DNA from: an uncultured Prevotellaceae bacterium
GTDB lineage: Bacteria > Bacteroidota > Bacteroidia > Bacteroidales > Muribaculaceae
Direction: 5' to 3'
Length of the DNA: 37,764 bases
Assembly: GCA_900314215.1 (NCBI GenBank)
Contig: OMUK01000115.1
Coordinates: forward strand, 1-37,764
The notes under the pieces are model-generated. The model saw only the letters and a list, made by a program, of their open reading frames with translations, searched no databases and had not been told where the DNA came from. Positions 1-37,764 of the stretch are shown here, piece by piece; position 1 is the first letter of the stretch; each line of letters begins with the position of its first letter. A program made the position numbers and the translations under genes.

Positions 1-243
1 CCAGCCGTCGGCCACCTTCACGGTGTCGATGTGGGCATTGAGCAGCACTGTGGGCTTGGCCGGGTCGTAGCTGGGCGAGAGGCACCACAGGTTGTTGCCC
101 GAGCGCTTGGGGGCTAGGCCGTATTGCTTCATGTGGCTCTCCACCACGTCGGCCACATCGTGCTCCTCGCGGCTGAGCGAGGGCACGGCAATCATCGCCT
201 TGAGCAGGTCGATGGCTTCGTAATATATTTCGTCGATATCCAT
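1..243 (-). CDS. M20-family metallopeptidase, ArgE/DapE-like (5' part only)
   Basis: The window edge cuts this gene, leaving the first 81 codons from the ATG at 243. The visible part runs from the N-terminal helix into the metal-site strand LLNAHIDTVK, where His71 and Asp73 match the first zinc ligand and the neighbouring acid of M20 peptidases. The family cleaves N-acyl amino acids or dipeptides with a dinuclear metal centre in the cytoplasm. The segment resembles Bacteroidales acetylornithine-deacetylase-like proteins, which would fit arginine synthesis, but the substrate cannot be fixed from the N-terminus. It lies 15 bp downstream of the acetyltransferase gene on the same strand, so the two are probably co-transcribed. 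Confidence 0.85.
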   Translation of the reverse strand, partial: MDIDEIYYEAIDLLKAMIAVPSLSREEHDVADVVESHMKQYGLAPKRSGNNLWCLSPSYDPAKPTVLLNAHIDTVKVADGW

Positions 244-258
244 AATAGAATTGCAAGT

Positions 259-825
259 TTATTTTGTGTCGTCGTCGAGGGTCTTGATGAAGCGGGCGGG
301 CACGCCGCCCACCAGCGTGCCGCTAGGCACATCCTTGGTCACGACGGCTCCGGCTGCAATCACGCAGTTGTCGCCAATGGTGACGCCAGGCAGTATCACC
401 GCGTTGCCGCCTATCCACACGTCGTTGCCTATGGTCACCGGCTTGGCGATGCCCAGGTGCTTGCGGCGCCCCATGGGAGTGAGCGGGTGATTGACGGTAG
501 AGATGAGGGTGTTGGGGCCTATCATCACGTTGTCGCCTATGTTCACCTCCCTGATGTCGAGTATGGTCACGTGGTAGTTGGCCAGGAAATTGTCGCCCAC
601 GTGTATGTTGCGGCCGTTGTCGCATATGAAGCCGGGCAGCACATTGGGGTTGCTGCCTGCCGAGCCGAAGAGCTCGCGCACGGCGTGCTCCTTGCCCTCG
701 TGGTCGGTCACTGCCACTGCCTCGAGGCGGGCGCAGCCCTCGATGGCGTGCAGTTTCAGGCCATCGACCTCGGGGTCGTCGAAGCAATATTCCTCTCCGG
801 CTTTTAATTTCTCAAGTTCTGTCAT
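259..825 (-). CDS. maa: Maltose/galactoside-type O-acetyltransferase (hexapeptide repeat)
   Basis: The 188-residue protein has the layout of Maa/LacA/NodL acetyltransferases. A short helical N-terminus (about 1-55) is followed by a left-handed beta-helix of imperfect hexapeptides such as VNIGDN, VTIGND and VTIGDN, and the family's C-terminal VGGVPARFI loop. His113 in STVNHPL aligns with the catalytic His. The family transfers acetyl from acetyl-CoA to the 6-hydroxyl of sugars in the cytoplasm. Length is normal. It sits directly upstream of the M20 peptidase and downstream of the AraC regulator on the same strand. The natural acceptor is unknown, so the symbol only marks the family. Confidence 0.85.
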   Translation of the reverse strand: MTELEKLKAGEEYCFDDPEVDGLKLHAIEGCARLEAVAVTDHEGKEHAVRELFGSAGSNPNVLPGFICDNGRNIHVGDNFLANYHVTILDIREVNIGDNVMIGPNTLISTVNHPLTPMGRRKHLGIAKPVTIGNDVWIGGNAVILPGVTIGDNCVIAAGAVVTKDVPSGTLVGGVPARFIKTLDDDTK

Positions 826-865
826 TATATCCTTAATTTATATATTCCTGTAAAATCGCTTTCTG

Positions 866-1702
866 TTACCGTGCCATGGCCAGCGATGTGGGCGGCACGC
901 CATATTCCTTCTTGAATGCTGTGGAGAAGTGGCTCAAATTCTTGAAGCCCACTTGCAGATACACCTCCTTGGGTGCCTCGCCCTTGTCCTCGATCAGGCG
1001 CTTGGCCTCCTGCAGGCGACGCTTCACAATCCAGCGGCCCGGCGGCAGGTGAAACACCTCTTTAAAGTCCTTCTTGAAGGCCGAGAGGCTGCGGCCCGTG
1101 TAGTGGGCAAAGCCCTCCAGGTCAAGGTCGTCGGCATAGTTGTCCTCCATGTAGTCGTGCAGGCTCACCTTCCAGGGGGCTACGAAGTCGAAGAGCACCG
1201 GCTTGAGCTCGGGCACCGTCTCGATGAGGGTGAGCACCACGTCGGCAATCTTGGCCTCCATGAGTTTGGACGAGGGGTAGCTGCCCATGTCGAAGTAGCC
1301 CTCGAGCGAGCGAAACATGCCCTTGAGCAGCGGGTTGTCGGGCAGCATGATGTAGGGCGAGGGCGACGAGTACACCTTCACGGGCCCGTCGTTGAGCTGG
1401 TACTGGCGCATCACCTTCTTGAGCATGGGCGTCTTGAGTTGCAGAAACAGGCCCTTGAAGGGCGTGCCGTCGCGCGACGGGTATTCTATCTTGTGGGCCT
1501 TGAAGTTCTTGCGTATGAAGTAGGCCTCGCCACGGTGCAGGTGGCGCCGGCGGTTGCGGTAGAGCACGTCGAGCTCTCCGCTTATCACATACACCAGCAT
1601 GTGCTCCGAGACTACCGACTCAAACTCCTGCTTGCTGCTCACGGTGCAGCAGTAGAACGTCTCCATGTAATTATACAGTTGCACTCCTGCGTTAAATTCC
1701 AT
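866..1702 (-). CDS. AraC-family transcriptional regulator
   Basis: The 278-residue protein has an N-terminal cupin-like sensor half (about 1-165, with beta-rich stretches such as MLVYVISGELDVLYRN) and a C-terminal double helix-turn-helix DNA-binding half (about 180-278). The second HTH carries the AraC signature VGFKNLSHFSTAFKKEYG, followed by the family's proline turn. AraC proteins bind a small effector and activate nearby promoters. It is transcribed divergently from the iron-dependent alcohol dehydrogenase across a 275-bp gap, so that gene is a plausible target; this is inference from position. The ATG at 1702 is the first good start and lies about 36 bp from a -7 box. Confidence 0.88.
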   Translation of the reverse strand: MEFNAGVQLYNYMETFYCCTVSSKQEFESVVSEHMLVYVISGELDVLYRNRRRHLHRGEAYFIRKNFKAHKIEYPSRDGTPFKGLFLQLKTPMLKKVMRQYQLNDGPVKVYSSPSPYIMLPDNPLLKGMFRSLEGYFDMGSYPSSKLMEAKIADVVLTLIETVPELKPVLFDFVAPWKVSLHDYMEDNYADDLDLEGFAHYTGRSLSAFKKDFKEVFHLPPGRWIVKRRLQEAKRLIEDKGEAPKEVYLQVGFKNLSHFSTAFKKEYGVPPTSLAMAR

Positions 1703-1737
1703 AATTCACTTTTTTGCTTGATATCTATTTGTGACTG

Positions 1738-1745
1738 CAAAGTTA
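1738..1745 (-). promoter_or_regulatory. Candidate -7 box for the AraC regulator
   Basis: On the minus strand this reads TAACTTTG, an exact match to the Bacteroidetes -7 consensus TAnnTTTG, and it lies about 36 bp before the regulator's ATG. No TTTG -33 box is visible at the usual 19-21 bp spacing. Confidence 0.5.
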
Positions 1746-1939
1746 AGAAAAAAGTGAGCCATTTCACTTTTCTCTGCGGTTGTTTTTGGTTTTCTTATCG
1801 GCCACACGATGATTTTTGCGCTCTTTTCTACTTATATTATAAGGAAGTGCCATGGATAGGGCAAAAGAAAATGGTGAGAAAAACTTTTCAACAAAGCACA
1901 AATGACTTTTGAGAAAACCTGCGCCGCACAGATTCGCCT

Positions 1940-1947
1940 TACCTTTG
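1940..1947 (+). promoter_or_regulatory. Candidate -7 box for the alcohol dehydrogenase
   Basis: TACCTTTG matches TAnnTTTG exactly and would put the transcript start near 1953, about 25 bp before the ATG at 1978. The nearest TTTG (1908-1911) is 28 bp away, too far for a standard -33 box, so an activator such as the divergent AraC protein may be needed. Confidence 0.5.
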
Positions 1948-1977
1948 CAGCAGTTAAATTCAAAACACAAAACGACT

Positions 1978-3141
1978 ATGTGTAATTTCCAATTTTTCAT
2001 GCCTACCAAGGTCCTCTTCGGAGCTGGCCAGTTACAGAACCTGCACAACGAGACGATGCCCGGCAAGAAGGCCCTCATCGTCACTAGCAACGGACAAAGC
2101 ACCAAGCGCTACGGCTACCTGGCCGCCGTCGAGAAGGAACTTGACCAGGCCGGCGTGGAGCATGTGCTCTACGACGAGGTGCGCCCCAATCCCACGAGCA
2201 AGAATGTGATGGACGGCGCCGGCCGTGCCCGCCACGAGGGTTGCGACTTTGTGGTGGCACTGGGTGGAGGCTCGGTGATGGATGCCTCCAAGTGCATCGC
2301 CCTCATGATGGTGAACGACGGCGACCTGTGGGACTACGCCTTCTCGGCCCGCGGCGGCCACAAGCCCTTTGCCAACCCCAGCGCACCGCTCATTGCCATC
2401 ACCACAAGCGCCGGCACCGGCAGCGAGGTGGATATGTTCTCGGTCATCTCCAACGACGAGCTGCAGGAGAAGACCGGCGTCTTCGACATCTCGATGTTCC
2501 CCACCATTTCGGTGGTCGATTCCAACTTGATGATGAGCGTGCCTCCCAAGTTCACTGCCTATCAAGGCATGGACGCCTTCTATCACGCTGCAGAGAGCGT
2601 GATCAACACCAAGGAGCACCCCATGGGCGAGATGTTTGCCCTCAAGGCCATCGAGCTCATTGCCGCCAATCTGCCCAAGGCCTACAAGGACGGCAGCGAC
2701 CGTGAGGCCCGCAGCAACATGGCCCTGGCCAACTCGCTGGCCGGCTACTACATGCTGTGCACCTCGCAGCACACCATGGAGCACGTGATGGGCTCCTACC
2801 ATCCCGAGCTGCCTCACGGCGCAGGCCTCATCATGATCAGCCATGAGTATTTCGACTTCTTTGCCCAGCGCAAGGCTGCCGAGGAGCCCATGATCAAGAT
2901 GGCACGCGCCATGGGTGTGGAGAACCCCACCAGCGGCAAGGACTTCATCGCCGCCCTCGACCGCCTCATCGCCGCCGTCGATTGCAGCCAGTTGAAGATG
3001 AGCGACTACGGCATCACCCGCGACGAGCTCAAGACCTGGCCTGCCCACATCCACGAGGTGCTGGGCGGCGACATCGAGGCCGACCCTGTGCACATGACCG
3101 ATGCCGACTATCTGGGCATCTACGAGCGCAGCTTCAAGTAA
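1978..3141 (+). CDS. Iron-dependent (type III) alcohol dehydrogenase
   Basis: The start is set at the ATG at 1978 (MCNFQFFMPTKVLFG), which gives 387 residues, typical for the family. The N-terminal dinucleotide-binding half carries VALGGGSVMDASK. The C-terminal helical half carries the metal ligands Asp199 and His203 (GMDAFYHAAE), His265 (SQHTMEH) and His280 (LPHGAG), matching the D-H-H-H set of FucO-like enzymes. These cytoplasmic enzymes interconvert aldehydes or ketones and alcohols with NAD(P)H. The sequence is closest in feel to butanol-dehydrogenase-like members, but the substrate is not determinable. It is a single-gene unit divergent from an AraC regulator. Confidence 0.9.
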   Translation: MCNFQFFMPTKVLFGAGQLQNLHNETMPGKKALIVTSNGQSTKRYGYLAAVEKELDQAGVEHVLYDEVRPNPTSKNVMDGAGRARHEGCDFVVALGGGSVMDASKCIALMMVNDGDLWDYAFSARGGHKPFANPSAPLIAITTSAGTGSEVDMFSVISNDELQEKTGVFDISMFPTISVVDSNLMMSVPPKFTAYQGMDAFYHAAESVINTKEHPMGEMFALKAIELIAANLPKAYKDGSDREARSNMALANSLAGYYMLCTSQHTMEHVMGSYHPELPHGAGLIMISHEYFDFFAQRKAAEEPMIKMARAMGVENPTSGKDFIAALDRLIAAVDCSQLKMSDYGITRDELKTWPAHIHEVLGGDIEADPVHMTDADYLGIYERSFK

Positions 3142-3230
3142 AGCCAGTTCACCGTTTTTTTTTAGCATACCACAAGGGAGGCTGTGTCAATCGCAATGGC
3201 ACCGCCCCTCTTTTTTCATCCTCATGGCAG

Positions 3231-3267
3231 GGTGACGCATTGGCGAAGTCACCGCCATGGTAAAACC
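3231..3267 (+). repeat. Dispersed GGTGACGCA repeat, copy 1
   Basis: The segment begins GGTGACGCATTGGCGAAG and contains the inverted pair GGTGAC / GTCACC around an 11-base loop. It matches 30475-30506 with about four mismatches and 30396-30432 more loosely. The bases that follow (CAGGTTT then TATTTG) also resemble the tail after the long inverted-repeat elements near 20282 and 30356. Confidence 0.6.
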
Positions 3268-3358
3268 GGCAGGTTTCTATTTGCGCGCTTTATTGCGTTG
3301 CGACAAGGCAATTTGTGAGAATAATTCCATATCTTTGATTTGCTGCGACTGGCAGGGT

Positions 3359-3397
3359 GCGGCCCTTGTGGCCGCTCCGGTGTGCCGATTTGGCACA
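3359..3397 (+). other. Two adjacent perfect hairpins
   Basis: GCGGCC (3359-3364) pairs with GGCCGC (3370-3375) over a 5-base loop. TGTGCC (3381-3386) pairs with GGCACA (3392-3397), also over 5 bases. They lie about 22 bp downstream of a TATCTTTG box. No T tract follows, so they do not look like an ordinary intrinsic terminator. Confidence 0.5.
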
Positions 3398-3613
3398 GCC
3401 TCCTTGCTTTTGGCCTTGAATTTGGATATTTCTATCTGAAAATCAGAAAATTTAAGCGGGTTGTCTCATGCCAGGGATTCAATCCTGTTTCTCGATGCGG
3501 TGCCTGCCCACAGCAGCCCATCGAGTGGGGCGGCGATTGTTTCCTTTTTGGCACATTTTAATTCGCCAAAATTGGTCCAAATCGGCATTAAATTGTTTAT
3601 TATGGTGCATAAT

Positions 3614-3644
3614 TTTATTAAAAAGCAAATTTTGAGTAATTTTG
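3614..3644 (+). promoter_or_regulatory. Promoter of the acyltransferase/lipid operon
   Basis: TTTA (3614-3617), a 19-bp spacer, then TAATTTTG (3637-3644). The -7 box is an exact match and the -33 box has one mismatch to TTTG. The expected start of transcription falls at or within a few bases of the ATG at 3651, implying a leaderless or nearly leaderless message. Confidence 0.6.
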
Positions 3645-3650
3645 CACACT

Positions 3651-4790
3651 ATGAGCAAATATGCGATAAAAAAAGTTGACTCCAAGCACGATATGCGCGA
3701 CTTCGTGAGGTTGCCACGCAAGATATATGCGGGCAATCCCTACTATGTGCCCGACTTGGAGAGCGATGTGCGCGACACCTTCGACCCGCGCAAAAATCCA
3801 GGGTTGGAGTTCTCGAGCATCGTGGCATATTTGGTCTACGACAGCGACCGCGAGCCGGTGGGCCGCATTGCCGGCATCATCAACCGCAAGGCCAATGAGA
3901 CGTGGCACGTGAAAACCGTGCGCTTCACGTTTCTCGAGATGATCGACGACATCGAGGTCACCCGTCTCTTGCTGGGCGCTGTGGAGCAGTGGGGCAAGGA
4001 GCAGGGCATGACCCAGATACAAGGTCCGCTGGGCATCAGCGACTTTGACAAGGAGGGCATGCTCGTCGACGATTTCGACCAGTTGGGGTCGGCCATAGCC
4101 ACCTACAATCTGCCTTATTACCCCAAGCACATGGAGCAATTGGGCTTTGGCAAGGTCGCCGACTGGGTGAGCGTGCGCATCAATGTGCCCGCCGAGGTGC
4201 CTAAGCGGTTTGCCCATGCTGCCCAGATGGTGCAGCGCATCTATGGCGTGACCGTGCGCAAGCTCACGGGCGACGAGATCACCCGCGGCGGCTACGGCCA
4301 CAAGATATTCCGCCTGCTCAACGAGGCCTATAAGCCGCTCTTCGGCTTCTCGCAGTTCAGCGATGCGCAAATCGACTACCTGGTGAAGAAATTCATGCCG
4401 CTGGTCGACTACAAGCGCATGATGCCTGTGGTGCTCGACCGCGAGGGCAACATCGTGGGCGTGGCCATCACCATGGGCAGCTTGAGCCGCGCCATGCAGA
4501 AGGCCAATGGCCGCTTGCTCCCCTTCGGATGGTTCCACCTGCTGCGGGCCCTCAAGACTCACCGTGAGGACAAGGCCGAGCTCTTGCTCGTGGCCGTGCG
4601 TCCCGACTTCCAGGGACTTGGAGTGAATGCGCTGTTTTTCACCGACTTGATTCCTGTCTACAACCAGCTGGGCTACAAGGTGGCCGAGACAGGGCCTCAG
4701 CTCGAGAACAACGTCAAGGAGCTGGGCCAATGGAAACTCTTCGACCCGCAATACGTGTGCCGTCGCCGCTGTTTCGGCAAGGATATATGA
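3651..4790 (+). CDS. GNAT-fold acyltransferase-like protein (YghO-type)
   Basis: 379 residues from the ATG at 3651; an upstream in-frame TTG at 3642 is less likely. The N-terminus (KHDMRDFVRLPRKIYAGNPY) and the C-terminal stretch VRPDFQGLGVNALFF, which looks like a GNAT acyl-CoA-binding loop (Q/RxxGxG/A type), place it with large uncharacterised N-acetyltransferase-like proteins found in many Bacteroidetes. It is probably cytoplasmic, as no signal or membrane segment is seen. It stands 59 bp before the ketoacyl synthase and appears to be the first gene of the lipid-type operon, so it could use acyl-CoA or acyl-ACP as donor. The acceptor is unknown and the link to the operon is inference from position. 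Confidence 0.7.
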   Translation: MSKYAIKKVDSKHDMRDFVRLPRKIYAGNPYYVPDLESDVRDTFDPRKNPGLEFSSIVAYLVYDSDREPVGRIAGIINRKANETWHVKTVRFTFLEMIDDIEVTRLLLGAVEQWGKEQGMTQIQGPLGISDFDKEGMLVDDFDQLGSAIATYNLPYYPKHMEQLGFGKVADWVSVRINVPAEVPKRFAHAAQMVQRIYGVTVRKLTGDEITRGGYGHKIFRLLNEAYKPLFGFSQFSDAQIDYLVKKFMPLVDYKRMMPVVLDREGNIVGVAITMGSLSRAMQKANGRLLPFGWFHLLRALKTHREDKAELLLVAVRPDFQGLGVNALFFTDLIPVYNQLGYKVAETGPQLENNVKELGQWKLFDPQYVCRRRCFGKDI

Positions 4791-4849
4791 CGATAATGAT
4801 TTTTTTTATTGCAATTAAATAAAGATATATATATATTTTCTAAGAGATT

Positions 4850-6070
4850 ATGGAACATAGAGTGGTCATCACCGGAATGGGAATTTGGTCATGCCTGGGC
4901 ACGACGCTTGAGCAAGTGCGTGATGCGCTATACGCAGGCAAGAGTGGTATAATCTTCAGCCAGGAGCGCAAGGACGCCGGCTTCCGCTCGGCTTTGTGCG
5001 CCAATGTGGAGCGCCCCGACTTGAAGCCCTATGTGGCACGCACGATGCGGCACTTCATGCCCGAGGAGGCACAGTATGCCTACATGGCAACCCGTGCAGC
5101 CCTGGCCCACGCCAAGCTGGAGCAAGATTACATCGACAAGCACCCAGTGGGCATCATTTATGGCAACGACTCGGTAGCCGAGGCAACAATGCGCGCGCTC
5201 GACAAGTTTCGCCAGGCTCAAAGCACGGTGGCTTGCGGCAGCGGTTCGATCTTCCAGTCGATGAACTCTACTGTGACCATGAATCTGGCCTGCCTCTTCC
5301 ACCTGCGCGGCATCAACTTGACGGCTTCGGCTGCATGTGCCAGCGGCTCGCAGGCCATAGGGCTGGGAGCTCTGCTCATACGCGACGGTCTGCAAGACTG
5401 CGTGATATGCGGCGGCGCGCAAGAGGCCAACATGTATAGCGTGGCCTCGTTCGACGGCATCCAGGCTTTCTCCACCCGCGAGGACGAGCCCACCCGTGCC
5501 AGCCGCCCATTTGACCGCGACCGCGACGGCCTGGTGCCAGGCGGCGGCGCTGCCACAGTGGTACTCGAGAGCTATGAGCACGCTGTGAAGCGCGGTGCCC
5601 CCATCATCGCCGAGGTGGTGAGCTGGGGCTTCTCGGGCAACGGCGCACACATCTCCACCCCCAATGTGGAAGGCCCCGTGCAGTCGCTCGAGCTGTGCCT
5701 GAAAAATGGCAATGTCGACCCCAAGCAGGTGGGCTATGTCAACGCTCACGCCACATCGACCCATGCCGGCGACGGCGTCGAGGCCTTGGCTATCGCCCAG
5801 GTCTTTGGCGACTACAAGGTGCCTGTGACCTCGACCAAGGCACAGACGGGCCACGAGATGTGGATGGCAGGAGCCAGCGAGATCATCTACTCGATACTGA
5901 TGATGAAGAACAACTTCATCGCCGGCAACATCAACTTTGAGAATCCCGATGAGCAGACGCAGTGCATCAACGTGATTCCAGAGACTCGTGAGGCGCATTT
6001 CGACATGTTCCTCTCCAACTCGTTTGGCTTTGGCGGCACCAATTCATCGATTATTATCAAGAATTTATAA
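4850..6070 (+). CDS. Beta-ketoacyl-ACP synthase, FabF/KAS II-like
   Basis: The 406-residue thiolase-fold protein begins VVITGMGIWSCLG, as FabF does. The catalytic triad is complete: Cys163 in SAACASGSQAIG, His300 in NAHATSTHAGD and His335 in TKAQTGHEMW, so it should condense malonyl-ACP with an acyl primer. It is the only ketosynthase of the cluster, with no chain-length-factor partner and no ketoreductase beside it, so reduction would have to come from primary metabolism (FabG). The adjacent dedicated carrier protein and dehydratases indicate a specialised role rather than housekeeping fatty-acid synthesis. The 59-bp upstream gap is AT-rich with only a weak TATATTTT -7-like box, so read-through from the acyltransferase gene is likely. 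Confidence 0.9.
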   Translation: MEHRVVITGMGIWSCLGTTLEQVRDALYAGKSGIIFSQERKDAGFRSALCANVERPDLKPYVARTMRHFMPEEAQYAYMATRAALAHAKLEQDYIDKHPVGIIYGNDSVAEATMRALDKFRQAQSTVACGSGSIFQSMNSTVTMNLACLFHLRGINLTASAACASGSQAIGLGALLIRDGLQDCVICGGAQEANMYSVASFDGIQAFSTREDEPTRASRPFDRDRDGLVPGGGAATVVLESYEHAVKRGAPIIAEVVSWGFSGNGAHISTPNVEGPVQSLELCLKNGNVDPKQVGYVNAHATSTHAGDGVEALAIAQVFGDYKVPVTSTKAQTGHEMWMAGASEIIYSILMMKNNFIAGNINFENPDEQTQCINVIPETREAHFDMFLSNSFGFGGTNSSIIIKNL

Positions 6071-6104
6071 TTATAGGAATAGTTTTTTTAGAAGAAAATT
6101 TTTT

Positions 6105-6356
6105 ATGACACGCGAAGAAATCATTAAGGGAATCAATCAAGAGATTGTTGAAGAGTATGAAGTAGATGAGTCGGTGATCAAGCCCGATGCAGTCATTTTC
6201 GACACACTCAACCTCGACAGCCTGAGCCTGGTCGACTTGGTTGGCATTGTGCAATTCAAGTTCAAGGTCACCATCCCCACCACCGAGCTCAAGTCGATTA
6301 AGACTTTCAATGATCTTTACGATTACATCGAGACCCATCTGCCCGAGAACAAATAA
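6105..6356 (+). CDS. Acyl carrier protein
   Basis: 83 residues, acidic and helical as expected for ACP. The attachment site is LNLDSLSLVDLV with Ser39 as the phosphopantetheine-bearing residue. The ATG at 6105 gives a normal N-terminal helix (TREEIIKGINQEI); frames extending further upstream would overlap the synthase. It lies 34 bp after the ketoacyl synthase, and its stop codon is followed immediately by the ATG of the first dehydratase, so the two are probably translationally coupled. It most likely holds the growing chain for this operon's enzymes. Confidence 0.93.
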   Translation: MTREEIIKGINQEIVEEYEVDESVIKPDAVIFDTLNLDSLSLVDLVGIVQFKFKVTIPTTELKSIKTFNDLYDYIETHLPENK

Positions 6357-6776
6357 ATGATTACCGAGGACATTGAGCGCCTCATTCCTCAACGTGCCCC
6401 CATCTTGATGGTCGACAGGTTGACCCAGGTAGACGGCGCTGAGGGCAAGACGGAATTCACCATCAAGCCCGACAATATCTTTCTTGACGACGACCGACGG
6501 CTGGCTGAAGCAGGGCTCATCGAGCACATCGCACAGTCGGCTTCGGCTTTTGCTGGCTACCAGGCTCTCGAGGCTGGCGCCACCGAGCCCCCTATAGGCT
6601 ATATAGGCGAGGTGAAGAAATTTCATTGCTATCGCCGGCCGCAGGCTGGCGAGGTGTTGCACACCACCGTGACCATGGGTGCCGAGGTGGGCGGCGTGAC
6701 GCTGCTCACGGGTGCGACCCATGTGGGCGACGAGCTCGTGGCCGACACGCGCATGAAGATTTCGATCGAAAAGTGA
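6357..6776 (+). CDS. Hot-dog 3-hydroxyacyl-ACP dehydratase, ApeP-like
   Basis: 139 residues with a single hot-dog fold. It has the opening LIPQRAPILMVDRL, typical of FabZ/ApeP-like dehydratases, and the central-helix motif AGLIEHIAQSAS, in which Glu56 and Gln60 are the likely active-site residues. The usual FabZ sequence HFPGxPxxPG is absent, which fits the ApeP-type dehydratases of aryl-polyene clusters better than housekeeping FabZ. It should remove water from 3-hydroxyacyl-ACP to give a trans-2-enoyl chain. It starts directly at the ACP stop codon. The ApeP resemblance is motif-level only. Confidence 0.8.
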   Translation: MITEDIERLIPQRAPILMVDRLTQVDGAEGKTEFTIKPDNIFLDDDRRLAEAGLIEHIAQSASAFAGYQALEAGATEPPIGYIGEVKKFHCYRRPQAGEVLHTTVTMGAEVGGVTLLTGATHVGDELVADTRMKISIEK

Positions 6777-6806
6777 TTTTTACACAATTATCTCTTCTTC
6801 TTTTTT

Positions 6807-7184
6807 ATGTTGCTCCAAAACAAGTTCTACAAGGTGCTTGACTCCACCATCGATGCTGGCGGCAACCACGGCCAGTACAGGCTCGCTTTGTTGCCCGATT
6901 GCGAGGTGTATAAAGGCCATTTCCCCGGCCATGCGGTGTGCCCGGGAGTGTTTAACATCGAGACGATCAAGGAGTGCGCGATGATGCTCACCGGCCGCAA
7001 GCTCGCGATGCCCACGGTGAAGCAATGCCGCTTCACGGCAGTGGCCTCGCCAGCGGTGTGCCCCCAGGTCGATCTCGACCTCACTGCCACCGCCACTGCC
7101 GCGGGTGCCTACCTGGTCGAGGCCCGCATCACAGCCGGTGACGTAACTTATGTGGAATTTAAAGGTGAAATGACTGCGCTATGA
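6807..7184 (+). CDS. Second hot-dog dehydratase, FabZ/ApeI-like
   Basis: 125 residues. Unlike its neighbour it keeps the FabZ signature: KGHFPGHAVCPGVFNIE, with His38 and Glu52 as the likely catalytic pair. The family dehydrates 3-hydroxyacyl-ACP, and members in polyene clusters (ApeI type) work on the growing conjugated chain. Its last four bases overlap the ATG of the transporter gene (ATGA), a strong sign of co-translation. The protein is shorter than housekeeping FabZ (about 140-150), mostly at the N-terminus. A role in hydrolysis instead of dehydration cannot be excluded. Confidence 0.78.
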   Translation: MLLQNKFYKVLDSTIDAGGNHGQYRLALLPDCEVYKGHFPGHAVCPGVFNIETIKECAMMLTGRKLAMPTVKQCRFTAVASPAVCPQVDLDLTATATAAGAYLVEARITAGDVTYVEFKGEMTAL

Positions 7185-9670
7185 CCAAACTTTGCATCAA
7201 GATATATTACTATTTTCACAATCATCGGGCAGTGTTCTGGACACTGCTCGTCGTGCTATTTGCCTTTCTGGGTTTCTTCGCTTCGAGAATCCATCTTGAG
7301 GAGGACCTCAACAAGCTCATGCCTGCCTCGCACAACCCCGACGGCACGACCAAGCTGGCTTTTGCCGACTTGAAAATCAAGGACAAGACTTTCCTGCTCT
7401 TCCAGGGCAAGAAGGGCATGCAGCCCGATAGCATCATCGCCGTGTGCGATGCTTTTGTCGACCAGCTCAGCAAGGCCGACGCGCGCCGCGGCAAGGGTAA
7501 GCAAGTGGTGGGCGACGTCTTCTACCAGATACCTGAGGACGAGCTGACCGACGCGCTCGACTACATGACCGAGCACTTGCCGGCCTATATCGACACCAGC
7601 GCCTATCGCAGCATCGACACCTTGCTCACCCAGCAGCACATGACCCGCCAGATGCAGGCCAACTACCGCGACCTCAACAGCGACGCCGGCGACATGTTCT
7701 ACGACCAGCTCGCGATGGATCCCCTGGGCCTGCGCAACGTTGTCAAGAATCAATATGCCTCTTTCTTCACGGGCGCCACGGGCGGCTACAAGACCATAGG
7801 CGGCCACTTCTTTGTGCCCGACTCCACAGTGTGTGTGGCCTTCATCACGCCCAAGTTCTCGGCCACCAACACAGGGCAGGGCTCGGCGCTCTTTGAGATG
7901 CTCAACCAGGAAATCAGCAAGTTTGCCAAGTCGCACCCCGGCGTGAAAATTGTGTATCATGGCACGCCTGCCAGCGGCTACTACAACTCAACTACCATCA
8001 AGCACGACCTGCTGGGCACCATCATAGGCTCGCTCATACTCGTGCTGGTGCTCATCGCCATCTGTTTCCGCAACTACAACACCGTCCCGCTGCTCATCTT
8101 GCCAGTAGCTTTCGGCACTCTGCTGGGCCTGGCGTGCATGTATTTCCTGCGCGGCCAGTTCTCGCTGCTCGCCTTGGGCATAGGCGCGGTGGTGCTGGGT
8201 GTGGCCATGAGCTACGTGCTGCACGTGATGACGCACTACAAGTTTGTGAGCGACCCCGTGCAGGTGTTGCGCGACGAGGTGAAGCCCGTGTGCCTGGGCT
8301 GCCTCACCACCATAGGCTCCTTCCTGGGCTTGATATTTATCGACACCGACTTGCTGAAGGACTTCGGCCTCTTTGCCACCTTCGCTATCGTGGGCACCAC
8401 ATTCTTCAGCCTCGTCTTCTTGCCGCAGTTTCTCAATCCTGAGAAGAACAAGGTCAACAAGAAGATGTTCGCCCTGGTCGACCGCATCAATTCCTATCCT
8501 TTCGACCGCAACAAGTGGCTCATCGGGGCGATATGCCTGGTGGCCGTGGTGTGCATCGTGGCTTGGGCAGTGCGCGGCACGCAATTCGACGCCGACATGC
8601 ACGACTTGGGCTACAAGGCCCCGAGTGTGACCTATAGCGAGAACTTGCTGCGCGAGAAGACCTATGTGGGCGACAAGAGCAAGTATTTTGCCACCTCGGG
8701 CAAGACCATGGAAGAGGCTATCTCCAATTTCTCGGCCATGTCGCGGCAGCTCGACTCGCTGCAGCGTGCAGGCTTGGTCAAGAGCTATACCCACACGAGT
8801 CTCATCTTTGTGCCCCTCAAGCAACAGCAGGAGCGCATCGATGCCTGGAAGCGCTACTGGACGCCCGAGCGCCAGTCGCGGGCACGCAGCCTCATCGCTG
8901 CCACCGCGCCCCAGGCTGGCCTGGAGGCCGATGGCTTTGACTCCTTCTTCGACCTGTGCAATGGCGACTTCGAGCCCGACCCGCTCTACAATGCCGGCCT
9001 CATCCCCGAGGGCTACCTGTCGACCCTCATGGAGAAAACCTACAACGGCGACTACCTGTGCTTCACCTCGGTGCGGTGCAGCAACGACTCGGTGCGCAGT
9101 GCCCAGAGCGACTACATGAAGATATGCAAGGCTGTGGCCGACAAGCCCCACCAGATGGTGCTCGATACCTACTACTACACGACCGACGCTCTCAACAAGC
9201 TCAACAGCGACTTCAATGTGCTGCAGTGGGTGTCGATGGCCTTTGTGCTGCTTGTGCTCCTGGTGAGCTTCAAGTTCAACATCAAGTACACACTCCTGGG
9301 CTTCATGCCTATCATCTTGAGCTGGCTCATCACGCTGGGCGCCATGGTGATATTTGGCTACAAGTTCAATCTCATCAATATCATCATTTCCACCTTTATA
9401 TTTGGTATAGGCGTCGACTACAGCATCTTTGTGATGACGGGCCTCATAGGCAGCGACACCAATTCCAAGCTGCTCAGCTACCACAAGGCGGCCATCTTCT
9501 ACAGCGCGGTCATCTTGATTGTGACCGTGGGCTCCATGCTCTTTGCCCAGCACCCGGCCATCAAGTCGGTGGGCTTCTGCACACTGGTGGGCCTGGTTTC
9601 GGCTGTAGTGATATCCTATGTGATGCAGCCTGCCATTTTCAGGTGGATGAATCGTAACAAGAAGAAATAA
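7181..9670 (+). CDS. MMPL/RND-superfamily lipid exporter
   Basis: 829 residues with the duplicated RND layout: one membrane helix (about 16-35), a large periplasmic loop (to about 270), five helices (about 275-420), a helix near 448-467, a second periplasmic loop (to about 680) and a final five-helix bundle ending at VMQPAIFRWMN. The GVDYSIFVM motif in the second bundle is characteristic of MMPL/SSD transporters and places the proton-relay acid there. Such proteins export lipids or hydrophobic metabolites across the inner membrane. ApeM of aryl-polyene clusters is of this kind. Its four-base overlap with the dehydratase and the nearby LolA-like gene suggest that this operon's product leaves the cytoplasmic membrane. 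Confidence 0.88.
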   Translation: MTKLCIKIYYYFHNHRAVFWTLLVVLFAFLGFFASRIHLEEDLNKLMPASHNPDGTTKLAFADLKIKDKTFLLFQGKKGMQPDSIIAVCDAFVDQLSKADARRGKGKQVVGDVFYQIPEDELTDALDYMTEHLPAYIDTSAYRSIDTLLTQQHMTRQMQANYRDLNSDAGDMFYDQLAMDPLGLRNVVKNQYASFFTGATGGYKTIGGHFFVPDSTVCVAFITPKFSATNTGQGSALFEMLNQEISKFAKSHPGVKIVYHGTPASGYYNSTTIKHDLLGTIIGSLILVLVLIAICFRNYNTVPLLILPVAFGTLLGLACMYFLRGQFSLLALGIGAVVLGVAMSYVLHVMTHYKFVSDPVQVLRDEVKPVCLGCLTTIGSFLGLIFIDTDLLKDFGLFATFAIVGTTFFSLVFLPQFLNPEKNKVNKKMFALVDRINSYPFDRNKWLIGAICLVAVVCIVAWAVRGTQFDADMHDLGYKAPSVTYSENLLREKTYVGDKSKYFATSGKTMEEAISNFSAMSRQLDSLQRAGLVKSYTHTSLIFVPLKQQQERIDAWKRYWTPERQSRARSLIAATAPQAGLEADGFDSFFDLCNGDFEPDPLYNAGLIPEGYLSTLMEKTYNGDYLCFTSVRCSNDSVRSAQSDYMKICKAVADKPHQMVLDTYYYTTDALNKLNSDFNVLQWVSMAFVLLVLLVSFKFNIKYTLLGFMPIILSWLITLGAMVIFGYKFNLINIIISTFIFGIGVDYSIFVMTGLIGSDTNSKLLSYHKAAIFYSAVILIVTVGSMLFAQHPAIKSVGFCTLVGLVSAVVISYVMQPAIFRWMNRNKKK

Positions 9671-9688
9671 GAGAAAGCGACGAGAGAG

Positions 9689-11200
9689 ATGAAACGCGAC
9701 GTCATTGTCATAGGCAGCGGTCTGGGCGGCTTGGAGTGCGCTTGCATTCTGGCGGCCGCAGGCAAGCGGGTGCTCGTGCTCGAGCGCGCCTTGCAGCCAG
9801 GCGGCTGCATGCAGAGCTATCGCCGCCGTGGCTTGGGCTACGACACGGGCTTCCACTATGTGGGTGCTCTCGACGAGGGGCAGTCGCTGCACAACGTGTT
9901 CGGCTTCCTCGGCTTGCTCGACCTGCCCTGGCAGCGGCTCGATGACTGCTTCGACCACATCAGGATAGGGGAGCGCGACTTCGCGTTTGCCCAGGGCTAC
10001 GACAATTTTGTCGACACGCTGGCGCGCGAGTTCCCCGCCGAGCGCGGCACGCTGGTGAGTTATGCCAAGCTGTTGCGCCAGTCAGAGGCAATGCAATTTG
10101 ACGCGCTCAACCCTGCCGGCAGCATTTCGCCCTTCGACACGGGCCTCTTCGACAAGAGCGCCTATCAATATCTCACCAGCAACTTCAGCGACGAGCTGCT
10201 CATCAATGTGCTCAGCGGCGCCGCCATGAAGATGGAGCTCAACTGCGACACCATGCCGCTATTCAACTTCCTGCATTGCAACAGCGGCTTCATCGAGAGC
10301 AGCTGGCGCCTCAAGGGCGACGGCCAGCAGCTGGTCGACACCCTCATAGCCCGCATCAAGCAGGCTGGCGGCGACGTGCTGTGTGGCGCTGGCGTGACGC
10401 AGCTTGTGGAGGAGGACGGCCAGGTCACCCGGGCCGTGTGTGCCACGGGCGAGACCTACGAGGCCGACTGCTTCGTCAGCGACATTCACCCGGCCGCCAC
10501 GTGCGCCCTGGTGCGCGACAGCCAGCGCATCAAGCGCATCTATCGCCGTCGGCTCGAGTCGAGTGTCAACACCTTTGGCATGTTCACCGCCTCGCTGCGC
10601 CTCAAGCCAGGCAAGTTGCCCTATTTCAACTACAACCAGTACATCTATCGCGAGCCCAATGTGTGGACCTTCTATGAGCGCAACAGCGAGCAGGTGGGCG
10701 GCGTGATGGTGAGTTGCCGCGTGCCCGAGCATGGCGGCACTTGTGCCGAGCAAATCGACCTGCTCACGCCCATGCTGTGGAGCGAGTGCGCGCAATATGA
10801 GCTCGACGGCGATGCTGCGGCCAGTGCCCGCCCCGTCTCGCACAAGCGCAGTGCCGCCTATCACGAGATGAAGCAGCGCAAGGCCCAGCAGTGCATCGAG
10901 CTTGCCAGCCGCTTCATCCCCGGCCTCGACGCCATGGTCGACCAGTGCTACACAAGCACTCCGCTCACCTATCACGACTATCTCGACGCGCCGCAAGGCA
11001 CCGCCTTCGGCATGCGCAAGGATTATCACAACCCGCTCATGTCGTTCATGTCGCCCCACACTCCGGTACAGAATTTGCTGCTCACCGGGCAGAGCCTCAT
11101 GCTGCCAGGCGTGCAGGGCGTCACGATGTCGGCCCTCTACACCTGCGCCGCGGTGATTGGAAAAAACAAAATATGGAAGATTTTAAACACAAGATATTAA
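9689..11200 (+). CDS. FAD-dependent oxidoreductase, phytoene-desaturase/retinol-saturase-like
   Basis: 503 residues. The N-terminal FAD-binding Rossmann motif is VIVIGSGLGGLE (Gly9, Gly11, Gly14), followed by VLVLER, whose acid binds the ribose. The C-terminal signature LLTGQSLMLPGVQGVTMSA is typical of CrtI-like desaturases, isomerases and saturases. These enzymes add, remove or rearrange double bonds in long hydrophobic chains, often at the membrane surface. In this operon it could introduce or reposition double bonds in the acyl chain; the actual direction and substrate are unknown. It begins 18 bp after the transporter and ends 4 bp before the LolA-like gene. Confidence 0.82.
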   Translation: MKRDVIVIGSGLGGLECACILAAAGKRVLVLERALQPGGCMQSYRRRGLGYDTGFHYVGALDEGQSLHNVFGFLGLLDLPWQRLDDCFDHIRIGERDFAFAQGYDNFVDTLAREFPAERGTLVSYAKLLRQSEAMQFDALNPAGSISPFDTGLFDKSAYQYLTSNFSDELLINVLSGAAMKMELNCDTMPLFNFLHCNSGFIESSWRLKGDGQQLVDTLIARIKQAGGDVLCGAGVTQLVEEDGQVTRAVCATGETYEADCFVSDIHPAATCALVRDSQRIKRIYRRRLESSVNTFGMFTASLRLKPGKLPYFNYNQYIYREPNVWTFYERNSEQVGGVMVSCRVPEHGGTCAEQIDLLTPMLWSECAQYELDGDAAASARPVSHKRSAAYHEMKQRKAQQCIELASRFIPGLDAMVDQCYTSTPLTYHDYLDAPQGTAFGMRKDYHNPLMSFMSPHTPVQNLLLTGQSLMLPGVQGVTMSALYTCAAVIGKNKIWKILNTRY

Positions 11201-11204
11201 AAAG

Positions 11205-11753
11205 ATGAAGAAATTATTGATTTTCTGCCTTGTAGCTGTCATGATGGCTGCAACTGGCTATGCCGAGGTAAATACAATGACTGCTGGCGTGGTGATGACG
11301 ACCCACAAGGCTGCCGTTGCCAAGAGTGAGAAAGACAAGGGTTACCTCTACTTCAAGAGGCCGGGCAAGTTCTGCCTGAGCGTGAATGGCGGCAAGAGCG
11401 CCATGATCATGAATGGCAACACCTATACCATGGTGCGCGGCAAGCACAAGAGCGTGGCCAAGGGCGAGACCGCTGCCTATTTCAAGACGTTGCAAACGGT
11501 GCTCAACACCGTGATCACTGGCGGCCACATTGGCTCGCTCGAGTCGCTGCCTGGCGTGACGGTGAGCGGCAGCACCATCACTATCGTGCCCACTGGCAAG
11601 AAGAAGCAGATGTTCTCCTCGTTTGTCGTCGCCCTCTCGGGCAAGCAGCTGCAAAGCCTCAAGATGAACGGCAAGGGCAAGAACTACACACTCTACACCT
11701 TCAGCAGCCGCGAGTATAACAAGGCAGTGAGCGACGCAGTCTTTGTGAAATAA
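11205..11753 (+). CDS. LolA-like periplasmic lipid/lipoprotein carrier
   Basis: 182 residues with a clear signal peptide (KKLLIFCLVAVMMAATGYA, cleavage near 20). The mature part is rich in beta strands with short repeated hydrophobic strands (YLYFKRPGKFCLSVNG, MIMNGNTYTMV), the pattern of the half-barrel LolA/LolB fold. LolA proteins ferry lipid-modified cargo between the inner and outer membranes. ApeL of aryl-polyene clusters is a dedicated member. Placed between the exporter and the thioesterase, it probably carries this pathway's product. The chain is unusually rich in Lys and Gly. Housekeeping LolA is expected elsewhere in the genome. Confidence 0.78.
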   Translation: MKKLLIFCLVAVMMAATGYAEVNTMTAGVVMTTHKAAVAKSEKDKGYLYFKRPGKFCLSVNGGKSAMIMNGNTYTMVRGKHKSVAKGETAAYFKTLQTVLNTVITGGHIGSLESLPGVTVSGSTITIVPTGKKKQMFSSFVVALSGKQLQSLKMNGKGKNYTLYTFSSREYNKAVSDAVFVK

Positions 11754-11764
11754 AGCAACTGGTC

Positions 11765-12223
11765 ATGGCAAGGAAGATGAAGACGCTTGAGGACGTGTGT
11801 CGCGTGATGGTGAAATTCAGCGAGATCGATTCGATGCGCCGTGCCTGGCATGGCTCCTATGTGACCTACTTTGAGGACGGCCGCGAGTCGTTTGGCCGCC
11901 ACTATCCCGGTGTGGGCTATGCCGACATCTCGGCCTCGGGCATGTATGCCCCCGTCTACGACCTGCACGTGCGCTACTATGGCCCGCTCGAGATCAACGA
12001 CGTGGCGGTGATACACACCACCTACGTCTACCACCCTGGCGCCCGCCTCGACTACAAGTACCAGGTGTATCGCGAGAGCGACAACCTGCTGTGTGCCGAG
12101 GGCACGACCGTGCAGCTCTTTATCGACCCCCAGGGCCAGCTCATGGTCGACCGCCCCGACTACTACCAGGAGTGGCAGGAAAAGTACCTGGGCATTCCGC
12201 GCGACAGCGATGAGGAAAAGTGA
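11765..12223 (+). CDS. Acyl-ACP/CoA thioesterase, 4HBT (YbgC-like)
   Basis: 152 residues with a single hot-dog fold. The N-terminal motif FSEIDSMRRAWHGSYVTYFED aligns with the YbgC/4HBT active site, with Asp22 in the catalytic-acid position and His29 and Glu37 on the helix. The Met-Arg-Arg after Asp-Ser replaces the usual small residues, so substrate preference may differ from YbgC. It should hydrolyse an acyl thioester, here most likely releasing the chain from the operon's ACP; ApeH has this kind of role in polyene clusters. It begins 11 bp after the LolA-like gene. Cytoplasmic. Confidence 0.8.
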   Translation: MARKMKTLEDVCRVMVKFSEIDSMRRAWHGSYVTYFEDGRESFGRHYPGVGYADISASGMYAPVYDLHVRYYGPLEINDVAVIHTTYVYHPGARLDYKYQVYRESDNLLCAEGTTVQLFIDPQGQLMVDRPDYYQEWQEKYLGIPRDSDEEK

Positions 12224-12264
12224 GCCTTGCCCGCCGCGCTCAATAAATACACTATTGCAGCATT

Positions 12265-13245
12265 ATGAAAGAAGAATTAAAAGCTACATTTAAATCGGCC
12301 GATACCGAGGAGTGGTTCGACATCGTGTTTAACCGCCCCATCGGCTACTTGTGGGCCAAGTTTTTCCAGCGCCTGGGTGTGCATCCCAATGTGGTGACCG
12401 TGGTCTCGATGATCATAGGCGCCGGCTCGGCCCTGTTCTTCGCCCAGCCTTCCTATTGGTACGGCGGGTGGCACGGCTTGTGGATGAATGTGATTGCCAT
12501 CCTGCTGCTCATGTGGGCCAATTTCTACGACAGCTGCGACGGCCAGCTGGCGCGCATGACGGGCAAGAAGACCCGCCTGGGCCGCATCCTCGACGGCGCC
12601 TCGAGCGACGTGTGGTTTATCCCCATCTACTGCGCCATCTGCTACCGCCTCTATATGCACCACTCCCACGAGTTTGCCTGGCTGGGCATCCCCGACACGC
12701 CCACCAATGCCTTGATTGCCGCCCTGGTGCTCTTTGGCATCGCGCTCTACTCGGGCTTCGGCTGCCACGCCGGGCAGTGCGGCCTGGCCGACTACTACCG
12801 CCAGATACACCTCTTCATCATCAATGGCAAGCAGGGCAGCGAGCTCGACAACTCGGCCCAGCAGCAGGCCATCTACGACTCCACGCCGTGGAAGGGCAAC
12901 TTCATATGGAAAGCTTTCCTCAAGACCTATGTGGGCTACACCCGCAAGCAGGAGCGGCAGACGCCTGCCTTCCAAGCCCTGAAGCAGAAGATTACCGAGA
13001 AATATGGCTCCATCGACAAGTTGCCGCAGGACTTCCGCGCCCAGTTCCGCGCCCAGTCGCTGCCGCTCATGAAGTGGACCAATATTCTCACCTTCAACAC
13101 CCGCGCAGCCGCGCTCTACACCCTGGCCCTGCTCGACCTGCCGTGGCTCTACTTCGTGTTTGAAATCGTGGTGATGGGCTTGCTCAAGCGCTACATGCAC
13201 CACAAGCACGAGGCCATGTGCCGCAAGCTCATGCAGCAACTTTAG
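12265..13245 (+). CDS. CDP-alcohol phosphatidyltransferase family protein
   Basis: 326 residues with several membrane helices (for example about 60-90, 115-135, 150-170 and near the C-terminus). The family signature runs from Asp89: D-S-C-D-G-x2-A-R (Asp92, Arg97), eight residues, Gly106, x3, Asp110, then the last acid at Asp115. The final spacing is four residues rather than the textbook three. The family joins a CDP-linked diacylglycerol or polyol to an alcohol phosphate to form phospholipids in the inner membrane. At more than 300 residues it is longer than PgsA (about 180-200), with a 60-80-residue soluble insert (about 185-265). As last gene of the operon, 41 bp after the thioesterase, it may make a headgroup or lipid scaffold for the exported product; that is inference. 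Confidence 0.85.
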   Translation: MKEELKATFKSADTEEWFDIVFNRPIGYLWAKFFQRLGVHPNVVTVVSMIIGAGSALFFAQPSYWYGGWHGLWMNVIAILLLMWANFYDSCDGQLARMTGKKTRLGRILDGASSDVWFIPIYCAICYRLYMHHSHEFAWLGIPDTPTNALIAALVLFGIALYSGFGCHAGQCGLADYYRQIHLFIINGKQGSELDNSAQQQAIYDSTPWKGNFIWKAFLKTYVGYTRKQERQTPAFQALKQKITEKYGSIDKLPQDFRAQFRAQSLPLMKWTNILTFNTRAAALYTLALLDLPWLYFVFEIVVMGLLKRYMHHKHEAMCRKLMQQL

Positions 13246-13257
13246 GCCCTCGCCGTG

Positions 13258-13288
13258 TTGCGGCTGTGAGCCAAAAAGTGTATATTTG
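13258..13288 (+). promoter_or_regulatory. Promoter of the rubredoxin-flavodiiron operon
   Basis: TTG (13258-13260), a 20-bp spacer, then TATATTTG (13281-13288), which matches TAnnTTTG exactly. The expected start site is about 45 bp before the rubredoxin ATG. Its position just after the phosphatidyltransferase stop marks the end of the lipid operon. Confidence 0.6.
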
Positions 13289-13339
13289 CAATTGAATTGT
13301 TGAAATCTATATTGTTTAATATTTAATAGCACTACTATA

Positions 13340-13504
13340 ATGAAAAAATACGAATGCAACGTGTGTGGTTGGGTCTATGACCCCGCAGTGGGCGACCCCG
13401 ACAATGGCATAGAGCCCGGAACGGCCTTTGAGGACCTGCCCGACGACTGGGTGTGCCCAGTGTGCGGCGTGGGTAAAGATGATTTCTCACCAGTAGAGGA
13501 CTAA
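13340..13504 (+). CDS. Rubredoxin
   Basis: 54 residues. The single-iron site is complete: Cys6 and Cys9 in YECNVCGW and Cys39 and Cys42 in WVCPVCGV, with the aromatic core residues Tyr4, Tyr13, Phe30 and Trp37 of classical rubredoxins. It carries single electrons in the cytoplasm. The next gene, 5 bp downstream, is a flavodiiron protein, the usual electron acceptor of rubredoxin in anaerobes, so the pair forms a functional unit. The length is standard. Confidence 0.95.
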
Positions 13505-13509
13505 GAGCT

Positions 13510-14703
13510 ATGGGAAAGAAGATTACCGACAAAATCACCTGGGTGGGCAAGATTGACTGGGAGCTGAAGCACTTCCACGGCGATGAGCTCTCCACCCATC
13601 ACGGCTCAAGCTACAACGCCTACTTGCTGCGCGACAAGAAAAATGTGCTCATCGACACGGTGTGGTCGCCCTACGACCATGAGTTTGTGGCTCATCTCAA
13701 GCAGGAGATCGACCTCAACGACATCGACTACATTGTGATGAACCACAACGAGAACGACCACAGCGGCGCACTGCCCGCCTTGATGGCCGAGATACCGGGC
13801 ACGCCCATCATCTGCACCAAGAAGGGCGAGATGATACTGCGCGGCCTCTATCACCAGGACTGGAACTACGTGAACGTGAAAACGGGCGACACCCTGAATG
13901 TGGGCGACAACACCCTGCACTTTGTGGAGTGCCCCATGTGCCACTGGCCCGACACCATGGTGACCTATGCCGACCAGGAGCAGGTGCTCTTTTCCAACGA
14001 CGTCTTTGGCCAGCACTATGCCACCGAGAGCCTCTACGACGACACGGAGTGCCGCAGCGACATCATGCGCGAGGCACAGAAGTACTACGCCAACATTCTG
14101 AACCTCTACAACAACATGGTGAAGAAGAAAGTCGACGAGATTGTGGGTATGAATCTGCCCCTCAAGCTCGTGGCTCCCTCTCACGGCGTGATTTGGCGCA
14201 AGTATATCGCCGACATCATCAAGTGCTACCAGCAGTGGGACAGCGACTATCGGGAGAATCAAGTCACCATCATCTACGACACCATGTGGCAGGCAACGCG
14301 CCACATGGCCGAGGCCATTGCCTGTGGCTTGCAAGAGCAAGACCCCGGCGTGCGCGTGGTGCTCATGAATGCCGTGAAAGATGACAAAAACGACATCTTG
14401 CTCGAGGTGTTCCGCTCCAAGGCCATCCTGGTGGGCTCGCCCACGGTGAACCTGGGTATCACCTATGCCATCGCCGGCATTCTGGAACTGATACACGGCA
14501 TGCGCTTCAAGCACAAGAGCGCTGCCGCCTTCGGCTCATTTGGCTGGGGCGGTGGCGGCGAAAAGCGCATCCAGCAATTGCTCGAGCAGGCTGGCTTCTC
14601 CATCATTGCCGAGCCCTTGAAGGTGAAGTGGGCTCCCGATAGTGAGGCCGAGCAGCAATGCCGCGACTGGGGCAAGTCGATCGTCGCCTCGCTGGAAGCA
14701 TAA
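13510..14703 (+). CDS. Flavodiiron protein (FprA/ROO type)
   Basis: 397 residues. The N-terminal metallo-beta-lactamase-like domain (about 1-250) binds two irons through His79-x-Glu81-x-Asp83-His84 (NHNENDHSG), a His in ECPMCHWPD, an acid in SNDVFGQHY and a His in APSHGVIW. The C-terminal flavodoxin domain (about 255-397) starts with VTIIYDTMWQATRHMAE and binds FMN. These cytoplasmic enzymes reduce O2 to water or NO to N2O using electrons from rubredoxin. The rubredoxin gene immediately upstream supplies the donor. The length matches class A members with no extra domain. It suits an anaerobe that meets traces of oxygen or nitric oxide. Confidence 0.93.
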   Translation: MGKKITDKITWVGKIDWELKHFHGDELSTHHGSSYNAYLLRDKKNVLIDTVWSPYDHEFVAHLKQEIDLNDIDYIVMNHNENDHSGALPALMAEIPGTPIICTKKGEMILRGLYHQDWNYVNVKTGDTLNVGDNTLHFVECPMCHWPDTMVTYADQEQVLFSNDVFGQHYATESLYDDTECRSDIMREAQKYYANILNLYNNMVKKKVDEIVGMNLPLKLVAPSHGVIWRKYIADIIKCYQQWDSDYRENQVTIIYDTMWQATRHMAEAIACGLQEQDPGVRVVLMNAVKDDKNDILLEVFRSKAILVGSPTVNLGITYAIAGILELIHGMRFKHKSAAAFGSFGWGGGGEKRIQQLLEQAGFSIIAEPLKVKWAPDSEAEQQCRDWGKSIVASLEA

Positions 14704-14760
14704 TCCTGAATGACCCCGATACAACACGTCCCACCCGCATCGTGGGGCGCCGTGTGATAT

Positions 14761-14816
14761 CGAGCGAGGGGAATGAGCCAAACGCGCATGGCGCGGGCGG
14801 CGATTCCCCTCGCTCG
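14761..14816. repeat. Perfect 14-bp inverted repeat with GC-rich loop
   Basis: CGAGCGAGGGGAAT (14761-14774) is exactly complementary to ATTCCCCTCGCTCG (14803-14816) across 28 bases, which themselves hold the smaller pair CGCG/CGCG. It lies between the flavodiiron stop and the acyl-CoA ligase. There is no T tract, so it is not a typical intrinsic terminator, although so long a stem would still block or protect a transcript end. Confidence 0.7.
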
Positions 14817-14894
14817 CGTCTGTCCCGGCCCATGCAGCGTGGCTGGTAAACTATAAACTATGTTAACTCGCTGTGAGGTGAAGTGCAAATTGAG

Positions 14895-14902
14895 TAAATT
14901 TG
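14895..14902 (+). promoter_or_regulatory. Candidate -7 box for the acyl-CoA ligase
   Basis: TAAATTTG matches TAnnTTTG, 37 bp before the ATG at 14940. TGTG at 14872-14875 with a 19-bp spacer is a weak -33 match. Confidence 0.5.
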
Positions 14903-14939
14903 CACCAAATTGTGTATAACAAAATTCAGCCATATCCAA

Positions 14940-16763
14940 ATGAACGAATTTGTTGAGCTCATCACCAGCCAGGCCGCTCGCTACAACGACCGTGAGGCTT
15001 TGCGATACCGAGACTACATGACCCAGGAGTGGACTTCGCTCTCATGGGCAAGTTTCAAAATCAAGATTGAGCAGGAGGCTCGCGCACTCTACAAGACAGG
15101 ACTTGCCGTGCAGGGCAAGATTGCCATATTCTCGCAAAATTGCCCCGAGATACTCATCTCGCACTTTGCAGCCTTCTACAACCGCGCCATCCCGGTGCCC
15201 ATCTATGCCACCAGCAGCAAGAACGAGGCCAAGTATATCATCGACGACAGCGGCGCAAGCGTGCTTTTCACCGGCGACCAGCGCCAGTATGAGGTGGGCT
15301 TGGAGCTACTCGACGAGTGCCCGTCGCTCAAGTATCTCGTCACGCTCGACCCGCGCGTTGTGCGCAAGGAGGGCGACAAGGCGAGCCTGAGCTACGAGCA
15401 ATTTATGGCCATGGGCGACGACAACGACTTGCAGACGGGCGTCGACGAGCGCCGTGCCGCCGGCCTGCCCAGCGATGTGATGTATCTCATCTACACCAGC
15501 GGTACCACTGGCGAGCCCAAGGGCGTGATGCTCACGCATAGCAACTTCAATGCGGCCATGCTCGCCCACAGCATGCGCATCACCGATCTCGACCCCGACG
15601 TCGACATCTCGCTCAGCTTCCTGCCCTTCAGCCACGTCTTTGAGCTGGGGTGGACCATGGTGTGCCTCACCCATGGCGTGCGTGTGGCCATCAACTTGAA
15701 TCCTAAAGAGATACAGCGGGCTGTGAAGGAGATACAGCCCACCTGCATGTGCAGCGTGCCACGATTCTGGGAGAAGGTGTATACCGCCATCTACGACAAT
15801 GTGGACCATGCCAAGCCTGTGGTGCGCATGTTTTTCAAGCGTGCCATCGCCTGCGGCATCAGGCGCAACATGCGCTACGTGCGCCTGGGCAAGAAGGTGC
15901 CTGCGCTGCTTGAGCGCGAGTATCGCTACTTCGACAAGAAGGTGTTCAGCCGCTTGCGCGCTGCTGTGGGCGTGGTCAACCCGCATTTCTTCCCCACAGC
16001 GGGCGCCATGCTGAGCGACAACATCACCGAGTTTCTGCATGGCATAGGCATCAATATCGTCATAGGCTACGGCCTGAGCGAGACCAATGCCTCGGTGAGC
16101 TTCTATGTGACACCCGGCTGGGAGCTGGGCACCGTGGGCACGCCGCTGCCTGGCTTGAAAGTGAAGATAGGCGACCAGAACGAGATACTGGTCAAGGGCC
16201 CCACCGTGATGAAGGGCTACTACAACAAGCCCGAGGAGACAGCCAAGGCCATCGACCGCGACGGCTGGTTCCACACGGGCGATTGCGGCGAGCTCACCGA
16301 GTCGGGCCAGCTCGTGCTCACCGAGCGCATCAAGGACCTCTACAAGACCAGCAATGGCAAGTATATTGCTCCCCAGGTGCTCGAGACCGCCCTGGCTCAA
16401 GATATCTTTATCGAGCAGGTGGCGGTGATAGGCAACGGCCGCAAGTTTGTCTCGGCACTCATCGTGCCCTCCTTTGAGCAACTGCGCGACTATGCCAATA
16501 AGAACCACATTGCCTACAAGAGCACCGAGGACCTGGTCAACAACCCCGACATACACAAGATGATGGAGGAGCGCATCAATAGCTACCAGAAGGACATGGC
16601 CAGCTATGAGCAAATCAAGCGCTTCGTGATCATGCCGCGCATGTTCTCGATGGAGACGGGCGAGCTCACCAACACGCTCAAGATACGCCGCCCCGTGATA
16701 CTCAAGCGCTATGCCAAGCTCATCGATGCCATCTATGCCGTCGATTACAAGAAGAAGAAATAA
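14940..16763 (+). CDS. Long-chain fatty acid-CoA ligase (AMP-forming)
   Basis: 607 residues from the ATG at 14940; ten further in-frame codons upstream are unlikely to be coding because they run into the promoter. The AMP/phosphate-binding loop LIYTSGTTGEPKGVML lies near 183-198. The motif YGLSETNA and the hinge-region TGDCGEL and RIKDLYKTSNGKYIAP follow in the order expected for the ANL superfamily. It activates fatty acids to acyl-CoA via acyl-adenylate, at the membrane face of the cytoplasm. It has its own promoter, so it is not clearly part of the lipid operon upstream, although it could supply it with primers. Confidence 0.9.
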   Translation: MNEFVELITSQAARYNDREALRYRDYMTQEWTSLSWASFKIKIEQEARALYKTGLAVQGKIAIFSQNCPEILISHFAAFYNRAIPVPIYATSSKNEAKYIIDDSGASVLFTGDQRQYEVGLELLDECPSLKYLVTLDPRVVRKEGDKASLSYEQFMAMGDDNDLQTGVDERRAAGLPSDVMYLIYTSGTTGEPKGVMLTHSNFNAAMLAHSMRITDLDPDVDISLSFLPFSHVFELGWTMVCLTHGVRVAINLNPKEIQRAVKEIQPTCMCSVPRFWEKVYTAIYDNVDHAKPVVRMFFKRAIACGIRRNMRYVRLGKKVPALLEREYRYFDKKVFSRLRAAVGVVNPHFFPTAGAMLSDNITEFLHGIGINIVIGYGLSETNASVSFYVTPGWELGTVGTPLPGLKVKIGDQNEILVKGPTVMKGYYNKPEETAKAIDRDGWFHTGDCGELTESGQLVLTERIKDLYKTSNGKYIAPQVLETALAQDIFIEQVAVIGNGRKFVSALIVPSFEQLRDYANKNHIAYKSTEDLVNNPDIHKMMEERINSYQKDMASYEQIKRFVIMPRMFSMETGELTNTLKIRRPVILKRYAKLIDAIYAVDYKKKK

Positions 16764-16811
16764 TCAATTCTATATTTTTTTATCAACAACCACATTATCA
16801 TTTAGCTCGAA

Positions 16812-17922
16812 ATGATTACAGCAGACCAACTAAAAGAGATACAAGAACGCAAGGATGCGTTGAGGAGGTATCTTTGACATCGACAACAAGAAAATCGAAG
16901 TAGAAGAAGAGGAATTGCGCACGCATGTGCCCGACTTCTGGCAAGACCAAAAGGCTGCCGAGAAGCAGATGAAGAAAATCAAGCTGTTGCACTTCTGGAT
17001 CGACAGTTGCACCGACGTGGAGAAGGCTGTCGACGAGGTGGCCATCGGCTTCGACTTTGTCAAGGAGGGAGTGATAAGTGAGCAGGAGCTCGACGCCCTC
17101 TATGCCGACGCCCTCGACAAGATCGAGAAGCTTGAGCTGCGCAACATGCTGCGCCACGACGAGGACAAGATGGATGCCATCTTGAAAATCAACTCGGGCG
17201 CCGGCGGCACCGAGAGCCAGGACTGGGCCTCGATGCTCATGCGCATGTATCTGCGCTGGTGCGAGAAGCACGGCTACAAGACCTCGATTGAGCACATGGT
17301 CGACGGCGACGAGGCCGGCATCAAGTCGGTCACCATCGCCATCACCGGCGACTTTGCCTATGGCTATCTCAAGAGCGAGAATGGCGTGCACCGCCTCGTG
17401 CGCGTCTCGCCCTACAATGCCCAGGGCAAGCGCATGACCTCGTTTGCCTCGGTCTTTGTGACCCCGCTTGTCGACGACACCATCGAGATTCATCTCGACC
17501 CGGCACGCATCAGCTGGGACACCTTCCGTAGCGGCGGCGCTGGCGGCCAGAATGTGAACAAGGTGGAGAGCGGCGTGCGCGTGCGCTACCAGTACAAGGA
17601 CCCCTACACCGGCGAGGAAGAGGAAATCCTGGTTGAGAACACCGAGACGCGCGACCAGCCCAAGAACCGCGAGAACGCCCTGCGCAACCTGCGCTCCATT
17701 CTCTATAACAAGGAACTCGAGCACCGCCGCGAGGAGCAGCGCAAGGTCGAGGACTCCAAGAAGAAGATAGAGTGGGGCAGCCAAATACGCAGCTACGTCT
17801 TCGACGACCGCCGCGTCAAGGACCATCGCACCGGCTACCAGACCAGCGATGTGGGCGGCGTGATGGATGGCGACATCGACGGCTTCATCAAGGCCTACTT
17901 GATGCAGTTTAACGAAGATTAA
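16812..17922 (+). CDS. prfB: Peptide chain release factor 2, with programmed +1 frameshift
   Basis: Translation starts at the ATG at 16812 and reads 21 codons to CTT, meets an in-frame TGA at 16875, and continues after a +1 slip at GAC (16876), for 369 residues in all. The catalytic GGQ is at about 244-246 (GGAGGQNVNK). The stop-recognition tripeptide position reads Ser199-Pro-Tyr201 (VRVSPYNAQG) where E. coli has SPF. RF2 releases the peptide at UGA and UAA codons. Because the slip needs slow reading of UGA, low RF2 raises its own synthesis. The coding frame downstream is intact, so this is regulation, not a pseudogene. It follows the acyl-CoA ligase by 48 bp. Confidence 0.95.
16863..16878 (+). 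promoter_or_regulatory. RF2 frameshift signal
   Basis: AGGAGG (16863-16868), then TAT, CTT (16872-16874) and TGA-C (16875-16878). The Shine-Dalgarno-like AGGAGG three bases before the slippery CTT and the poor UGA-C context match the known prfB recoding site. It is notable as a strong SD-like sequence in a genome whose start codons mostly lack one. Confidence 0.93.
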
Positions 17923-17956
17923 GCAGAAGAGTAGAGAAAGTAGTACACTCAACACC

Positions 17957-17976
17957 AGCGAGACCGCAGTCTCGCT
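17957..17976. other. 8-bp perfect hairpin between prfB and argB
   Basis: AGCGAGAC (17957-17964) pairs exactly with GTCTCGCT (17969-17976) across the tetraloop CGCA, 24 bp before the argB ATG. No T run follows. It may terminate weakly, protect a 3' end, or affect argB translation. Confidence 0.55.
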
Positions 17977-17999
17977 CGACGTTAAAGAAAATAGAAGTT

Positions 18000-18773
18000 A
18001 TGGAACAAATTATCGTTGTGAAAGTTGGGGGCAAGGTCGTGGAAAATCCCGAGGCCCTCAACGGGTTGATTAAAGGGTTCTCGGCCCTCAAGTGCCGCAA
18101 GGTGATGGTGCACGGCGGCGGCGTGATGGCTACCCGTGTGGCCGACGCCATGGGCATCAAGACCACGATGGTCGAGGGCCGGCGCATCACCAGCGACCAG
18201 ATGATCGACGTGGTGACGATGGTGTATGGCGGCTTGGTCAACAAGCGCATTGTGGCTCAGTTGCAACACCACAGCGTGAAGGCTGTGGGCCTGTGCGGCG
18301 CCGACATGAATATCATGCTCGCCGACCGCCGCCCCCCGGTGAAAGGCATCGACTATGGCTGGGTGGGCGACGTGAAGCACGTCGACGGCAAGGCGCTCTC
18401 TACGATTGTGGAGTCGGGCGTGGTGCCCGTCATCGCCCCGCTCACTCACGACGGCAAGGGCCAATTGCTCAACACCAATGCCGACACGATTGCCGCCGAG
18501 GTGGCCAAGGGGCTTGCCTCGCTCTACGACGTGACGCTGGTGTATTGCTTTGAGAAAAACGGCGTGTTGCTCAACCCCGACGACGACGACAGCGTGCTGC
18601 ACTCGCTCAAGGCGAGCCAGTATGAGGCCATGAAGGAGATGGGCATCATCAAGGATGGCATGGTACCCAAGCTCGACAATGCCTTCTCCACCCTCAAGCA
18701 TGGCGTGAAAGAGGTGATTATCACCAGCGCGGCCAGCCTGGGCGACCTCAGCCGGGGCACCCACATCAAGTAG
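18000..18773 (+). CDS. argB: Acetylglutamate kinase
   Basis: 257 residues with the amino-acid-kinase fold. The N-terminal VVKVGGKVV carries the phosphate-binding Lys8 and glycines. VMVHGGG (about 34-40) is the substrate/nucleotide loop, and NTNADTIAAEVA with the later LVYCFEKNGVL holds the acetylglutamate- and ATP-binding residues. It phosphorylates N-acetylglutamate, the second step of arginine synthesis, in the cytoplasm. Length is normal. It stands apart from other arg genes here except the possible ArgE-like fragment at the left edge. A strong terminator follows. Confidence 0.92.
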   Translation: MEQIIVVKVGGKVVENPEALNGLIKGFSALKCRKVMVHGGGVMATRVADAMGIKTTMVEGRRITSDQMIDVVTMVYGGLVNKRIVAQLQHHSVKAVGLCGADMNIMLADRRPPVKGIDYGWVGDVKHVDGKALSTIVESGVVPVIAPLTHDGKGQLLNTNADTIAAEVAKGLASLYDVTLVYCFEKNGVLLNPDDDDSVLHSLKASQYEAMKEMGIIKDGMVPKLDNAFSTLKHGVKEVIITSAASLGDLSRGTHIK

Positions 18774-18800
18774 TGGCCTTTTTACCGACTTTTTTATCAC

Positions 18801-18846
18801 AAAAACTCCCGAAATGTGTGCTTTTTCACATTTCAGGAGTTTTTAC
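18801..18846 (+). terminator. Intrinsic terminator after argB
   Basis: AAAAACTCCCGAAATGTG (18801-18818) pairs with CACATTTCAGGAGTTTTT with a single mismatch (wobble in RNA) around a short T-rich loop, and ends in a T run. It separates argB from the WG-repeat gene. Confidence 0.85.
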
Positions 18847-18862
18847 ATTTAACTTTTTGCTG

Positions 18863-18870
18863 TAACTTTG
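18863..18870 (+). promoter_or_regulatory. Candidate -7 box for the WG-repeat gene
   Basis: TAACTTTG matches TAnnTTTG and lies 29 bp before the ATG at 18900, directly after the argB terminator. The -33 side offers only a TTTT. Confidence 0.5.
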
Positions 18871-18899
18871 GTCTAAACATGAAAATTACTTGATAGCTT

Positions 18900-20147
18900 A
18901 TGAAACGCATATCTTTATTCCTGATTTGTGCCTTTGCACTTGCCATGGCTGGCATGGCTCAGCAGGTGAGCATCACCCCCGAGTTTCAGGCCGCCGTGGC
19001 CAAGTACGACATTGTGCAAACTTTCCACAACGGCTATGCGGCCGTGTGCCGCGACGGCAAGTGGGGCTATATCGACACGGCAGGCCGCGAGGTGATTGCC
19101 TGCACGATTCCGGCAAAATACGACGTGTGCAGCGACCGCGCCGACTATGGCTTCTACCGCGACAACGGCTACGTGCGCGATTTCTCGTGTGGCCTGGTGG
19201 CCGTGGCTAGGGAGGTGTCGGGCGCGACGCAGAGCTTTGACCGCCAGCTCAAGTGGGGCTATATGGATGCCACGGGCCGGCTGGTGGTCGACTACATCTA
19301 CGACGATGCGGCCGACTTCAGCGAGGGCCTGGCCTATGTGGCTTGCGACACCTATCGGGGCTATATCGACACCCAGGGCAACCGCGTGATCGACGTGTCG
19401 CGATACGACGACAATGGCGGGTCGAGCCACTCCTTCCACAATGGCTTGGCACTTGTGGCCAAGGCCAACGACGATGGCGTGAAATTTGGCTACATCGATC
19501 ACCAGGGCCGTGAGGTGGTGCCTTGCACCTACGACGACGCGCAAGATTATAGCGAGGGCCTGGCCTCGGTGGGAGCCTTCAAGGAGGATGACGCCGACGA
19601 TATGTTCCCCTACGTCTACAGTTTCATCAACGTGCAGGGCCAGCCGGTATTCACCCTCAAGCAGGGCTTGAAGCCGGGCCAATTTCACAACGGCATGGCA
19701 TCGGTCACCACCGACGCGCGCCAGTATGGCTTCATCGACACCACCGGGACGCAGGTGGTGCCCATGCGCTACGCCACAGCCGAGGTGGCCATGGAGCGGT
19801 TTATGGCCGACTTCAACGAGGACTTCGCCCTGGTGGGCGACGAGGCTACCATGGGCGACACGGCCCACACCACATTCCACTTGCTTGGCAAGAATGGGGT
19901 GCTCTCAACCCGCGCTTTCGACAGCAACGTGCACCAGGGTCTGGTCCTGGTCGACGATGGCTCTAAGTTTGGCTTTGCCCGCCCCGACGGCACGATCGCC
20001 ATTCCCTGCCAATATGATTACACCCAGCCCTGTGTGACCGGCGAGCTGCTCAACGCCAGCTACGTCTTCAACGAGGGCGTGGCCGCCGTGCGCAAGGCTG
20101 GCCATTGGGGCTACATCGACGCCCAAGGCAACTCCACCTTCAAGTGA
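18900..20147 (+). CDS. Exported WG-repeat protein
   Basis: 415 residues. The signal peptide is about 1-20 (KRISLFLICAFALAMAGMAQ). The mature chain consists of WG repeats: KWGYIDTAGREV, KWGYMDATGRLV, YRGYIDTQGNRV, KFGYIDHQGREV, QYGFIDTTGTQV, KFGFARPDGTIA and HWGYIDAQGNST, each followed by a (Y)DDAxDFSEGLA-like half. Such proteins form beta-rich surface or periplasmic modules of unknown function, perhaps binding peptides or glycans. The repeats are spaced unevenly (about 35-60 residues). It is a single-gene unit bounded by a terminator upstream and an inverted-repeat element downstream. Confidence 0.88.
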   Translation: MKRISLFLICAFALAMAGMAQQVSITPEFQAAVAKYDIVQTFHNGYAAVCRDGKWGYIDTAGREVIACTIPAKYDVCSDRADYGFYRDNGYVRDFSCGLVAVAREVSGATQSFDRQLKWGYMDATGRLVVDYIYDDAADFSEGLAYVACDTYRGYIDTQGNRVIDVSRYDDNGGSSHSFHNGLALVAKANDDGVKFGYIDHQGREVVPCTYDDAQDYSEGLASVGAFKEDDADDMFPYVYSFINVQGQPVFTLKQGLKPGQFHNGMASVTTDARQYGFIDTTGTQVVPMRYATAEVAMERFMADFNEDFALVGDEATMGDTAHTTFHLLGKNGVLSTRAFDSNVHQGLVLVDDGSKFGFARPDGTIAIPCQYDYTQPCVTGELLNASYVFNEGVAAVRKAGHWGYIDAQGNSTFK

Positions 20148-20175
20148 TTGTCTTACTCGACTGTTTTACCTGCTT

Positions 20176-20280
20176 GTAGGGGTCGGTCTTGTGCCGGCCC
20201 ACAACAATGTCACATCCTATTTTGTTGATTATTAATAGGATGGAACAGTATCGGTGGGCCGACACAAGATCGGCCCCTGC
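20176..20280. repeat. Long inverted-repeat element (MITE/REP-like), copy A
   Basis: A 27-base left arm (20176-20202, starting GTAGGGGTCGGTCTTG) pairs with the right arm (20254-20280, starting GTGGGCCGACACAAG) at 23 of 27 positions, and three of the four differences can pair as wobble. Inside, CATCCTATT (20213-20221) pairs exactly with AATAGGATG (20234-20242). The element carries no gene and sits between the convergent WG-repeat and asd genes, where it could end transcription from both sides. A diverged copy lies at 30266-30357. Confidence 0.75.
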
Positions 20281-20398
20281 AGGTTTGCATTAGTGCGTTT
20301 TGTATTAGCGCGTTTTGAGGGCATGTAAAAAAAACGAGGGCTGGCCGCTGTGTTGCAGGGGTCAGCCCTTTGTGGCTATCAAGCCGCTGTGTGGGCCA

Positions 20399-21409
20399 CT
20401 ATATGCAGTGCTGCTGGAGCAGGTATTGGCCTATCTGCACGGCGTTGAGGGCAGCGCCTTTCTTGATTTGGTCGCCCACGATCCAGAAGGTGAGTCCGTT
20501 GTCGCTGCTCAGGTCCTCGCGTATGCGTCCCACATACACGGGGTCCTTGTGGTTCACATAGAGGGGCATGGGGTACTGGTTGGTGTAGGGATTGTCGAGC
20601 ACCACCAGGCCGGGCGCGCTCATAAAGGCGCGGCGGGCTTCGTCGGGGGTTATGGGGCGCTCGGTCTCAATCCATATTGCCTCGCTGTGGGAACGCATCA
20701 CGGGCACGCGCACGCAGGTGGCGCTCACGCGCACGTCGCTGTGCATGATTTTGCGGGTCTCGTTATACATCTTCTCCTCCTCACGGGTGTAGCCGTTGGG
20801 CTGGAACACGTCGATATGGGGTATCACGTTGTAGGCTAGCTGGTGCTGGAAGTGGCGCACGGTGATCTCGTCGTGGTTGAAGGCAATCTCGGCGTGCTGC
20901 AGGGCCAGCTCGTCCATGGCCTCAAGGCCGGCGCCGCTGGCTGCCTGATAGGTGGCCACCTGTATGTTTTTGATGTGCGAGAGCCTCTCGAGGGGCTTCA
21001 GGGCCACCACCATGAGTATGGTGGTGCAGTTGGGGTTGGCGATGATGCGGCGTGGGGCGTTGAGGGCATCCTCGGGGTTTACCTCGGGCACCACCAGGGG
21101 CACGTCGGCGTCCATGCGGAACTGGCTGGAGTTGTCAATCATGATGCAACCATATTTTGTGATGGTGGGGGCAAACTCCCGGGCGGTGTTGGCACCGGCC
21201 GATACAAAGGCGATGTCGATATCCTTGAAGTCGTCGTTGTGGCGCAACAGCTGCACCACGTAGTCCTTGCCGCGGAATGTGAATATGCGCCCTGCACTGC
21301 GCTCCGAGCCGAAGAGCACAAGTTCGTCGACGGGGAAATTCTGCTCATCGAGCACCTTCATGAATTCTTGTCCTACTGCGCCGCTGGCGCCTACAATTGC
21401 TACTCTCAT
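20399..21409 (-). CDS. asd: Aspartate-semialdehyde dehydrogenase
   Basis: 336 residues. The NADP-binding N-terminus is [16 protein letters not shown]. The catalytic Cys128 is in [10 protein letters not shown], and the C-terminal half carries the conserved His in [10 protein letters not shown]. It reduces aspartyl phosphate to the semialdehyde, the branch point for lysine/diaminopimelate, threonine and methionine, in the cytoplasm. The length and motifs match the bacterial enzyme. It lies 67 bp downstream of a glycosyltransferase on the same strand with no clear promoter between, so it may share a transcript. Confidence 0.95.
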
Positions 21410-21476
21410 TTTAATTCCTATTTTAAAAAACTGAAACTTCTTTTGAAATATATATATATGTGTGTGTAATCTTGTG

Positions 21477-22406
21477 TTATATCACAATTCTCGCTATCTG
21501 GCCCGCGCCACGCTTGCCGCTCTTGATGCGGCGGTAGAGCAGGGGGGTGGCTATGCGCGCGAGCCAGCGGCGGCTCATGCGCTTGTAGGCCGCTTGATAC
21601 AGCTCTTGGGCCCAGTCGTCGTGCCCCTCGCGGCTGTAGTGGGCGGCAAGCACCACGCGCTTGTAGTCGAGCAGGCGCAGGTAGCGCTCCCGCTGGCGCA
21701 GGTCGCTCTTGGCTATCTCTTGCTCCACCTGGTCGATCACTTGCTCCCACTGGCCGCGCTTAGAGCCAAAGCTGGTGCCGGTGATCGACTGCTCGCCGCT
21801 CTCGTTGATGGTCACCAGTGTATGGTCGATAAAGGCCATGCGGGGCCGCTTGAGCAGCAGGCGCACGCCCATCTCCCAATCGTTCCAGCCAGGCAGGTTC
21901 TCGTCCCACAGGCCTGCCTCGGCGGCCAGCTCGCTGCGCACGCAGTAGCGCTGGGTGGCGAGGATGCTGTGGATGATTTGGTTGGCCATCAGGTCGCGGG
22001 TGGCAAATGCCAGACTGCGGTAGCTGCCGTCGGCCTTGTGCAGGCGTGCCTTCACCGCCACGATGTCGTGGCCGGGGCACCGGGCCATGTATTGCTCGGC
22101 CAGGGTGGGGGCCATCTCGTCGTCGCTGTCAAAAAACATCACCCACCGGCCTGTGGCCTCGGCAAAGCCGCGGTTGCGGGCGGCGCCTGCCGTGTGATGC
22201 TCTTCTTGCACCACCACCACCTCGAGGTCGCTGGCGGCATGCCGCGCCCTGAAGTCGTTGAGCACCTGCAGGGTATTGTCGGTGCTGCAGTTGTCGACGA
22301 GCACCACCTGCAAGGGGCGATAGGTCTGTGCAAGCACCGAGGCAAGGGTGCGTTGCACCACTTGCGCGCGGTTGTAAACAGGTATGACAATCGATAGTTC
22401 TACCAT
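21477..22406 (-). CDS. Glycosyltransferase family 2
   Basis: The start is set at the ATG at 22406 ([13 protein letters not shown]), giving 309 residues; four more codons upstream would reach 22418. GT-A fold features: the nucleotide-binding opening, VDNCSTDNT, and the metal-binding DSDDE in [10 protein letters not shown]. Such enzymes transfer a sugar from a nucleotide donor to a glycan or lipid acceptor at the cytoplasmic membrane face. The C-terminal part (about 230-309) is basic and helical without clear membrane segments. It is divergent from another glycosyltransferase 62 bp away, suggesting shared control and perhaps the same glycan. Confidence 0.87.
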
Positions 22407-22432
22407 AATTGCGAACAAAATTACTCCATTTC

Positions 22433-22463
22433 TTGAAGATAAGCAAAATTTATTCTATCTTTG
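22433..22463 (+). promoter_or_regulatory. Promoter of the family-1-like glycosyltransferase
   Basis: TTG (22433-22435), a 20-bp spacer and TATCTTTG (22456-22463). The -7 box ends five bases before the ATG at 22469, so the expected transcript start is at the start codon itself. Confidence 0.6.
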
Positions 22464-22468
22464 AACTG

Positions 22469-23584
22469 ATGAAAGTACTTTTCCTAGGTGATGCAAGCAA
22501 TATGCACAACTGTCTGGCTCAAGAGCTGCGGCGCATGGGCCACACGGCTGTGGTGGCCTCTAATGGCTCGCACTGGATGCGCACCGAGCGCGACATCGAC
22601 TTCACCCGCGGCCCGGGCAAGCTGGGGGCTGTGAACTATGTGCTCAAGCTGCTGCGCAACCTGCCCAAGATGCAGGGCTACGACGTGGTGGAGCTGTGCG
22701 GCCCCATCTTCCTGGAGCTCAAGCCGTGGCGACTGCGCCCCATTTTTGATTACCTCAAGCGCCACAATCGCCGCATCGTGCTCTCGGCCTTGAATACCGA
22801 CTACCTGTACTACACCGCCTGCCACGATGGCCACACCTATCGCTACAGCGACTACATGGTGGGCAGCGAGCCATCGCCCTATGTGAACTCGAGCGAATAC
22901 ATCAGGCAGCACCAGGCCAACTGGAAGCAGCCCTACATGCGCGAGCACTTCGACTACATCAAGCACGGCATCGATGGCGCCGTGGCTTGCCTGTGGGAGT
23001 ACTATGCCGCCTATAAGCCCGTGCTGGGCGACAAGGTGGTGTATGCCGGCATCCCTATCGACACGCGCAGCATCGAGCCGCATTTCATCAATGAGACTCC
23101 CGAGCGGGTGCGCTTCTTCATAGGCATTCAGCGCGACCGCAATGTGATCAAGGGCACCGACCGCCTGCTTGCCGCGCTCAAGCGTGTGCACAACCGCTAT
23201 CCCCGGGAGTGCGAAATGGAGGTGGTGGAGAGCTTGCCCTATGCCGAATATGTGGAGCGCATGAGCCGCAGCCATGTGATTCTCGACCAGCTCTACAGCT
23301 ACACGCCTGCCACCAATGCCTTGCTGGCCATGGCGCGTGGCATGGTGGCTGTGTCGGGCGCCGAGCCCGAGTACTACGACCTGATAGGGGAGCGCGACAA
23401 TCACCCCATCATCAATGTTGTGCCCACCCGCGAGGGCGACATCGACGAGAAGCTGGAGTGGATTGTGACCCACCGCGACCGTCTGCCGCAGCTCAGCCGC
23501 CAGAGCCGTGCCTTTGTAGAAAAACATAACGCCGCGCCAGTGGTGGCGCAGCGTTACTTATCGTTCTGGAACAGCCTGCTGTAG
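22469..23584 (+). CDS. Glycosyltransferase, GT-B type (family 1/4-like)
   Basis: 371 residues from the ATG at 22469; a 20-codon upstream extension overlaps the promoter and lacks family-like sequence. The N-terminus MKVLFLGDASNMHNCLAQEL is the first Rossmann strand of a GT-B enzyme. The C-terminal half holds FFIGIQRDRNVIKGTDRLL and the donor-site stretch GAEPEYYDLIGERDNHPIIN, near the usual acidic E-x7-E area. It probably adds a sugar to a surface glycan or lipid in the cytoplasm. It converges with the thioredoxin-fold lipoprotein gene and is divergent from a family 2 enzyme. Confidence 0.82.
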   Translation: MKVLFLGDASNMHNCLAQELRRMGHTAVVASNGSHWMRTERDIDFTRGPGKLGAVNYVLKLLRNLPKMQGYDVVELCGPIFLELKPWRLRPIFDYLKRHNRRIVLSALNTDYLYYTACHDGHTYRYSDYMVGSEPSPYVNSSEYIRQHQANWKQPYMREHFDYIKHGIDGAVACLWEYYAAYKPVLGDKVVYAGIPIDTRSIEPHFINETPERVRFFIGIQRDRNVIKGTDRLLAALKRVHNRYPRECEMEVVESLPYAEYVERMSRSHVILDQLYSYTPATNALLAMARGMVAVSGAEPEYYDLIGERDNHPIINVVPTREGDIDEKLEWIVTHRDRLPQLSRQSRAFVEKHNAAPVVAQRYLSFWNSLL

Positions 23585-23588
23585 AGCG

Positions 23589-23640
23589 GCGCGTTGTGGC
23601 ACGCTCACGCGCACGCAGGCTTCTTCTTCTCTCTCTCTCT
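23589..23640. terminator. Possible terminator between convergent genes
   Basis: GCGCGT (23589-23594) pairs with ACGCGC (23607-23612) and a long pyrimidine tract (TTCTTCTTCTCTCTCTC) follows on the plus strand. The tail is not pure T, so strength is uncertain. Confidence 0.35.
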
Positions 23641-23641
23641 A

Positions 23642-24745
23642 TTACATGTATTTTGCTACCTCTTTCTTGAGTTGAAGCATGTCCTCGACACGCTCGGCGA
23701 TTTCACCGCTCTTGTCGATGATAAACACGGTGGGAATTTGGGTCACCTGATAGGCCGAGGCATTGCGCGATGCCTGGCCGTCGGCGTCGTACACGGCCGT
23801 CCACGGCAGGTTTTGCGCTGCCTGGCGCCAAGCACTCACGTTCTCGTCGAGGCCCACCTGGAAGATTTGCAGGCTGCCGTTGTATTGCCTATACATGTCG
23901 TTGAGCACCTTGTTGAGCGCGGGCGAGAATTGCTGGTCGTACATGGTGAAGTTCAGCAACGTCACCTTGCCCTTGCCGGCTTCCTGGGCCAGGCTGTGTA
24001 TCTTGCCATTGGCATCTTGCAGCTTGATGTCGATAAGGTTGATCTGGTCGGCTTGCATGGTGGCGCTGGCGGTGTAGCCCTTGGCCTCGCGGCGGCGACG
24101 CTGGCCGTCGAGGGTCATCTGCACCAGGTATTGCGTGCGCGGGTCGCCCTTGCGATAGCTGTTGAAGGCATTGGCCACTGCACCTATGATCTTCATGTCG
24201 AAGTCGTTGAGCGGGTCGAAGAGGGGCTTGTCGTCGAGGTACTTATTGATCACATAGTACGATACCATGCTGGCTGGGTCCTTGAGTATCACATCGGTGG
24301 CAAGTTTCTTTTTCCAGGCATCGAGGGTGGCTTGGCTGGTCTTGCCGCCGGCATATTGCATGGCTTGCTTGTCGATCTTGGCCACGCTCTCGGCATCGGT
24401 GCTGCCGGTGATGGTGTACTGGGTGTCGAAGGTCTTCAACGTGGTCTTGATGGTGAGGGTCTCGGTGCTGTCGACGGGGAAATAGATTGATTTCTCGCCG
24501 CAACGCAGGCGGTAGATGTTGGGGTACTCGGGGGTCTCCTCGGCAAACTTGAAGTCGCCGTTGTTGCCCATGCGGGCCGAGTCGACCACGTACCAGTCGC
24601 CGTTGCTCGAGGTCTCGAGCAAGAGCTGGGTGGTGTCGGTGGCGCCGGCCACATTGCCTTTAATCTTAAACTGATGGCCTCCGTTGCAGGCGCTGAGCAC
24701 TGCGATGAGTGCCAGGGTCAGTAGTATTGATAAGTTCTTCTTCAT
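23642..24745 (-). CDS. Thioredoxin-fold lipoprotein (DUF4369 + TlpA-like), no CxxC
   Basis: 367 residues from the ATG at 24745. The lipoprotein signal ends at the lipobox LSAC (Cys20), so it is membrane-anchored on the periplasmic side. The N-terminal part (about 25-140, FKIKGNVAGATDTTQLLLE) looks like the DUF4369 domain common in Bacteroidetes. The C-terminal part (about 235-367) is a TlpA/AhpC-type thioredoxin fold with VTLLNFTMYDQQFSPAL, FQVGLDE and the cis-Pro loop QIPTVFIID. Where active members have WCxxC the sequence reads MYDQQFSP, so no redox pair is present. It may act as a binding or chaperone domain. Read-through to neighbours is limited by a 100-bp gap upstream. Confidence 0.85.
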   Translation of the reverse strand: MKKNLSILLTLALIAVLSACNGGHQFKIKGNVAGATDTTQLLLETSSNGDWYVVDSARMGNNGDFKFAEETPEYPNIYRLRCGEKSIYFPVDSTETLTIKTTLKTFDTQYTITGSTDAESVAKIDKQAMQYAGGKTSQATLDAWKKKLATDVILKDPASMVSYYVINKYLDDKPLFDPLNDFDMKIIGAVANAFNSYRKGDPRTQYLVQMTLDGQRRRREAKGYTASATMQADQINLIDIKLQDANGKIHSLAQEAGKGKVTLLNFTMYDQQFSPALNKVLNDMYRQYNGSLQIFQVGLDENVSAWRQAAQNLPWTAVYDADGQASRNASAYQVTQIPTVFIIDKSGEIAERVEDMLQLKKEVAKYM

Positions 24746-24846
24746 TATAGTGTGTGAAATGTTTTCTGAATTATGGTGCGAAGTTACTGCAAATGCCAAA
24801 AACTTGCAAATATAAGTTTCATCCTTTGCCTTGTGCTGTGGGGGCG

Positions 24847-25560
24847 CTACAGCCCCAGGATGATGCCGGCTTGCAGCGAGGTGAGCTTGGGACCCCAGTC
24901 TTTCTTGATCACCCGGCACGGGCTGAACTTGAGGTAGATGCCCACGTGGCGATAGGAGAGGGCGGCCATGAGGTCGACCGTGACGGGTGCCTGGTGCAAG
25001 TGCTTGCTCACGTTTTCTTTCACTTCATCGCCGCTAGCGGTCTTGTATTTTGTGGCCAGGCTGGCGTGCACGTTCAGGCAGGGCACCACGCCGGCCACCA
25101 CGTCGAGCCGGCTGCCCACCCGCTGCCTGAAGATGACGGGCATGGTGAGCGAGAAGGTGCGCAGCCGTGAGCTGCGGCTGGTGGCTCCGTCGGGATAGCT
25201 GCCTATGGCCACGCCCTCGCTGCCCTCGGGCTGCATGAAGCGCTCACTGGTCTTGAGCTTATAGTTTTTCCAGTCGATGCCCACGCCCATCGATATGCGC
25301 TGGCCATGGCCAGTGTTGTACTTGGCGCCTATCACATTGAGCCACTGCACCTCGAGCGAGCTGCCCATCTTGTTGTGCACGTCGCCGCCCGTGGCGTCGA
25401 CCCAGCCCAGTCCCACGCCGCCGGTGTAGATGTTCCAGCCCACGCTGTCGGTAAAGAGGGGGTACCAGTCGACTTGAATGTATTCTTGATGCTCCTTGCC
25501 GCCTGCCCATGCCATGGTGGCGGCCACAAGGGCGACGACGATGGTGAGTAATTGTTTCAT
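24847..25560 (-). CDS. Secreted protein, probable outer-membrane beta-barrel
   Basis: 237 residues; family not recognised. A signal peptide (about 1-19, KQLLTIVVALVAATMAWA) precedes a chain of alternating amphipathic strands rich in Gly, Tyr and Trp, such as WNIYTGGVGLGWVD, RISMGVGIDWKNY and HVGIYLKFSP, ending in the hydrophobic strand LQAGIILGL. This is the look of a small (about 8-10-strand) outer-membrane barrel, but the C-terminal residue is Leu and not the usual Phe. It lies 42 bp after the metallophosphoesterase on the same strand and is probably co-transcribed with it. Confidence 0.7.
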   Translation of the reverse strand: MKQLLTIVVALVAATMAWAGGKEHQEYIQVDWYPLFTDSVGWNIYTGGVGLGWVDATGGDVHNKMGSSLEVQWLNVIGAKYNTGHGQRISMGVGIDWKNYKLKTSERFMQPEGSEGVAIGSYPDGATSRSSRLRTFSLTMPVIFRQRVGSRLDVVAGVVPCLNVHASLATKYKTASGDEVKENVSKHLHQAPVTVDLMAALSYRHVGIYLKFSPCRVIKKDWGPKLTSLQAGIILGL

Positions 25561-25602
25561 TGCTGCTAGTGTTTTGTTGTTGCTAAGATAAGCCTTTTTG
25601 CC

Positions 25603-26739
25603 CTAACTCTTGCGATGCAGGGTGATGAGATTGATCTCGGGCGTGGCACCCAGCCTGAAGCGGTTGGTGCCGCCCAGCCCGAGCGACACCAGCAGACGCC
25701 TCGTGCCATCGCCGCCCAGCCCGTGCTGCGCGTCGTTGTAGAGGCCGCCCCACTCGCGGTAGTTGTATTGCACGGGCGACCAGTTGCCTATCTTGAGTTG
25801 GCCCGCGTGGGTGTGCCCCGAGAGGGTGAGCTGCACGGTGGTGGTGGGCAGCACTTCGTGCCGCCAGTGATTGGGGTCGTGGGTCATGAGTATCGTGAAG
25901 GCGCCCCCAGGCACATGGGCCATGGCATCGTGCAGCCGCCCGCGGGAGACGAAGGTGTGCACGCTCGTGTTCTCCACGCCCACCAGGTAAATAGGGGTGT
26001 CGGTCGTGCCGCCGGCAGGGGGCGCGATTGCCCGGCTCTCGTTGAGCAGCATGTTCCAGCCCAGGGTGTTGCGCTCATAGTCGACAATGGCTTGGAAACT
26101 GCCGTTGTAGTCGTGGTTGCCCGAGACGCTATACACCCCCAGCGGCGCCTTGATGCGCTTGAGTTGCTGGGTGAAGGGCAATGCCTCGCGCGGGTCTACG
26201 TTCACCAGGTCGCCGGTGAAGAGCACCAGGTGGGGCTGCTGCGCCAGTATGGTGTCGACCACATGGGTCACAAAGGGCTCTCCCTCGCGGTAGGAGCCCA
26301 GGTGGAAGTCGCTGAATTGCACGATGCGCAGTCCGTCGTAGGCCTGCGGCAGGTCGGCGTAGTAAAGGTCGCGGCGGTCAACTTTGAGCCGTCGCCAGCC
26401 CAGCGTGATGCCATATATCGCTGCCACCAGGATGAGCGCCACGCCCACCAGCCCTGCGATGATGCCAGCCTGGAGGAAACCCAGCAGCTGCCCTATGCCA
26501 TAAAACAGGGCGAAAGCCAATTTGGGCACCGAGATGCCAGCAAAGAGCAGGAAAAACAAGCGCAGGCGTTTCAGACTGTATTTGCCGGCCATCGAGAGCA
26601 GCAGGCTCATGATGACCACTGTGGGCAGCCACCATGCTACGGCCCAGGCCGTGGCGGTGTGCCCCGCGATGAGCGAGATGAAGATATAGAGGTCGGGCAC
26701 GATGATAATGAGTATCATCGCTATGAAAAAGAGTGTCAT
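25603..26739 (-). CDS. Membrane-anchored metallophosphoesterase (YkuE-like)
   Basis: 378 residues. Four membrane helices occupy about residues 2-24, 31-50, 62-84 and 92-114. The catalytic domain follows with all five calcineurin-like motifs: SDFHLG (Asp144, His146), TGDLVN, GNHDY, LMTHDPNHW and SGHTHAGQ, enough for a two-metal phosphoesterase. YkuE-type relatives hydrolyse phosphoesters of lipids or pyrophosphate links such as those in UDP-sugars. The four-helix N-terminus is typical of Bacteroidetes members. The 42-bp gaps on either side suggest an operon with the amidase and the barrel protein. Confidence 0.9.
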   Translation of the reverse strand: MTLFFIAMILIIIVPDLYIFISLIAGHTATAWAVAWWLPTVVIMSLLLSMAGKYSLKRLRLFFLLFAGISVPKLAFALFYGIGQLLGFLQAGIIAGLVGVALILVAAIYGITLGWRRLKVDRRDLYYADLPQAYDGLRIVQFSDFHLGSYREGEPFVTHVVDTILAQQPHLVLFTGDLVNVDPREALPFTQQLKRIKAPLGVYSVSGNHDYNGSFQAIVDYERNTLGWNMLLNESRAIAPPAGGTTDTPIYLVGVENTSVHTFVSRGRLHDAMAHVPGGAFTILMTHDPNHWRHEVLPTTTVQLTLSGHTHAGQLKIGNWSPVQYNYREWGGLYNDAQHGLGGDGTRRLLVSLGLGGTNRFRLGATPEINLITLHRKS

Positions 26740-26781
26740 GATGCGTAGGTAAGCATGATGTAGTTGTGCAATGAGCCCGGC

Positions 26782-27582
26782 TCACACCGTGAGGGTGAAG
26801 TCGTCGGCGTCGCGCCAGGCCGGGAATTTCTCGCGGAAGCGGGCCAGGGCGGGCAGCGAGAGGTCGGCGGCAATGATGGGGCTGGTGCCGCGCTCGGTGA
26901 TGGGCTTGCCCTTGAAGTCGATGATCATGCTTGAGCCCTCGCTGTAGGCGATGCCTTGCGGGTCCTCGCCGCAGCGGTTCACGCCCAGCACATAGGCCTC
27001 GTTCTCGATGGCGCGGGCTGTGAGCAGTTGTTTCCAGGCATTCTCGCGGGCTTTGGGCCAGTTGGCCACCGCCAGCAGCACGTCGTAGTCGTTGTGCACG
27101 TTGCGGCAGAATACCGGGAAGCGCAGGTCGTAGCACACGATGATCTTGATGTTGAAGCCGCGGTAGCGCACGATGGGCGACAGCTTGTAGCCTTGCTTAT
27201 ACACCTTGTCCTCGCCGGCGAAGCCGAAGAGGTGGCGCTTGTCGTAGAAGGTCTCGTCGCCATTGGCCTCGATGAAGAATGCGCGGTTGAAGAGCTGACC
27301 GGCGGTGTGTGCCAGGAAGCTGCCGCACAGGGCCAGGTTGTAGTGCTCGGCCAGGCGGTGGATGGTGGTCATGGTCTCGTCGATATTGCGCTCGGCCAGC
27401 TGTGCGGCCGTGTCGCGATTGTCGATGATAAATCCCGTGGTGAACATTTCGGGCAGCACCACCAGGTCGGTGCCCTCGGGCACGTTGCGCAGGTTGCGCT
27501 TCAATTGCTCTATATTGGCTTTTTTGTCGCCCCATGCGATGTTGTCCTCGATGAGGGCTACTCTAAGATTGCGTGAAAACAT
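26782..27582 (-). CDS. Carbon-nitrogen hydrolase, omega-amidase-like (NIT2/YafV)
   Basis: 266 residues of the nitrilase superfamily. The catalytic triad is complete: Glu45 in LPEMFTTG, Lys115 in YDKRHLF and Cys150 in VCYDLRFPVF. The LPEMFTTGF and KRHLFGFAGE stretches match the omega-amidase branch, which hydrolyses alpha-ketoglutaramate or alpha-ketosuccinamate and so repairs transamination by-products of glutamine and asparagine in the cytoplasm. Length fits. It lies 24 bp after the lysophospholipid acyltransferase gene and 42 bp before the metallophosphoesterase on the same strand. Confidence 0.9.
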   Translation of the reverse strand: MFSRNLRVALIEDNIAWGDKKANIEQLKRNLRNVPEGTDLVVLPEMFTTGFIIDNRDTAAQLAERNIDETMTTIHRLAEHYNLALCGSFLAHTAGQLFNRAFFIEANGDETFYDKRHLFGFAGEDKVYKQGYKLSPIVRYRGFNIKIIVCYDLRFPVFCRNVHNDYDVLLAVANWPKARENAWKQLLTARAIENEAYVLGVNRCGEDPQGIAYSEGSSMIIDFKGKPITERGTSPIIAADLSLPALARFREKFPAWRDADDFTLTV

Positions 27583-27606
27583 ATCTCTCTCTACTAATGC
27601 TTGGTT

Positions 27607-28215
27607 TTATGATAATCCGGTGGTGAAATGCTCGGGATAGCGGGCATAGTCCTTCTTGTCGTTGTAGTATTGCTTGATGGCCAGCATGTCGGCCTCGGTG
27701 TCGCCGGTGGTCTCAAAGATTTGGTCGAGGCAAGCCACCTTGTTGCGGTAGTCAAAATAGGCCAGCACGATGGGCACTTGGGCCTCTTGGGCTATCACCA
27801 GCGCGCCCTTGTGCCAGTGTGGATTGAGGCTGCGGGTGCCCTCAGGGGTGACGGCAATGGCAAGACGCTCGCGCTTGCCGAAGGCGTCGATCACCGTCTG
27901 CGTCACGTGGTTCTTGTTGTCGCCGTGCAGGCGCTCGATGGCTTCGATGGGCTCCATGTTCACGCCCTTGTGCTCAAGCAGCGTTTCGGCTCGCGAGGCG
28001 CGGTGCACTGGTATGCCGCCCATGCCGCGCAGCAGCAGGCCCAGCGGGAAGAAGAACCAGGTGCTTTTCATCAAGAAACCAGCCCGCATGCCCACCGAGC
28101 GTATCGCTAGTTCGCCCATGATGAAGTCCCAGTTGCTGGTGTGGGGCGCTACGCATATCACGCACTTGGCCAGGGGTGGAATGTTGACTTTGAACTTCCA
28201 TCCCGCTTTTTTCAT
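27607..28215 (-). CDS. Lysophospholipid (1-acylglycerol-3-phosphate-type) acyltransferase
   Basis: The start is placed at the ATG at 28215 (MKKAGWKFKV), giving 202 residues. Upstream ATGs at 28323 and 28374 add Arg-rich sequence unlike the family, although a few extra codons from a TTG at about 28236 are possible. The acyltransferase motif I is His25-T-S-N-W-Asp30 (HX4D), and motif III is TPEGTRSL. A hydrophobic stretch (about 48-62) may dip into the membrane. Such enzymes acylate glycerol-phosphate lipids or related acceptors at the inner membrane. The HTSNWDF variant marks a subgroup of uncertain substrate common in Bacteroidetes, so it need not be PlsC itself. Confidence 0.85.
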   Translation of the reverse strand: MKKAGWKFKVNIPPLAKCVICVAPHTSNWDFIMGELAIRSVGMRAGFLMKSTWFFFPLGLLLRGMGGIPVHRASRAETLLEHKGVNMEPIEAIERLHGDNKNHVTQTVIDAFGKRERLAIAVTPEGTRSLNPHWHKGALVIAQEAQVPIVLAYFDYRNKVACLDQIFETTGDTEADMLAIKQYYNDKKDYARYPEHFTTGLS

Positions 28216-28404
28216 GATGAATCGGGCAAGTTTCAATTTGTGTACTTTTAGTTGTTGCTGAATGTATATATAAATTGTGGGCACACCCACCTTGCCACGC
28301 CACCAGCTGGCTGGCGGGCGCATGCTGCACACGATGTTGCACACATCCCGCTCCCTGCCGCGACGTGGTCGCAATTTTTTTGGCTTCAGTAAGCCGCGCT
28401 GGCT

Positions 28405-28743
28405 TTATTTCTTCTCAGCCTTGGGGATGAGGGCGTTCATGGCCTCTACCACCTTCTCGGCCTGGGTGTGCATGTATTCCGACAGGGCCTTCTCCACTTG
28501 CTTGAAATAGATGCGGCGGGCCTTGTTGTACTCCTTCTTGTTAGCAAAGTCGCTTGGCGTCTTGTCGAAGTCGACCGACACGCGGTTCACACCCTCCTCT
28601 TGCAGCAGGGCAATGTTGATGATGATGTTGTCCCACTTGTCGATGTCGGCGTTCTCAAAGGTGTTCTCGGCATAGATGCACTGACCTGCCATTTCACCGC
28701 AAGCATACTTGATTGCTTTCTTCAATTGACGTTTGTTTGCCAT
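28405..28743 (-). CDS. Conserved small protein of unknown function
   Basis: 112 residues from the ATG at 28743. It is highly charged and predicted all-helical: ANKRQLKKAIKYACGEMAGQC at the start and an amphipathic, coiled-coil-prone C-terminus (KKEYNKARRIYFKQVEKALS, then EAMNALIPKAEKK). There is no signal or membrane segment, so it should be cytoplasmic. I recall similar proteins only as hypothetical ones in Bacteroidales and assign no function. It has its own -7 box and a long, GC-rich, fold-prone leader of about 120 bases, unusual for a small gene here. Confidence 0.8.
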   Translation of the reverse strand: MANKRQLKKAIKYACGEMAGQCIYAENTFENADIDKWDNIIINIALLQEEGVNRVSVDFDKTPSDFANKKEYNKARRIYFKQVEKALSEYMHTQAEKVVEAMNALIPKAEKK

Positions 28744-28787
28744 AATTCTAATAAATTGTATAACTGTATCTTTAAGAAAAAATACTG

Positions 28788-28863
28788 GTGCCGGGAGTGG
28801 CTGCAAGTTGCCGTGCTGCAAGGCGCGATGCACCCGTGTGCGGCACTTGGGGCCTACTCCTCA
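28788..28863 (-). promoter_or_regulatory. Structured 5' leader of the 112-residue gene
   Basis: On the minus strand the leader holds GGAGT ... GTGCCG ... CGGCA ... ACTCC ... CGGCAC. GTGCCG (complement of 28841-28846) can pair with the far CGGCAC (complement of 28788-28793) or its TGCCG with the middle CGGCA, and GGAGT can pair with ACTCC. The first and last choices would form a pseudoknot. No known riboswitch class was recognised. Confidence 0.35.
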
Positions 28864-28872
28864 TGCTTGAGA

Positions 28873-28880
28873 CAAAGTTA
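28873..28880 (-). promoter_or_regulatory. Candidate -7 box for the 112-residue gene
   Basis: The minus strand reads TAACTTTG, an exact TAnnTTTG match, about 130 bp before the ATG at 28743. No TTTG is seen at the -33 position. Confidence 0.45.
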
Positions 28881-28935
28881 CAAATATTTTTTTGCTTGCG
28901 CGCTACTGCAGCGACATTATTTAGCCGTCGTTGTC

Positions 28936-30093
28936 TCAAGAGTGCATGATTTGGTGGATTACAGCACTCCATCGGCTCACGATGCGCTCCTGTGAAAACC
29001 GCTCGACCGATTGCGCCGCGTTCTTCCCCATTGCCTGGCGCAATGCGTCGTCGGCCATGAGCTTCATCAGGGCCTGGGCGATGCCTTGCGCGCCGGCCTC
29101 TTGCGCCACCAGGAAGCCGTTGCGGCCGTCGTCCACGATTTCGCTGGGGCCGCACTCGCAGTCGAGCGACACCAGCGGCAGCCCGCATGCCGCCTCCTCG
29201 AGCAGCACCAGCGGCATGCCCTCGTAGTTGGAACTCATCACGGCGATGGAGTGCTCGACCAGTGCCGAGGCGATTTCACTGGTGTCGTTGTGCAGGTGCA
29301 CGCAATTTTGCAGGCCTTGCGAGGCAATCATGCTGTTGAGCTTGCCTGCCAGCTTGCCCTGCCCGTAGATGTCGAGCTGCCAATCGGGAAATCGCTCGGC
29401 AACCCGTTTCCAAGCATCGATGAGGCGGTCAAACCCCTTCTGGTACACAAGCCGCCCCACGGCAATCACTCGCTTGGCCTGGTAGTGGGCCTGCCGCTGG
29501 GGCTTCAAGGTGACCGTGTTGTGAATGTAGGTCACATTGTTGCAGTATTTCTGCCACAGCTCACAGTCCTTCTTGGTGAGGACGATGAGCCGGTCGAAGT
29601 GCCGGGCCAGCCTTATCTTTCGGTGCCACTTGTATCGCCTCGCCATCTTGCTGAATATGCCCAGGTCGGGATTCCTGGCTTCGATGCGCTCGCTGTTGAG
29701 GCAGAAGTGATACCAAAACACCTTTTTCGACGCGTCTTTGAATTTCGGGATTTGGGCCAGGGCGCCGTCGAGCGTGACCACAATGTCTTGAGGATGGGTG
29801 TCGATGTAGCGGGCCAGGCGCCTCACGGCCTCCCGGTTGGCCAGCGCTCTCATGTGGTATCGCTTGCGGTCGATCCCCAGGTCGTGGCGGGTCACAGTGG
29901 CGGGAAATGGGAAACTGTCGGGCAGCCCTTGGTTCCAGGCAGTGACCACAGTCACGGCATAATGCTTTGCCAGCGCTCCTGCCATGACCGAGAGTATCCT
30001 CTCGGTGCCGGCACGGTTGGAGCATTTCCACTTGAAAAACAAAATCTTGATTTTCCCTTTGCCTTGTTGTTCTATTGATAAAGCATTATCCAT
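28936..30093 (-). CDS. Glycosyltransferase family 4 (GT-B)
   Basis: The start is set at the ATG at 30093 (MDNALSIEQQGKG), 385 residues; the frame extends upstream into the promoter. The C-terminal donor domain has VIAVGRLVYQKGFDRLIDAW and the GT4 E-x7-E area SSNYEGMPLVLLEEAACG, including the two conserved glutamates. The N-terminal half has FFKWKCSNRAGTERIL, the acceptor-side loop typical of the family. It should transfer a sugar from a nucleotide donor to a surface or secreted glycan, in the cytoplasm. It is monocistronic by position, with its own -7 box. Confidence 0.9.
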   Translation of the reverse strand: MDNALSIEQQGKGKIKILFFKWKCSNRAGTERILSVMAGALAKHYAVTVVTAWNQGLPDSFPFPATVTRHDLGIDRKRYHMRALANREAVRRLARYIDTHPQDIVVTLDGALAQIPKFKDASKKVFWYHFCLNSERIEARNPDLGIFSKMARRYKWHRKIRLARHFDRLIVLTKKDCELWQKYCNNVTYIHNTVTLKPQRQAHYQAKRVIAVGRLVYQKGFDRLIDAWKRVAERFPDWQLDIYGQGKLAGKLNSMIASQGLQNCVHLHNDTSEIASALVEHSIAVMSSNYEGMPLVLLEEAACGLPLVSLDCECGPSEIVDDGRNGFLVAQEAGAQGIAQALMKLMADDALRQAMGKNAAQSVERFSQERIVSRWSAVIHQIMHS

Positions 30094-30168
30094 AGCTAGT
30101 GATTGCTTTGTCCTATTGCTCGAGTTGCCGTAGAGCAGGCATGCTGCCCGCTCTCTACAACCGGGGAG

Positions 30169-30176
30169 CAAAGGTA
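30169..30176 (-). promoter_or_regulatory. Candidate -7 box for the family 4 glycosyltransferase
   Basis: The minus strand reads TACCTTTG, matching TAnnTTTG, 75 bp before the ATG at 30093. A -33 TTTG is not visible at the usual spacing. Confidence 0.45.
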
Positions 30177-30265
30177 CAAATTATTTCCCGCTTGCGTGTG
30201 CGTTTTCCCATGTATTTGCGCGTGACCGCAGAAAAACGACGCCCATGCGATAGCGGGAGTGCGGA

Positions 30266-30357
30266 GTGCCGGCCCACGACGATGTTACATTCTATTTTAC
30301 TGATTGTTAAAAGGATGGAACCACGCATGTGGGCCGACACAAGATCGGCCCCTACAG
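30266..30357. repeat. Long inverted-repeat element, copy B (left arm eroded)
   Basis: The right arm (30329-30357, starting GTGGGCCGACACAAGATCGG) is nearly identical to that of the copy at 20176-20280, and the inner part aligns along its length. On the left only GTGCCGGCCCAC (30266-30277) is kept; the outer 15 bases have diverged. After the right arm the shared tail AGGTTTGTATTTG follows, as it does near 20282. Confidence 0.7.
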
Positions 30358-30369
30358 GTTTGTATTTGT

Positions 30370-30506
30370 GTGCGCGTTGTTGCGAACAATTTGGGGGTGA
30401 CGCAACGCCGATGTCGCCGCCATGTCAAAACCAACGGGGTTGGTTTTTGTGCGCGTTGTTGCGAACAATTTGGGGGTGACGCATTGGCGAGGTCGCCGTC
30501 GTGGTA
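30370..30506 (+). repeat. Tandem 79-bp direct repeat (1.7 units)
   Basis: The 35 bases from 30370 (starting GTGCGCGTTGTTGCGAAC) recur exactly from 30449, a period of 79. Each unit continues into GGTGACGCA and a diverged tail (30396-30432 and 30475-30506) that also matches 3231-3267. Two units without conserved spacers rule out CRISPR. Confidence 0.75.
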
Positions 30507-30650
30507 GACGATTTTCATGCCCACCACGCTCATCGATGTCTCATTGCCATCGCTCATGGTGAAGGTGAGATAGCCGTAGTCGGGGTTGCTGGTCGCCATG
30601 AGCGGGATTGCCATCAACGCCAGAAATAATACCGCAACGATCTTTTTCAT
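30475..30650 (-). pseudogene. Truncated small secreted protein gene
   Basis: From the ATG at 30650 the frame encodes a signal peptide (KKIVAVLFLALMAIPLMA) and YGYLTFTMSDGNETSMSV, then VGMKIVY. That is the opening of a common Bacteroidales family of short secreted proteins with a strand-rich motif ending in a hydrophobic stretch. After about residue 48 the frame runs into the 79-bp tandem repeat and the inverted-repeat element and becomes low-sense Arg/Cys/Pro-rich sequence. The normal C-terminus was not found downstream. It keeps a near-consensus promoter, so a short transcript is still likely. The family assignment is from memory of the pattern and is moderate. Confidence 0.55.
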
Positions 30651-30962
30651 ACCAAATACGAATAAAAAAAACACAAATTATAATATAACGCACATTCGGC
30701 TTCCGGCCTAAGCCAGCCGCAAGCCCATCAAGTAGAGAGATTGCAACTAGCATGTGTCGCCACATGCCCAATCATTCATTCTGACCGCAAAACTAAAACA
30801 AATTTCCCAATTTAACAAATATTTATTAACAAAATCCCACAATTTTATTACAATTCATAACATTTCCTCGGCAATCCCCCATTTCCCTCGACAATCCCCA
30901 TGCAGCTGCCCATGGCATTCTCTTTACTGCCAGCTAGCAAAGTGCAGCGAGGGCCGCTTGCT
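30651..30962. other. 312-bp gap upstream of the broken gene and after hsdR
   Basis: No gene is seen. It holds the broken gene's promoter (30788-30819, minus) and leader, with a 7-bp hairpin GCATGTG/CACATGC (30750-30767) and a GC-rich fold-prone patch (about 30690-30725). The strongly AT-rich part at 30780-30870 borders the hsdR 3' end. No clear terminator for hsdR is visible. Confidence 0.6.
30788..30819 (-). promoter_or_regulatory. Near-perfect Bacteroidetes promoter
   Basis: On the minus strand, TTTG (complement of 30816-30819), a 20-bp spacer and TAGTTTTG (complement of 30788-30795). Both boxes match the consensus TTTG-N19-21-TAnnTTTG exactly. It would give a leader of about 130 bases before the broken gene at 30650. 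Confidence 0.7.
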
Positions 30963-33900
30963 TTATGGCTCAATAAACACTGGCGTGCCCTTGGCCTTGT
31001 CGGCATTCATTTGCAGCAGGTGCTCCACCATGTGCTCGGTCACCAGCGGGGTTAAATCCTTGTCAACGGGCCGAATGTTGAAAACCATATAGCTCTTGCG
31101 CTGAGGGTTGGGGTAGCCGGCAACCATCAACTCATCTTTACTCATCTCTTGGTGGGCATCTACAGTAAAGGCGTGCAGCGCATTGGGCTTGTCTGGCTCG
31201 TAGAGCAGCAGATAGGCCGTTTGCCCAAACAGAGCTTCCTTTTCCTTCATCGTGCCTTTTGCTCTGCCCAATCTCACGTTGTAAAGATTGTGCGACACTA
31301 TCCAGTCGAGATGCCTTTTGTCTTTAGGACAGCCCACAAGCACAGTCTTGCCCCCGAAGAAGGCAGAAATGCGGTGGTCAAACCGAGCCCATGAGTAGCA
31401 TATATAGTCCTCGGCTGCAATGCTTCCAGAAAACTCATCGGCAATTGCATCAAGCCCCGTGTAGATTTTGGGTGCAATCGTTGGGGCATCATTGTTATTT
31501 TCTTCTGCCGGAGCTGTCACACTTTCAGGTTCGTTTTCCTTGAAGTTTTCCACTTGATCCATTACCTCTCTGAACACCTCGGGCGTGTATTGTGGCGGAT
31601 AACCGTTTTTCACAAGGCATATCTTTATGTCAAGTTTCAATTGGTCACGCACACGCTGGTTGTTGAGCCAATCGGCGAAGGATGATTTTGTGTCAATGAT
31701 TTTGCGTATTTGGGCAGCCAGGCTCTTGCACTTTGCATTCACCACTATGCCATCTTGGTTTTTATCCTCACCGTATACGAAGTTATATTTGTCTTTCAAG
31801 TGAACAAGAATGTCGTAGAATGCTTTTTCCTCAAAGGTCAGACCCAATTTGCGGAAGTTGTTTCTGTCGGCCTGCATCGATTTAAGAATTTCGAGGGCTT
31901 GGGCAGTGGCATTGCTGATGATGTCTTCGGCAGTTTCTTCCTGTGTTTCACCAGCTTCCTGTTCTGAGAGAAATTTGCGACGGTCGTGGTAAGTCTTTAT
32001 CGTTTGTTCTAGCATTTCTTGATACTTGCGCGATGCCACTCCATTGGTCTTTCCATACTCAGTTATCTGCTTGCGCAACATTTTGATGAGTATTTCAAGC
32101 TTAGTGGCAGGCATCTTCACATCAGAGAGCCGCTCTATAAATTCAGGACCAAAGATATCTATTTGTTCGCCTTCCTCCAGCACATTTTCTATTTTGTTGT
32201 ATCGCAAGGCCTCTTCCACCATCTTTGCAACTCTGCGGTTCATTGTGTCGGTGTCGGGGGCATCGGTGCCATTCATCTTGTACACCATGCCGGCGATGGC
32301 CATGAAGCATTGCGCCAGGGCCGAATCCCTATCGTCAAGTTCTCCCGATGGCTGGCATATCTCGTAGGCCTTTCTCATTCGCTTCACTTCTTTGAGAAAA
32401 TAAGTCTTGAAACTTACTTTATCTTCCTTCTTGCCGTTTTCCCTCTCTATCTTGAGTTCTTGAGTAGATGAGAAAACATACTCGGCAGCGTGAGCCAGCA
32501 GCTTGTATCTCTCTTCGGGCTTGATGCTGGGGTTCAAAAATGGTGTGAGGTCATACTCCTTAAACAAGTCTTGAATTATCCTCAGGTGCTCGAGGAAAAA
32601 CTGCGTGGCCTGAATCACGTCGTCATCAGTTGGGGCTGTGCTGCCGTTGCCGTTGCCACCGCCATATATCTTCATGGCCTCCAGCATTTGATCGTGTATG
32701 CCTATGTAGTCTACAATCATTCCGTATTCCTTGCCTGGGTATTTACGGTTAACACGGCTTATGGTCTGTATGAGTCCGTGCTTCTGCAATGGCTTGTCGT
32801 TGTACAGATAGGTGAGGCATTCCACGTCAAATCCTGTAATCCACATGTCTACCACAATCACCAGGCGGAAGTTGGAGTGTGGTTGTTTGAAAGCTGCGTC
32901 GAGTTCATCGCACCGCTTGTCGTTTTTCACGCCGCCTAGGTAGTTGTACATGTCTTTGGGATCGTTTTTGCTCACGCTGGCCACCATGGCTATAGTTGGC
33001 ATTTTACTAAGGGTCTTCAGCTCCTCGGGCGAAACATTTTCATTCTCGGGCGTTTTTCGCTCTATAAACCATTCGGGGTAGTGCTCTTTGAATTTCATGA
33101 GCAGGTCGTAGGCTATCTTTCGGTCGGCACATGCTATCATGGCTTTCTGCACCCGCTCGGGGTCATTGGCCACCGCTGCCGTGTAGTGGTCGTGAATGTC
33201 GATAGCGAGGCGGTCGAGGCGTCCAGGTTCGCCGAGTATCACCTTAAGCGAGCTCATGGCTTTCTTGCTGCGCTCCACATCTTCCTGTGTTGACCCTTCA
33301 TTGGCGCACTTGGCATAGTAGGCTTCTATCTCCTTCACTTTTTCCTCATTGAGCAGTACCTTGGCAATACGAGGGTGGTACATGATGGGAACTGTGATGC
33401 CGTCGGCCACCGATTGGTCCATGGTGTAGCGGTCAATCTCAAGGCCAAAGGTTTGGTAGGTTTCGGCGATGGGTGTGCCGGTGAAGCCCACATAGGTAGC
33501 ATGTGGCAGAGCCTCGCGCAGCACCTTGGCGTAGGGGCGCGACAACATGGCTTTCATGTTTTTGGTGGCGTCGTTGCTGAACTTTATGCGGCGCATACTT
33601 TCAATTTGCGTGCGGTGGGCCTCGTCGCTGAAACATATGATGTTGCTGCGTTCGTTGATCAGCCCGATGGGGTCGTCGACACGGTCACAGAACTTCTGGA
33701 TGGTGCATATATAGAAGCCGCCGCTTTGTCGTGCGCGCAATTCTTGCCTCAGGGTATTGCGGTCGGGCACAATTGTCACCTCGCCTAGTCCGAGATACTC
33801 GGTACTTTTTGAGAACAGTTTTGCACCCTGTTTTTGCAGGTCGTCGCGGTCTACTATCATCAGTATGGTGGGCGAGCCCAGCTCTTTGCCGCAACGCATT

Positions 33901-34865
33901 GAAAGCTGGCGGGCAAGAAAAGCCATGGTGTAGGTCTTGCCGCAGCCCGTGGCTCCGAAATAGGTGCCGCCCTTTCCGCTTTGCTCTCGCACGGCGCGCA
34001 AGATGCTCTCGCGTAGCAGTCGGGCCGCAAAAAACTGGGGATAGCGGCACACTATCTCCACCTCGTCGTGGTCGTAGTCGCGGTCTTGGAAATAGATGTA
34101 GTCGCGAAATATCTCCAAGAAGCGTCGGGGGCTGAACACACCGCGCACCATGGTGTCGAGCTCGTCGTAGGGCTTGGTCGATATCTTGTCGTCGTTTTCC
34201 ACACGCCGCCAGGCATAGAAGTGCTCATAGGGTGCTCTCACTGTGCCCAATCGTGTTTTCACGCCATCGCTTATGCACGCCAGCGGGCAGTAGTGGAGCA
34301 GCGTGGGTATGTCGCGCCAATATCGGATGTTGATTTGTTCCCATGCATCCTTAATGGTAGCGTTGTCATCGGCTGGATTTTTTAGCTCAAAGATGCACAC
34401 GGGCATGCCATTCACATAGAGCAACACGTCGGGGCGGCGTGTCTTGGCTTCACCGTTGTTGACATATTCCACCGTGAACTGGTTCACCACGCGCATAATG
34501 TTGCGCTCCGGGTTATCGAAGTCAATGAGCGGTACCATCATTGACCTGCCCTGGCGCGAGGTGAATTGCATGCCGTTGACCATCCAACCATATATCTTGT
34601 GCAGTGTGGCAAAATGCGACTCCCCGCCCACGAGTCTCACCCTAGAGGCGATGTCGACGATATCGTCGTTGTCGAGCACAGGGCACTCGTCTTTCAGGAA
34701 GGTAAGCAGGTCGTCGGTATAAACCACCTCTTTGAGGCTGTCTCTGGGAATCTCGTCACCCAGGATGTATTGCCACCCTTCGCTCGCCAAAAGTGAAATA
34801 AGAGTGCTCTCATAGTCGCTCTCTACGAAGCGTCCGTTTATGTCTGTTTTCATATTCTTTCTCAT
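30963..34865 (-). CDS. hsdR: Type I restriction enzyme, R subunit
   Basis: 1300 residues from the ATG at 34865; an ATG four codons later (34853) is equally plausible. The PD-(D/E)xK nuclease site is Asp146 ... Glu160-x-Lys162 (RPDVLLYV...IFELK). The SF2 translocase follows: Walker A GATGCGKT (about 303-310), DEAH box SDEAHRTQ (about 410) and the late motif QTISRVNR. The subunit pumps DNA by ATP hydrolysis and cuts far from unmethylated sites. A typical HsdR is about 1000 residues. Here an acidic linker (ENEPESVTAPAEENNN) leads to about 165 extra residues (encoded at about 30963-31470) that I cannot assign. The last gene of hsdM-hsdS-hsdR, 13 bp after hsdS. Confidence 0.94.
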   Translation of the reverse strand: MRKNMKTDINGRFVESDYESTLISLLASEGWQYILGDEIPRDSLKEVVYTDDLLTFLKDECPVLDNDDIVDIASRVRLVGGESHFATLHKIYGWMVNGMQFTSRQGRSMMVPLIDFDNPERNIMRVVNQFTVEYVNNGEAKTRRPDVLLYVNGMPVCIFELKNPADDNATIKDAWEQINIRYWRDIPTLLHYCPLACISDGVKTRLGTVRAPYEHFYAWRRVENDDKISTKPYDELDTMVRGVFSPRRFLEIFRDYIYFQDRDYDHDEVEIVCRYPQFFAARLLRESILRAVREQSGKGGTYFGATGCGKTYTMAFLARQLSMRCGKELGSPTILMIVDRDDLQKQGAKLFSKSTEYLGLGEVTIVPDRNTLRQELRARQSGGFYICTIQKFCDRVDDPIGLINERSNIICFSDEAHRTQIESMRRIKFSNDATKNMKAMLSRPYAKVLREALPHATYVGFTGTPIAETYQTFGLEIDRYTMDQSVADGITVPIMYHPRIAKVLLNEEKVKEIEAYYAKCANEGSTQEDVERSKKAMSSLKVILGEPGRLDRLAIDIHDHYTAAVANDPERVQKAMIACADRKIAYDLLMKFKEHYPEWFIERKTPENENVSPEELKTLSKMPTIAMVASVSKNDPKDMYNYLGGVKNDKRCDELDAAFKQPHSNFRLVIVVDMWITGFDVECLTYLYNDKPLQKHGLIQTISRVNRKYPGKEYGMIVDYIGIHDQMLEAMKIYGGGNGNGSTAPTDDDVIQATQFFLEHLRIIQDLFKEYDLTPFLNPSIKPEERYKLLAHAAEYVFSSTQELKIERENGKKEDKVSFKTYFLKEVKRMRKAYEICQPSGELDDRDSALAQCFMAIAGMVYKMNGTDAPDTDTMNRRVAKMVEEALRYNKIENVLEEGEQIDIFGPEFIERLSDVKMPATKLEILIKMLRKQITEYGKTNGVASRKYQEMLEQTIKTYHDRRKFLSEQEAGETQEETAEDIISNATAQALEILKSMQADRNNFRKLGLTFEEKAFYDILVHLKDKYNFVYGEDKNQDGIVVNAKCKSLAAQIRKIIDTKSSFADWLNNQRVRDQLKLDIKICLVKNGYPPQYTPEVFREVMDQVENFKENEPESVTAPAEENNNDAPTIAPKIYTGLDAIADEFSGSIAAEDYICYSWARFDHRISAFFGGKTVLVGCPKDKRHLDWIVSHNLYNVRLGRAKGTMKEKEALFGQTAYLLLYEPDKPNALHAFTVDAHQEMSKDELMVAGYPNPQRKSYMVFNIRPVDKDLTPLVTEHMVEHLLQMNADKAKGTPVFIEP

Positions 34866-34878
34866 AGCAGTTGTGGTT

Positions 34879-36000
34879 TTAATTGTTGTCTTGCAGCGAA
34901 CCCCTGATGAGCACAGGGCAAAGACGATTGATTTGTTTCTTCAGCTCCTCGGCGATGCGCTGGCGCTCCAAGTAGCACTTGTGTATGTTTACTATCTCTT
35001 GTTGTATTTTAGTCGATGGAAGAGGAATTTTCATATCCAAAAATCTATCCAAATCTAAATTAGATCGAATACTTGCATCACTCGCGAACCATCCATATCT
35101 GTCGATTTCTTTTCTTGAAAACCAAAGCAAGATATATCTACTTAAAACTTTGCTGGTTGTAATTGCTAAAGTAGTGTAAGCTGGAGAAACAATAAGAGGT
35201 GCCGGATTTTCGTTAAGTGCGATTCTGATGCATTTGTCTCTTCCTGTTTGCATCCCACTAAAAGCAAACTGGTTTGGTTCTACAATTTTATAGTTACGCA
35301 TACTGCTTCTATCAACTTTTGCCACTGATGGGAAAAAGGATTTATTTATATTAATACCCTGTACCTCCGTGAATCTTAAATCGGTGTTGCGTTTATCTAC
35401 AGTATCTAAGATGTCACTTAATCTTACCTTAGAAACTGTTTTCTTCAGTCTGTCTAAATATCCATCGCAGACGGTTTTCAGTTGCTCGACCTTGCTTTGA
35501 TATGCTTCGAGATTGCGTTGCATAGCCAGGTACACGTCGACGTATTTCTTCTGAACCGATAGGGGTGGAAGAGTGATTTCTGTATCACAAAAATCTTCCC
35601 ATGAAAAAGTTTCTCGAGCACTGCCCCAAGAATTGTAACGAGCGTATCTGTCAAATTCTGGACGGTTGAAGAACATAAACAAATATTCGGGTAGAAGATT
35701 TAGCGAATCTTTGCACTTGAAAGTTGTATATATTGAGGACACCAATAATGGCTTCTCGTCTCGATTCAAGGCAAGGGCAATCTTGTCACCTCTTCTTGAA
35801 GTGTCAGGAACATATACAAAAGTGTTGCTTTCTACGACTTTGTAAGATGTAAGACTGACGCCATTCAAGTTAGCCTTTGTATCAATAAAAGATTTCTCCG
35901 TAGAGATTCCCTTAACTTGAGACAAGTTATAAAGATTGTCCGTATTCCTTTCGTCATACACTGATATCAGTTCCCCTAATTTATACGATTTCAATGCCAT
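34879..36000 (-). CDS. hsdS: Type I restriction enzyme, specificity subunit
   Basis: 373 residues from the ATG at 36000, which overlaps the hsdM 3' end by 20 bp. It has two target-recognition domains (about 1-150 and 195-335), each followed by a helical spacer (LEAYQSKVEQLKTVCDGYL and the C-terminal LERQRIAEELKKQINRL). The two domains look related: ISVYDERNTDN...QVKGI versus LDTVDKRNTDL...VQGI, and both have an ITLPPLS/IPLPSTK exit. This subunit sets the DNA target: each domain reads one half of a bipartite site. The gene is clearly AT-richer than hsdM, hsdR and the rest of the window, as expected for exchanged specificity modules. Confidence 0.94.
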   Translation of the reverse strand: MALKSYKLGELISVYDERNTDNLYNLSQVKGISTEKSFIDTKANLNGVSLTSYKVVESNTFVYVPDTSRRGDKIALALNRDEKPLLVSSIYTTFKCKDSLNLLPEYLFMFFNRPEFDRYARYNSWGSARETFSWEDFCDTEITLPPLSVQKKYVDVYLAMQRNLEAYQSKVEQLKTVCDGYLDRLKKTVSKVRLSDILDTVDKRNTDLRFTEVQGININKSFFPSVAKVDRSSMRNYKIVEPNQFAFSGMQTGRDKCIRIALNENPAPLIVSPAYTTLAITTSKVLSRYILLWFSRKEIDRYGWFASDASIRSNLDLDRFLDMKIPLPSTKIQQEIVNIHKCYLERQRIAEELKKQINRLCPVLIRGSLQDNN

Positions 36001-37606
36001 AGCCAATACCTTTAAAAGATTCTTCAAGCATGCGTTGTGATTCTTTTTCTCGTTGCAACAACTCTTTCATGTCTTGCTGAATGCGCGTCATCTCCTTGTT
36101 ATAGTCAATCTCAAGGTCATGGTCGATAAATTCGATATATTTGCTGGGCACGAGTGACCAATCATTGGCTTCTATCTCCTCAACGCCCACCGAGCGGTAA
36201 AATTCAGGTACGGCATAGTGCTGCCCGTCGGTGCCATCGCTCTGCCATTGATGATAGACGTCGGCCACGCGCTTTATTTGTGTTTCATCGAGCATTACTT
36301 TTTTCTTTTGCTCGCCCTTCACGGGATTGTCGGTCCACTGCCTGAGGTCCATAAACAGAATTTCGTGCTCGCGATTGCGCAATTGTCGACCATGGTAGCT
36401 TCCGCCTCGCTTGTTTTGGTTAAGAATCCACATGGTGACACTGATGTCGGTGGTGATGAAAAGCTCACGGGGCAGGATGATGATGGCTTCCACCTTGTCG
36501 TTCTCGATGAGCCGCTTCCTGATGTCGTGAGCATCGCCGTCGCCCAGCGCGCCGTTGGCAAGCAGAAATCCCGCAACGCCCGAGAGTGGCTTCAAGTGAG
36601 AAAGAATGTGCAATATCCACGCATAGTTGGCATTGCTTTCAGGTGGAATCCCATAGTCGGTCCAGCGCGGGTCGGTGCGCAGATTTTCGTTCCACCAGCC
36701 CTTGAGGTTGAATGGCGGGTTGGCCATGATGTAGTCGAAGTAGATGCCACGGTGCAGGTCGTTGGTAAAAGTGGAGTCACTCTCGGGACCTAAATTGTTG
36801 CTGATGCCCCTCAGAGCCAAGTTCATCTTGGCCAGGCGGTAGGTGGCAGCCTCTTTCTCTTGACCATACACATTGATGCGGCTTATGTCGCCCCGCTTTG
36901 CCTCTACCAGTTCGGCACTCTGAATAAACATGCCGCCCGAGCCGCAGCAGGGATCGTAGAGTGTGCCATCGAATGGTTCAATCACCGTTGCAATGAGGCG
37001 CACCACGTCGTGTGGCGTGTAGAACTCACCCTCCTCCTTGGTGGCGTTGACGGCAAACTCCTTGAGGAAATACTCATACACACGGCCTATGAGGTCTTTT
37101 TCCTCACCGAAAGCTTTGTGGCTGATTTTGTTTATCTCGTCAACTATGCGTTTGATATCGTTAGGAGCAAGGGCGCGCTGTGTGAACGTGCCCTCAACAA
37201 AGCATCCTCTCAACTGTGGGGTGGTGTCGTCGATGCTCTTGAGCGCATCGTCGAGTGCCACGTTGAGCTGTGGAGCAGGCGTGTTGATTATCGTTGACCA
37301 TCGTGCTTCTAAGGGAAGGTTGAATGTGCCGTCGGCAAATGATGGATCGTCGAAGAAGCAGGAGCGCATTTTCTCATCGTCAGGGTCTATTCCCTGTGCG
37401 ATGAGGTAGGAGCGCAGGCGCTCCACTCCGTCCTCGTATTTCTCGCCCACAAAACGCAGAAACACCAGTGTGAGCATCATGTCACGCTTCTCGAAGAAAG
37501 ACCCTGCATTTTTTGCACCACGCAAGATATCTCTGCATTTAAACAATATATTGTCGAGGCTTAAAGTCTCTTCTCCTTTTTTCTTCGTTTTTGTTTTTTT
37601 TGCCAT
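35981..37606 (-). CDS. hsdM: Type I restriction enzyme, adenine methyltransferase subunit
   Basis: 541 residues from the ATG at 37606 (MAKKTKTKKKGEE); the frame extends 16 codons further without family-like sequence. An N-terminal helical domain (about 12-150) precedes the catalytic domain with the SAM-binding motif DPCCGSGGMF (about 216-225) and the N6-adenine motif NPPF (about 295). FYTPHDVVRL just before motif I is typical of HsdM. It methylates the host sites and is the core of the M2S1 complex. The C-terminus (about 490-541) is a coiled-coil-prone helix (MKELLQREKESQRMLEESF). First gene of the operon; 158 bp upstream reach the window edge with no exact TAnnTTTG box. Confidence 0.95.
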   Translation of the reverse strand: MAKKTKTKKKGEETLSLDNILFKCRDILRGAKNAGSFFEKRDMMLTLVFLRFVGEKYEDGVERLRSYLIAQGIDPDDEKMRSCFFDDPSFADGTFNLPLEARWSTIINTPAPQLNVALDDALKSIDDTTPQLRGCFVEGTFTQRALAPNDIKRIVDEINKISHKAFGEEKDLIGRVYEYFLKEFAVNATKEEGEFYTPHDVVRLIATVIEPFDGTLYDPCCGSGGMFIQSAELVEAKRGDISRINVYGQEKEAATYRLAKMNLALRGISNNLGPESDSTFTNDLHRGIYFDYIMANPPFNLKGWWNENLRTDPRWTDYGIPPESNANYAWILHILSHLKPLSGVAGFLLANGALGDGDAHDIRKRLIENDKVEAIIILPRELFITTDISVTMWILNQNKRGGSYHGRQLRNREHEILFMDLRQWTDNPVKGEQKKKVMLDETQIKRVADVYHQWQSDGTDGQHYAVPEFYRSVGVEEIEANDWSLVPSKYIEFIDHDLEIDYNKEMTRIQQDMKELLQREKESQRMLEESFKGIGYGIEIV

Positions 37607-37764
37607 TTTTGTTATTAGATTCCAACTACATTGCACGTAGACAGGAAGTTGCAAGTTTTGATTGTGTGATTTGAAGCCACAGTTATTTTTAATGTGTAAA
37701 TTTACGCAAAAATTTTGTTCGTTATAAACTTTTCGGCGAAATTTGATATATTTTCAGCGAGAAT

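What the first reader, a model, noticed from the sequence alone, without database searches (positions are those of the whole stretch)
3651..13245. Compact carrier-protein pathway for an exported lipid or polyene-like product
Ten tightly packed genes combine an acyltransferase-like protein, one active ketosynthase, its own ACP, two dehydratases, an MMPL exporter, a CrtI-like flavoenzyme, a LolA-like carrier, a thioesterase and a CDP-alcohol phosphatidyltransferase. Seen directly: complete active sites and gaps of 59 bp or less, with two overlaps or abutments. Known: ApeM, ApeL, ApeH, ApeI and ApeP types recur in aryl-polyene clusters. Not present: aromatic-acid activating or ammonia-lyase genes, a ketoreductase, a second ketosynthase and glycosyltransferases. 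Inference: a reduced, phospholipid-linked relative of polyene/flexirubin pathways, making an unsaturated chain sent to the outer membrane.
Basis: partly seen in the sequence, partly recalled or inferred. Interest (0 to 1): 0.78.

Follow-up and report, generated by a model that had tools for sequence, protein, structure and literature searches.

The report
Gut-bacterial operon for an unsaturated lipid
This is a real ten-gene operon with relatives in many gut and rumen Bacteroidales; it appears to descend from the flexirubin pigment pathway but lacks the genes that start and elongate the pigment, so it probably makes a different, non-aromatic unsaturated lipid.

Summary
The ten genes at 3651-13245 are real, co-directional and tightly packed. 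Related loci recur in Bacteroidales: in 34 close loci (chosen by their KS or CrtI) the GNAT-like acyltransferase, ACP and CrtI-like enzyme are near-constant (33, 34, 33 of 34), while dehydratases, KR, thioesterase and MMPL/LolA come and go (MMPL and LolA together in 34 of 34). The KS is not housekeeping FabF; in a tree it nests among KSs of flexirubin-type clusters, so the operon looks like a derivative without starter or elongation genes. Two active sites are not canonical: DH1 is a His-less ApeP-type subunit (DH2 is ApeI-type), and the CDP-alcohol transferase lacks the usual fourth Asp. But 6 of 22 genomes tested have only the operon KS and FabF, and no FlxA-like lyase, so the operon can stand alone. 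Best reading: a non-aryl unsaturated acyl chain put on a head group by the GNAT protein and exported by MMPL/LolA. The product is untested.

The parts
3651..4790 (+). tandem-GNAT acyltransferase-like protein, 379 aa; inferred chain-transfer enzyme
   Evidence: Pfam PF00583 at cut-off; AF2 model pLDDT 87.5, tandem-GNAT proteins lead the PDB matches; present in 33 of 34 close loci, just upstream of KS
4850..6070 (+). beta-ketoacyl-ACP synthase with Cys163, His300, His335
   Evidence: Pfam ketoacyl-synt N and C; active-site residues; trees
6105..6356 (+). acyl carrier protein, 83 aa, LDS motif
   Evidence: Pfam PP-binding; motif Ser in all 35 rows aligned
6357..6776 (+). DH1, ApeP-type hot-dog dehydratase subunit, no His, invariant Glu56
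   Evidence: hhalign probability 95.7 to E. coli ApeP; AF2 pLDDT 93.9, TM 0.88/0.81 to 6qsr_B of the ApeI:P heterocomplex, rank 2
6807..7184 (+). DH2, ApeI-type hot-dog dehydratase subunit with GHFPG His
   Evidence: hhalign probability 75.3 to E. coli ApeI; alignments
7181..9670 (+). MMPL/RND-type exporter, 829 aa
   Evidence: Pfam MMPL; 20% to ApeM
9689..11200 (+). CrtI/CrtD/CrtISO-like FAD flavoenzyme, 503 aa
   Evidence: Pfam Amino_oxidase, NAD_binding_8; CrtD, CrtISO and CrtI models below cut-off; alignment
11205..11753 (+). LolA-like periplasmic carrier
   Evidence: Pfam LolA; LolA2_flexi model below cut-off
11765..12223 (+). 4HBT thioesterase, ApeK-like
   Evidence: Pfam 4HBT_2; 29% to E. 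coli ApeK
12265..13245 (+). CDP-alcohol phosphatidyltransferase-like protein with altered motif (fourth Asp displaced)
   Evidence: Pfam CDP-OH_P_transf; motif alignments

Best explanation
The operon is a starterless derivative of the flexirubin/aryl-polyene type II pathway. SHOWN by sequence: a single KS with intact Cys-His-His, its own ACP, an ApeP:ApeI-type dehydratase pair, a CrtI-like flavoenzyme, a thioesterase, a tandem-GNAT protein and an MMPL/LolA pair lie together; the core recurs; and the KS nests among flexirubin-cluster KSs. INFERRED: the KS extends a non-aromatic acyl starter on the ACP; a KR (in the operon in relatives, here probably the one of the resident flexirubin-type cluster, or FabG) and the DH1:DH2 pair, which together hold one His and one Glu, make double bonds; with no enoyl reductase in the operon the chain stays unsaturated; the CrtI-like enzyme desaturates, isomerises or saturates it; the GNAT protein moves the chain to a head group, in place of the LPLAT of the sister operons; MMPL and LolA carry the lipid to the outer membrane. 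A phospho-head-group step by the CDP-OH transferase is possible but weakly supported.
For: Recurring operon: 18 of the 25 other order genomes with CrtI of 40% identity or more have at least four further operon genes near it; in 34 close loci GNAT, ACP and CrtI are near-constant. KSs of the starterless loci (34 rows) form a group, support 100/98, among flexirubin-type KSs; GNAT-type clade 98/96. DH1 matches ApeP and DH2 matches ApeI, and not crosswise (6qsr is titled ApeI:P heterocomplex). LPLAT within 700 bp upstream of KS in 24 of 40 more distant loci, GNAT in 0; GNAT in 33 of 34 close ones. MMPL and LolA present or absent together in 34 of 34. Autonomy: 6 of 22 genomes have no KS match besides the operon KS and FabF, and no FlxA-like lyase.
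Against: No product is known. Seven of the 25 order genomes do not show four further genes: three (L075, L076, L092) have none near CrtI, two (L077, L082) one, and two (L079, L101) lie on short contigs. Minimal loci (GNAT-KS-ACP-CrtI-DUF5686) carry no KR, DH or exporter in the locus, so a polyene is not guaranteed. G373, 99% complete, has no MMPL of this kind. 12 of 23 close loci with DH1 have no detected DH2, and DH2's Glu position is not conserved. The elongating KS of aryl polyenes has no counterpart. GNAT relatives are in 157 of 198 order genomes and stood alone in the 12 contexts read, so the acceptor is unknown.
Confidence: 0.5

Rival explanations
1. The operon supplies a singly unsaturated, hydroxy or otherwise modified acyl chain for an aminolipid; there is no polyene. 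KS and ACP do one or two cycles, the CrtI-like enzyme works as a reductase, and GNAT N-acylates an amine.
For: KS is nearest to FabB among the E. coli KSs compared (39%) and FabB-type chains lead in the PDB; minimal GNAT-KS-ACP-CrtI loci lack KR and DH; tandem-GNAT fold with N-acyltransferases among the matches.
Against: The ApeP:ApeI-type dehydratase pair and the KR of many loci, and kinship with flexirubin-type clusters.
Confidence: 0.27
2. The operon is an accessory of the resident flexirubin-type pathway, adding an acyl part, a second transporter or a head group to the pigment.
For: The same genome holds FlxA, FlxJ and FlxY above curated cut-offs; the operon lacks a KR and C101 has one of 59% identity to the L069 operon KR; 16 of 22 genomes tested have the third, ApeO-like KS of that cluster and 8 of 22 a FlxA-like lyase of 58% or more.
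Against: Six of 22 genomes have only the operon KS and acpP-fabF-rnc, and no FlxA-like lyase; G222 and G373, nearest by CrtI, are among them. A chain-length-factor-like gene was not searched in whole genomes.
Confidence: 0.13
3. A remnant: after loss of KR the operon no longer makes a product.
For: No KR in the place it has in relatives, only 4 bp between CrtI and LolA; CDP-OH transferase motif altered.
Against: All ten frames are open; 12 of 34 close loci have no KR either; five KR-type matches lie elsewhere in the genome.
Confidence: 0.06

Closest known systems
Flexirubin-type clusters of Bacteroidota (flx genes), including the one on C101/C116 of this genome
   Same: KS clade, ACP, DH1-type and ApeI-type dehydratases, 4HBT thioesterase, CrtI-like enzymes, MMPL, LolA; KR in relatives
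   Different: No tyrosine ammonia-lyase, acyl-CoA ligase, methyltransferase or further KS/CLF-like genes; GNAT instead of LPLAT; CDP-OH transferase added
Aryl polyene cluster of E. coli CFT073 (apeA-R; PMC8253772, sections 5 and 6 read)
   Same: ApeI/ApeP-type dehydratase pair, ApeK-like thioesterase, LolA and RND-type proteins, one ApeR/FabB-like KS
   Different: No ApeH, ApeO:ApeC, ApeB, ApeD, ApeJ or ApeN counterpart seen; CrtI-like and GNAT proteins added; BLAST identities 20-39%
LPLAT-KS-ACP-DH1-TE-DH2-MMPL-CrtI-KR-LolA operons of other Bacteroidales (L078, L084; L083 without detected DH2; no name found)
   Same: Same core, related KS group
   Different: PlsC-like acyltransferase in GNAT's place; KR present; no CDP-OH transferase

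Membership tests
aryl polyene cluster (APE) | aromatic starter activation (ApeH acyl-ACP synthetase) | tested here: not met
   no AMP-binding domain among the ten; a ligase-like ORF at 14910-16763 (by eye) lies behind another gene and fell in no family of 3 or more loci
aryl polyene cluster (APE) | elongating KS:CLF pair (ApeO:ApeC) | tested here: not met
   one KS only, nearest FabB/FabF/ApeR rather than ApeO; no CLF-like match in the 36 close loci
aryl polyene cluster (APE) | ApeI:ApeP dehydratase pair | tested here: met
   complex formation itself not tested
aryl polyene cluster (APE) | LolA/RND transport pair (ApeL/ApeM) | tested here: met
   Pfam LolA and MMPL; MMPL 20% to ApeM, no BLAST match of this LolA to ApeL
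aryl polyene cluster (APE) | ketoreductase (ApeQ) | tested here: not met
   absent from the operon; present in 22 of 34 close loci and on C101 of this genome
aryl polyene cluster (APE) | aryl polyene product | not testable with these tools
   needs chemistry
flexirubin cluster | FlxA tyrosine ammonia-lyase, FlxJ, FlxY | tested here: not met
   no such match among the ten; all three pass cut-offs on C101/C116
flexirubin cluster | LolA2_flexi carrier | tested here: not met
   41.4 bits against a cut-off of 125
flexirubin cluster | KS of the flexirubin-type group | tested here: met
   nested within that group, as a derived branch
flexirubin cluster | DarA/DarB dialkylresorcinol genes | not tested
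   not searched in the genome; none among the ten genes
housekeeping FabF | groups with FabF and is the only copy | tested here: not met
   acpP-fabF-rnc on C75 (rnc by eye); trees
CDP-alcohol phosphatidyltransferase | D-x2-D-G-x2-A-R-x8-G-x3-D-x3-D motif (recalled) | tested here: inconclusive
   first three Asp present; the fourth is displaced by one residue here, and that place holds Glu (2) or Phe (4) in six relatives; the C17 paralog shares the shift, the C24 one is canonical

The most novel reading that the evidence does not exclude
A widespread, unrecognised class of non-aromatic unsaturated (polyene-like) N-acyl lipids of gut and rumen Bacteroidales, made by a single-KS system that arose from flexirubin clusters by dropping starter and elongation modules and swapping a glycerolipid acyltransferase for a tandem GNAT. 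Some genome-mining calls of 'aryl polyene' in Prevotella and relatives could be this operon, whose product would not be aryl at all.
Probability: 0.33. Interest if true: 0.72.

Novelty: new variant of a known kind. Interest (0 to 1): 0.5.

Why it matters
Aryl polyenes were the second most frequent cluster type called in rumen genomes (2,800 of 14,814 in PMC8241843, passages read), and Prevotella aryl polyene clusters were among the differentially expressed ones there. If part of such calls are starterless operons like this one, an envelope lipid class of common gut bacteria has been given the wrong chemistry. The operon also gives a natural series (flexirubin-type cluster, LPLAT operon, GNAT operon, small core) in which the role of each module can be tested. 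Whether antiSMASH calls this operon aryl polyene was not tested.

Tried and rejected
Housekeeping fatty-acid synthesis: rejected by the separate fabF and the trees. GNAT as a sphingolipid enzyme next to serine palmitoyltransferase (my recollection): not seen by eye in the 12 GNAT paralog contexts read, each about 4 kb. PDB sequence search gave nothing useful for GNAT or DH1 and a weak 6qsr_A (ApeI side) match for DH2 (E 0.028). Sigma-70-type promoter scan was uninformative (10 found, 5.2 expected); the fuller Bacteroidetes promoter pattern had no match near the operon. A mistake found on checking: I first took the third KS of the C101 contig for a chain-length factor and used it as query; it has a full Cys-His-His set, while the CLF-like protein is on C116 (1879-2847 of L068). 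The text now says so; the six genomes were then checked to hold acpP-fabF-rnc as their other KS. In one search the threshold was 1e-70, so its 103 of 393 includes flexirubin-type CrtI. The loci L113, L117 and L143 are in the 36-locus matrix but not in the KS tree; L139 and L119 were left out of the 34 because the contig ends just behind the KS. One CDP-OH match at 26% (L123) was left out of the count of 6. For some searches, I gave 20 of the 25 genomes with CrtI of 40% or more, plus G337 (37%), the own genome and the control G281; G345, G485, G136, G466 and G417 were not tested. Of the 12 loci labelled flexirubin-type, L254 shows no flexirubin gene but the KS.
Full report
WHAT IS THERE. Family scans support the names: ketosynthase (KS), ACP, FabA/FabZ-like DH2, MMPL, a CrtI/CrtD/CrtISO-like flavoenzyme (all below curated cut-offs), LolA, 4HBT thioesterase and CDP-OH-P transferase. 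Pfam gives nothing for DH1 and only a bare match for the GNAT protein, so both were modelled. GNAT: pLDDT 87.5; tandem-GNAT proteins lead the solved structures (TM 0.61/0.67 for 7q3a). DH1: pLDDT 93.9; the second match is 6qsr_B, titled the dehydratase heterocomplex ApeI:P (TM 0.88/0.81), among FabZ structures of similar score.

ACTIVE SITES. KS Cys163, His300 and His335 are conserved in the window and the five relatives aligned, and the ACP Ser in all 35 rows aligned. DH1 is not a complete FabZ: it has no His but an invariant Glu, and profile comparison pairs it with E. coli ApeP (probability 95.7) and not ApeI (0.1), while DH2, which keeps the GHFPG His, pairs with ApeI (75.3) and not ApeP (0.35). 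The two probably form one dehydratase, as in the solved ApeI:P complex; that is inference. The CDP-OH transferase has the first three Asp of the motif but not the fourth at its usual spacing; it is one residue further on here, and Glu (2) or Phe (4) stands there in six relatives. A paralog on C17 of the same genome has the same shift; another family member on C24 is canonical.

RECURRENCE. In the own family, none of the 118 other genomes searched has a full-length CrtI match above 34% identity. In the order, 25 of 392 other genomes have one of 40% or more, and in 18 of these 25 at least four further operon genes lie near it; three (L075, L076, L092) show none, two (L077, L082) one, and two (L079, L101) are on short contigs. 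A KS search of named genomes kept the best 80 of 575 loci, with Bacteroides and Prevotella MAGs on top and the isolates Bacteroides sp. An322 and Prevotella lacticifex among them. I then tabulated 36 close loci (34 found by KS, L069 and L070 by CrtI), 34 of them with more than 5.5 kb behind the KS: GNAT 33, ACP 34, CrtI 33, DUF5686 protein 25, DH1 23, KR 22, MMPL 20, LolA 20, TE 13, DH2 11 and CDP-OH transferase 6 of 34. MMPL and LolA agree in 34 of 34 (Fisher p 7e-10, but the loci are related, so this overstates it). The smallest version is GNAT-KS-ACP-CrtI-DUF5686 (L124, L126, L127, L129). The DUF5686 name comes from Pfam for L069; the window operon has none.

ORIGIN. The KS is 39% identical to E. 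coli FabB, 36% to FabF, 35% to ApeR and 32% (part) to ApeO. The genome's own fabF sits in a normal acpP-fabF-rnc setting on C75. A phylum search found KSs of 55-62% identity in other orders of the class; of 12 loci fetched, one of them (L255) from the order itself, 11 show a FlxA-like lyase, KR, KS, ACP and LPLAT in a row or nearly so, some with DH1, TE, a third KS and MT, and one (L254) shows only the KS. In a careful tree of 52 rows the KSs of starterless loci (34 rows) form a group with support 100/98 among these flexirubin-type KSs, which do not form one group, and the GNAT-type operons one with 98/96. In the more distant loci an LPLAT lies within 700 bp upstream of the KS in 24 of 40 and GNAT in 0, against GNAT in 33 of 34 close loci; L140, inside the GNAT-type clade, has an LPLAT. 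So GNAT most likely took the place of an acyltransferase that attaches the chain to an acceptor. Exception: L185, in the starterless group, lies beside flexirubin-type genes on the other strand.

SAME GENOME, OTHER CLUSTER. That the two contigs are one cluster is inference. The window operon lacks a KR; the C101 KR is 59% identical to that of L069. Is the operon only a helper of that pathway? Of 22 genomes tested, 16 have the C101-type third KS (the own copy, and 15 others at 41-59% identity) and 6 (G222, G373, G252, G195, G298, G337; 95-99% complete) have two KS matches only: the operon KS and one that sits in acpP-fabF-rnc. The same six have no FlxA-like lyase: no match in three, only 32% matches in three; of all 22, 8 have one of 58% or more. 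A CLF-like gene was not searched in whole genomes; in the fetched stretches of the close 36 loci there is none. G222 and G373 are the nearest genomes by CrtI. So the operon can stand without the flexirubin KSs and lyase.

HOW IT PROBABLY WORKS. See Best explanation. The steps resting on sequence are the enzyme classes, the dehydratase pairing by similarity, the LPLAT/GNAT exchange and the MMPL/LolA coupling. The starter, chain length, number of double bonds, the CrtI-like reaction, the GNAT acceptor and the phospho step are inference. Points against: minimal loci without KR or DH, a near relative (G373) with no such MMPL in a 99% complete genome, DH1 without detected DH2 in 12 of 23 close loci, and loci with the CrtI but not the operon.

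LITERATURE. PMC8253772 (abstract, sections 5 and 6, passages): gene table and roles of the E. coli cluster. PMC3992019 (passages): flexirubin genes of Chitinophaga, including LPLAT, LolA and exporter genes thought to serve export. PMC9248904 (passages): flexirubin clusters across Bacteroidetes classes. PMC8241843 (passages): 2,800 aryl polyene calls among 14,814 rumen clusters. Nine searches listed no study of this operon.

CHANGES AFTER CHECKING. 

Noticed in passing
G000 contigs C101 (L006) and C116 (L068), outside the window: Flexirubin-type genes on two contigs, with FlxA, FlxJ and FlxY above curated cut-offs and two tandem CrtI-like genes.
   Followed up: partly
L212 4618-7947 (G000 C17); L214, L215: Paralogous CDP-OH transferases sit near a nucleotidyltransferase-like gene (Pfam run for L212 only), with a HAD-like gene by eye in L212 and L215; may make an unusual phospho-headgroup.
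   Followed up: partly
window 30963-37654, - strand: Type I restriction-modification-like genes (R, S and M subunits by eye); not scanned with a family library.
   Followed up: no
window 16812-17922: Release factor 2 (prfB)-like gene whose ATG lies in another frame than the rest, with AGGAGGTATCTTTGA near 16863-16877, the known programmed frameshift site (recalled).
   Followed up: partly
window 3637-3644: TAATTTTG, an exact match to the recalled Bacteroidetes -7 box TAnnTTTG, six bases before the first ATG of the operon; no exact -33 box at the right distance.
   Followed up: partly
window 866-1702, - strand: AraC/ExsA-type regulator; another recurring family, AraC-like by eye, lies just upstream of the operon in several Prevotella loci.
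   Followed up: no
L185: A KS of the starterless group beside flexirubin-type genes on the opposite strand.
   Followed up: no
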